DNA of 64,000 bases. It comes from Tubiluchus corallicola (lineage: Eukaryota > Priapulida > Priapulimorpha > Priapulimorphida > Tubiluchidae). The notes under the pieces were generated by a model, which was not told where the DNA came from, did not search any database, and saw only the letters and a program-made list of their open reading frames with translations. The number at the start of each line of letters is the position of its first letter. The stretch's first letter is position 1. Location of the stretch: contig JAQGDQ010000665.1 in the NCBI GenBank assembly GCA_030141605.1, positions 52,260 through 116,259 of the forward strand, read 5' to 3'. Shown here one piece after another: positions 1-64,000 of this stretch. The position numbers and the translations under genes were made by a program.

Positions 1-261
1 CATCTATCTTGCCAGGGTGTAAACCTAAAACAGATGTCCACACTTTAAAACTGCTTCACTGTGCTTTATTTTAAGTTACTATCGCGAGATCTGCAGAAAA
101 TTATGTAAAAACGATAAGAAAAATGCGTGTACTTATACAAATTAAATAATTTTAAAAATTTGAAACATTTTCCTAATTCTTTTCAACTTTCTAAGTAATT
201 CATTTTATGTTGCTGCTTTGTAGTAATACTGGAACCTAGCTCATTACTAAGCCTTAAACAA

Positions 262-980
262 TAACTTATACAGGACAACGTAGCAATAACTTACATCACA
301 GCAACGTAACAATAACTTACATCACAGCAACGTAACAATAACTTACATCACAGCAACGTAACAATAACGTACATCACAGCAACGTAACAATAACTTACAT
401 CACAACGACGTAACAATAACTTACATCACAGCAACGTAACAATAACGTACATCACAGCAACGTAACAATAACTTACATCACAGCAACGTAACAATAACTT
501 ACATCACAACGACGTAACAATAACTTACATCACAACGACGTAGCAATAACTTATGTCACAACCACGCAGCAATAACTTATAGCACCACAAAGCAGTGATA
601 ACCTACATCACAATAACGTAACGCTAATTTACGTCACAATGACACAGCAATAACTTACGTCACATGGACACAGCAATCATTTATGACAAAACGACATAGC
701 AATAACTTACGTCACAACAATGCAGCAATCATTTATGACAAAATGACATAGCAATAACTTACGTCACAGCAACGTAGCAATAACTTACATCAGAACAACG
801 TAGCAATAACTTACGTCACAATAATGCAACAATAACTTACGTCAGAACAACGTAGCAATAACTTACGTCACAATAATGCAACAATAACTTACGTCACAAC
901 AAAGCAGCGATAACCTACATCACAGTAATGTAACAATAACTTACGTCACAATGACATAGCAATAAGTTAAGTCACGACAA
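262..980. repeat. 26-bp minisatellite, left-edge array
   Basis: Tandem copies of a 26-bp unit of the type ACAATAACTTACATCACAGC plus AACGTA. Copies from about 300 to 540 are nearly identical; those from 540 to 980 are increasingly diverged, with changed spacer words. The unit combines TTAC and GTAA words, so each copy can weakly fold on itself. It probably lies in a downstream intron of ANKS3 (minus strand) or beyond it. Confidence 0.9.
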
Positions 981-983
981 CGT

Positions 984-1195
984 ACCTGCTTCGCTCCTCA
1001 GAGGTAACCCTCTACTCTGCTTGTAGTTGTCGATTAGCGTCACAACTTTGTAACAATAACTTATGTCACGATGACATAGCAATAAGTTAAGTCACGACAA
1101 CGTAGCAATACCTAACGTCACAACAACATACCTGCTTCGCTCCTCAGAGGTAACCCTCTACTCTGCTCGTAGTTGTCGATTAGTGTCACAACTTT
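984..1195. repeat. Two copies of a ~60-bp module inside the degraded array
   Basis: A module starting ACCTGCTTCGCTCCTCAGAG and ending near GTTGTCGATTAG occurs at about 984-1043 and again at about 1131-1188. The copies are separated by more degraded 26-bp units, so this is a higher-order duplication. No coding potential is seen. Confidence 0.8.
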
Positions 1196-2952
1196 AGTGT
1201 GATGGTTCAACAGTGCTAACGACCGTGCGGTATCACCCAGGACAGTTTTGGCATTGACATCCACCCCCTAGAGAAAGTTACGAACAAACTGAGTTCAATC
1301 ACCACTTCAGGTATAAGACAGACTCAGAATCAGTATACTTTTATTTGGGTTCAACATAATCACTGGATGGTTCGTAATAATATTCAACAAAATTCAGAGA
1401 AGGACAGGATGAAGAACATAAAATGCATATTTTAAGGATGATGTCTTCCTTGTTCATCTCACATGTCAGCTCAATTCTAAACTTCATTTTTTATTTATTT
1501 TATAACGAAAACACCAAACAACAATACAATATAGCAAAACACAAAATGATAACACGGTAGAAATAGTTACATTAATTTCATAATAAAAACGACATGGCAT
1601 GATATCTATACAAACTGTTGCTCGCATTATAGTCAGAAGCATTACTTGTGTGACTATAATGCAATTAATGGTGCTGGTGTTAGGGTGCAAAAAGGGAAGG
1701 TAAAAAATGATGCGAATGATAGTGGAGAGTGCAGGAGGTGGGAAGTAGTAGGATTAGGTTAGTGAAATGATGTGAGTGAGAATGAATATGAGAATGCTAT
1801 TAGGACATCGCAAAAATATAATAATAATATTTATGAACAGAAGTACACTATGGGCCAGTCTGTCGCTTACCGTGAATCTGAACATGTGTCACATACTGTA
1901 CAAGCTTAATCTTTAATATGAATATAAGAATGAATGTTTCAAACTTTTCTCGAATCTTTTTGACACCAATATCAGCATGATATATGCTACCATGCAGCAG
2001 AATAATTGTAGTTTTAGCAGATTGCATTTACTAGACATGCGGAATGCATTAAATATTCTTGTATAAAAATCACTCCATTCTGTCTTCAGTGAACTTGTTT
2101 ACCAGACCTGAATTATTGCATCATTTTTTCGGCAGCTATTTTTTATTGATTTTTTTATACACAGCTAGATAAGCAATAATGCAAAACACATTCCGGATGT
2201 CTGGTAACAGCCACTTGTATGCACAGAATAGCAAATTTATGCCTTGATCACACATTAATAATCAATAACGAGCACCCCTTTCATGTAGTGTCCCCTAATC
2301 ATTGGCCGACTCCAATGTGTCGCCTCAACTATCCAGGGAGCAAATGTACAACCCTGGCAGCTGATTACAGGCAATATGTAATGCTCAAAGCGTAATGTGC
2401 TGGTGATTTCATTCCCAGCCCATCCAAGGTACGCTTTACCTCTAGGAGCAGACAGGGGCATTGAAGAAGTGACATGAATTAGCCAGATCCTTTGCTCAAG
2501 AAATGGTACATGATTATAGGAGCCAAAATAAGAATGGAACAGGCAACTCTTGATTCACAAGTAAAGTACGTAAACCACCGAACTGATTGGCTCGAGTTTA
2601 AAGATATGACAGACAACATGACAGAACGCTAAGTATCCATTGCTGCAAAGTTATTATTCTTTATACGAACACAGAATGGAAAGGCTTATTCACTGTTGGC
2701 TGGACTGGCATCTAGCTAGTTATCAAACATAATCCTCTAACACAAAACAATGGACGGATCAAAACGTCCGGTGCCAAATTCGGATCTCAGTTAGGGATCA
2801 GTACAGTAACCAAAACTGCCGACTGAGCATTGAATCTAATAGTCACCAATGCAAACAAAAACTAGCTTTGGTGTTGCTTAACTTTGCTTCACCATGACCA
2901 CTCGGCTACATCCTAACAAAATTAAATGACAATAATAATAGTGTCTGCTTAC
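1196..2952. other. Non-coding stretch, presumed ANKS3 intron or flank
   Basis: No exon could be supported on either strand. A T-rich segment at about 1480-1600 looks like the 3' end of an old retroelement in reverse orientation, but this is weak. I searched the minus strand for the next ANKS3 ankyrin exon, which should continue after the repeat ending at 2953, and did not find it. An open minus frame at 2255-2461 resembles nothing I know and is probably chance. Confidence 0.5.
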
Positions 2953-3034
2953 ACGATGTAGAAAATATTGCACAATAATTTCGTGTCCTTCGGCAGCTGC
3001 CATGATGAACGGCGTCAAACCTTGATGAGGCTCC
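2953..3034 (-). CDS. ANKS3: ANKS3 coding exon 4 (ankyrin repeat)
   Basis: Acceptor TTACAG|GGAG and donor CATCGT|GTAAGC, phases 2 to 0. It encodes EPHQGLTPFIMAAAEGHEII and following residues, corresponding to the human repeat ending GHEIIVQYFLNH. This is the last ANKS3 exon I can find in the window. Confidence 0.9.
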
Positions 3035-6000
3035 CTGTAATTAAGATGCAGGTTACTAAATCCAAACTTCAATAAAAACAATATTAGGAAGCGGAACTAA
3101 CAATTTTGTTACCAATCTTTCACCATAAGTGTGTACTACATCAGAACTGAACTGAAAGGTACAGCGCCCGCCTATTTTCCATGCAATGCATTTCTGAGAT
3201 AAAGGCCTTGCATCCATATATATATATGAACTGAAAGGTACAGCACCTATTTTCCATGCAATGCATTTCTGAGATAAATGCCTTGCATCATATATATCAT
3301 ATATGCATCATATATGGATGCAATGCCTTTATCTCAGAAATGCGTTGCATGGAAAATAGGCGCTGTACCCTTCAGTTCAATTCTATAGAAACTATATATA
3401 AATATAGTTTATTAGTTCCACGTATTACATACATGTTGAACAATATCAAAACTTTATAACAGTATCAAGGCTTAAACAATGTAGATGGGAGCTTAAAAAG
3501 TGAGAATACTTGTGCAAAGTACCAGGAGTCTGCGGAAAAAGAAAAAAAGATAAAAATACTGAAAGTACAGATGTAATGTTTCCTATTAGCAGATTATGTA
3601 TTTTCATATGCAACACCTGGCAATAATTATTTTTCTTGAGGAAATTTAACATTTAATATTTTTTGCTATAATCTTGTGCATAATTTCTTGCAATTATGTT
3701 GTTTATAATTATAACTAGTTCCTAACATAAATGATATGTACATAAGATTAGTAAAACTGGTTTACCTAGACTCATACATGTTTAAGGTTTACACACTCAG
3801 GTGTTCAGATCCGTCTTACGGTGCATTCAGCGCAACTAGCGAGTTTTCTTGTCAAGTTAACATGCCGAGTAACTAGCAAGTGTGTTCAGACATACCGAGT
3901 AACTAGCAAGTGTTCAGACATGTCGAGTAATTAGCAAGTGTGTTCAGACTAAAGAGCAAAACATGATGCAAGTTACTCTCCAACAAAAAGTGAAACCTGA
4001 AACTTATTCCTCTGTTCACTGCGAAAAGTGTCAAGAGTAACTCGTCGAGGCGTTCACACTAGACAGTAAATCAACTCGCAGTAACTGTCAGAGAGCTCGC
4101 AATAACTTGCCAACAGTAACACGCAAAGCAGTTCACAGTTTGCTGTGAGAGAGAGAACTCGCAGCAGAATGTGCCGTCAGACTGGAACATTTTTCTTTCT
4201 CAAGCTACAATTCAACAGCCTAAACGTTTTACATACTGCTCTGCATAAGCAGACAAGTTTATTGTACCTATTACACATACGTACGTACGTATTATGTACA
4301 TATTACACGTATGTACGTATGTATTATGTACGTATTACACGTACGTACGTATGTATTATGTACGTATTACACGTATGTATTATGTATGTATTACACGTAT
4401 GTACGTATGTATTATGTACGTATTACACGTACGTACGTATTATGTACCTATTAGACATACGTATGTACGTATCATGTACGTATTACACATACGTACGTAT
4501 GTATTATGTACGTATTACACATACGTACGTACGTATTACACATACTTACACTGCATCAGTGTTCACTCCGTTGTCCAAGAGAAATTTCACAAAGTTCTGA
4601 TGACCAGAACTGGTAGCATGGAACATGGCCGTCCAGCCTTTCATATCTCGTGCTTCCAAAATAGCACCAGCCTGTAAAATACATAAAACCATTAATTTCA
4701 TTATATAAAATACACAACAATAATTTCCTAGTAAAATACATATAAACATAAATTGAGACTGAGAAGAGGAATGACCAGGCCTCGGCACCATTCTGAACTG
4801 AGGTTGCCAAGCACCAGTGACCAGGGATGTGCAATGCTGATAATTGCACTTTCGGTTAAGTTTCAGTTTCGGCGAAATTTATTAAGTTTCTTAGCCGAAA
4901 CTGCGGATAATTTTTGGTAGCATTTTCTCGAGGTTTTACTAGTATTTATCCAATTTACCTTTTCTTTTCTCCCAGAAGACAAAAGCCGCTGAAAAATCTT
5001 GGCTAAATTAGTTCAAATAAAGCAAAAATTTCGTTTGCATTTTGTGATTTGCTTTTCACAGCAATGAGGTGTATCTTCAGTGATGACGACTGTGAAGTTT
5101 TAATGTCTCCAGGCCCAATCAAACAAAATATCAAACCATGTTTGAATTTACTTGAGCAAAATCACGTTTAATTTTACAATTTATGAAATATAAGCAACAA
5201 AATATCTACAAAATAAAATCTCTTTGTTTTAATGAAGCATTATGTTCTTTAAATGTTGATCATCAAAGATACTTAAATCCAGAAACATTATAACACATGT
5301 TCTGAGATAAGCCACTCCATCAAATTTGAGGTTCTATACTATAAAACTTCCTTCTCCTTTTTGTATCGGATTTTTTTATCTCTAATTTTACACCACTGCA
5401 AAAAAAGCAAACAAACAAAAACAAAATATTTGCCTAATTTTAGAATTTTTTTCAGTTTTAATAGTCCTCAGTTTTGCAAAAATTTTTCGGTATCGATTTC
5501 CTATGTTTCACAAATTTCGGTTTCGGTTTGCAAATTCAGTTTCGGTAACATCCCTGCCCGTGACCACTCGGCTATTTCTCGAAGTCCTTTCCTCGAAAAC
5601 GTAAACAACTACGTTACCTGCAGCAAAAAATATCCGACACTTTCATTACCACAGCTGGCAGCCAGCATCAACGGCGTGCAACCTTTATCATTCTTCATGT
5701 TGACGTCAACTCCGGCGTCTAAGAGAAGATTAACCACGTTGTCATGCCCGATGTAACAAGCGTACATCAATGCCGTCCATCCGCCCTTATTCTTTCTATT
5801 GAGACCAGCTGCAGACCTAAATACAGAAGAGGCAAATTGTTGTGTTTTGTTTCTCTCGGAAGGCTCGTAGAGAAAACCGGAAAACACTCCGTCAAATTAA
5901 ACTAGTTTATTAAGCGAGAATTCTACAACACAAAAGTATGAAGGAACGTGAAATGTTTACACTAAACGTGAAAATCTGGAAAACGTTTGAATGTATCTGA

Positions 6001-6490
6001 AAATACAAGGATACAAGAGAATGTGTAAGTGGCATCCGTGCGAAATCTGCGTGTCTTGTAAGCGGCCTGCTTCGCCTTATTTAGGGTGCCCGAGAAACTT
6101 CCAGAAGTTTTGTTCCAGAATATTCTAGGTAATGTAGTTTACAATATCTTAGAGCATTCTTTATTCTGCACCAATGTTTACACAACCATCCAGTTTTCCT
6201 TTGATCAATCACACAAACCTGATCATCAAAAACACCTATTCAAAACAAACAAGCTAATTTATGTAGTGATGCACACACATTAAATGCAAGTAATGAAACT
6301 CTTACTTGGCAAGTTGGCCATTTACAACGTCGTAACTGCCCAGGCTAGCAGCAGTGTGCAGATCGAAAGAAATCGGATCAAAATTCTCCGCCTCCACATA
6401 GCAGGGTCCTTTCCATACAGATAAACTTCGATCCAGTAACTCTGACTCGCTAGCTTCATCAGATGCTTCATATAAATAATCGTTGAACAT
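2953..6490 (-). CDS. ANKS3: ANKS3 orthologue, 5' four coding exons (partial)
   Basis: Ankyrin repeat and SAM domain protein 3. In vertebrates it is a ciliary scaffold that binds NEK8, ANKS6 and BICC1. Four exons on the minus strand, complement(6306..6490), (5618..5816), (4550..4671) and (2953..3034), join with matching phases (2, 0, 2, 0) into 196 codons. The first residues, around SDEASESELLDRSLS, match the human N-terminus (SDEASEPELLNRSLS), and the ankyrin repeats follow in the same order, for example GGWTALMYACYIGHD and AAAEGHEIIVQYFL. The ATG at 6490 has an in-frame stop just upstream. The remaining ankyrin repeat, linker, SAM domain and coiled coil are missing and must lie left of the window. 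Orthology is well supported by motif order; splice sites are inferred. Confidence 0.93.
3151..3385. repeat. Direct plus inverted repeat (hairpin-like) in ANKS3 intron 3
   Basis: A ~60-bp module (TGAACTGAAAGGTACAGC ... GCATTTCTGAGATAAAGGCC) occurs twice in direct orientation at about 3151-3214 and 3229-3290, then once inverted at about 3319-3381, around an AT-rich ATATATCATATATGCATC core. The RNA or single strand could form a long stem. Related sequence recurs near 28560-28650 and 62217-62290, so this is a mobile, foldback-type repeat. Confidence 0.8.
3815..4165. mobile_element. MITE family J, copy 1
   Basis: Short modules of the type CGAGTAACTAGCAAGTGTG and GTAACTGTCAGAGAG are repeated, with TIR-like ends around TTCAG.GCAACTAGCGAG on the left and the inverse on the right. 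The same words, in the opposite sense, build the larger element at 27128-27905. No coding sequence. Confidence 0.65.
4270..4545. repeat. ACGT-rich ~32-bp minisatellite abutting the ANKS3 exon 3 donor
   Basis: Tandem arrangement of words such as TACGTACGTATGTATTATG and TACGTATTACAC. The array is rich in self-complementary ACGT and TACGTA and reaches to within a few bases of the exon 3 5' splice site (minus strand). It gives long spurious Tyr/Val/Cys-rich frames on the plus strand. Confidence 0.9.
4550..4671 (-). CDS. ANKS3: ANKS3 coding exon 3 (ankyrin repeat)
   Basis: Acceptor TTTACAG|GCT and donor GCAGT|GTAAGT, phases 0 to 2. It encodes an ankyrin repeat with GWTAMFHATSSGHQNFVKFL, matching GWTALFHCTSAGHQ in human. 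The donor is followed immediately by the ACGT-rich tandem repeat at 4270-4545. Confidence 0.92.
4822..5556. mobile_element. hAT-like non-autonomous element, family B, copy 1
   Basis: The TIRs are CAGGGATGTGCAA on the left and TAACATCCCTG on the right. Flanking 8-bp sequences CCAGTGAC and CCCGTGAC differ by one base and fit a hAT target-site duplication. The interior is AT-rich with repeated TTTCGGTTTCGG words near both ends. No transposase is seen. Inserted in ANKS3 intron 2; related copies lie at 47038-47612, 19560-19775 and 25262-25460. Confidence 0.85.
5618..5816 (-). CDS. ANKS3: ANKS3 coding exon 2 (ankyrin repeats)
   Basis: Acceptor TTTAG|G and donor CTGCAG|GTAACG, phases 2 to 0. It encodes the repeat around GGWTALMYACYIGHDNVVNL and the next one with TPLMLAASCGNESVGYFLLQ, both very close to the vertebrate protein. 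An alternative acceptor a few bases further in (CTGCAG) would break the frame and was not chosen. Confidence 0.92.
5817..6305. other. ANKS3 intron 1
   Basis: 489-bp intron between coding exons 1 and 2. No repeat family or second gene was recognised in it. Confidence 0.7.
6306..6490 (-). CDS. ANKS3: ANKS3 coding exon 1
   Basis: Begins at ATG 6490 and ends at the donor AA|GTAAGA, phase 2. It encodes the acidic N-terminus and the start of the first ankyrin repeat (FDLHTAASLGSYDVV). A TAA lies in frame three codons upstream of the ATG, which fixes the start if there is no further splicing. Confidence 0.92.
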
Positions 6491-6959
6491 CGTCTCTTAC
6501 ACTCTCTACGGCGTTCTCATATCAATGTTGTACCTTTAAAGTGGAAACTTTGGGTTGGGGTAATTTGATCGTCTTTATTTGATATTAATTTAAGACCTAG
6601 ATGCAAGAGCTATCTATCAGATGACAGAAAAAAACCAAGATTCCACGTTTAAATCAACGATAACTTAGACAAGAGAGTCAGAAAGTAAACCTGGAAACAT
6701 ATAGAAAAATAATATGCAGGGATTTACCTATTTGTGCCGTCGCTCGCACGTATGTTGTTTCGTTTATTATCACGGTATTACTTTCCATAATTTAAATTAC
6801 TCTAGTGAGGCATAAAGTCAATAAAAGCAAAATTTTTCCTGACATTTACCCTTTCTATTTCCCAATTTCACTCTAGTTTTCGTTTGTTTCTTTAAATTCT
6901 TTATACACAGTTCTCTTTTTGCTATATGAAAAACTGTTTATAATTCTACTCACAAAACC

Positions 6960-7045
6960 GAATAAATAAGTCTTTCGCCGTCCATGATGAAACAACCGCA
7001 CAACAGAAATTCGCGCAGCGACCGCGCTCTTTCACTTTTTCGAAA
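6960..7045 (-). promoter_or_regulatory. Possible ANKS3 promoter or 5' exon
   Basis: A small CpG-rich patch (TTCGCGCAGCGACCGCGC on the plus strand) stands out in AT-rich DNA about 0.5 kb upstream of the ANKS3 ATG. On the minus strand it contains ATGGACGGCGAAAG and then a strong donor-like TTTT|GTGAGT. This could be a 5' exon carrying a short upstream reading frame. No acceptor that joins it in frame to the ANKS3 start was found, so a coding role is unlikely. Confidence 0.35.
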
Positions 7046-7339
7046 TTTTTGTTGAGCATGGTGCACTTTCTGTGCTTTTAGGTCCTTTGCAAATGATTTG
7101 TAAAAAATGACCTAATAACGAAAACTGTCATTATATGATTTCTTTGTATATTCACTTGTTCCAAATTAATGTTATTATTAAAAACAAGATTAAAAATTTA
7201 CAATAGTACATTTTAAATGAGAACCAAAAGACCTGCTAACATACAATCAAGTTGCAGTAATTAGTAACGATACAAAAGTTGCACAGGCTTTAAATGATGT
7301 GCATTATTCGTTACTTTTAAGGGGTGTTGTTTAGTTTAT

Positions 7340-7510
7340 GCCAGACAGTTTAGAGTTTGATACAGCGGGCCTTGTCATACCAAAGACTTTAAAAATAGTT
7401 CCTGATGTTGCCCTGCCTGGGTATTTAAGGTAAAAGTGGGGTAAAAATAGTATCTGTTATGTAATTGTAGATTGTTGTTCACAGTCGGCCCAAAAGTTCT
7501 TTGAGTAAAG
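7340..7510 (+). mobile_element. tRNA-derived SINE, diverged copy
   Basis: Shares the core GTCATACCAAAGACTTTAAA, then TGCCCTGCCTG and GGTAAAAGTGGGGTAA, with the better-preserved minus-strand copy at 16041-16280. The tRNA head is damaged here (GACAGTTTAGAGTTTGATAC). The body resembles the broadly distributed animal SINEs with a conserved central domain (possibly MetaSINE type); that assignment is from memory. Confidence 0.7.
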
Positions 7511-8718
7511 AGAATGTTTAATTGATTTATAATTAATACTCAATCTATTAGCACATTCATTGAAACACGACTCTCAGTTCTCAGAATGCAGATGGCAGAA
7601 TATTGATGAAGCCCAGTTGCTAGGTAGAACTTGCCAAGATTACATGCCTAAATAAGGGTGACACAGTTTGATGTGCAGAGACCTACTGCGCATCCATAGG
7701 GTTAACAAAACCAGCCGTACTCTGAGCCGGCATCTGAGAGAGGGTTACAGTCTTGATCACTCAACACTAGGTTGTATCTGCAATGTTTATTTTGATTATA
7801 TATATTTAATGATTGTAGAATTTTATAAATTGAAACGTTACGCTTTTGGCATACCTTCTTGGCTATTCAAGCGTATACGAATGCACCACCTTAAGCAGTA
7901 ATCAACAGCAGCTATAGACAGTTCATAGAGCAACTACAAACTTTACTTTACTCTTTGTGGCTTATATTAATTGTCCATCAAAAAAGCTTACTTTAAATAA
8001 CGATTATTATTACAGTATTACATAAGATCACAAAATTTTTTAAAACTTGCTAGCCAAATGCTAAACAAAATTAAAGCTTTCTAAAATAACATATCTACAG
8101 TAAGCATTGTTTTGCCTTGCATTACTATTTTTATCAGAGAGTGGAAAAATTGGTTTAACCACCTCCGTTGCAACACTTTAATCCGTATAATTATACTTCA
8201 TTTGAACCCATGATAAGAACATTATGGACGTATACACACAATCAGCATGTCAGCTTTTCAAGATGCCAGCTTGTTTAATAATTGTTTTAAGCAATCTGTT
8301 TCAATGTTGTTTTTATTCAATTTTATTAGGTATTTTTTCTTAAAATCATTATGGCGTCATTAAAGTCTTATGGTGTCATTAAATTGTATTTTGTCCGAGT
8401 TTTTGTTTATTACTGGATTTGCTTGTAACCTTCAAATGAAATAATGGATCACTGATCTTAGTTTTAGTGTCTTTAATGATATTTTTAAATAAAGTGATTT
8501 TTGTATACCTTAATGATATTTTTAAATAAAGTGATTTTTGTATACCTTAAACAGATACTTTCTTGTTGCGCCAGAGAATGTCAGACGTTTGAAGGTGAGA
8601 CATACATGGAACTGCATCCTGATCAAAAGAGATACTCTTCTTTTAAACATGAAAATCCTACATAGACTATATCGAGTTATCTTTTTAGACTGAGGTACCC
8701 ACAAAAAACTGTGGCACC
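7511..8718. other. Intergenic region between ANKS3 and KRI1
   Basis: AT-rich, no supported gene. A 37-bp unit (TAATGATATTTTTAAATAAA ...) is present twice in tandem at 8474-8547. The rest shows no clear element. Confidence 0.6.
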
Positions 8719-8724
8719 TTTATT
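8719..8724 (-). promoter_or_regulatory. Candidate KRI1 polyadenylation signal
   Basis: TTTATT on the plus strand is AATAAA on the minus strand, about 225 bases downstream of the KRI1 stop. It is the first canonical hexamer after the stop, so it is a reasonable candidate, but usage is unknown. Confidence 0.4.
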
Positions 8725-8948
8725 TAGTTGCACTATCTAGAAAGAAAAGTTGCCACAAAAATATGCAGCCACTTTTTTGTAATGTGCAAGCATAAAACAC
8801 CATAACGTACGTACTCAAAGCTTGAGTCTGACAAAATAAACTATATTTAGATATGTATTGGCATAACACTAGTTTACAATAATTACAAATTTACAATTTC
8901 TGGCATTTTTTTTATAATGTTAGACTGTATGTTTGACTGTGAATTATT

Positions 8949-10943
8949 TTACAGCACCTTGAATTTGTTTTTGTACTTCTTTGGATTGAGCCCATAAGCT
9001 TTTAATCGGTCAGCTGTCATCACTTTTTCAAATGATTTCTTTTTAACTTTTCGTTTTGTTCGTTTGTTTTTTGGCTGAAAGTTGCTATCTTGACCCAGAC
9101 CATCATTCTTAGACACATCATCATTCGGCTTTGACAACCGAGCCATTTTACAAACTGATTCTGCCCTTTCAGTTCTTGTTTCTTTGGAACTGCCTGCTTT
9201 CAACGGCTCATCATTACCATGTGCAAATGATACATCATCACTGCCATGAGCAGAACTGTCAAAACCACCTGCTTTCTTCTTTCGCCGTCTTCTTTTTCTC
9301 GGAACATCCGGGTTTTCGGTCTCCTCAGAGTGATATAAACTAGGCAATATTCTAGATCTTTTCTGCTCATTCTGTGCTTTTTTGGAGAAAGCCTGCAAAT
9401 CGTATCGCTCCTCATCCTCTGTTCGATATTGACATGTTTTCTTTACGGATGCCCAAGCGTTTAGTTCTTTGTCCTTTGCATTTAAAACGTCGCTTACCGA
9501 AAGTCCAAAATCATTAGGTAAGACATCTCTATATTTGAAACGGCAAGGCTGATCTCCAATCACATCTTCAAAGTCTAGCCGGTAAAACTCGTTAAAGTAC
9601 TCGTCAAAAGATTTTGTTTGTGGATTGAAGAGGGGTTTTGATTTTTTTACTGCCTCCATAAACTTTGACGACTTTTGCGAGTCCTTCTTCATAATATGTT
9701 GTGAAATGTCATCTTGCCATGATGTTCTCTGTGTGTCACTAATTGTACTGATGCTAGCAGCTGCCTCATCTTCATCGTCTTCGCTGCCTCTTGCCTCATG
9801 CAGGTTTTCATCAGATTTTATGCTAACATTCCAATTATCCCAGTTAACTTCATCGTCATCCTCATCAGGGAAAACAGGTTTAGTGTCAGCTTCCTCTACA
9901 TCATAAAAATCCTCATTGAAAATCTTTTTCATCATCTCATCATGATACGCAGGGTCAAAGTCATTATCTAGGTCTTTTTCGGTTACGGCAAGTTCTTCAG
10001 CACCAATCACTTTTTTTAATTTGTCCATCTTCTCCAGAATTTCATTTTTCTTCAGTAATTTAAGCTGCTTTAACTCTTCTTTCACTTTGTCTTTTTCTTT
10101 TGCTTTTCTAACTTTTCTTTCTTTTCGCTTTTCGCCACGTTGGTCTTGTTTGCGACGCAATGAATCTTTTGTTGTTCTCGGAAATGTCTTGATAAATTCC
10201 GAATCAGGTTCCTCAAACCGAAAGTTATACTTATGTTCAAACTGCTCTTGCTTTTCTACTGCTGCTTCGTCATCAGACAAATCTGGCTCATCGGCTACTA
10301 TTTCTTCATACGTCGGTAATTCGTCATCGCTATGTTCAACGTAACGCTTGTTTAATAAAAAATCCTTCAAAAAAGCTTCGCCTTCATCGAGGTCAGGCTT
10401 ATTCCAATATTCTTTCAAGTACTGCAAGTCTGTTCCCATTTCTTTATCACTCATTTCCTGTTTTGCACCTTTTAACCACTGTCTATAATCGTCTTCTTCT
10501 TTTTTGAGTTCTGCTTTTGACTTATGTCTGACAGATAACAGATCTTCACCACCATCTTCGTCATCAGACTCCATAACAGCAGCAAAGCTTTTCTTTATTG
10601 CAGCTTGTTCCTCTACATAACTTGGAGACTCTGGACGAGTATTACTAACAGTAGACTCACATTCACTGTCGCTCGACCAGCCTTCATTTTCTATAATTGC
10701 TTTTCTTTCATAATCTTTGATGTATATGGGTCTTTCTGTGCTTTTATGTACTTTAGATTTATTACTGTCTTCATCTTCACTGGAATGACTGCTGAAAAAC
10801 TTTTCATTTTTATCGTACACTTTCGGGTCCTTGCTTTTTAGCATCGACAGAGCTCGGAAAAAATCTTTTTCCACTTGTGGAGTTAGAGCTTCCGCATCAT
10901 CATCTTCGTCTTCAGAGTCCGACTCATCACTTTCGTTATCGAC
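8949..10943 (-). CDS. KRI1: KRI1 exon 2 (terminal)
   Basis: Acceptor TTCTTTACAG|GTCGAT, phase 0, ending at TAA. It carries residues 63-726. The first residues form an acidic run (VDNESDESDSEDEDDD) like the Ser/Asp/Glu block of other KRI1 proteins. Confidence 0.95.
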   Translation of the reverse strand, partial: VDNESDESDSEDEDDDAEALTPQVEKDFFRALSMLKSKDPKVYDKNEKFFSSHSSEDEDSNKSKVHKSTERPIYIKDYERKAIIENEGWSSDSECESTVSNTRPESPSYVEEQAAIKKSFAAVMESDDEDGGEDLLSVRHKSKAELKKEEDDYRQWLKGAKQEMSDKEMGTDLQYLKEYWNKPDLDEGEAFLKDFLLNKRYVEHSDDELPTYEEIVADEPDLSDDEAAVEKQEQFEHKYNFRFEEPDSEFIKTFPRTTKDSLRRKQDQRGEKRKERKVRKAKEKDKVKEELKQLKLLKKNEILEKMDKLKKVIGAEELAVTEKDLDNDFDPAYHDEMMKKIFNEDFYDVEEADTKPVFPDEDDDEVNWDNWNVSIKSDENLHEARGSEDDEDEAAASISTISDTQRTSWQDDISQHIMKKDSQKSSKFMEAVKKSKPLFNPQTKSFDEYFNEFYRLDFEDVIGDQPCRFKYRDVLPNDFGLSVSDVLNAKDKELNAWASVKKTCQYRTEDEERYDLQAFSKKAQNEQKRSRILPSLYHSEETENPDVPRKRRRRKKKAGGFDSSAHGSDDVSFAHGNDEPLKAGSSKETRTERAESVCKMARLSKPNDDVSKNDGLGQDSNFQPKNKRTKRKVKKKSFEKVMTADRLKAYGLNPKKYKNKFKVL

Positions 10944-11759
10944 CTGTAAAGAATATCGCTAAGTGAAAGATTAAGAAAGTACAGCGAATTACTTATATAT
11001 ATTTCATCTAGAAGTCATAAATTAAGGACGTTCATTCCATAACATTATGAACATTCTTTAAACGTATTCATGTGCATTGTTTAATTCTTCATATAAAAAA
11101 TAACAAAAACCTTTGATCAAGTTCTGTGATTGATTAGCTTAACTTTGGATTTGTTTTCGTACTTTGTGGGATAAGCTTTTCTCTCTTGAGAAGCAGATAC
11201 ACATTTGCTGAAAATTTTGCTCAATTCTCCATATCTCCATAATTTAAGTTTATCAAGAATGTTCACACAATGGCGCCTACTGAACGAAGTAGATATTAGC
11301 ACTTGGAGGATATAACTAAGGAAAAGGATATGTCGTGTAATGATATAAGATTTAAACATTGTTGCCCGTGTGGTCTAAAACTGGAAGAAAAATATATTGA
11401 GAGAGAGACGGAAAGGGAAGATGAGAAAAAAGTTAATGGTACTCAACCAGGTCGACAGTGATTGTTGTTGCTGTCAAGCAATAAATGGTAGTCCCTTGTG
11501 GCAAGCTACTCTGAGATAAAAGCGTCAGAAACACTGAACCTGAACAGAAGGGACGACGACTATGTATTCTTACCACTTCTCCATATTTATCTTTCAATTT
11601 CTGCAACTCTTCTTTTCCACGCCATTTATCATAACTATTAGCATATAACTGGTTGATCCTAAACTCAAGTTTTGGTGACTCTCTGTCAGAGTCAGAATCT
11701 GATTCAAGCAAATCTTTGGGCATTTTGACTAAATTTACATTACAGCTGCGTGTCGCCAT
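8949..11759 (-). CDS. KRI1: KRI1 orthologue, complete, two exons
   Basis: KRI1 is a nucleolar protein needed for early 40S ribosomal subunit assembly; in yeast it works with Krr1 and snR30. The coding sequence is complement(join(8949..10943, 11574..11759)), 726 codons, close to the human length. Exon 1 gives the conserved start region with KWRGKEELQKLKDKYGE. Exon 2 contains the family blocks in order: YIKDYERKAI (about residue 110), DFLLNKRYVEHSDDE, KYNFRFEEPDSEF (about 300), a Lys/Arg/Glu coiled stretch, DFDPAYHDEMMKKIF (about 390), FDEYFNEFYRLDFEDVIGDQ and PCRFKYR (about 510), then basic nuclear/nucleolar signals and the C-terminal LKAYGLNPKKYKNKFKVL. The ATG at 11759 sits in AACATGG, a good initiation context. 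The gene is head-to-head with TP53BP1. Confidence 0.96.
11139..11183 (-). pseudogene. KRI1 3'-end-like fragment inside the KRI1 intron
   Basis: The minus strand here reads as KAYPTKYENKSKVKL, echoing the true KRI1 C-terminus KAYGLNPKKYKNKFKVL. At DNA level GGATTTGTTTTCGTAC and TAAGCTTTT align with GAATTTGTTTTTGTAC and TAAGCTTTT at 8959-9004, with gaps. It looks like a short decayed duplicate of the terminal coding end within the 630-bp intron (10944-11573). Chance similarity in AT-rich DNA is the alternative. Confidence 0.4.
11574..11759 (-). CDS. KRI1: KRI1 exon 1
   Basis: Starts at ATG 11759 and ends GAAGTG|GTAAGA, phase 0. It encodes 62 residues with an N-terminal ESDSDSDRES acidic patch absent from my memory of the human protein, followed by the conserved NQLYANSYDKWRGKEELQ. 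Confidence 0.93.
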
Positions 11760-12010
11760 GTTTACTTCGCCCAAGTTTGTCGCGTTACAAGGCGCATTTA
11801 AAAATCTTCAAGCCTAGAGCTCTTTCCACGACTGCGCTTGTATTTGTAAGCATCGCTAGTCCACCATGCGCGCAGCGGTTACCATCAAGTATTAATGTGT
11901 CACTGAAATAAGTGTGCTGTCACTTTGGAAAATACCGAGAATGCACACAACTCCGTCGATTGCGCAGTGTAAGGGTTTCGCAAAACCAATGGCCTACCGA
12001 CGTTATAACA
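11760..12010. promoter_or_regulatory. Probable shared KRI1/TP53BP1 promoter region
   Basis: Directly upstream of the KRI1 ATG is a CpG-richer stretch (TGCGCGCAGCGG, CTCCGTCGATTGCGCAG, CCTACCGACG) in an otherwise AT-rich window. A CCAAT box lies at 11986-11990. TP53BP1 is transcribed in the opposite direction, so a bidirectional promoter is plausible. No TATA box was identified. Confidence 0.5.
11866..11888 (+). CDS. Alternative candidate TP53BP1 start exon
   Basis: CCACCATGCG gives a strong initiation context and the frame reaches ATCAA|GTATTA with the phase (2) needed to join the exon at 13996. The donor is weak. It competes with the candidate at 13531; neither is supported by transcripts. 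Confidence 0.2.
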
Positions 12011-12145
12011 CAATAGGAGCGTGAAGTGTTAATAACTATTAGCAAGAGTAGTTAATTATTAGAAATATTTGCAAGTGTTTTTTACGTAATAATTTTTTTT
12101 TAGAAATTGGAAGCCATGCAGTGCATGCATTGCATGTATGGACTG

Positions 12146-12570
12146 TAGGGGTGAGCACTGAACGTTCGAATCGAATTCAGACGCTCGAATTCGATTCGAA
12201 CAATGTTTTTTAGTTCGAACTCGATTCGAATCCAAAGCTATAGATTCGAATAATTCAGCACTTTAATCACAAATGTTCTTTATCACTAAAACGATTGAAA
12301 CATCATGCAATTAGCATAATTTAGCTGTGATTTCTGCGCACACCCTTAAAGAAATTACTAGTCGTTTTATTGCAGAGCAAAATCTACTGATATGCATGAT
12401 CTTTGTAAGACTAATTTTTGCTGGTGGTTCGAAAATGTGTTCGAATATCTTGCAATCTCAATTCGAATTCGGTTCGAAATCGAAACAATGAAGTCCGTGC
12501 AATTCGAATTTCAAAGTCACAAATTCGGTTCGATTCGAATTCGCTTTCAGGTAGAGAATACTTACCCTTA
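12146..12570. mobile_element. hAT-like MITE, family A, copy 1
   Basis: Starts TAGGGGTGAGCAC and ends TTACCCTTA, flanked by ATGGACTG and ACAGACTG (6 of 8 identical). The interior is dominated by TTCGAATCGAATTC-type words near both ends. A second copy lies 33 bp downstream and a third at 52276-52640. Confidence 0.8.
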
Positions 12571-12603
12571 ACAGACTGCACACCACTGGCGAGTACTTAC
12601 TGT

Positions 12604-12974
12604 TAGGGGTGAGCATCGAACATTCGAGTTCGAACGTTTGAATCGAATTAGGACGAGTTTTTTCATCTCGAACTCGATTCGAACCTAAAACTATGGATTT
12701 GAATAATTCAGCACTTCAGTCACCTATGTTCGTTATTATTAAGACGATTGAAACATCATGCAATTAGCATAATTTAGCTGGGATTTCTGTGCATAATTTT
12801 AAAGAAATTACTAGTCGTTTTGTTGCAGAATAAAATCGAGTAATATGCATGATCTCGAAAATCTTTCAGTCTCAATTCGAACTCGACACACTGAAGTTTA
12901 TTTCGATTCGAATTTGAAAGTCACAAATTCGATTCGATTCGAATTCGCTTTCTGGTAGAGAATTCTCACCCCTA
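12604..12974. mobile_element. hAT-like MITE, family A, copy 2 with perfect 8-bp TSD
   Basis: TAGGGGTGAGCA at the left end and TCTCACCCCTA at the right form TIRs, and CTTACTGT flanks both sides exactly. An 8-bp duplication is the hAT hallmark. About 371 bp, no coding content; the interior parallels copy 1. Confidence 0.9.
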
Positions 12975-12982
12975 CTTACTGT

Positions 12983-13995
12983 ATCAAGTTCATGCATATA
13001 TTATAATAATTATGTTTCTCATCATAAACTGTGTTAGGACAATAGAATTAAAATAGTAAAAACTGTTAAAACAATGTATGAAATATAACTTGCTTAATGT
13101 AACAAAATAACTTTTTATGAAAAGTTATGATGTTTCCCTGCGGCTTGTATCCTAGCTTACATCCTTTCTCGGGAAGAACGGGGGGTGGAGGGAGACATGT
13201 AAAAGAAAACCACTTAAGTAAAAACTTGTGAGTGCTGGATGACGCCCGTTTTGTAATCCGGCGCATTAATTCCGCCGCCAAGACAAATCCGTGAAATTGT
13301 TATTGATAGTTGGACATTTTTAAATTTAATGCTATTTTTAAAGTCTCTCCAATGAAATCTGGCAATTTTACAATTTTTAAACAAAGCACAATAATTAGTT
13401 TGAACGGTTTTAGATGACCCACCATATTTTATTTTTCAAACTGTTTCTGAGGGAAAGCCAAGAAGTGAAGTCTCGACTGCAAACCTAGCTGTAAATTTCG
13501 TAAACTGACTGTAAAGACAACCTTGCATAGATGAGCCAAAGGTACAAAACTGGATTATTTAATGTTTGTGCATAGATACTTATGTAGCTGTAGCTTAACT
13601 GCCCTTTTTTGCCATCTCTAATTTTGGCAAATTTCAGTCCAGAGCGTGCCAGATCATGAATGCAGCATGTTTTGATGGTGTTGAATTCAGAATTTTCTTT
13701 GTAACTATGTATGGCTGGGGGAATCTTAGCCTAACATGAGTTTGCTGTGTTTCTCCACGCGTTACTTACTTTTTTGTCTTGATGTAATAGCAGTACACAG
13801 TAATGATGAGTCCTCTCGATAGTAATCTGCTTCATTCAAATTAAACAAAATTAGTGTCTACTTTTGAATAACATGAGTTTTGCAGTTAGCCTTCAAAACC
13901 TAATATTTATTATCATCTCCACCACTGAAGTCAGTAACTAGTTTTTGATTTCTGAGCTGTGCCATTATAATTCCATCACCTCTTTGTATTTGCAG
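12983..13995. other. Upstream region of TP53BP1
   Basis: About 1 kb without a supported gene apart from the small candidate start exon at 13531. A CpG-containing patch near 13160-13290 might be regulatory. The rest is AT-rich and unremarkable. Confidence 0.5.
13531..13541 (+). CDS. TP53BP1: Candidate TP53BP1 start exon
   Basis: ATGAGCCAAAG followed by GTACAA would encode MSQ plus two bases of Arg and splice in phase 2 to the exon at 13996, bringing the coding total to an exact multiple of three. The initiation context is weak. It is the best of several short options in the 1.2 kb upstream of 13996 but is a guess. Confidence 0.3.
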
Positions 13996-14127
13996 AGCCC
14001 TTAATGCTCCTGCAGAGGCGTCAGCCAATGTGTTAGTTGAAGATACCGATTCTTTAACACCAACTGACGAATCCAGATCAGCATCCGTGAAGCTCTCGGT
14101 TCCGGAAACTGTTGACGAAGATGAAGA
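13996..14127 (+). CDS. TP53BP1: TP53BP1 exon with N-terminal motif
   Basis: Acceptor TTTGTATTTGCAG, donor GAAGA|GTGTGT, phase 2 to 2. It encodes ALNAPAEASANVLVEDTDSL and an acidic tail. NVLVEDTDS resembles the human N-terminal CLIIEDSQ, so the start codon should be just upstream. GTAATT four bases further on is a stronger-looking donor but breaks the frame with the next exon. Confidence 0.8.
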
Positions 14128-17100
14128 GTGTGTAATTTACTTACTTTTTTTAACATAATTTAAATTCGGAAAATTATACACTTGGGCTGGCCACGAGAAC
14201 ATTGTTTCTGTCTTACCTCATGAGCTTAAAACATGTCAGTAGGCGGGAGGAAAATTTTGTTTCAAAAAAAAATTATTTTTAAACTTTCTGAATGTTTAAA
14301 GCTGAATCGTGGAATATTTAAAATCTGTTGAAATCAAAGTTTGTTAATTTCCCCCTGGTTAGCAGTAATGTTTTAAATTTTTTAAATGGACATTTTTCAC
14401 GCTTTGTTTTTTAGTTTCGCATTACTAAATTATCATATAATTATCGGCTTATTGTATGTAGCCTATTTTTTGTATCATAAACATGCATGTTCTGATAACT
14501 CTATGTTCGTATAAGCGGCAACACTACTCGGCTGTTAATACATCGGTTTGGCGGAAAAATCGATACTTCTTAGCCCCCAATACAATGAGTATCATACAAA
14601 ACGGCATCCCTGGCCCAGAGTTAGCCGTGGAAGGACATCCCCGTGTCTTAATGTTCCCCGAAAGAATGAACTATAATAATTATTGTGTTTTAGGTTTTAA
14701 ATTAAAAAATGCGCTTTTATATGACTGCGTCAAGTAAGTATATGAAGGTAAAAAAAAATTAAAAAGCTTCCGGTCGGGTGTGCGATAAAAAAATATTACC
14801 CGTGTGATTAGACAGAAACAGAAGTATTTTTATTGTTGGCCTTACTGTTGAAATAACCACAGTTAATAAGTTTTTTTAAAGCAATCTTGGCAGAAGACAA
14901 GAAAATGTGAAATGTTTGGATTTGAACCAGAGCCCAAAGGCCCAAGTATAATACTATGATCACTAAATCACACAACCTCTTATGACCAAATAATACTGTG
15001 CCTGTGTTAGAGCAATAATCATCATTTATTTAGCTTTTTTTTAATAAATTTGAACCTGGAAAGCTTGTAGGTAATTAATTGATAATTTATAATTATAACT
15101 ACAAAATTAGTTTTGATAAATTTCTTTCCATACTTTTTAATCCATCGTCATTGATGCTAAACTGGATCCATAACTTCACGTGTCCACGTGTTTTCATTTG
15201 TGGAGCAGCTACGTTAATTTGAAAAAGTACATCTGTGTCGTGTGCACATACTGCATCCGAATTTTAATCACATAATTTTGATTTCTTACCTGCGACGTTG
15301 CCATACTATCTCCATTTTGGAAATTTACAAAACCAACAGACAATATGTAATTCTATGTGGTGAAGTGTGTGGCAAAACTCGCGCTTCTTTTGCTATTTTA
15401 GCAGTTCGTAGTGAACATTAGCTGGGGAAACCTTTCTATTTACCTAAGATGTTATTTACGTAATAATTTACGTAAATAATTTGCCTATAAATTTTGAATA
15501 ACGTTTAGGGCTCCTCTTTTTCTGCTTCCGTCTCAGTAAATACGACGCTGTCTCCCTCCTGCTTGTTTGAAAAATGTTTGTAAACTCATTTTACAGATTT
15601 GTTCCTCCGTCTCCGGGTGCCTTTGAGGGTCATTCCACAAAGGAGACTGGTAGTGAGGAGGACGGAGGAAGAGCTGGTCTAGACAAGGACGGGTGGAGAC
15701 AAACACCGATGCATTTTCAGGTAGATGTTATCAATTTTTCATACAAATCTAGGGTTGCCAGACGCTCCATGTCTCATATTTGATAATTTTGACCACGGAC
15801 ACCCATATGTCCTTAGTTCATTTTCAAAATTCATAATAAAAATATCTTTTGCAACGACTTCACTTTCTCAGAATTTCTGATAGTTATCTATACTGCCTGT
15901 ATTAAATAATAACAATATTTCTCTGTTGCATCAAGTAAAAGTTTCCAAATGTTTTCGACTTTTACAGAATTTTTTTTAGCTTGTAATTGTATTTAAACTT
16001 GTAACCCATTAAAATAATATTAATAATCTTTATTTAAAGTCGGCTTTTGGGTCAACAATTAACATTAGCTCAAAGGGCTATTATCGCCGACTGTAAATAA
16101 CAACCTACAACTACATAACAGAGATTGTTATTACCCCACTTTTACCCTAAATACCACACGTCAGGCAGGGCAACAGCAGGTACCATTTTTAAAGTCTGTG
16201 GTATGACCCGGCCGCTGGTTCGAACTCACCACCTGCCAGACGGAAAGCAGAAGCATTACCACTAGACTAAACCGTCTGCCAAAACCTTGCTAATGTCTCT
16301 ACTTTTATATAATATATTGGGTCTGGATATGTAGGCGTGTATAAATTTATATGTATAGTAACACTAATATAGAGAGAGATTGTAAAACTGTCCCGTATTT
16401 CTAATTTTCTACTCTGGCAACCTTATACAAACTGTCCCAGTGAAGGCCAATTAAGAGATACAGCAAAAGGATGAAAGTACTTGTGCATGTTCAGAGAAAT
16501 GGAATTCCACTGATGGAATGTATCTGCAGGGTGGTACAAAAGCAAAAGTACGAAATAATTCGTTAGGTTAAAAAATTATTATGCTACAGAATTGTTCAAA
16601 CAATAGTGAAAGTTATCACGCCCTCAAAGTTTAGTATAAATGCCTCGTGTGCTTTGCACATTCTGCAGTTTTAAAGGGTATGATCTGAACAAGTGACCTG
16701 ACAACACTGTGATTAACTTTTTTCTGTTGAAACTGAATGGTGTGGAAATCTACCAGATCTCAACTCCATGAGTTATAGCAGCTATAGTGAAAGACATTTG
16801 AAGTGGACGCTTAGATGATCCTAGAACATTTCATTGATCTATATTCAACAGACAAGCTTGTGAGGCATCTAAAACAGTGGTTTCCAAACTTTCTCGGACC
16901 GTTACCCAACTCGGGAAACCCGGTCGTGTCCATTACCCCCCACCTAGTACTACTTCTCCAACTCAAAAAGTAAACACACGTATATGCCACAAGCAAGCAA
17001 AATTATTTATGTTTGCTCGTGACATAAATAAATTTCCAGGTGTTGTTGTTGTATTGTTGCCAAAATAAGAATTACAATTACTGAACCTGCTCATTACTGA

Positions 17101-20100
17101 GTGAGCAGGTTCGTTCGCGTAATTATTACTCGAACAAACGAAAACAAGAAGAAATGAATGACAACAACAAAATCTCAGTTAGTGGGACGGATGAGCCTGT
17201 TTTTCGGACGCCAGTTTCTCAATCCTGGGTTTCGTCAGGCTCAAAGCAACGCGTGCATCGCTTTCCACGTCCAACCTATTTCTTTTCTTTGTTTTCATGT
17301 TCATTATGGACGAAAAACCTTGTTCACACAGATACGTTGTTGAAAAACACGTGAGAATATTCAATGCCCGTTCTGCAAGGACTGGTGAACTGGCCATCTC
17401 TCCTATCCAGAACTCTTCCAGGTTCTGCTGCTGGAATTTCATTTTCTTTTCCTCGTTGAGCCTCAGTGCGAATGATGGACCCCATGACACAGTGTTGCCT
17501 GCCGGAGGCAGTCTCTTCAAGAAGAAAACTACGTAAAATGCATTCCGAGCGAAGTTTTAAAAATTTTCAGAGGGGTGCCCGTTACCCCCCCCAAAAAAAA
17601 CATATTACCCCTGGGGGGTAATTTACCCCTACTTTGGGAATCACTGATCTAAACGATGTTATAGAGGTTCTTGAGTTCTTTGAGTTACTACTTCATTAAC
17701 ACCTTTGAGTTATCAGACTGTACAGGACAACCAAAACTCACACAATGAAGGTTTTGAAACGTGCAGAGAAAATTTGCTTCTTCGCAAACAATTTTTTTCG
17801 CTAGTGCTTTATAATTTTGTCAATTTATCTCCTCAACTCATCGCAACTGCGAGGTAGAATCTCCATACATGCAAATGCCGCTACATTATTACTATTCACG
17901 GCTGGAGAAGGGACGTTGGCATCTAACTCAAGTGCCGCCTCGGGTAGCCGCAAGCTCTAGCTATGGCTTCTGGATACTGGCTTCATTTATCTACTATTTT
18001 GCTTGGCTTCTTTTACAGGAGTGGCAGCCGTCGCCCATTGCGTCCAGTTCAAGTGGAGATGCTGCGAAGGCTAAAACCAGTCGTACGTTGATAGGTCGAT
18101 TATCAAACAGTTCTAGTTCAGCTGAAATTACACAGGTACAGTAGAGTAGTACAAGCTAAGAAACGTTTGTAATATTAACTAAAGTATGACTGCGAATGCC
18201 AAAGTTTATAAAACATTGCAGTTTATTTTAAGGATAATTATTATTCATTGCTTTGCCATCTGAGCTACTAGTCAACATGATAGAGCAGGTCATTGATAGA
18301 GGAGACTGCTTTTGTTTCTAGGTGCGACTGCGCAGTGGTGACAAGAAAAAGACACCAGCAGATTTTACAAGAATTGGAGAATCATTAGATACTGAAGCAA
18401 TCTGCAAGCCGGACACGGCTAAACCGAGAAGTTAGTTTGTGTGATTTTTGTGTTTTTAGTACCACAATAAAAATTAATAGAATGTCGTACAATAGAATGC
18501 GGTTGCACTAGTTGTATTGACTTTGAGTCGTCAACAAATGGAAACCGTTGAAAGAGTTAAAATTTACGCATAATGTTAAGAGGGATTTTTGTTTTTTTTT
18601 GGTAGAACTTATAAGCTACAACTACTCTTATATCTTTTAACAAGATTAATTAGAGGAATCTGACGGCTCTTAAAAATTCATATGACATAAATCAAGTTAA
18701 GAACTAATATTATAAATTTAATAATATTCTAATATTAATTCAATGTTCTAATAATATAAGTTACTAAAAATGTAAGTATGTGTATTTATAAATGGTAAAA
18801 ATTCTTGACATGATCGAAAATATACTTTTATCTATCATACTTTTTACTTTTTCTTTATTGTTTTTTTTTTGTACCTAAATAGACAGTAATATAAATAATA
18901 TAACATTGTATTTATTTTATAACATATTTTTATAAGTACAGTGTTCCCTCAGTTATCGAGGGTGTTTCATTCCAGGCCCACCCACGATAAGTGAATTTCC
19001 GCTAAGTAGGGACGCTGTACCTATTGTAGTAGTGATGCATTATTTTAAGTCTTTATAAACCCTCCCCACCCTCTTGATATAACGAGCCGTAGATTCGTTG
19101 ATCCCGTAATGGCAGCCAACTGCAGCGTACAATCTCCCGATTTTTGATGTGTATTCATCCGCTGAATTAATACACTATTTACTGTAAATGGTAATTTTTT
19201 ATGATTTATAATATTCTTTTAATGTTAGAATTAATATTTTTAATATATTTTTAAACATTTTGGGATTTTTTTAATGCAAAATTCATCAAATCTGTACATT
19301 ACAGTACAATAAGTACTACGCATGTGAAAAATACTTTAGACGGAGTACTGCAAAAACCCGCGAAACAGCGAAAATACCACGATAAATATTTTACATTGAT
19401 ATTTTTGAAAACCCGTGAAGCAGCGAGTCCGCGATAAACGAACCGCGAAGTAGAGAGGAAACACTGTACTATATAAATAATGTCTGAATGACGACTAACA
19501 ATGTTCGGGTTTTACTATTTACCTTTAAATCATGGAAAGATGTTGATTTTTCTAATGTAAGCCACTCCGTCAAACTTGAGGTTCTGTTCTATAAAACATC
19601 CTTGTGTTTTTTTATCAATAATTTTGCATTGCAGCAAACAAAAAACAAAATATTTTACTTATTGCAGAATTTTTTTCAGTTTTAAACTTAGTTTGTTTTG
19701 CAAAAATGTTTCTATTTGGCTCGTTTTGGTATCGGTTTCTTACGTTTCATAAATTTCGGTTTCGGTATCATACCTAGCTTCATTTTTGCAACATTTTACA
19801 CCAAGTTGGATGTAAAAAAAGAGTGATAAAATTTGTAAATAGTTTTTTAACTGCTACATAAATACATACATCAATAATAGGAAATCTAAGTGATTTTTTC
19901 ATACAATATTTTCTCCCCAAAAAATTCTACAAGTTTGAAAATATCTCAGCTCCGGTTCGTATGATGATTTCGTAAATTCTTGTTTTTTCTAGGCCAGGAA
20001 GATAGCTTTAGTTTGCATTTATCGCTTACGCCCGAAGAGAACATCTTAAGATACCCACCGAACGACAGTGATTCCATTCACGACCTGCCGTGTTTGGTTG

Positions 20101-23100
20101 GAATGTTTAAACCTACTGATTCTAAAACATCGCTGGATCGACGTACAGGTAATATCTTCCGCGGTGTGTGTGCGTGAGGGTGTTTGCATGTGCGTGTGCG
20201 TGCGTGCATGCGTGCGCATGTGTGTGAGGGTGTGTGTGTGTGTGTGTGAGTGTGTGTGCGCGAGTGTGTGTGTGCGTGAGTGTATGTGTGTGTGTGTGTG
20301 AATGAGGGAGTGTGTGTGTGTGTGAATGCGGGTGTGTGTGCATCTTGTGTGAATGAGGGAGTGTGTGTGTCTGTGTGAATGAGGGAGTGTGTGTGTGTGT
20401 GTGTGTGAATGAGGGATTGTGTGCGTGCGTAGTGTGTGTGAATGAGGGAGTGTGTGTGTGTGTGAGTATGTGCGTGCGTGCATGCAGGAGGAGAGGCGTG
20501 CGGGCGGGCGTGTGTCTTATTGCTATGAGAACTTTGAATTCGACTTGTGACCTGTGCAACATCAACATCGAGTTTACAGATCAACTTTACGATCACAAGT
20601 TAATTAATTAGTTATTCGGTATTAATTATAACATTAAATTTGAGTAAGTAAATTATTAAGTAAATAGTTATTTTATTTCAAACATGGGGTGCATAAAGCA
20701 TAATTACATTAAAAATAAAAATTTACAAAAATTGTGATAATGTCTTTTTACTGTAACGTTTAATTAGCGAGAGTCTTAAAGCCTATTTTACTATTACATT
20801 TAATTACCGAGAGTCTTAAAGCCTATTTTACTATTACATTTAATTAGCGAGAGTCTTAAAGCCTATTTTACTATTACATTTAATTAGTGAGAGTCTTAAA
20901 GCCTATTTTACTATTACATTTAATTAGTTGGCCATGAAATTTTATTGCAGACATTCTTATTTTAGACCTGTTTTATAGCGCCATCTGATGACAATAATTG
21001 TCGATTTATGCGCTTTACAAGTAAACTATCATTATCAATGTGATTACAATTGTAAGATAAAATTATAAGGTAAATTATGAATTATTAATAATTATGTATA
21101 CTTTGCCAAATACATGCTTGTAACAATTATAAATTAGAAGATAAAATTTTCATAAAATTTTATGATGAAATTTAATTGTGCTTTGATAAATTCGTCCTTG
21201 GAAGCTGCCACACTTGGTGCATTTATGCATGTAGCACCCTACATGTTGGCGTTTCCACTTTACAAAGCACTCTACGAATGCGTACATGTCCGTCTTACGA
21301 CCAGATTGGCTTACGACGACGTACGATAAGGGTGCTGTATTTCACACTGCTCAGGTCGAGTTTACGATGTCGCGTCCAAAATTTATCGGAAAAGTGTTCA
21401 TTTAACACTGTAGATGGAAGAGAAAAATATCTATATTTTTTATTTGCGATGATGTCTATAAGTCAGGTGATGCAAAAAGTGTTTTTTTAGGTAAAGATCG
21501 TACTGGCAGCAACAATGGTCACTCAAGTGGTTCTAATGATACTGCCCAGCAGGAACCATTGTTTAAATTGACCAGTAAGTATCTAAAACTCATGTATTTT
21601 TCTTTGTAACATTGCTTATAACTCTTTCTTTGCTACTATAATGAGAAATATTTCATTAAAAAATTTTGAATAACTAATATGGTAGTTGATGAGGCCGACT
21701 GTAAAAATACTTCTGTTTCCGTCTAAGTGCCCGTGTAATGTTTTTTGTCGCACACACGGCCGGGAATTTTATCATTTTTTCGCACATTTTGACGCTGTCA
21801 TATAAAAGCGTATTTTTTTTAAATTTAAAATGTAAAATGCAATAATTATAACGCTGTTTTTTTGTGGGGAATGCAGGATGCAGCAGGTAGCACATGCTAC
21901 GCTCAACTCTCGCCCGGGGTTGCCACTTTGTACGATGTTCGTTGTATTGGAAGCTAAAAAGTGTGGATTTTTTTTGCGAGTTTGATGTATTGATGGCCGA
22001 GCAGTGTTGCCGCACACCATAATTATCAGAACATATTCCTTTATGATACAAAAAAAGATACAATAATCGATAATTGTACGATTATTTAGTAATGCGAAAC
22101 TAAAATACAAAGCGTGAAAAAATGTGAATTAAAAAAATTTAAAACATTACTACCAACCTGTGGGAAATAAACAAACTTTGATTTCAACTGATTTTAAATA
22201 TTCCACGATTCAGTTTTAGACATTTACAAAGTTTTAAAAAATTTTCTTCGCTGCTGACATCTTTTGAGCTCAAGAGGTAAGACAGAAACAAATTTTTTTT
22301 GTGGCCGGTCCGATTTCTGTAAGGTGCTGCCATCTAGTGGTATCTGTACAAGGCTTGCACATTCTTGCATATGTTTAGCGTAATGGCAAGGCTCATTTGT
22401 TGCACCTGTACACCTTTCTATTAGTAGTGGGACAGGTTAATGGATTTGATCACTTATAATGAATTTGGGCTTTTTTTTCAATCATTAAAGGAAAACTGGA
22501 TGATTGTGTGTAAACACGAGTTCAGAATAAAGAATGCTCTAAAATATTGAAAACTACAATAGCTTATTTTAAATCAAAGCTTAGATTAAATAATAATTAC
22601 CTCAGATACTCAAATTTCATTAAACTTTCAAAGCTATGCGCTGCTCAGTGAATCTACTAAGATTGGCAAGGCGCCTTTTTTTCACTTGCGCGTGGCCAAT
22701 AAATAGAAGGCGGTGCCGTGATAAGCATGAACATGAACTGCAATGTTAGTTTCATGACATCATATGACGTAGACCCCATTTTTCGTGACATCACACGTTT
22801 AAACAGTACTGTAACACCTATGCAAACGTGCTTGACGCGCAAGGGAAGACGCCTGTTATTGCATAAACTGTGGTTAGTTTCTGACGTAAGCAATAGCTGT
22901 GTTCGGTTGTCGTTAATTAACTTTCTAAGCTAATTATTCAAATATAAGGAACAATTGCTAACTTTTATAGGCAAGAATATGTATATTTTGGACAGTAAAT
23001 TAAAATGAGATTGAGTCTAAACAATCGTTCAGTTTTCCTTTAATTATTTTTTCAACTGCCGATGAAAATTGATTGCATTACCGATGCCACATGCAATTAT

Positions 23101-26100
23101 TTTTTTTGGAAAATCCACAAATGTCACACACTAAACATATCCACCCGTGCAGTGAAATCGAGCAATATGGCACTATCTTTGCATAGTAAGTTATTGTCCT
23201 ACTTGGATACAAAAGTTCCTGATAAAACACAATGACTAAAATAACAAATCTGTTACAACCAAACACTTGTATTTGTGAAAAATGTGAAATTAGTGATTTT
23301 TTATGCCTTGAAAAGATCGATTACCGAATCTATTTCGTATCCGATTGATCAATTTTGATAACGAGTCATTTGCTAAGAAGACGAGTCATTTGTGCGTTTC
23401 ATCTGCGCTTTCTGGGTTAGAAGCTTCGAGCGTACTGTAGTATCCCAAGAATACGCTTTGCTGGCTGTTGCAAGGTTTTTACCTGCATATCTGGTTGCTT
23501 TCGTGCCTAGCTGTCTATCTGCATGTGTAACTGACTGTATGCTTAGATAACAGGGGCTGACTCTCTCCCTAACTGGTTGTATGGCTGCATGGTTTGTTTT
23601 CTGTCTGCATAGCTGATTGTCTGCCTGCATGTAATGCTGCTTATGTGTAGGACTACCACATTTTTATATTTATCTCTAAATAAGCTCCATGCATTGTACT
23701 AGTAATACTAATGCAGCAAGTTTTCGCTTAACGAATCCCTGTTTAGCGACATTTCTTTTTATAAACGAGTTTTATACCTTGCTCGCAGCCATTTTTATTT
23801 TATCAGCAACTTTTTTTCTTAATTTGAAGCACTAAAGTGCCAAAAATTGCATTATTTTGTTCTAGAAATGCATCATTAACCTAACTGTGCAATTATTATA
23901 CTTTTTTTGCTTTCTGACTGATTACGTACTAAATTCTAGTCGTTTGTAAAAAGCGAGATCTACTTGCTGATTTATACGTCTCCAGACACCCGAGTTTAAA
24001 CTTTATTCGAAGAAATTTTGTCTGCAACTTTTGTTGCTAAGCAACCAGATTAGTACTACTTGAAATTGTCTCAAGGTCACTCCATGCAGAGCTTGGCTTT
24101 CACGACCTATTGTTTAACATGCAGTGTTTAAATGGGAGGAGAAATCACTAGCAAGTCTAGCTAGATGCTGATGAGAAAGATGGGCGGTTTCACGCAAACA
24201 GAAAGAAGTTAATCGGTTGAAATGTATATGATTTAAGCAGCATTGATTTTTGCCTCTGGAACGTATCTCAGTTCCTTTACATTACTTTCTACGGAAGGCT
24301 TGGTTTCGTTTAACGACGTTTCGTTTAACGTCGCATTTTGCTGGAACGCACTGTACTGGCTTTGTTAAGCGAGGACGTACTGTAGTACAATAACAACCCA
24401 GCCTGAACCAAAGTTCTGACTCGGCAAAACTTCTCTCCTGTGTTTCTGCGGATTGCTGTTGGTTGCTATGCGAAATTGTCTCTCTTGACAAGTGATTATT
24501 TGTAGTTCTGTCGAATTGACTAGTTTGTAATTTCTCTAGTAAGTGCATCTTTTTGAGTTTTTTTGTGGAGCTACTTCTGGGGTTCCATGTGTGATGATCC
24601 AGTTAAGCCTGGAAACTCAGCAAGCATTGTAATTGCTTTTGCCAGTGTGATGTAAGATAATACATGGCGTATTTGAAATGTTTATAACACTCTTTCTCAG
24701 TTAAATAAGAAAAATAATTTCTAAAGAGAGTAAATTATAAATTACAAGAACGTATACGTGCCTTTAATTATATGTGAAGTTTATGCTTAACTAGGCAATT
24801 CAGAGTGTATGTGGTAGGGTTTCAGATTTGCTTAGTACTCTGTTTGCATGAGTACTTTGTAATAAATGTAATATTGTAATAAATGTAATTGGTAATATTG
24901 TAATAAATAATTAGGTGCCTCTTAAGTTTGCCTTGAATTGTGTTCATTTTAGAGCCGACTTCCGTGGAGAAAATCATTAAAGATGCTAAAGAGAGCCCCC
25001 CTAAAAAGCGCAAGCAGACGATCAGTTTGGAGCGACGTTACGAGTGGAAAGTTCCGGCACGACGTGAAGAACTCAGGTGCGTTTGCTAAAGTATTTTAAA
25101 TTTCTAGATTCTTAGTATCAGATTTGGCAAACGAAATGTTTCTTCTTTTCATGTTTTGACTCGAACAGTCGTCAGCTCTGAAGATATGCCGCATTGAGTA
25201 CAAAAAGTACAAAGGGTGAAACAAACGATATTTACGCTTTATTTGAAGTATTTTAGTCAAACTTTTTGCAGCAATTTTTCACATCTATGAGAAAAAAGGT
25301 GAGCTGGACAAATAAAACTAAATCCTCTGAAAAATGCTATCGAAAATTACCAAAAGTTTCAGCTACAAACTTAATAATTTCCGACAAAACTGAACCGAAA
25401 GTGCAATTATCGGCAAACCGATACGAAATTTTCATTTCGCTAAGATCCCTGCTGTACAAGCAGAGTTTTAACATTTATAGGCAAGCAGCACTGAACCTGG
25501 TCAGTGACTGGTCGCCTACAATCTAGTTAGTTATGCTTGAACCAGCATTTAGTTTGTTTTCGTGTTGCAGTGTTCACTCGCTGCTTCGAGGTTTGTTTAT
25601 TGCGGACTCGCTGTTTCGCGGGTTTTCAAAAATATTAATGTAAAATATTTATCGCGGTATTTTCACTGTTTCGCGGGTTTTTTGCGGTACTCTGTCTAAA
25701 GTATTTTTGCACATGCGTAGTACGTATTGTACAGTAACGTATAGATTTGATGAATTTTGCATTAAAAAATCACAAAATGTATAAAAATATATTATAAACA
25801 TTAATCCTAACATTAAAAGAATGTTATGAATGATAAAAAATTACCATTTACAGTAAATAGTGTATTTATTTGGCGGATGAATACACACCAAAAACGAAAT
25901 GTAGTACTTGCGCCCCCTGGAGATGCTACTTGCAGACGTGAGATTGTAAGAGTTTAAAACCTTTTTATGAACATTTGAGTAAACTTTTTTAAAGGGTACA
26001 TGTACAGTATGGGAAAAGTTATTAAGGGAATAGGAAAGGGTTGTGTGTAAGAGTGTGGGGAGGGTTTATAAAGACTTAAAATAATGTATAACTACTAAAA

Positions 26101-29100
26101 TAAGTCTAACATCCCTACTTCGCGGAAATTCACTTATCGCAAAACACCCGTGAGGGAACACTTTAAACACATTTTACTTGCTCAGTTAAGTGTTAAGCCT
26201 CAGTGTTTAAAAAACGCCACATCCTTTATTAACTCTTTACTAACTTTTCCTTTTTCCTTTTTAACAGTGAAGACGCTTTTGCTCTTGCTTGTCAGGAATT
26301 TCCCAGATTTCCAAGTTCGACGGCGACGGCAAAGCAAGGAAGGGAGACGGCAAGGCAAGGAGGGGCGACGGCAAGGCAAGGAGGGGAGACGCCAAGGCAA
26401 GGAGGGGAGACGGCAAAGCAAGGAGCGGAGACGGCAAGGCAAGGAGGGGAGACGTCTCAACGTTCCAAGGATTCTCAAGAAAATGGAAAACAACCACGGA
26501 GGAGAGGTAGACCTCCCAAGTCTAAGGATAAACGGACGGTTAAGCGAGGCGCTGCTAAGCACAAAGACGCATCACCAGAAGTAGCTGAATCCGGGAGATA
26601 CGGAAGCGACGGATACTCTCCGTACGATGAACCGGTCGACTCGATGGATGTGACCGAAAGTCTTGAACCTCTTACTTCCGTTATGACCGCTCCCAGCGTG
26701 CCTAGTGCACCGCTTGCCTCGTCCACGTCAGTAGGATATACCCCTAAAGCACTTGTGGCGCCGCCAGATGGGAAAGATTATATCGAGACACCCGAGACTG
26801 CGAAATCTCAGCGCTCGAAAAGGATGCATGCGGGTCAAACTGCTGAGCAGACTGATCACACTGTTGAGCAGGTGGATCTAACTACTGAGCAGGTGGATCA
26901 TACTGGTGAGCATGTGGATCAAAGTGGTGAGCAGGTGGATCAAACTGGTGAGCAAATGGATCGACATGGACAGGCAGATAGACAGCCTGGTCCCGAGAAG
27001 CACCAGACACCGAAATCTCGGCATGTTACAACGGCTCAAACTGGTTAGTTGTGTACTTTTTTGATCATCAATTACACTAGATGGCAGCAGCGGGGTTTGT
27101 ACTAGCTTTGAACAGTAGTTTAGCAGCACATTCAGACTAGCGAGTTTTCAGTCGTAAGTTTTCTTTCCGACAGCAAACTCGTAAGTGTGAACTACTTTGC
27201 GAGTTACTGTTGGCAAGAAATTGCAAACTTTCCAATCGTCGCTGCGAATTGACTTACTGTCTAGTGTGAACGCTTCGGCGAGTTACTCTCGACACTTCTC
27301 GCAACGAATAGAGAAGCGAGTGTCAGTCCACACTTACTGTCAGAGAGTAACTCACAGCAAGTTTTGCTCTCTAGTCTGAACATGCTTGCAAGTTACTCGG
27401 TGAGTTACTGTCGACACTTCCTGCAGTGAATAGAGAAGTGAGTGTCAGCTCGTACTTACTGTCAGAGAGTAACTTACAGCAAGTTTGCTCTCTAGTCTGA
27501 ACATGCTTGCAAGTTACTCGGTGAGTTACTGTCAACACTTCCTGCAGTGAATAGAGAAGTGAGAGTCAGCTCGTGCTTACTGTCAGAGAGTAACTTACAG
27601 CAAGTTTTGCTCTCTAGTCTGAACATGCTTACAAGTTACTCGGTGCGTTACTGTCGACACTTCCTGCAGTGAATAGAGAATTGAGTGTCAGCTCGTGCTT
27701 ACTGTCAGAGAGTAACTTACAGCAAGTTTTGCTCTCTAGTCTGAACATGCTTGCAAATTACTCGGTGAGTTACTGTCGACACTTCCTGCTGTGAATAGAG
27801 AAGTGAGTGTCAGCTCGTGCTTACTGTCAGAGAGTAACTCACAGCAAGTTTTGCTCTCTAGTCTGAACACGCTTGTGAGTTACTTGACAAGTTTAGTTTA
27901 AAATTGCCAAAAACTTGCCATAAATGATAAACCTGGTGTGCTTTACTGGCGATTCGCTTTGTGCTTTTACCGCTTGTCACATGTGAGACATGTGAGACAT
28001 GTGACAAGTGTCACATGTGTGACATGCTTCTTTTAACACGTAAACTTATTAACACGATGTGGACAAACTGTGATACACAGTGGCTGGTTTTATTACATAT
28101 TTTTCTACACAGTTTAACCAACCAGACACTAGCACTTAACAATAGGCGTTAGTGCTACTTTCATTTGGTTGTGGAATGACTGGAATCTAGAGCATTGTCA
28201 AGAATAATCATTTGTGCTCAGACATTCATCTCTTTCAATGACAAAAAGAGCAAGAGTTAGTATGGCAGGTAAAACAGCTCCAAGACAGGTTGTCTGGCAA
28301 TCATCCAGTTAGTTAAGGAGCCCTCTCGATGCTTAACTTTGGTTGCGAAGCACATGCCGTGACTACTCCCAATTACATGTGAATTACATTTTTAAAGCAA
28401 AACCGGATCCAATTTTGCACTGAAGGTAAAAACAATCTGCTCTTTAAAATATAGAAAGGAAACATACTATTAATTCAAAAATGACTTACGTGAAAGAATT
28501 ATTACCACACAAACACAATTCTGTGTTCGCGCCACCAGTTCTTCGCTGATACATGCATTTCGCCATTTGCTTAGTTAGACAGGCACTAGTGCCTGCATTT
28601 CGGAAACGCATTGCACAAAAACAGGTGCTGTACCTCTCAGTTCAGATGTCGTAGTTTGTGACGAATGCCACACGTTCGACATCTCATGCGTGGCCACAGT
28701 TGTAAATTTGAAATTTGAATCTTTATCTTAAAACTTGCCTAGTTTTAATACAACACACTGAATATCTTATAGTATCACCGTACTTCAATTTTTGCTTTTG
28801 CCAACATGCTCGCAGAATATTTTTGATGATGAAAATAATGTTAGTTTGTGATGTCATCAATAGTTTGGCTCGCCTGCTGTTAATTAAGTTTTTAATCTAT
28901 TATTTAATTACGAGAAACGCTTTTGCAGTATTAATCGTGTTAAAATGTATACTTTTTATCAGATTTGAAAGTTGGGTAGTATTTGAAAAATCGTCCTGTC
29001 TTCCTGCACAACGTATTATAAGTTATTTTGCAAGGCTGACAGGTTTCTTCTTATTTCTATAGCTGACATTGCAGATCAGTCAATGCCAAGTAAGCCTACT

Positions 29101-32100
29101 GGTGATGAAGCCGGCCCGGTCCGAAAGAAGTATCCTACTCGTTCTTCAAAGAAGCCAATCAGTCTAAAGGAGAGGCGTAAATCTAAAGTAAGTGGCTTCA
29201 TCGTTAACGGCATGCATGTCCAGGGATAAGAATTTTCCGCTGGTGCGCGGAATTCCGAGTTTTTGGAAGACCAGTAGTGCCATTTTCGTAAATCGCATAA
29301 ATTCGTTGAGACATTAATACAGACATGCAAGATGGTATCTAGCACTTTATGGCACTGTATTGGCTAATTGAACTTTTCTTTTTTGATTGTGGTGGGACGG
29401 GAACGTAGTTAGCTCTTTAGCAGGAATAATGCTCTAGGATGAGATACAAAACTTGTTGAAATGCTTTAGCTCTGGTTAGATGTCTGTCTGTCTTTAACTT
29501 ACCTCAAGGAAGTGATTCGTGCCAGGCAGAATTGATTTTTCTTACCAGGCTCACTGTTGCTTAACTGTGGAACTATGACCGTTGTACAATATGACCGCTC
29601 AGCTATTCCCACACTTTGAAGTACTTGTGATTAGAAAGTGTAGTATTGTTATTTTCCGTTTCTCTTATCTGCACGCCTTGTTTTTATTATTTTATTACAT
29701 TTTATTTTATTATTAGGGTAGATTTTTTTGAGCTACAGTTTACGATTGGGTCCAGTTTTCCTTTATCAAATCACTTAGAACGACTAATGGCTGAAGAATT
29801 GCAGTTAGCACACCATAAATAGTTACAGTGAATGTTAGCTGTTGTCTAACAAACCACAAACAGTTGGAGTGAATGGCAACTGTTGTGTAACACGCCACAA
29901 ACACTTGTGCCAACAGAAAGTGATCATTAAATGATACAATAACATTCAAGAGTGATGAATTACACTCTGCCACTCTGACATATAGGGTCCTTCAAGATCC
30001 CATCACATCTATTGTTGATATTGAGTGAGGCTTTATCATTTTTAGAGTATTCCACCCACTCCTATCTGCAGGTAACAGCTTATGTTCTTTTATTCCTGAA
30101 GTTAGATTTCGTTGAAGGTTTTTATTTATCTTAGCTATTCAAGTTGTTTTTAGTTTGCCAGGTGGTTTTTGCAAGGTTTTAAGGCTTCCTTTAAGGTGAT
30201 TCTTACTGGTGCTTCATTTGGTAAACTTAGAAGATGACCTAGCCATCTTAATTTTTGGATCTTGACTTTTGAATTCCTAGGAATTTCTTTCAAGTGTGTA
30301 AATTTTCATTTTTGATTATGTATAGCCGTCTTTTCTTTAAAACTTTTCCTTAGAAGACTTCTATAAAAACTGACAATCTGCTTTTCTTGATTAATCATCA
30401 AACCATTTATGCTTTGATTTTATATTATACAAAAATTTTCTTGAAGGATTATCTTGTATAATGGGCCAGGGTTCACTTATGCTACAAACCTTGGGTTGAC
30501 TAGTCGTGCTTTTGAGTGCTGAATTCCAGTATGCCGAAATTTCTAAAAAAAAATAACAGGAATTTTATGTTGGGCAACTAATAGGTTAATCGAGATTACA
30601 ACAATCGTATAACATTTAAATGAACTAAAGACAAAAATTGTTTTTAAAATTTGAAAAAAATTGAAATAATCAGAGCATTCGTAGCATACATGTTGCTAAT
30701 TAAGTAAAATTTGAAATTACTGTATATTGTCAATAAGATTAAAAATACGTTTTTGACTAGTGAGCAGCGCACCCTAGAGGATGAGTCAATGATATTTTAC
30801 CAATTGGCACAAACATTTTAAATTATTATTTCTAGTTGCATAAGTCTTTCCAGCAGGTAAATGAAATTCTAAGTAATGTAGATTTGCATTGAAAGTTTTT
30901 TAGGTCATAATTTAACATTTCCTTTTCTTCCCCTGATTTACGTGGCGTAGTGACGTCATGTAATGGCGCCATCGGAACAGTATTGCAGGAGATTTAAAAT
31001 GAAAACAAATGAAAATTCCTTTCAACGCGAATACGATATGTGCATAAAATTGCTGTAAAGTAGTATCATTTTTAAGGCATTTTTTCTGAAACCTACTTCG
31101 GGTACCCCTTTTCTTGTCCTTTAGGTTTTTGCATTTTTAAGCAAGTCATTATAGTAGAAAAATATATAAAATTAAATATGATTAAGGATTATGGTTCCCT
31201 TCTAGTATCTGTTCATTTTTTGCCTATTTTGACCAAATTAGTATTTAGCACAAAAAAATTCAGCAGAAAAAAAACAGTTGCTGCACACATTTTCTTAGTA
31301 CCCTGCCTACTGTCACTGCAAAAATGTAAAATTTGAAACACGCAGCGTCTGTCATTTTACGTACATATATTAATTGTATGATAATTTTCTATATTTTAAT
31401 TGTATGTTAAAATGCATGCTGTTTGTGGGTTGATTTTTCCTTTAAACGTTCATATCATTCAACTTTTATCGGTCAGCTTTTTTTGAACAATTGAGTAACG
31501 TTTTCTTATGTCTGTTTTAATAAAGAAACGAATGTATAGACTTTTTATTAATGACCTCATTGTCAAGTGTGAATATAACTTGTTTAAAGTAACTAGATGG
31601 GTGACTTGTTCAAAGGTGCAGGTGAAAACGCAGAAGCTTGCAAAGCGAGCCAAAAGGAAGTCGACGGCAGTCATCAGCACGAGCACAGATTCCAGTAAGG
31701 AGAAGCAGGCGGGAGCTGTTGCCATGACGACAAGTACGGATTCTGCCAAGCAAGTGCCTCCTAAGAGTCCGGCAAAATCAAGAACACTTAGAAAGGGCAA
31801 CACTGGTAAAGATACGGGTCAAAATCTAGGTTAGTCATTGTTGTTTGTTTATTTAGTTTTAATTTTGTTTGTTCATTTATTTTTTAGATACATTTAACCA
31901 TACATAAGTGGTAATTATGATTGTTTTTCGTACTTAAACGTACAAATTTTTATAGCACACTTGATATGCATAATGTGTTTGATATTAGTTCCCTGGGAAA
32001 ATTACCTGTGTTGTTTTAAGAAGGTAGTTATTCATATCTGAGAAATGGTCTTCTTCTTCTTCCCAGCTTTTCCCTATTCGGGGTCGCCGTTGTGAATAAG

Positions 32101-35100
32101 TCTTCTCCATGCATTCCTGTTGTTGGCCATCTCTTCATTAAGCAGTAAAGTTATAGGAAAGAGTATTTACTTTTAAAGTGTTTAAAGTAGCAGTTTCGCA
32201 CTTTTTAAATATAACTGCCGTTTTCATTTCAAACAAACATTCGACTTGCAATGCTTTTTTAACTCGCCTCTAGATGGCAGGCAAAAAATCAGTCGGTGAC
32301 CGTAACAATGCCAACATTATCAATGCCCCGACTGCACTGCATTGTTAGAAGCTACACCAGGACAATGCACACAGTGACCGTAGCAATGCCAACATTATCA
32401 ATGCCCCGACTGCACTGCATTGTTAGAATCTACAGCAGGACAATGCACACAACAGCTGCATATTACGGACACCACGGCAACCTGTTGTTCCAGCTAAGCT
32501 GTGTCTTCCTGCTGCTTGAAATTTTACACATCTTTTTTTCGAATACCATTAACGCACAAAAAAAATTGTATTCAATATTTCCGCGAATAACATGTTCTGA
32601 TTGGATGTTTATTTAGCTATTTGAAGCTGTTGGCTGTTTTTGTTCTAATTTATAGATAATTTAACTATTTGCTAAAAATCTGCCTGTACCCCATGAAAAA
32701 TGTTTCTTTTACTGTACAAAACACAAAATTCAATTCAGTTCAATCACTTTATTCTGCACTATGAACAAATAATTTGACATTACTACTGCCTTTATAAAAT
32801 CAAATTTTCATTAATACGCTCAGTTTGCCAGACAAAGGTGGAAAGATGTGGGTCCGAATTTGCCGATTGTCCTTATTTACCGATTGTCCTTATTTACCGA
32901 TACTAAACTAATACAGTAGTGTGTTAGACTTACGGTAACATAGAATCAATTGCTTAACTGTCTGAAAAACGTCCAATACGGGCTACTCCTATGCAAAAGT
33001 ATATAAAAACTGTCAACAATTGGCTTACACGCTGCTTGGCTACATTGGTGTAATGATGTAAACAAAGTGATGGCCGCCAACAAAGTGATGTTTTATAACG
33101 GTCAGCTCGTGAAACAGTGGACAGTGCACGTAGTATGCTGGACTTTTTGACGGTCCAGAGTTTGTCCGATTCTTCCGATATCCGTAAAAGCGAGGCCTGG
33201 CAAACCGAGGTATGCGTGTACGATCAAATTAAGATTTATTCAAATCTGGAACAGATCTTGACACAAAAATGTGAGCATTACGAAGCTTAATAGAATTACT
33301 GGCTGTTTTTACCTGTAAATACTCAATGTAGTAAATTTGGAGAATATTGCATCTTCTTCTTCTTCCCAGCTTTTCCCTATTCGGGGTTGCCGTTGTGAAT
33401 GAGTCTTCTCCACGCCTTCCTGTTTTTGACCATCTCTTCATTTAAGTCTTCCCTTCCCACATGATCTTCACCGACTCTTCTTTTCAGGTGTCCATACCAT
33501 TGCAATCTTGCGAGGCTTCCACTACTTTTACTGTTCCTCTGATATTATTATTTCTAATTTTATCTCTTCTTGTTATTCCCACCATCCATCTCAACATCCT
33601 CATCTCCACCACACCCATTTTCTTCTCTTCGGTCTTCTTTATAGACGCTGCTTGCAGCCCATAGATTAGAGCGGGTCTGACCACTTCTTTGTGGACTTTC
33701 CCTTTAAGTCTCACCGACTCATTCATAGAAGGTTTTGGTGCAATTTTTACAGGCGAATGCCTTTCCTGACCCTAACCCTCCCATTTATCCGGGCTTGGGA
33801 CCGGCACCGAGTTTTTGCTGGCTTTTGAAGAAGAATATTGCATAAAAAATGAAATTTCTCGATGATCAGCAATTTAATCAGGCACCACAATGAAACTTGT
33901 AATAATTGCAGTATTTGCAGTCACATGGAGTTTCTTTAAATATAGCTGCCATTATGCAGATGTGCTTGCTACAGATAATTGGTAATTGGTATTGGCAGGT
34001 TCGAGTAGGCTTACTTAACATTTCCATTTCTGCATTTGTTGTGTAGAGGTGGAGCCAGCTGCCATTGCTACTACTAGCACGCAGGTGTTGGGCGATCCGC
34101 ATGAGTTCCGTGATACGTCGTCGTTGCAAGGTCGTCCCAGATTATCTCATCCGGAGTTTTCTAGAGTGGATTCAAGTGATATGTCGGATAGTGAGGTACA
34201 GGATCTGCATATCTTTATGCTGGTGGTGGTGAAACTCGGTTCATGTGATACTACAACCTGAGAAATTGCTGGCATTAACGTTTTGCAAGTTTTTAGTTAT
34301 GGAAGGCTTTAGTCTTCCTCCTAGAATATATTCCTTAGCTAGTATTTGAATTTGTTTGATGTTACAACTTCAAGGTGATAGCAATGTCATCATGTTTGAT
34401 GACTGAACAGTGACGACATCATGTTTGATGATTTAACAGTGACGGCATCATGTTTGATGACTTCATAAGAATGGCATCATGTTTGATGACTTCATAAGAA
34501 TGACATGTTTGATGACTTAACAGTGCCGACATTATGTTTGATGATTTAACAGTGACGACATCATGTTTGATGACTTCATAAGAATGGCATCATGTTTGAT
34601 GACTTCATAAGAATGACATTATGTTTGATGATTTAACAGTGACGACATCATGTTTGATGACTTCATAAGAATGACATCATGTTTGATGACTTCACATGGA
34701 TGACATCATGTTTGATGACTTTATAAAATGGCATCGTGTTTGATGACTTAACATGGATGACATCATGCTTGATGACTTCACATGGATGACATCATGTTTG
34801 ATGACTTAACAGTTATGACATCATGTTTGATGACTTAACGTGGATGACATCATGTTTGATGACTTAACAGTTATGACATCATGTTTGATGACTTTACAGC
34901 AAGCCAGAGGTATGGCTTACTTAACATGCGTAGTTTTGGCAGGACCACAACGCATCAGTTATTGAGGCTAATCTTCTAAAATGAGGCACTGAACAAGCAG
35001 GGTGTCTCAATTTGCGACATGAATATGTTTCTCCTCAATGAAATAAATCAGGTGAATGAAACTGTCTAAAGTGAGAACTGAACACAGCTGTCAGCCATTC

Positions 35101-38100
35101 TTTGACGAGCCTTGCTAACTTTGTTGACAAAATGCACACCACCACCACTCGGTTGTGTTATTTCGAAATGAATTACCGTAAAATTTTATATCACACAAAA
35201 ACGAAGTGCGATACATTTGAAGTGACACAGTTCTTCTTAAGTGGCAATGACGATGCCACACAATACGAGAAATGAGGATTGTGGCATTACCGGCACCTGT
35301 GATTCGATGTCATTTAGTGAAATAAAAAACACTTTCGCCAGTTTACGTGAACTTTTTTATTTCGCTTTCAGAAAATTCTGCGGCATAAAGTCTATAGCAT
35401 TGAGAGGAAAGGGAAACTCGTCGTGAGGACGAAGGAGACCATTATGACCACAGTAATAACTCTCATCCGCCGCCATCGGCAGAAATTCTTCGAGGTTAAC
35501 GGCAACGTTGTTGAGGAGTTTATCACACTGGTACGGGAAAAAGTTGAAAAGCTTCAACAGTTTCTGTTCACATAGAAATCTCTTTTCTGTTCACGTTTTT
35601 TTTCTCTTTTTGACAAGTTCTGGCATGAATCAAAAGCTGTCTTGGCGAATTCTTATGTATTTAAGATTTAATTTAGGGTAAATACATAATGAGTGTTTTC
35701 TCCGTGTTTACAGGTTGAACAAATCAAGGCCCTATCAGCATTTAAAACAAAATTAAAATCACTAATATTAACCAGATATGAAATACCATCACACCAGTAC
35801 GACAACATACACACTAATTCAGAATTTATATATATACACGGCCATATTAATTAAATCATAATTTTTTCATTTTTTGTGCATAGTTGTAAATATGTTTGAT
35901 TTTATTCGTCGTTACATTCCATCACTGCACAGTAGTTTAGATTGCACTGACGCATTTGCCTTTAGCAGTGTAAGTTTTTATTAACTAACACTGATTGATC
36001 ATCTCTGTAAAGTTTTTATTCAGTGATTATTAATGTATTTTAATCGCAAATAAACATTATTATATATATATATATATATAAGATTGCCCTGTCTTGTCGA
36101 TTGGTCACGAAGGCTACATAGAGTTTTAACGGTACAATTTTACAAATTGATAATTTTTTGTGAAGCAGCGTCAAGAAAAATTAGTCTTTGCACGGGTGGC
36201 AAAAATCAGATTCTGGTACCGTTTTCCTTGAATCCGTCAGATTGTTAAGATTCAGCTACAGTGCAGAAACTGTAATGATTTATGTTCACAAATATAAACA
36301 GCCATTGGTATATTTTAACTAACTGCACTGTTATGTTAACAACAAACATTCATTTATTACACCCTGAAAGCTTGAACACACGAGCAGTGAGTCATAAAAG
36401 TTACTGTTTTCCCACATGAGGCATTTGAGTGAGTTTTTATCTGCCAGACTTCTTAATTACTTTAATTGCATGCTTCATCAATGAGTCCGCTGCATCAGTA
36501 CGTCAGCTAGGTTCCGTACTAGCATAGGGAATAAAATAATCTGTATTATCATTTTAGTGTGCTGTTGAACTTAACAAGTTTATTCGTTTCTTTGTTAGTG
36601 GCCTGAAATAGCTTTTTAAAGGTTAATAAGGTTAATTTCATTTGGATAATTAAAGAAATCATAGCTTGTTTTTTATAAGTCACCCCTGCTGCAAAAATGG
36701 TTTGGTCTGCCATATCCCTATGGGCTGTCAACCTGGCACGTTGCCAAAGCAGCAGGTACTTGTCTACTAGAAGTATCTACTGTAGAACTGCAGAAGGTGA
36801 TACTTAAAATCTAAATTCTCTAACAGCGATATCATATTAAAATAATGTCCGCATTTTCATTGTCAGAACTGGGTAGAAATATTAGACTTGAATAATAAAG
36901 AACGCGGGTAATTACTCAGGGTTCCGGATACCCGATGCAAACACTAAGAAAAATGTTACGCAACTAGACTAAGACCGACCCTTATGGACACTGTGCAATT
37001 TCACTTTCTAAGTATGTGTAGTGTGCAGTAACCTTTCAGCTATTCATCTTACCGTAAATTTTTACTGGCACAAAAGTGTTCACTATCAGCCAACTTGCCG
37101 ACTTAACAGTAAAACTTTTCGTCTTATTTCCAGAAAGAAGATCCGCCAAAGTTTGAACATTTCAGCGAGGATAAAGAGAGCGTGAGCCCCTCGTCCGATC
37201 GTTCTCACACGACGCTAAGCGAAGGCGATCTCGCCGACGTCAGCTCCTTCAAATCAAGCAAATCCGATCTCAGCAAATTTGCCTCCGACGCCAGCAAGTC
37301 GTCTTGCAACGCGGAAAAGACCAGTAGCTCCGAACGCCGAATGAGTTACGACAGGAACGTGTCTGTCAGCGAAACTCCCGTCCAGCGCGTAATGCGGCAA
37401 AGTATCGGCAGCGACGTCGGACCCGTTTTAGCCGGCGCGACTCCCGAGTTTAAAAAACCTCACCGGTTGAGTACGCGGCAGTCTTTATCGTATTTTCTAC
37501 CTCAGCAAACCAGTACGCAGGATGTGGATGATGCTCCGTACGAGAGCATCGCACAGAAATCCGCTCAGTTGTCGTCTAAACTGACACAAATCGTCACTCC
37601 GACGTCCGTCTCGAGAGTGAGCGCCGGCGGAGACGCAAAATCATCGTCCAGCGAAAGACGTAGTTCGAGCAGTCTGCCGGCATCCGTGTCCCTGTTCACT
37701 AGTCCAGAAATTTCCAAGTCTAAGAAGAAAAGTGACTTCGCCAGTGCAAGCGCGGATGAGTACGATACGCCGCTGAAGGAAGGCATTCAAACTGTACTGA
37801 AAGCGAAGCCAAGTACTTATCCGACTGAAGCCAGTCGTCGCGGAGAGGATGACAGTAACGACGCAGACAAAAGTACTTCTGCGGCAAAAGGGACTAAGAA
37901 AAGAGGAAAACCCCGGAAGAAACTGGACATCAGTGAACAGTTCACGTCGGCGGCAACGGGTACGGAAGACAAGTCTGTTTCGGGGAAGTGTTCCGACGTA
38001 CAACCCGGTGTTGCTGGCACGAGCACTGAGCAAAGATTAAGCATCGACGCACCTGACTTAAAGAACAAAGTTCTGGCAAAGTGGCGAGACAAACATTTTT

Positions 38101-41100
38101 ATCCCGGCGAAATAATCGACTACAATATAAACAAGATGGTAATCCTTTACGACGACGGCTCCATTCGCGAGCAAAAACAGTCGGAGGTGATATCGTGTGA
38201 ATCTCTAGAGAAGGGACAGCATATTATGGCACAGTTGACCGCCGATGATGATTACGAATTGGCCGTGATCGTAGCGCCGTATCAGACAGAAACGGCATGC
38301 GGTTACGTAGTGGAGGACGTGCAAACTAAAAGAAAATATTCCTGCCCAATTTCACAGACTTGTTTGAAGGTCGACCAAGCGCAACCGCTCTTGTCTACAG
38401 GATCCGCTGCTAGTACATCTAAGATTGCTCTCGAAAACATCGTAATGGGCAAACGACACGGTCGTCATCTGGACGTGTCCAGTAATCTCGACTCGTCCAC
38501 TAGCGGGCCGAACAGTGCCAAAACTACTCCGGCGAAAAAGAGGAAGAGAAAGGCGGATGCGGCCGACGTTGCGACAAGCAGCGACAGTGCTCCACCGTTG
38601 CCAAAACAGATTGCAATGATTCAAGATGAGACGCTTACCCCGAAGCATTCTAGCACGCCAACAGCCGGTAGGTTAGTTTGATTACCTAAATCCGTTCCGC
38701 ATTGTTTGTTATAAAACGTTCTGCTTTGTGTATTCAGGTGTGGTTTTACAGCCGCGGAATAGTAGCAGAATAATTTACACAAATGCTGTTATCAAACATG
38801 GGGATAACAACTGTGCATAACGGTCATCGCGCGAGTGTAAATTTACACATTTTGTACAGCGTTACTGCCGACGCAAGCCCTGCATGCAAAAAGGCAGTAT
38901 GTAAGTGGTATAAAATTTCAAGACGAATTTTTTAAGCTTGATGTAAGTGGAGGGTTTTCTTGTGCTTTAAAGACAAATATCAGTTTATGCAATTGTTTTT
39001 AACAATCGTTCATCAGATCTGCATTACTGCATATTGGATCACGCAGATGTGGAAAAACAGTTTTGATAACCGCAGCAATTTTATCGCAAGGGCTCGTGCA
39101 AAGCAGAACGCAAGACGTTGTGTTGCATGGCAAAAGAATGTTACAATACAGACAAATGTCGTGAAACAGTCATGCTCAAATTTCAAACTCGAATTTCAAA
39201 TTTTAAAGCGATTTTTTTTCGAAACCTACTTCAGGTACCCCTTTTCTTGTCCTTCAACGTAAATCATGTACGCAAAGACGCTTGTACATTTGTGGACGCC
39301 CAGCAAATGCAGACTTCACCTGTTGTTGCTTTGTGTGTATATAGATTTGGTCACATCGTAAACTAACAGAAATGCCTTTAAAACTGCAGTCTTGAGAAAG
39401 AAAGGTTTTCGTTTATTTTGCCAAACATCTACAGTTCTTTAGTTATTTTTTTGAATCACAGTAAACAATAATAACTTGTTTACTAGTCCAAAACTAAGTT
39501 ACGGTAACAGCCGTGTCATAATTCACTTTATACCAAATTTTAGAGGCAGCACAACTTGCCTTGTACTCTTTCCTCTCTGTTCTTTCTACCTCCCCCTCTT
39601 TCTCAAATACCCGAACTGTTATACCAGCCACTACGTATCGTTAGGCTTAGGAAGGAACATCGAAAAAACTCATATCTCGGTTTGCCGGAGAAAAGTGGGG
39701 AGAATTTTCTGTGCTGTTCTTTTATCTTTTAAATATCTGTGTTTTGATAAAAGTAAGTAAGTAAGTTTATTAGTTCATCACCATTTTTAAAATAGCAAAA
39801 TACATAACTAACAGATTTATAAATCTATACAACATACAATAATATTATAAAGTACAAAAGTAATTATTGATTAGTGGTGAAAGGGTGGCGAAAGAACTAT
39901 AAGTTATCGAGGTCAGCCACCCTCTCAGAATTGTTACTAATATAATTAATTAGTTAATGCGCATGTATCAGGTAATTAAAAATGATCAGATTTTCCATTT
40001 AAGACGAATGAAAAATTGAATTATTATATGAATGTGTTAGTTTATAATAAAATAATGTTCAATAATGGGAAAGAAGAGACACACGTGACCATCTTTAAAT
40101 AATAATTTAACCTTTACGTAATTAAAATTAATGTTATGGGGACCTAGAGCCAAAGGAAGAAAAAAAATTAATTTTCCGCTTGTAGCTAGCAAAAGTGGAT
40201 AAACATGTATGTTTAGTTATGAAAAAAAAGAGTTGAAAGAAAAGTATCTTAAAATTCTTTAGCATTAGCATAATATTAAAGTCTAAAGATATACAAAAGG
40301 CGTACCTTCCCTCCATAACATACATTTAAGCTGCAATGCTTACTGAAGAATTTGTACAGCAAATTCACTGTAAAAACACTATATTGATGCTGATTTCTTG
40401 TTTTCCTTAAGGAAAGTCCAAACCAGCGGGCAAAAGTGATCAAAAAGGTGCTCCTAGTCCGGTGCCTCTCTCCTCCGGCAGCCTGCGTCCTCCGGTCGCT
40501 CGGAGCCTATTCGATGATAACATTGGTCCCGTTCCTCCCATGGGAAGTACATTGTTTAAAGATATGAGGTTTGTGTTGACAAAAGCGGAGACAACGGGTG
40601 ATACAACTAGAGAAGTGCTGAACAGTTCTGAGGCATCGTCTACTGTGTCAACTGATGGTATGATCTCTGATCATTTACTATTACAAGTATTACTTGTAGC
40701 GTTGAGGTCGCTACCTTTGCAAAGTAATCTGTCATGATTGCTAAGTATTTCAGAAAAATTGTAATCGTATTACTGAAATTGATTTATTCTATATAATTAG
40801 AGAAGGTTTCACTTTTTAAACGTCTTTTGAAGTTATATGTGCGCTTGCAAACCATAAATCGTCCATAAGTCCCATAGTTAGAACTACATTATGATGCTTC
40901 AAAGTAGAATGCACCAAACATTTGGTAAGATGTCAATTTTTTATTATTTATGAAAACAAATACTAAATATATTGGACTTTTATATTCTAGCATCAAATTA
41001 TCAGGAAAATGTCCAAAAAATACTAAAAATCTAATTTTATAACTCCTTGCCCATTTTTCTGTCTACCAACTATTACTGCAGATGTAAAAAAAACTTTATT

Positions 41101-44100
41101 TTCAAACTCCAATTGTAGCTCGTTGAAGCAGCCATTTTGCTTCAGGTTTTTTCTGTTGACAAGACCAGAGCCATCTACTGGATTTAAACATAACCTCAGT
41201 TTGCTCTTGTAAAATCCATAGCAACCACACTTTCGTACAGTTAGTAAGTGTTTTGTAGAAACGTGACAAAAAACAATGGCTAACTTTAACGCTAACTTTT
41301 TCTTAAGATTATGTTTTTCAGTGTGTAGCCTGCACCTCAACTTCAACGTGGATGTAGCTTAGAAATAACATAGAGTGATGAACTTGGTATCAAAATGATC
41401 CTCATGAAATGTAGATTCAGGATATGTGAATAACTAGAAAAGATTAATTGCCGACATATGGACGATTTTGCTACGCAAGCACATTTTTATAGATAAAGAC
41501 TTTTTTATGCGCTCATTGATGTTAAACCAAAGTCTAGTGCCAGTGTTAGTGATGAATCTTGCCACATCAATCCTGCAATACTTAATAAGAAATTCATTAG
41601 GTCTTGTTGAGTAACGTCTTACGTTAATAGATAATGTGTTTAAAAAGAAAGCGGGAAGAAGTTTATGTTTGGTTTTGTGCATGTGAATAGCGGAATTAAA
41701 ATTTATGGGTTTAGATGATTTGGCGCTAGGATAGAATCAGAACTGTATTGTCACTAGAATATTCAACATAAGAAATTTTTGCATACCTTGTATGGACACA
41801 ACAATTTAACTGCTGCTAATTTTTTGGTATTTCTGGAAATCTTTGGTGTTTACGTTGACAACACGCAGTTTCGTGTCGACTAGCTTACATCATAAGATTC
41901 TTTTGTCGACAAACAGACGCTGACGTAGTTTTTGTGTATTTTTACGTGCAAAGTCTTTAGTGCAATAATTGCACTATTTTTGCATGTTGTATAGAGTAAA
42001 CTCCGCGTATCTCAAAATTGCATAACTCAAAGAATTTTAACTGAACTGATGAAATCCTTCATTTTCCCACAAAAACATCGCTTAACTCAAAATGTATAAC
42101 TCCAAATTTCACCTAACTCAAATAAACAACTATGGTCCATTTAATCAAAATACATGTAATTTACTTCGCCTAACTCAAAAATGCAATTTATACTCTAGAA
42201 AAGTTTACTACAACTCAAAAACAGTATCGTCTTCCGGCTGACGGAATAATTGAACAACAGACAAACTGAGCTGCAGTACGTAAGGCATTGGTAGCCCTAC
42301 TGTCATATTGTTTAACAGTGTTGTGTACGTGTCCTTTTGTAACATAAAAAATTGTGTTTCACTACATAATTTGTTATTATTTATGTAATTGTCATGAAAT
42401 CGCGTCGTTTATGTATAGAAGGTGTTCGGAAGATTTCTCTCTGCTTGCTCTTTAATCTAAAGTTATATTTGTGTAGAAATGCCTGTAAAACTTGGCTTCG
42501 TTATGTGCATTTAGTAAGTCAGCCAATCAGAATTGAGCACGTTTGTTTAGTCTACTAATTGGAAGCGAAGAAATCGCCATGTCTTTTACTTTTTCTGTAA
42601 TACTGAATTTAAAATAAAAGTTCTTGTGATTACTTCAAGACAAAAGGGTTGACTTTCTGCCTTCTATTTAGCTCGCCATCTGGCGGTGGGGTTTAGAGTT
42701 TCTCTGCTGGAAAATGGTCAACATCGCCTAACTCAAAGTTTTTTCTGTCCAGTTGGATTTGAGTTATGCAGAGCTTACTGTATTTACAAGAAAGTTCTTC
42801 GATTCTTGTGTTTTACTTGAAAGCAAGTCTCTGTTGAAGTATCACATTGTAGCGATTTGACGTTGACGACAACGTTGACAGTGATGTTGATGATTTTTAC
42901 AGGTGAATCAAAGGAACAGGTGCCTTTTCATAAAGAACACGTGATTAATCAGATTAAGGCCGGCGGAGGAAATGTGATAAGCAGGATTACAACATTTGAG
43001 GTAAAAACTTTTCACTTTGCACTTAGTTTCGTTTAAAGGAAAAGGCAACTCTTTCGGGAAGTTGAGCTTAGTTTAATATCTCAGAAAAATGTTAGAAAGT
43101 TTTGGCAATAAAATTGTGATAATCCCTCGTGTAATTGGTTAAAATTAATTTAAATTCGCGATCACTTCATGCTTGGGTGCATTCACTTTGAACGAAACAT
43201 CCGTCAATATAAACGCCTGCCAGTGTTTCAGCCATCTTTTTTCAGACATAGAGCAATCTCTATAAACTAATTAACTCGTCCGGCACCTACAATATGCTCC
43301 CAAGTTTGCATGCGTATCCGAAACTCAACAAAAATCTGTTAATTAACTATTTACACAATTAATGTTAATTGCTTACACATTTTAAGGTGTAGTCCTGTAG
43401 ATTAAAGCAACGTAGCCACTTTAAATGTGATCATAGTTGGTCAAATCACTGATTTCTACACAAACACACTTAAACACAAAGTTAGGCTAACGGAACTTTA
43501 AGCAAACTGCAGAAATTTCTCAATGCGTACCTTCATCACAGCTTGTCTTCACAGCATTCACGTCGCCCAGCAGGCTCAAGTTTACGTCATTTTTTCAAAT
43601 GTGCCAGCAGCAATGTTCATTTAGCGAAGTATAAAATATATTGAAATTTGTTTTGCATTTTCGCAGGAGAAATTTTTACAAAGGTTTTACTAGTCCTGCG
43701 TATCAGTGTGATATACTAACAGTTGACATTTTTACTCATTTAGATTCCCGGGGACGACTTGTTTCTCGTCTCGGATAATTACTGCCGGACGGAGAAGTAC
43801 CTACAGGCTCTTGCTCTGGGAATCCCGTGCGTTTCAAACATCTGGATTCGTGACTGCTGCAAATTTGTAAGTGCTTAAAAGGGGAGAGGGAGGGAATTTC
43901 AATGTATGTCTCAAAAAACCTTCCATGCAAAATGATATTACTTAGCATTATGCTTAGCTGCTTGAAAGACTTACATAATTGGAAAAGAAAATTCTTAATA
44001 ATTTAAAATGTTTCTGTCAACTGGTAAAATATCACTCACCTTCCCAGTGTGCACCGTTGACTCACCTTCCCAGTGTGCACCACTGACTCACCTTCCCAGT

Positions 44101-47100
44101 GTTCACCGTTGACTCACCTTCCCAGTGTGCACCACTGACTCACCGTTCCAGTGTACACCGCTGCCTCATCTTCCCAGTGTACACCTCTGACTTATCGTCC
44201 CAATGTGCACCACTGACTCACCTTCCCAGTGTGCACCACTGACTCACCGTTCCAGTGTACACCGGTGTACACCGCTGCCTCATCTTCCCAGTGTACACCG
44301 CTGACTTATCGTCCCAATGTGCACCACTGACTCACCTTCCCAGTGCGCACCACTGACTCGCCTTGCCAGTGTGCACCGCTGACTCACCTTCCCAGTGTGC
44401 ACTGCTGACTCACCTTCCCAGTGTGCACCGTTGACTCACCGTCCCAATGTGCACCGCTGACTCACCTTCCCAGTGTGCACCATCCCAATGTGCACCTCTG
44501 ACTCACCTTCCCAATGTGCACTGCTGACTCACCTTCCCAGTGTGCACTGCTGACTCACCTTCTCAGTGTGCACCGTTGACTCACCTTCCCAGTGTGCACC
44601 ACTGACTCACCTTCCCAGTGTGCACCGCTGACTCACCTAAAAGGCGCTGTTAATCTTATTGACCATAGAAAGTAATTTATACCTTTGCTTAGTTAGCCCT
44701 TAGTGCGCTACAAATGTATATAGATATAGATATATATCTGTCATGCAAAAAATTAAAAAAACATGACACATGCTCGATTTTAGTCTTACGTAGTTGAACT
44801 TTGAGATTTTTTTCGTATTTCTAGAACGTTCTACATTCATTCCAAGCTTATCTGTTGCCGGCGGGACGTAATATTGAAACTGGAGAACTCATAGATCAGC
44901 GATTGTAAGTGCAATTAGTGGTTGTCTTGTGTAATTCTGAAGGAGCGATTGTAAGTGCAATTAGTGTTTGTCTTGTGTAATTCTGGAGGAGCGATTGTAA
45001 GTGCAATTAGTGTTTGTCTTGTGTAATTCTGAAGGAGCGATTGTAAGTGCAATTAGTGTTTGTCTTGTGTAATTCTGGAGGAGCTATTGTAAGTGCAATT
45101 AGTGTTTGTCTTGTGTAATCCTGGAGGAGCGATTGTAAGTGCAATTAGTGTTTGTCTTGTGTAATTCTGAAGGAGCGATTGTAAGTGCAATTAGTGTTTG
45201 TCTTGTGTAATTCTGAAGGAGCGATTGTAAGTGCAATTAGTGTTTGTCTTGTGTAATCCTGAAGGAGCGATTGTAAGTGCAATTAGTGTTTGTCTTGTGT
45301 AATTCTGAAGGAGCGATTGTAAGTGCAATTAGTGTTTGTCTTGTGTAATCCTGAAGGAGCGATTGTAAGTGCAATTAGTGTTTGTCTTGTGTAATTCTGA
45401 AGGAGCGATTGTAAGTGCAATTAGTGTTTGTCTTGTGTAATCCTCAAGGAGCGATTGTAAGTGCAATTAGTGTTTGTTTTGTGTAATTCTGAAGGAGCGA
45501 TTGTAAGTGCAATTAGTGTTTGTCTTGTGTAATCCTGAAGGAGCGATTGTAAGTGCAATTAGTGTTTGTCTTTGTTTGGGGGGTTGTGTGTTGGTTGTTG
45601 TTTTGGGGGTTGTGTGTTGTGTTTGTTTGTGTTTGGGGGTTGTGTGTTGTGTTTGTTTGTGTTTGGGGTTGTGTGTTGGTTTGTTTTTTTGAGGAGCATT
45701 GTAAGTGCAATTAGTGTTTGTCTGTAATCTGAGGAGCGATTGTAAGTGCAATTAGTGTTTGTCTTGTGTAATCTGAAGGAGCGATTGTAAGTGCAATTAG
45801 TGTTTGTCTTGTGTAATTGGTTGTGTGTTGTGTTGTTTTGTTTGGGGGTTTGTGTTGTGTTTGTTTGTTTTGAAGGAGCGATTGTAAGTGCAATTAGTGT
45901 TTGTCTTGTGTAATCCTGGGGGTTGTGTGTTGTGTTTTTTGTGTTGGGTTGTGTGTTGGTTTGTTGTTTCTGAGGAGCGATTGTAAGTGCAATTAGTGTT
46001 TGTCTTGTGTAATCTAAGGAGCGATTGTAAGTGCAATTAGTGTTTGTCTTGTGTAATTCTGAGGAGCGATTGTAAGTGCAATTAGTGTTTGTCTTGTGTA
46101 ATCTGAAGGAGCGATTGTAAGTGCAATTAGTGTTTGTCTTGTGTAATCTGAAGGAGCGATTGTAAGTGCAATTAGTGTTTGTCTTGTGTAATCTGAGGAG
46201 CGATTGTAAGTGCAATTAGTGTTTGTCTTGTTAATTAGGAGCGATTGTAAGTGCAATTAGTGTTTGTCTTGTGTAATCTGAGGAGCGATTGTAAGTGCAA
46301 TTAGTGTTTGTCTTGTGTAATTTGAAGGGGTTTGTGTTGTGTTTGTCTTGTGTAATCTGAGGAGCGATTGTAAGTGCAATTAGTGTTTTTGTTAATTCTG
46401 AGGAGCGATTGTAAGTGCAATTAGTGTTTGTCTTGTGTAATCTGAGGAGCGATTGTAAGTGCAATTAGTGTTTGTCTTGTGTTTGGGGGTTGTGTGTTGT
46501 GTTTTTTGTGTAATTCTGAGGAGCGATTGTAAGTGCAATTAGTGTTTGTCTTGTGTAATCTGAAGGAGCGATTGTAAGTGCAATTAGTGTTTGTCTTGTG
46601 TAATCTGAGGAGCGATTGTAAGTGCAATTAGTGTTTGTCTTGTGTAATTCTGAAGGAGCGATTGTAAGTGCAATTAGTGTTTGTCTTGTGTAATCCTGAA
46701 GGAGCGATTGTAAGTGCAATTAGTGTTTGTCTTGTGTAATTCTGAAGGAGCGATTGTAAGTGCAATTAGTGTTTGTCTTGTGTAATCTGGCTGAGGAGCG
46801 ATTGTAAGTGCAATTAGTGTTTGTCTTGTGTAATCCTGAAGGAGCGATTGTAAGTGCAATTAGTGTTTGTCTTGTGTAATTCTGAAGGAGCGATTGTAAG
46901 TGCAATTAGTGTTTGTCTTGTGTAATCCTGAAGGAGCGATTGTAAGTGCAATTAGTGTTTGTCTTATGTAATCCTGGAGGAGGCATGTTAATGATAACAA
47001 TGCAATGCAAATTGCACTTCAGTGAACAGATTAAACTCGGGGATGTTTGCCAATGATTTCACTTTGGCTTGAGTTTCGTTTTCGTCGAAAATCGTTAAGT

Positions 47101-50100
47101 TTCGTAGCTGGAACTTTCCGTAATTTTCAGTAGTATTTCCGAGGTTTTAGAAGTATTTATCCAGCTTTCGTTTTTTCTCATAGATGTAAAAAATGCTGAA
47201 AAATTTTATGTTAAAATATTTCGAATAAACTGTAAATATCGTTTGTTTAACTTTTTGCACCGTTTGTAGCATGCTTTTTACGGCAATGCGGCATATCTTT
47301 AGTGCTGACTACGAAGATTTAAGCTCTCCAGACACAATCAATCGAAATATCAAAGCGCAGGTTGAATAAAACCAAGTTTAAGTTGATAATTTGTGAAATA
47401 TAGGTATCATAATATTTACAAAATAAAATTATTTAATTTTCTTCAAGCAACATGATCTTTAATAATAAACATTGTTCTACTTTTTTGGTTAGGATTTTTT
47501 GTCCAGCTACTTCATCAAGATGAATTATTATTTCGATTTGATTTCTTTTCGGTATCGGTTTCCAATGTTTTGTAAACTTCGGTTTGTAATTTCAGTTTCA
47601 GTAACACCCCCGGTTAAACCTGAAATATATTGTGCTCTATAAAGTTTCAGTTTTTACACAGAAATGGAAAGAAAATTCTCTAACTAAAATTTTCTGATGT
47701 ATTTAACTTTTTCTTCCTGGTTTAAATTAGGTTTTATTTCCAAAGAATCTTTTGCACGTTTTACTCGTGAGATGACATCAGCAAAATTCAGTCCTTAGTT
47801 ATGGCAGCATTTGCATTTGATTTGATTCACTTCTTCTTTATTTCAAACTTTCGTTCATGTCATATTAGTACAAGATTAAAAATATATACAACGAAAATAC
47901 AAGTAAATAAACAAAACAACATTACAAAAAAATAAAAATAACATTTCGCATTGCCTTCAATCATTGTATCAATGAATATCAACAATGTAAAAATTAAACA
48001 TACAATATCCGTCTCCAAATCTTTCTTTCACTGGAAGTAAATAAAGTATCACTACCGAATATCGTTCTACACAACAAGTTTTCACTGTTTGAAATTTTAG
48101 TATCCAGACTGTAAATGCTTTGTCCTGTAAATAACATCAAAGTACACTAATTTATGAGTCACAGAAATGTCCCTGGCACTGTGATCGAACTCATAATTAA
48201 AAAATTTGATTAAAGAAAACTTGTTTTTACGATAAATTTGACCTTTAAATTTTCACGTATTAGCAGCCTGTTTTGTCCTCGACGGAAGGTGACATCAGCA
48301 ATAGGTCGATGGGACAGTCGCGGTCCGTTTAATGGAAGTTATTCACGTTTAACCAATACTAAATTAATCGTTAATCAATCCAAAATCTGTTTGCTGTTGT
48401 TTTTATACAGTTGTGAGATTATCTGTTGTTTTTCTCTATTACACAAAAAATTAATTTACATAATAGCTCTTGTTAAATAGGTGTCATTTGAAAGGAAAGT
48501 CTGGAAGTTCATTTTGTGCATTTTACTTGTTAAATGAACTCCTTAGTCCTTAGTTTCAGCAGTGTTTGCATTTGGTTATCACATGACACATTTCATTGTG
48601 TAACATTGTTTACAAATTCAGCATCACAAAATCCAACGAAGCCATTGCTAGCACGTTTAAGTTTCTCGAGAAGTTTTTCTCTTTTTGTCACGGAGATTGT
48701 TTTACATTCGTGCTGCCTTGATTATTTCAGACGACATTTCCATAAGAAGTGCCTGCTGGAGAAGCGGATGCTCGTGCTCGACGAGAAACTGACGAAAACG
48801 TGGATGAAGGTGCTGCTCTCTGCTGGCTGCGGTGTGATTTCCGATTCCAAAGCACTCGAATCAGGTTTGTAACGTGTCTCTGACTTCAGGCTGTTGCAGC
48901 AATAATTACGTTTTTAATTTATAATATGCGTGCATTATTACTTGACCATCGCATCGTGAATTTGATATAACCAGTTGTGGAATTGAACCCACAACCTTCA
49001 GCATGGAAAACACGGAAATCTATAAATATTTTGTTCATCTCAGCAAGTGATTGCAAAAAAGTCCAAGGGTAAATCTTCAATCTGTAAGCTAAGTGTATTT
49101 GGTTAGCCGAACAGCCAAACACCACGGCCAGTTCAGTGGCTTATCTGAGAGGATTGTAATTGATAATAAACAAGATTGAAATTGAACAATTGAAAATTCC
49201 TGTTTAGCCACACTTGCCCGCGTGGGATATGCTCCTGCATATCATTTTAATAAATTAGCATATTATTACATTGAAAAAAAAGGCGGTAACTCGTTCAGGA
49301 CCAAAACTCGTTAATGCATTTTACGTGGGTTCATGAAAAACTGCTCTCACTAAGCAGCGATTACGTCACATTGCATAATTTTTGTAGGTTTTGAAAAAAT
49401 TGAAAAAGCTTTTCAGTAACTGCAGTGTTTGCACTGTAACAATGTACAGCATCAGCATCACTTGTGTGAAATTGGCTAATGTAGAAAATTTCAACTATCC
49501 AGACACAACACTCTGACACACTTTAGCATCAAGTCTACTCTATTTTTAAGAAGAAATTCCTGTTAAAAGAGGAAATGACCTTAATTTCTCCTTGGTTGAT
49601 CGGTTGGTTTTTCCTGGAATAGCAGCAGAACACTGCACAGCTTGAGCAGCAGGAAGCAGGCAATCAATAAAATAGCATGTACGATCACGCAAGTGTACAC
49701 CAGACTAAGCTACTCAATAGACTAAGTTGGGGTGCCTGAAAAGGGCGTGTTTTTCTTAATTTTATCCAATTAAATCACTTATAAATGTTTAAACAAATAG
49801 CATGATTGGGGCACCGAGATCTTCCTAAATAGAACAGTGCCTAATTTGTAATCATTTAGTTAGGTCTCTGCTCATACAGTAGTCTTATAAGATCTGTTCT
49901 GAATGGTGCGGTCCTGAAGGAGTTGAAAGCATAAACTCAAAATTGTCAGGAATATGATAAAACAGCATTCACCTATCCCTCACCTTTCCAGCAGACTCAG
50001 TATTACTTAACTTCTGTTGCCCAGCGCATATCGTGACTACTCAGCTGTTCTTTACCCCAAGTGACTCTTTAGTCTCTGTAGTTCCTCTACGAACTTTAGA

Positions 50101-50357
50101 TGTCATTATGACCTTTATTTTGAGTTTGGCACTGGAGTAAATAGAGATCTTTAATCAGTGAATTTTTCTCTTTATCAGACGAAGCAAACGTGGATGTCAT
50201 TTTACAAGAAGGCGGATGCAGCGAGGCCGTCGCGAACAAAGCTGAGGAGTCGGGTGTACCAATGGTCTCCACGGAGTGGCTTATACAGTGCCTTATAAAT
50301 GGGAAAGAAATGGATTTGGACGGACACGAGAAATATTCGTACAAGTTCCGTTGCTAG
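13996..50357 (+). CDS. TP53BP1: TP53BP1 (53BP1) orthologue, 19 exons, 5' end uncertain
   Basis: Chromatin reader that marks DNA double-strand breaks and steers repair to end joining. Exons at 13996-14127, 15597-15720, 18019-18135, 18322-18430, 19993-20148, 21491-21574, 24953-25076, 26268-27043, 29063-29187, 31622-31829, 34047-34195, 35372-35530, 37134-38667, 40412-40657, 42903-43000, 43744-43866, 44825-44904, 48731-48864 and 50179-50357 join with consistent phases into about 1,555 codons (human about 1,970). Order of domains: N-terminal acidic VLVEDTDS, low-complexity Ser/Thr/Pro region, oligomerisation domain (about residues 706-770), tandem Tudor (about 1070-1172), UDR motif (about 1185-1206), KKRKRK nuclear signal, two BRCT domains to the C-terminus. 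Domain order and many local motifs match human 53BP1. The long N-terminus looks poorer in SQ/TQ sites than in vertebrates. The start codon is unresolved. Confidence 0.93.
14185..14841. mobile_element. TIR element, family H, copy 1
   Basis: Ends begin GGCTGGCCACGAGAACATTG on the left and, inverted, GGCCAACAATAAAAATACTT on the right; both continue into TTTCTGTC. An inverted copy with about 70-80% apparent similarity lies at 21693-22308. No target duplication was recognised and no transposase is seen. The 84-residue open frame inside it is accidental. Confidence 0.75.
14842..15596. other. Rest of TP53BP1 first mapped intron
   Basis: AT-rich intron sequence without a recognised element or exon. 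The polypyrimidine tract before 15597 is short (CTCATTTTACAG). Confidence 0.6.
15597..15720 (+). CDS. TP53BP1: TP53BP1 exon (FVPPSPGAF motif)
   Basis: Acceptor TTTTACAG, donor TTTTCAG|GTAGAT, phase 2 to 0. It encodes FVPPSPGAFEGHSTKETGSE and more, similar in spacing to the human LVAPSPDAFRSTP segment. The motif supports colinearity of the N-terminal half. Confidence 0.85.
15721..16040. other. Intron sequence before the SINE
   Basis: Start of the 2.3-kb intron; AT-rich, nothing recognised before the SINE at 16041. Confidence 0.6.
16041..16280 (-). mobile_element. tRNA-derived SINE, well preserved
   Basis: Read on the minus strand it opens GGCAGACGGTTTAGTCTAGTGG, with an A-box-like TAGTCTAGTGGTAATGC and a B-box-like GAGTTCGAACC, then GGTCATACCACAGACTTTAA, TGCCCTGCCTGACG and GGTAAAAGTGGGGTAATAAC. 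This is a pol III promoter head joined to an unrelated body, i.e. a SINE. The central segment resembles the MetaSINE-type conserved domain as I remember it. Copies at 7340-7510 and 59528-59715 share it. Confidence 0.85.
16875..17646 (-). mobile_element. Internally deleted hAT transposon with transposase C-terminus
   Basis: TIRs CAGTGGTTTCCAAACTTTC and, inverted, CAGTGATTCCCAAAGTAGG, flanked by ATCTAAAA and ATCTAAAC (7 of 8). On the minus strand, 17179-17520 encodes the dimerisation end of a hAT transposase of the ZBED/SCAND3 type: NLEEFWIGEM, ALNILTCFSTTYLCEQGFS, KTKKRNRLDVE and PRIEKLASEKQAHPSH. The catalytic region is missing, so the copy is non-autonomous. It sits antisense in a TP53BP1 intron. 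Confidence 0.9.
17179..17520 (-). pseudogene. hAT transposase C-terminal fragment
   Basis: A frame of about 110 codons, open without stops, covering only the end of a hAT transposase. The W.....S..P.L...A...L..F.TTYLCE.GFS pattern and the terminal QAHPSH are typical of ZBED-like hAT proteins. The conserved open frame implies a fairly young insertion. There is no start region or DDE core. Confidence 0.88.
18019..18135 (+). CDS. TP53BP1: TP53BP1 exon, Ser-rich
   Basis: Acceptor CTTCTTTTACAG, donor ACACAG|GTACAG, phase 0 to 0, 39 codons. It encodes EWQPSPIASSSSGDAAKAKT and a second serine run. No domain is recognised; it is placed by phase and position. Confidence 0.78.
18322..18430 (+). CDS. 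TP53BP1: TP53BP1 exon, basic
   Basis: Acceptor TTTGTTTCTAG, donor CCGAGAA|GTTAGT, phase 0 to 1. It encodes VRLRSGDKKKTPADFTRIGE and on to KPDTAKPR. No recognised domain. Confidence 0.75.
18939..19466. mobile_element. Tigger/pogo-like MITE, family E, copy 1
   Basis: CAGTGTTCCCTCAGTTATCG at the left and GAGAGGAAACACTG at the right, flanked by TA on both sides. The subterminal ATTCCAGGCCCACCCACG and repeated CGCGGGTTTT/GTGAAGCAGCGAGTCC words are of the Tigger style. No open transposase. Other copies: 25568-26163 and 62553-63028. Confidence 0.85.
19560..19775 (+). mobile_element. hAT-like family B, 5'-truncated fragment
   Basis: Matches the right half of the element at 4822-5556 from GCCACTCCGTCAAACTTGAG to the TTTCGGTATCAT end; left half absent. 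Confidence 0.7.
19993..20148 (+). CDS. TP53BP1: TP53BP1 exon (FSLHLSLTPEEN motif)
   Basis: Acceptor GTTTTTTCTAG, donor CGTACAG|GTAATA, phase 1 to 1, 52 codons. It encodes QEDSFSLHLSLTPEENI and LPCLVGMFKPTDSK, parallel to the human PFHFTLPKEGDIIPP ... PPLIGHLKLEPK segment, a small conserved island in the long N-terminal half. Confidence 0.85.
20166..20502. repeat. (TG)n-rich microsatellite just inside a TP53BP1 intron
   Basis: About 340 bp of TG runs with GTGTGAATGAGGGAGTGTG interruptions, starting some 17 bases after the 5' splice site at 20149. On the sense strand the pre-mRNA carries long UG runs. The His/Thr-rich antisense frames are artefacts. Confidence 0.95.
20750..20928. repeat. 40-bp tandem repeat, ~4.5 copies
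   Basis: Unit ACTATTACATTTAATTAGCG plus AGAGTCTTAAAGCCTATTTT, almost identical between copies. Intronic. Confidence 0.92.
20929..21490. other. TP53BP1 intron remainder
   Basis: AT-rich intron with no recognised element. A plus-strand open frame at 21176-21490 shows no family resemblance. Confidence 0.5.
21491..21574 (+). CDS. TP53BP1: TP53BP1 exon, small
   Basis: Acceptor GTGTTTTTTTAG, donor TTGACCA|GTAAGT, phase 1 to 1, 28 codons. It encodes KDRTGSNNGHSSGSND and QQEPLFKLT. Placed by strong splice sites and phase; no domain. Confidence 0.7.
21693..22308. mobile_element. TIR element, family H, copy 2 (inverted relative to copy 1)
   Basis: Ends GGCCGACTGTAAAAATACTT and, inverted, CGGCCACAAAAAAAATTTGT. 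The interior matches 14185-14841 in reverse complement, including ATTTTAAATATTCCACGATTCAG. Two inverted copies 7 kb apart flank four TP53BP1 exons. Confidence 0.75.
22591..22966 (+). repeat. Interspersed repeat family X, copy 1
   Basis: From AATAATTACCTCAGATACTC to AACAATTGCTAACTTTT; matches 58559-58895 in the same orientation over most of its length, including CTACTAAGATTGGCAA and TTGACGCGCAAGGGAAGACG. Class unknown. Confidence 0.8.
22967..23716. other. Intronic, unassigned
   Basis: No supported exon or known repeat. A loosely repeated CTG/TGC-word segment at about 23460-23630 (CTGCATATCTGGTTGC, CTGCATGTGTAACTGA, CTGCATAGCTGATTG) may be a decayed minisatellite. Confidence 0.5.
23717..24384. 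mobile_element. Possible Tigger-like element
   Basis: The right end, read inverted, is CAGTACGTCCTCGCTTAACA with TA outside, and the left end carries TTTTCGCTTAACGAATCCCT and TTTAGCGACATTTC. This has the look of a pogo/Tigger MITE with diverged ends. Boundaries are approximate. Confidence 0.45.
24385..24952. other. TP53BP1 intron, 3' part
   Basis: AT-rich; a short repeat of TAATAAATGTAATATTG words at about 24860-24910. No exon recognised. Confidence 0.5.
24953..25076 (+). CDS. TP53BP1: TP53BP1 exon with basic cluster
   Basis: Acceptor GTGTTCATTTTAG, donor CTCAG|GTGCGT, phase 1 to 2. It encodes PTSVEKIIKDAKESPPKKRK and then ERRYEWKVPARREEL. PPKKRK is a plausible nuclear localisation signal. 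Confidence 0.8.
25262..25460 (-). mobile_element. hAT-like family B, truncated inverted fragment
   Basis: On the minus strand it starts CAGGGATCTTAGCGAAATG and follows the left half of the element at 4822, including GATAATTGCACTTTCGGTT. The right half is absent. Confidence 0.7.
25568..26163. mobile_element. Tigger/pogo-like MITE, family E, copy 2
   Basis: CAGTGTTCACTCGCTGCTTC on the left, TGAGGGAACACT on the right; contains TCGCGGGTTTTCAAAAATAT. The orientation is inverted with respect to copy 1. Flanking TA is not intact on the left. Its right end stops about 105 bp before the next exon. Confidence 0.8.
26268..27043 (+). CDS. TP53BP1: TP53BP1 large exon with two coding minisatellites and an AT-hook-like motif
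   Basis: Acceptor CCTTTTTAACAG|TGAAGA, donor CAAACTG|GTTAGT, phase 2 to 1, 258 full codons with no stop. Order: EDAFALACQEFPRFPSS, six 7-residue repeats of the TARQGGE type (26329-26454), PRRRGRPPKSKDKR (AT-hook-like, with the RGRP core), a Ser/Pro/Thr segment, then six 7-residue repeats of the EQVDHTG type (26845-26970). A different frame over the first repeat is also open, but only this one connects in phase to both neighbours. Confidence 0.82.
26329..26454 (+). repeat. 21-bp coding minisatellite I (6 units)
   Basis: Six exact-length units of GCAAGGCAAGGAGGGGAGAC plus G, differing by point changes. 21 bp keeps the frame, giving TARQGGE-type heptads. Purine-rich on the coding strand. Confidence 0.95.
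26845..26970 (+). repeat. 21-bp coding minisatellite II (6 units)
   Basis: Six units of GAGCAGGTGGATCAAACTGG plus T, giving EQVDQTG-type heptads; the outer units are more diverged. Unrelated in sequence to minisatellite I but of identical period. Confidence 0.95.
27128..27905. mobile_element. MITE family J, copy 2, with internal ~122-bp tandem expansion
   Basis: Ends carry TTCAGACTAGCGAGTTTTCA and its inverse form. Inside, a unit of about 122 bp (AGTTACTGTCGACACTTCCT ... TAACTTACAGCAAGTTTTGC) is repeated about five times with few changes. It looks like a foldback MITE whose interior has been amplified in place. Confidence 0.8.
27961..28030. repeat. CACATGTG-rich imperfect palindrome
   Basis: TCACATGTGAGACATGTGAGACATGTGACAAGTGTCACATGTGTGACATG-type sequence: repeated GACATGTG words that are also self-complementary. 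Short and intronic. Confidence 0.75.
28385..29025 (+). repeat. Interspersed repeat family Z, copy 1
   Basis: Matches 61845-62475 in reverse complement over about 630 bp: AAAGCAAAACCGGATCC, ATGACTTACGTGAAAG, the TGTACCTCTCAGTTCAGA segment shared with 3151-3385, and TGTCTTCCTGCAC at the far end. It ends about 35 bp before the next TP53BP1 exon. Class unknown; the open frames inside are not conserved. Confidence 0.8.
29063..29187 (+). CDS. TP53BP1: TP53BP1 exon, Lys/Arg/Ser-rich
   Basis: Acceptor CTTATTTCTATAG, donor AAATCTAAA|GTAAGT, phase 1 to 0. It encodes DIADQSMPSKPTGDEAGPVR and TRSSKKPISLKERRKSK. Confidence 0.8.
29188..30140. other. TP53BP1 intron, 5' part
   Basis: Holds a fragment of the family-K element near 29218-29310 (TTTTCCGCTGGTGCGCGGAA, TTTTTGGAAGACCAGTAG, shared with 50568-51090) and a short family-Z-like piece near 29715-29780. 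Otherwise unassigned. Confidence 0.6.
30141..30320 (-). mobile_element. LINE reverse-transcriptase C-terminal relic
   Basis: The minus strand reads IQKLRWLGHLLSLPNEAPV and then RITLKEALKPCKNHLA without a stop, matching the LRWLGHVLRMP-type end of LINE polymerases. Flanks are decayed. The clade cannot be fixed from so little. Confidence 0.7.
30321..31621. other. TP53BP1 intron, 3' part
   Basis: AT-rich. A ~45-bp word (GAAACCTACTTCGGGTACCC ...) at about 31088-31130 recurs at 39219-39260, so an unclassified repeat is present. No exon seen. Confidence 0.5.
31622..31829 (+). CDS. TP53BP1: TP53BP1 exon, Ser/Thr/Lys-rich
   Basis: Acceptor GGTGCAG|GTGAAA, donor AATCTAG|GTTAGT, phase 0 to 1. It encodes VKTQKLAKRAKRKSTAVIST, two STDS boxes and PPKSPAKSRTLRKGN. 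The acceptor lacks a good pyrimidine tract; the alternative CAAAG six bases upstream keeps the same frame. Confidence 0.78.
32040..32145 (-). mobile_element. LINE 3'-end fragment
   Basis: Carries CTTCTTCTTCTTCCCAGC and CTATTCGGGGTCGCCGTTGT, the same 3' terminus as the larger LINE piece at 33350-33830, in the same (minus) orientation. 5'-truncated almost entirely. Confidence 0.8.
32296..32451. repeat. 78-bp tandem duplication
   Basis: Two copies of a 78-bp unit beginning GTGACCGTAACAATGCCAAC, nearly identical. Intronic. Confidence 0.9.
32817..33218. mobile_element. Tigger/pogo-like MITE, family G, copy 1
   Basis: Ends CGCTCAGTTTGCCAGACAAA and, inverted, CACGCATACCTCGGTTTGCC, with TA on both flanks. 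Internal GTCCGAATTTGCCGATTGTC and AACAAAGTGATG words are shared with 51378-51884. Confidence 0.8.
33350..33830 (-). mobile_element. RTE-like LINE 3' part with reverse-transcriptase tail
   Basis: On the minus strand a frame encodes KGKVHKEVVRPALIYGLQAA, EMRMLRWMVGITRRDKIRN and IRGTVKVVEASQ, the widespread C-terminal signature of RTE-type LINE polymerases. Upstream on the same strand is the GGTCCCAAGCCCGGATAAAT segment typical of such elements, and the element ends in a GAA-rich tail. It is 5'-truncated and internally shortened, hence inactive. Confidence 0.88.
33831..34046. other. Intron end before TP53BP1 exon at 34047
   Basis: AT-rich with no recognised element. Confidence 0.5.
34047..34195 (+). 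CDS. TP53BP1: TP53BP1 exon preceding the oligomerisation domain
   Basis: Acceptor TTTGTTGTGTAG, donor AGTGAG|GTACAG, phase 1 to 0. It encodes VEPAAIATTSTQVLGDPHEF and ends with FSRVDSSDMSDSE, an acidic lead-in like the one before the human oligomerisation domain. Confidence 0.85.
34378..34896. repeat. 29-bp minisatellite with internal hairpin
   Basis: About 18 copies of GACATCATGTTTGATGACTT plus CATAAGAAT, with variants (TAACAGT, CACATGG). CATCA-TGTT-TGATG within each unit is a small inverted repeat, so the array could form a row of hairpins. Intronic. Confidence 0.93.
35372..35530 (+). CDS. TP53BP1: TP53BP1 oligomerisation-domain exon
   Basis: Acceptor TTTATTTCGCTTTCAG|AAAATT, donor ACACTG|GTACGG, phase 0 to 0, 53 codons and no internal ATG that would make it obvious. 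It encodes KILRHKVYSIERKGKLVV, then KETIMTTVITLIRR, then FFEVNGNVVEEFITL. The blocks parallel human HVLHRHMRTI, RTLVTRVITDV and YYVDGTEVERKVT, the 53BP1 oligomerisation region, and the next exon continues the match. A few residues are inserted between the second and third blocks. Confidence 0.85.
35700..36080 (+). mobile_element. Possible LINE 3' end with (TA)n tail
   Basis: The plus strand reads IKALSAFKTKLKSLILTRYE before stops, like the FKSKLKTHL end of several animal LINE polymerases, followed by a T-rich region and a (TA)n run at 36057-36080. Tentative. Confidence 0.5.
36081..37133. other. TP53BP1 intron, unassigned
   Basis: About 1 kb with no recognised repeat or exon. Confidence 0.6.
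37134..38667 (+). CDS. TP53BP1: TP53BP1 main exon: tandem Tudor domain and UDR motif
   Basis: Acceptor CTTATTTCCAG, donor ACAGCCG|GTAGGT, phase 0 to 1, 511 full codons. The start (FEHFSEDKESVSPS, then GDLADVSSFKSSKSDL) continues the human TEVSPS ... GDLGDISSFSSK alignment. A Ser-rich stretch with KGTKKRGKPRKK stands where vertebrates have the Gly-Arg-rich segment. The tandem Tudor runs from about VLAKWRDKHFYPGE (38070) to KVDQ (38376). The ubiquitin-dependent recruitment motif follows (KIALENIVMGKRHGR, about 38421-38465), then KKRKRK (38535). Base composition is clearly less AT-rich than the surrounding introns. Confidence 0.95.
38668..40411. other. TP53BP1 intron between Tudor and BRCT exons
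   Basis: Contains an interspersed repeat at about 38800-38950 that recurs at 52895-53010 (CGTTACTGCCGACGCAAGCC in one copy), a ~45-bp word shared with 31088-31130, and a fragment of a family-G end near 39665-39705 (CATATCTCGGTTTGCCGGAG). The stretch 39760-40130 is AT-rich and may be a retroelement 3' end. Confidence 0.55.
40412..40657 (+). CDS. TP53BP1: TP53BP1 exon, linker and start of BRCT1
   Basis: Acceptor TTTTCCTTAAG, donor ACTGATG|GTATGA, phase 1 to 1. PPMGSTLFKDMRFVLTKAE matches the human LPLNKTLFLGYAFLLTMA, the first strand and helix of BRCT1. Before it is a Pro/Ser linker. Confidence 0.93.
40838..41485. mobile_element. TIR element, family I, copy 1
   Basis: TGTGCGCTTGCAAACCATAA with TCGTCCATAAGTC on the left and, inverted, TGTGCTTGCGTAGCAAAATCGTCCATATGTC on the right. 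About 650 bp, AT-rich, no transposase. A direct copy lies at 60056-60690. Superfamily not determined. Confidence 0.75.
41486..41993. other. TP53BP1 intron spacer
   Basis: About 500 bp between two mobile elements, with nothing recognised. Confidence 0.5.
41994..42780. mobile_element. Tigger-like element, family F
   Basis: GAGTAAACTCCGCGTATCTC at the left and, inverted, CAGTAAGCTCTGCATAACTC at the right, both flanked by TA. Subterminal CATAACTCAAA words are repeated. 787 bp, no transposase frame. Confidence 0.8.
42903..43000 (+). CDS. TP53BP1: TP53BP1 BRCT1 exon
   Basis: Acceptor TGATTTTTACAG, donor ACATTTGAG|GTAAAA, phase 1 to 0. It encodes PFHKEHVINQIKAGGGNVIS, matching human PFNKQYTESQLRAGAGYIL. 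Confidence 0.93.
43001..43743. other. TP53BP1 intron, unassigned
   Basis: 743 bp with no recognised element. Confidence 0.6.
43744..43866 (+). CDS. TP53BP1: TP53BP1 BRCT1 exon with the conserved Trp
   Basis: Acceptor TTTACTCATTTAG, donor AAATTT|GTAAGT, phase 0 to 0. It encodes FLVSDNYCRTEKYLQALA and GIPCVSNIWIRDCC, matching human LIADQHCRTRKYFLCLA and GIPCVSHVWVHDSC. The W is the BRCT hallmark tryptophan. Confidence 0.95.
44036..44638. repeat. 26-bp minisatellite in a TP53BP1 intron (~23 copies)
   Basis: Unit GACTCACCTTCCCAGTGTGC plus ACCGCT, with a few variant units (ACCGTTCCAGTGTACACC, TTATCGTCCCAATGTGC). A single displaced copy of 1.5 units is found at 52713-52753, 8 kb away. Confidence 0.95.
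44825..44904 (+). CDS. TP53BP1: TP53BP1 inter-BRCT exon; its donor seeds the 46-bp array
   Basis: Acceptor CGTATTTCTAG, donor CAGCGATT|GTAAGT, phase 0 to 2. It encodes NVLHSFQAYLLPAGRNIETG and ELIDQR, matching human QLQNYRNYLLPAGYSLEE. The last seven coding bases (AGCGATT) together with the splice site are present in nearly every unit of the downstream array. Confidence 0.94.
44898..46985 (+). repeat. 46-bp minisatellite built from a 5' splice site (~40 copies)
   Basis: Unit GCGATTGTAAGTGCAATTAG, TGTTTGTCTTGTGTAATTCT, GAAGGA. The first unit overlaps the exon end at 44904; each later unit repeats AGCGATT|GTAAGTG, so about 40 exact 5' splice-site copies follow the real one within 2.1 kb. Unit variants differ mainly by one-base losses (CTGAGGAG for CTGAAGGAG). 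Several stretches are replaced by GT/GGGGTTGTGTGTTG sequence. The His/Asn/Thr-rich antisense frames arise from the repeat. Confidence 0.96.
45573..45690. other. Degenerate G/T-only segment within the array
   Basis: GTTTGGGGGTTGTGTGTTGT-type sequence, almost devoid of A and C, replaces about two and a half units; similar shorter patches occur near 45822-45872, 45917-45970, 46322-46350 and 46480-46515. It may be real divergence, but the pattern (only G and T, homopolymer slippage, abrupt edges) suggests low-quality consensus in an unresolved array. Confidence 0.6.
47038..47612. mobile_element. hAT-like non-autonomous element, family B, copy 2
   Basis: CGGGGATGTTTGCCAATG on the left and AGTAACACCCCCG on the right, flanked by ATTAAACT and GTTAAACC (6 of 8). 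Interior matches 4822-5556, with TTCGTTTTCGTCGAAAATCG near the left end. Confidence 0.8.
47613..48730. other. TP53BP1 intron, 3' part
   Basis: AT-rich; 47820-47960 has A-rich retroelement-tail character. No exon until the acceptor at 48730. Confidence 0.5.
48731..48864 (+). CDS. TP53BP1: TP53BP1 BRCT2 exon
   Basis: Acceptor TTGATTATTTCAG, donor GAATCAG|GTTTGT, phase 2 to 1. It encodes RHFHKKCLLEKRMLVLDEKL and WMKVLLSAGCGVISDS, aligning with the human second BRCT (ENPFQNLKVLLVSD ... LMTGGAASV). Confidence 0.93.
48865..49272. other. Last TP53BP1 intron, 5' part
   Basis: About 400 bp with nothing recognised before the family-Y repeat. Confidence 0.5.
49273..49866 (+). repeat. Interspersed repeat family Y, copy 1
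   Basis: Matches 57070-57725 in the same orientation, e.g. GAAAATTTCAACTAT, GATCGGTTGGTTTTTCCTGG and AAAGGGCG...TTTTTCTTAATTTTA. About 590 bp, class unknown, no coding capacity seen. Confidence 0.8.
50179..50357 (+). CDS. TP53BP1: TP53BP1 terminal exon, end of BRCT2
   Basis: Acceptor TCTCTTTATCAG, phase 1, ending at TAG 50355-50357. It encodes VDVILQEGGCSEAVANKAEE, GVPMVSTEWLIQCLING and KYSYKFRC, matching human PVVSQEWVIQCLIVGE and KYKHDYVSH. The W of STEWLIQCL is the BRCT2 tryptophan. Confidence 0.96.
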
Positions 50358-50367
50358 AAAGCACAGC

Positions 50368-50373
50368 AATAAA
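50368..50373 (+). promoter_or_regulatory. TP53BP1: TP53BP1 polyadenylation signal
   Basis: AATAAA eleven bases after the stop codon, followed by a TGTT/TTT region. It implies a very short 3' UTR. Confidence 0.7.
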
Positions 50374-50567
50374 TGTTAATGTTTTATAAACTTGTATATA
50401 GACCCTGTTAGCATGTGGTCCTTGACTTATGACCACAATCGGCTCCGGCGGATTCGTTGTAAGATGACTTGGATGCAAGTCACACCCGTTAAGTGTGTGT
50501 TTATGCGCCCCGAGTACCTAAGATTTGTCGAAACAGATAGTTTAAAATTAATCTGCTAAAAAATCAG

Positions 50568-51090
50568 GGATGACAATTTTCCGCGGATATGCGGAGTTCC
50601 GAGTTTTTGGAAGACCAGCAGTACCATTTTTGTAAATTGCATAAATTCGATGAGAAAATTTTTAAGGACCCAGTACATTGTTTCACAAGCTGACCGCTAG
50701 TTGGCAGGCCATCACTTTGTTTACATCACGTACATCAGTGTAACCACGTGTATATCTCTATGTATAAAAATATAGAATCAATTGTGCGGAGTTATTTGAG
50801 TCAATTGCAGACGGTTTTTATATACTTTTGCATAGGAGCGGCCAGTACTTAGACGTTTTTAAGACAATTAGGTATCATGTATCCTTGATAGTTGGGTATT
50901 TTAAATTATGCATAAAACAAGGTAACTGATATGTTAAGTCCACTTAGAGGTTGTTTATGGTCACAAAATTGCAATTTGTTGCTGGCTCCAAGGGGGTTTC
51001 GCCCCCCTTGAACCCCCATGAGAGCCTACGCGGCCCACCAACCCCCGGACTGTTTCAGAGTTTTTTGCAATTTGTCATTCTCATCCCTGA
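50568..51090. mobile_element. hAT-like element, family K, composite
   Basis: CAGGGATGACAATTTTCCGC on the left and GTCATTCTCATCCCTG on the right look like hAT TIRs; the flanking duplication is not clear. The middle (50660-50890) is a rearranged family-G sequence (ACCGCTAGTTGGCAG, ATACTTTTGCATAGGAGCGG), so one element probably inserted into another. A partial copy is near 29218-29310. Confidence 0.65.
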
Positions 51091-51377
51091 AAAGTAGGAA
51101 GAAATAATTAGTTATAATTGTATAATTAATTAACTAAGTTGTGGTTTCAGTCGTTAAATCGAACAGTCGTAAATCGACGATCACCTACTTGTATTTTGCG
51201 TTGTAAATATCTTCGTTTTTGATGATTAATTCTGTTCAATATTTTTTTAAACAAGTGATCTACGTGTGGTTGCATTTGTATGCTGTTGAAAATTGCAGAG
51301 GTACAGTATTTTTGTCACGTTTTTTTCTTTCGTTTTTGTAATTATTGAAAGAGTTATATTTTGTGAAAAAGGAAATA

Positions 51378-51884
51378 CACTCGTATCTCGGTTAGCCGGA
51401 CAAAAGTGGGGAGACGTCGGTCCGAATTTGCCGATTGTCCGCATTTACTAGGCTAGTACAGTAGGCGCCGTCTATTAGATTCACGGTAATGTAGAATCAA
51501 ACGGCTAATCATCTAGTACTTTTGGTCCTATGCAAAAGTGTATAAAAATTGTCGCTAGTTGAGTCGACTAACTCCGCATAATTGACTGTAAACCATTTAC
51601 ACACGCTGATTAAACCACGTAAACACGCTGACATACAAGCTACACACGTGTCGTTACACGCTGTTTGGATGTAAACAAAGTGACAGCCCGCCAACTAGCG
51701 GTCAGCTACACGCGTGTCGTTACACGCTGTTTGGATGTAAACAAAGTGACAGCCCACCAACTAGCGGTCAGCTCACGAAACAGTGGACTGTGTCAGTAGT
51801 ATGTGGCTCTTAATCATCGGGATTTTGTCTGATTCGTCCGATATCTTTAAAACTGAGGTCCGGTAAACCGAGATATATGAGTGC
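51378..51884. mobile_element. Tigger/pogo-like element, family G, copy 2
   Basis: CACTCGTATCTCGGTTAGCC on the left and, inverted, CACTCATATATCTCGGTTTACC on the right; TA flanks the left end. Contains a ~67-bp internal tandem duplication (TACACGCGTGTCGTTACACG ...) at about 51645-51775. Confidence 0.78.
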
Positions 51885-52275
51885 AGTTGAATCCGCAGTG
51901 TGCAGTTGTTAAAGTAGTTATCTTTATTTTACTCAGTATTGCAGTGTTTTTATGGTAAATTAGTTGATTTAGTTCAGATAAACGAGTTTCAATTCAAGTT
52001 GTTTTTATTGTTGTTAGCTACATTATGTACTTGTTTCTGAAATATTGTTTAAAAGTTTCTATGATAATGTGAAATCATGTGATCGAGTCTTTTCGTGATG
52101 CATTCCATTTGGTTGCCATGGAAACGTATCGGCGTTTAGAATGGGTGTAATTGCGGCAGCAATGAATTAAATGTATGAATTATGAAAATCCTAATTATGA
52201 ATTAAATTACATTATTAATCAGATTTTGAGGTTGTAGAGACTTTCCAGACATAAACACGCTCAATTCCATTCCAC
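51885..52275. other. Intergenic, unassigned
   Basis: About 390 bp of AT-rich sequence, nothing recognised. Confidence 0.5.
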
Positions 52276-52640
52276 TAGCGGTGAGCATTGAATGTTCGTA
52301 TTCTATTCGAATCAGTTTTTTAGTTCGAATTCGATTCCTATGAAAATTATGGATTCGAGTAATTCAGCACATCAACTACATATGTTTTTTATGAATAAAA
52401 TGTTTAAAACATCATGCAATCAACACAATTTAGCTGTGATTTTTGTGCACAATCTTTAAACAAATTATTATTGTTTTTGCTGCAAAATAAAATCAAGTTC
52501 TATGCATAATCTTTGTGGGATCGTTTTCTATTAGTGATTCGAAAATTTATTAGAAAATCTTTAAAATTGAATTCGAATTTGAAAATGCTGAAATTCGGTT
52601 CGATTCGAATTTGTTTTCTGGTAGAGGATGTTCACTCCTA
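52276..52640. mobile_element. hAT-like MITE, family A, copy 3
   Basis: TAGCGGTGAGCATTGAATG to TTCACTCCTA, matching the interior of 12146-12570, including AAAACATCATGCAAT and CACAATTTAGCTGTGAT. More diverged than the other two copies. Confidence 0.78.
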
Positions 52641-52712
52641 ATTCCCGTGTAGTTTGAAAACACTTTTGTGCCTAAATGCCCAGTCTTAATGTAAAATATT
52701 TGTGTCACCTAG

Positions 52713-52753
52713 TATCAGCGAATCACCTTCCCAGTGTGCACCACTGACTCACC
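52713..52753 (+). repeat. Orphan unit of the 26-bp intronic minisatellite
   Basis: CACCTTCCCAGTGTGCACCA and CTGACTCACC, about 1.5 units of the array at 44036-44638, alone in unrelated sequence. Confidence 0.88.
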
Positions 52754-53063
52754 AAAAACGTATTTTTGATTTTATTCACAATGGAGTAGTTAGTGAAATG
52801 TGCATTGTAAATGTTATGATCATTTTTTCAAACTTTAAGCAAATTATATCTAAACTTGTTTAAAACAACTTACTGTTAAAATGATTGCATCTAACGGTCA
52901 TCATAGGAGTTTAGATTTACAAGTTTTATAGAACGTTACTGTTAATACAAGCCCTGTATGCAATAAAACAGTACATGGGTAATGCAAAATTTTTAAATTT
53001 TGCACAATTTAAGCATTTTAGACAATCAGAACCTGTCAGTGCACATTAACTATATAAACTGCT

Positions 53064-54026
53064 ACTAGTTATGTTAGACTTACTGATTTCCTCGCACCTG
53101 CTTCTATGTGAACTTAAAAATGCTCACATAGACACTTTCAAATGAGACAGCTTTGTAACTATGCCTACTACTACTAGTTATGTTAGACTTACTGATTTCT
53201 TCGCACCTGTTTCTATGTGAACTTAAAACTGCTCACATAGACACTTTCAAATGAGACAGCTTTGTAACTATGCCTACTACTACTAGTTATGTTAGACTTA
53301 CTCATTTCCTCGCACCTGCTTCTATGTGAACTTAAAACTGCTCGCATAGACACTTTCAAATGAGACAGCTTTGTAACTATGCATATTACTACTAGTTATG
53401 TTAGACTTACTGATTTCCTCGCACCTGCTTCTATGTGAACTTAAAACTGCTCACATAGACACTTTCAAATGAGACAGCTTTGTAACTATGCCTACTACTA
53501 CTAGTTATGTTAGACTTACTGATTTCCTCGCACCTGTTTCTATGTGAACTTAAAACTGCTCACATAGACACTTTCAAATGAGACAGCTTTGTAACTATGT
53601 ATACTACTACTAGTTATGTTAGACTTACTCATTTCCTCGCACCTGCTTCTATGTGAACTTAAAACTGCTCACATAGACACTTTCAAATGAGACAGCTTTG
53701 TAACTATGCCTACTACTACTAGTTATGTTAGACTTTCTGATTTCCTCGCACCTGTTTCTATGTGAACTTAAAACTGCTCACATAGACACTTTCAAATGAG
53801 ACAGCTTTGTAACTATGCCTACTACTACTAGTTATGTTAGACTTTATTTCCTCACACCTGCTTCTATGTGAACTTAAAAATGCTCACATAGACACTTTCA
53901 AATGAGACAGCTTTGTAACTATGCCTACTACTACTAGTTATGTTAGACTTACTCATTTCCTCGCACCTGCTTCTATGTGAACTTAAAACTGCTCACATAG
54001 ACACTTTCAAATGAGACAGCTTTGTC
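53064..54026. repeat. 109-bp satellite-like array with internal inverted repeat (~9 copies)
   Basis: Unit of about 109 bp from ACTAGTTATGTTAGACTTAC to CTTTGTAACTATGCCTACT, highly homogeneous. Each unit contains TTCTATGTGA and TCACATAGAC separated by about 14 bases, a strong hairpin. Copies differ at a few diagnostic sites (TGATTT/CATTTC, TGCTT/TGTTT) that alternate, suggesting block duplication. Confidence 0.93.
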
Positions 54027-54406
54027 AGAGATCAGTCAGTTTAGTGAATTGTAAAGTAATCATAAAGTTGAACTTAAAGTTGTATTAAGTAGTTTAACAG
54101 AAACCGTTTGCACTTTGTGTGATAGAGTTTAAGAATAATTCATTGATTTTTGTTGCCTAGTAAGTTTTTTTATAGTTTATGTAATGATGTATTTCCGCAC
54201 GTCTGTTGCTAAAAGTTATTTTTTTACATATTATTCAAATATTATTATTAAAGTACATTGCTTTAGTTTGTACTTTCATGAAGAAACAGAATATTGTTTG
54301 ATGTGTGTGCATTTTTTTATCATGCTCACGTTATTAGAAAAGTTTAGTCAAGTCGGGAAAAATATCCCAGGGTAAAGAAATGCTTTTTTATACTTTTGTT
54401 AAAACA
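54027..54406. other. Intergenic, unassigned
   Basis: AT-rich with no recognised feature. Confidence 0.5.
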
Positions 54407-54690
54407 CATTATCATCATCATCATCATCATCATCATCACCATCACTGACGTCGTTTGACATGACCCTCCTGCTCACTTTACTCCATGCTGCCCTGTCACC
54501 CACAACTTCCTATGTCTCTGTATTTTTGATATCTAATGGTGTGTTGATAAGATCTTTTTGGATGAAATTGATGTAAGTTTGCAGCAGTCGTTAGTTTTTT
54601 TCTTTGTGCAGTGCTTCTGTAAAAGTTAATTTTAATCTTAATCTTCTCCTTTTGATTTTAATTGTCCATTCCTCTGCTTTGACTTTATTG
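54407..54690 (-). mobile_element. LINE 3' terminus with (ATG)n-type tail
   Basis: On the minus strand the sequence runs through GGGTGACAGGGCAGCATGGA and a frame reading WSKVSRRVMSNDVSDGDDDD, typical of the end of LINE polymerases, and terminates in an (ATG)n run (CATCAT on plus at 54411-54437). Strongly 5'-truncated. Confidence 0.65.
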
Positions 54691-55147
54691 TACAGATCCT
54701 AGTTTAAAACATGATGTCTCGACTGCTGTCTAGCAGTAGCTGAAATCTTTTTTCGACAAAAGTTACTAAAAAGTTTTTAAGGGACATTTGTGGTGCCAAA
54801 TTTTTCTTATTACTAAGAATTCATAGACTCTTAGTGAAGCTAGTATTTTTTATGCATTTGTAAGATTACAAATTAACAGTACCTTATATAGTTAAAGATG
54901 CGTGTCTTTTTATTTGTCACAGTTTTGTTGATGGTTCCAAAATAAGCATTAGCAAATAAAGCACATCTACATTACCGTGGCAACTTAGTAGTTTCTATTC
55001 AAGCCGAAGGTATGATAATTGAACTGTGATAGATTTTTATAACTAAACCTCTTTATACCTCCCACTTTGGGTCTCCGTAAGGAGGTGGCATTATGACGAC
55101 TTACAAGTCTATGCAAATATACAATTTTGTTTTGCAAGAAATATGGA

Positions 55148-55639
55148 CAGCGGTGGTGATTCGTGTACAGATACTGTGGAACTGCAGCACCCCCTATTTT
55201 CACACAATATTATCGATAATATTCAATATAATAAGTCTTTTTTCTTTAGTTCTTTCTTTATTCTTGTACGGAAACAGAGCACATCAGGGTAGTACTGTTT
55301 GCGTCACAGCCCAGCACAGTGCACTCCAGCAATGCGGTGTTTGGCTGTTGTGTCCATGCGGTCATGCGCAAGTCTCAGCCCAGGTAGAGAAAGTACTATC
55401 GCTCACACAGTTTGTTGTCAGTTGTCACGAGCTTAAAAACCGCGTACCTGCATATTCTTGAACTGCGGCAATTTGGACTATTAGTAAGCAAAAAATGTAT
55501 GTTGGTTTGTTTAAAATTACAATTACAATTACAACATTAGAATTACATACGTTAGTTTCGTTTTACACAGTATTAAAACACTCTCTTAAAATTTTCTGAA
55601 GCAGCACCTCCAGTAATTTTAGTTACGAGCTGCCCCTGA
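55148..55639. mobile_element. hAT-like element, family D, copy 1
   Basis: CAGCGGTGGTGATTCGTG on the left and, inverted, CAGGGGCAGCTCGTAACTA on the right. The interior matches 58910-59421 (CAATATTATCGATAATATTC, AATATAATAAGTCTTT). The 122-residue plus-strand frame overlapping it is accidental. Confidence 0.75.
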
Positions 55640-55971
55640 TGGGGGAGCAAGTGAGATTAGTATTACAAAAGGGGAGAGTTATATCTAGATTTGACTGCAT
55701 GTGTGCAACGACTGTATACTGTTAGTCAACTAAGAATACTCAAATTCTAAAATGGCATATTTCGCAATTGTACGTTATCTTGAAATAAAGGTGAATTGAA
55801 TTTAATTAGGTATAAAGATTGTGATGGGATGATTTTGTTTACTAACACCAAATTGCAGTTACATTTATAATTTGATAAAACCTGCCAGTATAACTAAGAG
55901 TTGATGCTAAAAATGACATTATTATTATCCTGTTTGGGTCAGATGAATGTGCAAAATGTAGCAGAACTGGT

Positions 55972-56134
55972 ACTTGGACGTCTCAATGGGAAAGCTAGCA
56001 CTTCGTCAGTTTACCCTGCTTGTGTTTGGCAGAGTTTAACTGCAGCTGATACAACATTTAACGTTTCTACTTGGACGTCTCAATGGGAAAGCTAGCACTT
56101 CGTCAGTTTACCCTGCTTGTGTTCGGCAAAGTTT
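55972..56134. repeat. 97-bp period duplication
   Basis: ACTTGGACGTCTCAATGGGA ... CCCTGCTTGTGTT occurs at 55972 and again at 56069, nearly identical over about 65 bp. Confidence 0.85.
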
Positions 56135-56149
56135 ACGTTCTTTACTAAC

Positions 56150-56790
56150 ATCTTTACTATCATCACCAGTTCATTACACTGGATAAAAATGTTCATCATC
56201 ACTAGTTCATTACTCTTGATAAACATGTTCATCATCATCACCAGTTCATCACTCTTAGCATGTGTTCATTATCACAAATTCATTGCTTTTGGCAAAAATG
56301 TTCATCATCACTAGTTCATTACTCTTGATAAAAATGTTCATCACTAGTTCATTACTCTTGGTAAAAATATTCATCATTACTCGTTTATTACTCTTGGTAA
56401 AAATATTCATCATTACAAGTTCATCACTCTTGATAAACATGTTCATCATTACAAGTTCATCACTCTTGGCAAAGATGTTCATTATCACGATTTCATCACT
56501 TCTTTGGAAAATATCAGTATTCTTGGTGTTAGCAGTTCTTGGTAGTTCATCACTTAATAAACATGTTCATTGTTGTTAGTTCATGTTCGTTATTCTGCTC
56601 ATCACTCTTGGTGAACACGTTCAACATCACTGTGTAAGCATATCCCAGTTTACTATTTTTAATAACAATATTCAACCACGACGAATTCGCAGCCTGGTGT
56701 GAACATGTTCATTATTACAAGTTCATCATTCTCGGTAAATATGTTCATCACCACCAGTTCATCCTTGTTGGTCAAAATGGTCATTGTAAT
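56150..56790. repeat. GTTCATCATCAC minisatellite, irregular ~40-bp units
   Basis: Repeated ACTCTTGATAAAAATGTTCA plus TCATCACTAGTTCATT words with length variation, decaying towards 56790. The Ile/Met-rich frames on both strands are products of the repeat. Confidence 0.9.
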
Positions 56791-57069
56791 CAGTTTTACT
56801 TTGTTCGCCTCACATCAGACATTCTCTGTCTTTGATAAACCTAGTGACGGTGTTAAACGTTCAATAGGTATGAACACGGCGTAACTACGAGCAACAGTTC
56901 ATCACCTGAGCACGTTCATGAGTAATTTAACCGGACTTGACCGAGACGTCTTCCACAGCAAAGCAGCGAGTTGTTGACATTGGAACATGATCGTCTTATT
57001 AGTTAATTTCGCATCGTGTAAACATAATAGCTCATGACATCCCATCTCACTGCGCTTGTCACGGTTTCT

Positions 57070-57725
57070 GGAAAAAAAAGCGAGGCAGGTCGTTTAACTG
57101 TTTCAGAACCGTAAACGATTGCTGCATTTTTGCCTGGGATCATTCAAAACTGCTCTCAGTAAGCAGCAATTACATTACATTTGATAATTTTTGTTGGTTC
57201 TACTCCTCACACAATCGATTTTCATGCAAAATTATATATGAAATGCATTTGCTTACCTTAGACAAATTAAAAATCGATTTTGGACGAAAAAATTGAAAAA
57301 CCTTTGAAAAACTGCAGTGTTGGCACTGCAACAAAGTACAGTATCAGTTGTGTGAAATTGGTAACATAGAAAATTTCAACTATAAAGTCACAACAGCCTG
57401 ATATACTTTGGCCTAAAATCTACCCTTTTAAGGAAAAATTTCTGTTAAAGGACAAAACTACGTTAACTTGGCTGATCGGTTGGTTTTTCCTGGAACTGTG
57501 TACAGCAGGCTGTTCTCTTGGGCTGTAGAAAGCAGGCGATCAATAAAACAGTGTGTACGATCACACGAGTATTCAACAGACTAAGCTGCTCGATAAGCTA
57601 AGTTGGAGTGGCTGAAAAGGGCGTTTTTCTTAATTTTAAGCAATTAAATTACGTATAATATTTAAACAAACAGCATGGTTGGAAACCCGAGATTTTCCTG
57701 AATAGAGAACAGTACCTAATTCACA
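57070..57725 (+). repeat. Interspersed repeat family Y, copy 2
   Basis: Direct copy of 49273-49866 with an extra ~80-bp segment (CTCCTCACACAATCGATTTT ...) near its left third. Confidence 0.8.
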
Positions 57726-58558
57726 AAACCCGCAGTGACAGAATTCACAAAAGAGAACGAACCTTCAGCCTTTATTTAACTAGAGTAACAGATTTGAATA
57801 CAGTGTACTCTGTTATTGCATAATGTGGACTTTTCCCATGGCCCCACTGCCTGCACGACTATGTATCTATAAATTATTATTGCGCGTTTTACCGTTAATT
57901 AAGGTAAATAATTATTAGGTCATTATTAATTACATGTATTTGCATAGTGCTATATTAAAGCAGGCTGCGAAACTGCTTGTTGTGTAATACCTTGCACCTG
58001 TTCGTTATGTGGCACTTTATATAGAAGCTGCACTCAGTAACTGCCTGTGGTGTGTTATAAAACGCGCCCTTTATATGAATATAAAAGCGTACAGATTTTC
58101 CGAGGAGAATAACAATTTTTTCTAAAATGTGACACCCTCAAACTTTGGTGCCCTGGGCTATAGCCTACCTAGCCTATTGGTTAACACGCCCCTCAGCAGA
58201 CCCTGCCACTGAAGGCAAAATACCTTCTCAAGTGGGCTTAATGTAAAAAGAATTAGATATCGTACTAGTAATTAATTACCTGAAGATGAGTTCTGCTAAC
58301 GAACTTTGTTTTCCCATGATAGTTGTTAAATCTACAGGAACAGGGTTACCCTGCAAATAAGAAGGGAGATCCTGATATATTATACAACAAAAGCGTAAAC
58401 AAAACCACAACAGGACAAGATAAATACTCGCAACTCAAATCTCGCATTTTGTTTCTGAAGTTTGTTTCCGGAATCAGGGTGCTTGGAAGAGCATAGACTG
58501 TGGCTAGTTTGTGACGTAAGCGATAGCTGTGTTTGGTCAATTTATTAATTGATTAAAC
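57726..58558. other. Intergenic, unassigned
   Basis: About 830 bp with no supported gene. A short stretch at 58495-58545 (TAGTTTGTGACGTAAGCGAT) duplicates part of the adjacent family-X repeat. Confidence 0.5.
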
Positions 58559-58895
58559 AATAATTACCTCGGATACTCAAATTTCCTTAAACTTTCAAAG
58601 CCACGTGCGGTTCAGGGAATCTACTAAGATTGGCAATGGCACCTTTTTGTCACATTCGCGTGGCCGACAAATAGAATAACCGTGATAACGATGATCATGA
58701 ACTGCAGTGTTAATTTCTAGCGTTTATTAAGCAGTACTGTAACATCTATGCAAATGTGCTTGACATACAAGAGAAGACGCCTGCCATTGCACAAACTGTG
58801 GTTAGTTTCTGACATAAGCAATAGCCACGTTCGGTTGCCGTTAATTAACTTTCTAAGCTAATTATTCAAATATAAGGAACAATTGCCAACTTTTC
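58559..58895 (+). repeat. Interspersed repeat family X, copy 2
   Basis: Copy of 22591-22966 lacking about 40 bp in the middle. Its right end lies next to the hAT target site at 58902. Confidence 0.8.
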
Positions 58896-58909
58896 TCAAA
58901 ACTCTTATC

Positions 58910-59421
58910 CAGTGTCGGCTCGTGTCTCAGTACTGCGGAACTGCAGCACATCCCCTATTTTCGCACAATATTATAGATAATATTCAATATAATAAGTCTT
59001 TCTTCTTTAGTTCTTTCTTTACGCTTGTGCTGAATCAGCACAGTTGGGGTGTCGGGTGCAAGCAGCTATGCGCATATGTCTGACAGAACGCACTGTCTGC
59101 CGCACTGCTAGCATCTGCTGCTAGGTGGAAAAAGTACTGTCGCTCACACAGTTTGTTGTCAGTAGTCGCATGCTTAAAAGCCGTGCATCGGCATATTTTT
59201 GAACTGCGGCAATTTAGGCGATTTGTAAGCAAATAATTTTTTTGTTTAGGATTTTATCAAGTTTATGTACAAATTTTTGTACGTTTGTTCGTTTAAAATT
59301 ACGATTACAAATTACAACATTAAAATTACATATGCTTTTTTCATTTTACACAGTATTAAAACAATCGCTAAAAATTTTCTGAAGAAGCACCCCCACTAAT
59401 TTTAGCTATGAGCCGCCACTG
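58910..59421. mobile_element. hAT-like element, family D, copy 2, perfect 8-bp TSD
   Basis: CAGTGTCGGCTCGTG on the left and, inverted, CAGTGGCGGCTCAT on the right; CTCTTATC flanks both ends exactly (58902-58909 and 59422-59429). 512 bp, no transposase. Clean boundaries indicate a fairly recent insertion. Confidence 0.92.
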
Positions 59422-59499
59422 CTCTTATCCATCACTACCAAGTACCAGGAGGATTACAAAATGATGTTGGATGAAGTCGACGCCACAATGAAAAACTAG
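59422..59499 (+). pseudogene. Short reading frame split by the hAT insertion
   Basis: After the insertion the plus strand reads LLSITTKYQEDYKMMLDEVD and then ATMKN before TAG, with heptad-like hydrophobic spacing. The same frame continues upstream of the element as QLFSK if the transposon is removed mentally. It could be a decayed or disrupted coding end, or chance. No acceptor of quality was found. Confidence 0.25.
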
Positions 59500-59527
59500 G
59501 TGAGCGAATTGAACACCTAGGCTAATC

Positions 59528-59715
59528 TAGACCGGGTGGTATAGCTCAATGACAGCGTGCTCGCCTCCCGACCTGGAGGTCGCCGGTTCAACACTCTGAT
59601 CGAGTCATACCAAAGACTTGAAAAATGGTACCGCTGATTCGTCGACCAAACAAGCGGGTTCATCGAAGAAACACGAGGGTAATTAAAATCTTAACCACCT
59701 TGGAAATAAAAATGA
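59528..59715 (+). mobile_element. tRNA-derived SINE copy
   Basis: GGGTGGTATAGCTCAATGAC (A-box-like) and CGCCGGTTCAACACTC (B-box-like), then GTCATACCAAAGACTTGAAA, the same core as the SINEs at 7340 and 16041. The acceptor-stem arms do not pair, so it is not a tRNA gene. Confidence 0.75.
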
Positions 59716-60055
59716 GGCTACTTAAGGTGTTATCCTATGTCCTAAACAAAATCATTACAGGATTGATACCAGTGATGTCATGTTCGACACAATGAATTAC
59801 AGGTCAGACGCAGAGCCTGCAGACCAAAACATCAATTTATTAGTTTACTCACGCTTTCATTTTCAAACCAGAAGAAATAAGAATAGATGGCACTGCTGTC
59901 CCTCCAGCGGGCAGAAGTATAACCAGATTTTAATAATTTCCTGCCTTGTTCAAAATAATGCCACACCTGCTAACGACACAAAACATAATTAGTGGTTGGA
60001 TTAGATTTGATGAGAAACAATACCAACAACACAGAATAGACAGTTTTAAACTGAC
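59716..60055. other. Intergenic, unassigned
   Basis: No gene or repeat recognised. Confidence 0.5.
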
Positions 60056-60690
60056 AAATGTGTTTCTTGCAAACCAAAACCGTCCATAAGTCGGCATAGT
60101 TAAAACTACATTATGATGCTTCAAAGCAGAAAACACCAAAAATTTGGTCAAATGTGGAATTTTTATTTTTTATAAAAATGCTATTTATATCAGACTTTTA
60201 TATTCTAGCATCAAATTATCTGGAAAATGTCCAAAAAAATTTTGTAACTCCTTACCCACTTTTCTGTCTAGAAACTAGAACAGCAATTGTAAAAAAACTT
60301 GTATTTTCAAACAGCAATTGTAGCTTGTGGAAGCAGTCATTTTGCTTCGGGTTTTTTCTGTTGACAAGCCCAGAAAGAGCCATCTACTGGATTTAACGTT
60401 ACTTCATTTGCTCTTATAAGATCCATAGCAACTACACTTTCGTACAATTGCTAAGTCTTTTGTAGAGACGCGACTAAAACAATGGCCAACTTTAACAGCG
60501 ATTATGTTTTTCACTGCACAGCCTGCACCTGAACTTCAACGTGGATTATCTCAACTTAGAAATAACACAGAGTGATGAACTTGGTATCAAAATGATCCTT
60601 ATGAAATGGAGACTCAGGGGGTGTGTGAATAACTAGAAAAGCTTAATAGCCGACTTATGGACGTTACGTTTTTGCTATGTGAGCACACAA
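60056..60690. mobile_element. TIR element, family I, copy 2
   Basis: TGTTTCTTGCAAACCAAAAC with CGTCCATAAGTCGGC on the left and, inverted, TGTGTGCTCACATAGCAAAAACG on the right. Collinear with 40838-41485 in the same orientation. Confidence 0.75.
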
Positions 60691-60988
60691 ATATTGCACA
60701 AACAATAAGTTTTTAACAACGGACAATTTACATTTCAAACCTACAAAGTCTAGTAACTATCCACGTTTTTCTACCTTGGTTTTCAGCTGTGAATTCTTCT
60801 CTTTTATGCAAGGAGTAACGAGATGGTGATCATTCCTGTCTATATAAATGAAGTGCAGTAGATCTGGGAAAACGTCTGCATAAGTAATGAGAAGTCAAGG
60901 CAGAAATATTCGCTCTTATGTAAGTCTTAAAATGCAGAATACATTTCAAAAACAATGTAAGTTTCCTTTTTACGTGTAAAGTTTACAT

Positions 60989-61310
60989 TAATGTTTGTAC
61001 CAGTAGTATGGCTCTATTCACTTTATAACAATTGAGGTCTAATGTTTGTACCAGTGGTATAGCTCTGCTCACTTTATAACAGTTGAGGTCTAATGTTTGT
61101 ACCAGTAGTATGGCTCTATTCACTTTATAACAATTGGGGTCTAATGTTTGTACCAGTGGTATAGCTCTATTCACTTTATAACAATTGAGGTCTAATGTTT
61201 GTACCAGTGGTATAGCTCTGCTCACTTTATAACAGTTGAGGTCTAATGCTTGTATCAGTAGTATGGCTCTGTTCACTTTATTACAGTTGAGGTCTAATGT
61301 TTGTATTAGT
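60989..61310. repeat. 51-bp minisatellite, ~6 copies
   Basis: Unit GGCTCTATTCACTTTATAAC plus AATTGAGGTCTAATGTTTGT plus ACCAGTAGTAT. Because 51 is a multiple of three, the minus strand stays open for about 97 codons without meaning. Confidence 0.93.
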
Positions 61311-61844
61311 AATATAGTATTTTTTTGGCTGTATCAACAAAATTGTTAATTTTAGCTACATGTGAGGTATAATTCGATTCTGGCACTGCGTTAAATAAAA
61401 TTTCTTTAGTATATGTTTATAGTTATACTTATAGTTATATTATAGTTATATATTATATATTATATATTATTATATTTATAGTTATAGCTTTGTATATCGC
61501 TGATATCTAATGATAAACATTTAATACACGGTCTGTATGAATCTCAATAAACAGTTTCATCTTTAATGTTGACTTCACTGAATTTGTAACACAGTCAATT
61601 AACATTTCATCTAACTCCTTATTCAACAGTTTAGTCGTTATAAGCACACACAAATCAGTTTTAAAAAACCTTACCATATCATACATAATTTAGTATGGTT
61701 TCTCACTATAACTAGTACAAACATAATAATCTAGTTGTTATCGTAACAAATAAACATTTTAAGTTTAAAATGTAACTTTGTGTTTTGACTAATATAGAAA
61801 AGCTAGTTGGTAGTCAAACATTAATCTAAACTTTGATTTTTAAA
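61311..61844. other. Intergenic, AT-rich
   Basis: Contains a TATAGTTATA/ATTATATATT run at about 61425-61490. No gene seen. Confidence 0.6.
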
Positions 61845-62475
61845 GGAAGACAGGAAGATTTTTCATATACTGCCTATTTTTAAGTCCGATAAAAAGTACA
61901 TATTTTAACACATTTAATACTGCAAAAGCGTTTCTGATAATTAAATAATGCATTATGAACTTAATTAATGGCAGGCGAGTCCAACTATTGACAACATCAC
62001 AAACTAACATAATTTTCAACGGCAAAAATATTCCACGTGCGTGTTTCACATTTCACGTGTTTGCGAAACTGAAAATTGAAGTACAGTGCTGCTGTAAGAG
62101 TTTTAGTGTGTTGTACTAAAACTTGGCAAGTTTTAAGATAAAAATTCAAATATAAAATTTACTGCTGTGCTCACTGATGAGCTGTCGAACGTGTGCAGTT
62201 AATCATGAACTCACACATTTGAACCGAGAGGTACAGCACCTGTTTTTTGTCCAAAGCATTTCCAGAATACAAGCAGTAGTGCCCGTCTAACTTGCGAATG
62301 GTGAAATGCATGTAACAGCAAAAAAATTAGTGGCGCAAATGCGAAATTGTGTTTGTGCAGTAATAATTGTTTCACGTAAGCCATTTTTGAAAAAGTAGTA
62401 TGTTCTCTTTCAATATTTGAAAGAGTAGATTATTTTGACCTGCAGTTTAAGATCGGGTCCGGTTTTGCTTTAAAA
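61845..62475 (-). repeat. Interspersed repeat family Z, copy 2
   Basis: Reverse-complement copy of 28385-29025. Confidence 0.8.
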
Positions 62476-62552
62476 GTAACTTTGCAATCTAAGAATAAAG
62501 TCGCAAGATCGACATCAAGCCAAAAAATTTATCCTACTCTAAATTTGTGTAC

Positions 62553-63028
62553 AGTGTTCCCTCGCTACTTCGCGGTTCGTTTGTCGCGGACTCGCTGTTT
62601 CGCGGGTTTTCAAAGAATATTATAAATCCTAAAAAAGTACCATTTACAGTACATAGTGTATTTATTCGGCGGAGAATACACACCAAAAACGAAATGTAGT
62701 ACTTGCGCCCGCTTGAGATGCTACTTGCCGACGTGAGATTGTACACAACACACGATTGTACACAACACACGATTGATTGATTGATGGAAAGCGACCAACC
62801 AGAGAATGCTGCTCTGTATCCCATTCTCTGATTGGCTCGGGTACCTTGCAATTTGTTTTCTCGTACGCTATTTGTGAAATGTTCGTTACAGACTGAATTT
62901 ATTCAAGCCCCGAACGATGTCACCCAAGCATCTAAGTATTAAATAAGTATAGCGTCCCTACTTCACGGAAATTCACTTATCGTGGGTGGGCCTGGAACGG
63001 AACACCCGCGATAAGTGAGGGAACACTG
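62553..63028. mobile_element. Tigger/pogo-like MITE, family E, copy 3
   Basis: CAGTGTTCCCTCGCTACTTC and, inverted, CAGTGTTCCCTCACTTATCG, flanked by TA on both sides; includes GTGGGTGGGCCTGGAACGG near the right end. The best-preserved copy in the window. Confidence 0.88.
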
Positions 63029-63126
63029 TAAATGTAAATCGGTTTGTTCTTGAAAAACATCATGTAGTTTTGAGATAAAAAATATTACAATTTTAGCAGC
63101 AAAATTGTAATGTAATGAGTGTTGCA

Positions 63127-63354
63127 TCACAACAAGTGGCGAATAAAAATACGAATAAATTCAAAAGGATATTCCCAAAGTGTTGTACTTTCACTGACAT
63201 TCTTGCTCAAGTCTGCTGCATCATTTTGTAAGTTTTTGTGCAGGTATTGTTGAATTGTCATCAAAGATTTGACATCCGGTTGTTTCACTGGATCAAACAA
63301 GTACAAATGTTTGAACAAGTCTTGCAGAGCTGATGACAGAGTGTCCAATGACGT
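63127..63354 (-). CDS. Probable terminal exon of an unidentified gene
   Basis: On the minus strand, acceptor GCCAGATTACAG|ACGTCA opens a 75-codon frame ending at TGA. The protein begins TSLDTLSSALQDLFKHLYLF, continues DPVKQPDVKSLMTIQQYLHK and ends WEYPFEFIRIFIRHLL. It is rich in amphipathic helix pattern, unlike repeat-derived frames nearby, and its composition looks coding. I do not recognise the family. The nearest AATAAA on this strand (about 62898-62903) is inside the adjacent MITE. Upstream exons would lie beyond the satellite, outside the window. Confidence 0.55.
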   Translation of the reverse strand, partial: TSLDTLSSALQDLFKHLYLFDPVKQPDVKSLMTIQQYLHKNLQNDAADLSKNVSESTTLWEYPFEFIRIFIRHLL

Positions 63355-63412
63355 CTGTAATCTGGCAATGTTTAAAATACATTATGGCACTTTAACCATA
63401 TCACTGATGTAT

Positions 63413-64000
63413 ACATGCTAATCAGGGGACATGTGAACATACATGCTAATCAGGGGACATGTGAACATACATGCTAATCAGGGGACATGTGAACATAGAT
63501 GCTAATCAGGGGACATGTGAACATACATGTTAATCAGGGGACATGTGAACATGCACACTAATCAGGGGACATGTGAACATACATGCTAATCAGGGGACAT
63601 GTGAACATACATGCTAATCAGGGGACATGTGAACATACATGTTAATCAGGGGACATGTGAACATAAATGCCAATTAGGGGACATGTGAACATACATGTTA
63701 ATCAGGGGACATGTGAACATGCATGCTAATCAGGGGACATGTGAACATACATGTTAATCAGGGGACATGTGAACATGCACACTAATCAGGGGACATGTGA
63801 ACATACATGTTAATCAGGGGACATGTGAACATACATGTTAATCAGGGGACATGTGAACATACATGTTAATCAGGGGACATGTGAACATACATGCCAATTA
63901 GGGGACATGTGAACATACATGTTAATCAGGGGACATGTGAACATGCATGCTAATCAGGGGACATGTGAACATACATGTTAATCAGGGGACATGTGAACAT
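63413..64000. repeat. 28-bp minisatellite at the right edge (~21 copies, continues)
   Basis: Unit ACATGCTAATCAGGGGACAT plus GTGAACAT, highly uniform with a few variants (TTAATC, CCAATT, CACACTAATC). ACATGT and ACATACATGT words make each junction partly self-complementary. The array runs off the window. Confidence 0.95.

What the first reader, a model, noticed from the sequence alone, without database searches (positions are those of the whole stretch)
44898..46985. A real 5' splice site has been amplified about 40 times into the downstream intron
The exon at 44825-44904 ends CAGCGATT|GTAAGTGCAATTAG. The 46-bp repeat that follows carries AGCGATT|GTAAGTGCAATTAG in almost every unit, so exon-end bases and the donor are copied together. 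The intron therefore opens with an array of decoy donors as good as the real one. Use of any of them would add multiples of about 46 bases and usually shift the BRCT2 frame. The gene must tolerate this through first-donor preference, exon definition, or noisy splicing. Internal AG sites in each unit could also create micro-exons. I know of no described case of this exact form, though I cannot search.
Basis: partly seen in the sequence, partly recalled or inferred. Interest (0 to 1): 0.8.

Follow-up and report, generated by a model that had tools for sequence, protein, structure and literature searches.

The report
Splice donor amplified into intron minisatellite
In an animal's 53BP1 DNA-repair gene, the last seven bases of an exon and its splice donor have been copied head-to-tail about 40-48 times into the intron; this is a large example of a known kind of repeat (amphioxus 'mirages', human IFI6), it recurs at other genes of the same genome, and every extra donor would stop the protein early if it were used.

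Summary
An 80-nt exon of a TP53BP1 (53BP1) gene (44825-44904) is followed by a 46-bp array, 44898-46982. Each unit repeats 7 exon bases plus the donor, and all 40 readable donors are identical from -3 to +8. The array occurs once in the genome.

Two corrections. Decoy use does not shift the frame: any extension reads CGA TTG TAA, the same immediate stop. And the middle of the array is corrupted: its G/T-only stretches are repeat units with every A and C missing; counting G and T alone gives 48.0 units, so copy number is uncertain, at least about 48.

It is not unprecedented: amphioxus 'mirages' are tandem duplications of exon-intron boundaries that leave splicing normal (PMC3087553, PMC3902484), and human IFI6 repeats supply several donors.

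New here: the class recurs. Tandem donor words exceed reversed words 8- to 15-fold genome-wide; a 3'-splice-site word shows no excess. Of 21 donor arrays inspected, 8 start at an exon end (HSP60, Smoothened and axonemal dynein by clear homology). The window holds a second, short case. Most likely a neutral minisatellite with the first donor used; splicing was not observed.

The parts
44825..44904 (+). TP53BP1 exon (end of BRCT1 and linker), NVLHSFQAYLLPAGRNIETGELIDQRL, phase 2 at its 3' end; true donor ATT|GTAAGTGC
   Evidence: aligns to human 53BP1 NYRNYLLPAG region; acceptor TTTCTAG at 44824
44898..46982 (+). 46-bp minisatellite ('mirage'): 40 readable units, each 7 exon bases plus donor and 39 intron bases in all
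44905..48730 (+). host intron; ends TTATTTCAG
   Evidence: GTs with U1 pairing as good as the real donor: 43, of which 1 lies outside the array
45571..45691 (+). G/T-only block: about 4 repeat units with A and C missing (artefact)
   Evidence: edit distance 14 to the A/C-deleted unit; shuffles mean 30, min 27
45817..45872 (+). G/T-only block, same artefact
   Evidence: 8 vs shuffles min 10
45917..45969 (+). G/T-only block, same artefact
   Evidence: 8 vs shuffles min 9
46327..46346 (+). short G/T-only block, same artefact
   Evidence: 1 vs shuffles min 2
46477..46511 (+). G/T-only block, same artefact
   Evidence: 2 vs shuffles min 5
48731..48864 (+). next TP53BP1 exon, RHFHKKCLLEKRMLVLDEKLTKTWMKVLLSAGCGVISDSKALES (start of BRCT2)
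42903..43000 (+). upstream TP53BP1 exon (BRCT1)
43744..43866 (+). upstream TP53BP1 exon (BRCT1); its donor TTT|GTAAGTGC is single-copy
50179..50357 (+). last TP53BP1 exon (BRCT2 end, stop TAG)
37113..38667 (+). TP53BP1 exon with tandem Tudor region
   Evidence: Hsr-9 Tudor, Pfam E 8e-6, 26.1 bits against a cut-off of 27

Best explanation
The array is a 'mirage': a minisatellite that began as a tandem duplication spanning an exon-intron junction (44898-44943, the last 7 exon bases plus 39 intron bases) and then grew and homogenised by unequal exchange, slippage or gene conversion. The spliceosome most likely keeps using the first, exon-proximal donor, so the decoys are silent intron sequence. 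Any decoy use would spoil that mRNA copy: it reads ...CGA TTG TAA, ending the protein before BRCT2, with later junctions that would expose it to decay. Shown here: sequence, gene identity, junction inside the unit, identical donors, in-frame stop, uniqueness of the array, and recurrence of the same kind of array at other genes of this genome. Inferred: the order of events, use of the first donor, and lack of function.
For: The unit starts 7 bases inside a homology-supported exon. Array flanks fit one tandem duplication, with 2-bp AG microhomology between the unit start and the sequence after the array (AGGCATG). Reading through gives NVLHSFQAYLLPAGRNIETGELIDQRL*. The genome carries the same architecture at HSP60 (PDB E 3e-21), Smoothened (E 4e-25), axonemal dynein heavy chain (E 1e-10) and other exons. 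Amphioxus mirages at Adh3, globins, TnC and PGBD5 are reported not to disturb splicing (PMC3087553; PMC3902484).
Against: No RNA evidence is available here. In the human IFI6 minisatellite, downstream repeat donors are really used (PMC4526556), so silence cannot be assumed. The donor word is over-represented in arrays genome-wide, which a purely random origin of arrays would not predict.
Confidence: 0.8

Rival explanations
1. Functional or noisy multi-donor array as in IFI6: several repeat donors are used, and because every one brings the same TAA, the array lowers 53BP1 output or makes a BRCT2-less protein in proportion to its length.
For: All 40 donors are identical to the real one; IFI6 uses downstream repeat units as donors (PMC4526556); the first decoys would make exons of 126, 172, 218 nt, a normal size range (inference).
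Against: Decoys all poison the frame, unlike the 12-bp in-frame IFI6 unit (unit length from memory); amphioxus mirages reported silent (PMC3087553, PMC3902484).
Confidence: 0.12
2. The array as a whole is an assembly artefact.
For: Internal G/T-only blocks are A/C-deleted units and central units lack homopolymer bases: the consensus there is poor.
Against: 14 clean 46-bp units at the left and clean units at the right carry consistent, shared variants; nine other exon-end arrays or duplications exist in the assembly, and none of the eight outside the window contains a G/T-only or A/C-only run of 18 or more in the stretches fetched.
Confidence: 0.03
3. U1-binding array with a protective role: the 40 U1 sites suppress premature polyadenylation in the 3.8-kb intron.
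For: 12 AATAAA/ATTAAA words lie in the intron downstream of the array and none inside it.
Against: AT-rich introns contain such words by chance; no comparison or expression data.
Confidence: 0.04

Closest known systems
Amphioxus 'mirages' (Adh3; globins BflGb6, BflGb9; TnC; PGBD5), PMC3087553 and PMC3902484
   Same: Minisatellite-like tandem duplication of an exon-intron boundary, with exon bases and splice signal in the units; unit 10-72 bp in Adh3; edges less homogenised than the core; reported not to disturb splicing
   Different: Here about 40-48 units against 3-6 in BflGb6; different gene (TP53BP1); organism not identified, so same lineage not shown; splicing not tested here
Human IFI6 (6-16, G1P3) minisatellite, Turri et al. 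1995 (cited in PMC4526556 and PMC2572611)
   Same: Repeat units at an exon end each supply a splice donor
   Different: IFI6 repeats are used as alternative donors; here any decoy gives an immediate stop
Intron gain by tandem duplication of AG/GT proto-splice sites (discussed in PMC3087553)
   Same: Tandem duplication spanning a splice junction
   Different: Here the copies sit in an existing intron and no new intron position is seen

Membership tests
Mirage (tandem duplication of an exon-intron boundary) | Tandem repeat unit spans the exon-intron boundary | tested here: met
   7 exon bases plus donor in each unit
Mirage (tandem duplication of an exon-intron boundary) | Boundary belongs to a real exon | tested here: met
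   53BP1 homology across the junction
Mirage (tandem duplication of an exon-intron boundary) | Normal mRNA splicing despite the copies | not testable with these tools
   no RNA data
Mirage (tandem duplication of an exon-intron boundary) | Length variation among haplotypes or individuals | tested here: inconclusive
   only one copy of the locus in the assembly
Mirage (tandem duplication of an exon-intron boundary) | Organism is a cephalochordate (where mirages were named) | tested here: inconclusive
   GFP family, lancelet-type GFP protein and COX1 searches found nothing; an empty answer does not show absence
IFI6-type multi-donor minisatellite | Repeat donors are used in mRNA | not testable with these tools
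   no RNA data
IFI6-type multi-donor minisatellite | Extension keeps the reading frame | tested here: not met
   TTG TAA directly after the junction

The most novel reading that the evidence does not exclude
In this genome tandem duplication is aimed at 5' splice sites: minisatellites form at exon-intron junctions far more often than elsewhere (donor-word arrays 8-15 times the reversed-word control, no such excess for a 3' splice-site word), perhaps through a co-transcriptional process at U1-bound junctions, leaving possibly hundreds of genes with stacks of perfect decoy donors that the spliceosome ignores.
Probability: 0.3. Interest if true: 0.75.

Novelty: new member of a known kind. Interest (0 to 1): 0.45.

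Why it matters
It is a natural experiment on donor choice: about 40 identical 5' splice sites lie in a row, all but the first being poison. Junction counts would show directly how strictly the first donor is preferred. The recurrence in one genome (HSP60, Smoothened, dynein, TP53BP1 and others) turns an anecdote from amphioxus into something countable and raises a testable question: why arrays gather at donors and not at acceptors. The A/C-dropout blocks also warn that repeat interiors in this assembly are not reliable.

Tried and rejected
Systematic junk motif: the G/T-rich block was searched genome-wide as a recurring artefact; it occurs only in this array, which led to the A/C-deletion explanation. 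Second haplotype: none found. Organism: GFP, COX1 and mNeonGreen searches gave nothing usable; left undetermined. Plain GTAAGT triplets: swamped by (GTAA)n simple repeats, no excess (19101 vs 18521); the longer words AGGTRAGT and CAGGTRAGT were needed. 3' splice-site word TTTYCAG: no excess (1517 vs 2484). Donor arrays without a visible exon at their start (C17, C26, C29:36k, C30, C38, C48, C5:42k, C161, C236, C265, C357 twice) were rejected as mirages; C195 begins about 60 bp inside the intron and was not counted. The original papers on Adh3 (Canestro 2002) and IFI6 (Turri 1995) are not held; they are known here through citing papers. Micro-exons from internal AGs were not testable.

Full report
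Observation. The exon at 44825-44904 and the repeat that follows are as described. The 21-mer AGCGATTGTAAGTGCAATTAG is present 39 times within two mismatches, 38 of them exact; shuffled sequence gives none. Cutting the array at GTAAGTGCAATTAG gives 40 units, 44898-46982; units 1-14 are exactly 46 bp, as are most of units 33-40. All 40 donors share the 11-mer ATT|GTAAGTGC. Of 461 GTs in the intron, 43 pair with U1 at least as well as the real donor by a simple duplex energy, and only one of these lies outside the array.

The gene. Joined exons 42903-43000, 43744-43866, 44825-44904, 48731-48864 and 50179-50357 encode a BRCT pair that matches human 53BP1 over 198 residues (PDB 1gzh, E 6e-33; next family: fission yeast Rhp9/Crb2). 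An upstream exon carries a region matching the Hsr-9 Tudor model just below its cut-off. So the exon and the donor are real, and the junction lies in the linker between the two BRCT domains. The window is C921:52260-116259 of a 343.5-Mb genome.

What decoy use would do. The exon ends in phase 2: ATA GAT CAG CGA TT|G TAA. Any extension past the true donor therefore meets TAA at once, whichever decoy is used.

Quality of the array. Five stretches contain only G and T. The 46-bp unit with all A and C removed is GGTTGTGTGTTGTGTTTGTTTGTGTTTTGGG, and these stretches follow it: over 121 nt the edit distance is 14, against a mean of 30 and a minimum of 27 for dinucleotide-preserving shuffles and 24 for the reversed template. 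The shorter blocks point the same way with smaller margins. With A and C removed from the whole array its length is 1489 nt = 48.03 units, and the word TTGTGTGTTG occurs exactly 48 times. No biological process known to me deletes two letters only; loss of the A and C signals in the reads behind the consensus is the natural reading (inference; the platform is unknown). Most units between 45694 and 46610 also lack one T or A of TT/AA pairs. The array is thus real, its centre is badly determined, and at least about 48 units were read. No other such block is in the window, and the long pair-only runs in 120 kb sampled elsewhere are simple repeats.

Origin. The unit equals 44898-44943. The array is followed by AGGCATG, so a first duplication could have used a 2-bp AG microhomology (inference). 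Unit 1 and the last unit carry private differences, and the inner ones share variants (AATTC/AATCC, GAAGG/GGAGG), as expected when inner units are homogenised and edges are not; the same was described for amphioxus globin mirages (PMC3087553).

Recurrence. Three AGGTRAGT words at 20-50 bp spacing: 2014 matches genome-wide, against 252 for the reversed word and 113 and 185 for a scrambled word and its reverse. For CAGGTRAGT, 583 against 38. The single-copy frequency does not explain this: in 120 kb of sampled sequence AGGTRAGT occurs 4 times and its reverse 8 times (small numbers). Matches are not independent, since long arrays and dispersed families count many times. By distinct arrays the contrast persists: about a dozen AGGTRAGT arrays in contigs up to C48, where the scrambled word has one. 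TTTYCAG shows no excess (1517 vs 2484).

I inspected 21 of these arrays. Eight begin at an exon end, with exon bases in the unit: C29 (HSP60), C32 (Smoothened; Pfam Fz 5e-12), C173 (axonemal dynein heavy chain), and with weaker support C34 (neuron-navigator-like, Pfam 0.0025, below cut-off), C338 (maestro HEAT-like, 8e-5, below cut-off), C5, C467 and C217 (open frame with a plausible acceptor or a matching exon end; no database support). In C217 only about 4 exon bases are shared. The sample is the first part of each hit list, not a random draw. The window itself has a further, short case: on the minus strand an ankyrin exon end (1132) with its GT is copied at 986, 64 bases with two mismatches, beside a 26-bp minisatellite.

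Known counterparts. A literature search found the same thing named: amphioxus mirages, reported at Adh3, globins, TnC and PGBD5, with length and somatic instability and without disturbed splicing. Human IFI6 has a minisatellite that provides multiple splice donors, of which downstream units are used. Hence a new member of a known kind. Whether the organism is a lancelet was not determined.

Verdict. Best explanation: neutral mirage with first-donor use, 0.8. The part that deserves follow-up is the genome-wide gathering of arrays at donors and the natural experiment in donor choice.

Noticed in passing
window 986-1132, minus strand: Ankyrin-gene exon end with its GT donor duplicated (64 bases, 2 mismatches, 146 bp apart), beside 26-bp minisatellites at 257-984 and 1054-1130; the minus strand of the 257-984 array carries GTRAGT 17 times.
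   Followed up: partly
window 45571-46511: Repeat units with every A and C missing inside an assembled genome: an apparent two-letter signal dropout preserved in the consensus.
   Followed up: yes
window 44034-44638 and 52716-52755: 26-bp array (minus strand AAGGTGAGTCAGTGGTGCACACTGGG) in the intron just upstream, a dispersed minisatellite family also at C29:36.7k and C48:60.8k; carries strong donors on the antisense strand.
   Followed up: partly
window 26835-27041: Coding 21-bp repeat (QTGEQVD-like) in an upstream open frame whose units contain ACTGGTGAGC, resembling the likely exon end AAACTG|GTTAGT near 27044; possibly a coding relative of a mirage.
   Followed up: no
window 47044-47519 and 47809-48207: Two dispersed repeats (many copies, 78-93% identical) fill much of the intron 3' of the array.
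   Followed up: no
G000 C17, C26, C38 (L063, L069, L064): Dispersed 42-45-bp family AGGTAAGTCAAATGTAGACA with a perfect donor word per unit but no exon at its start; origin unknown.
   Followed up: no
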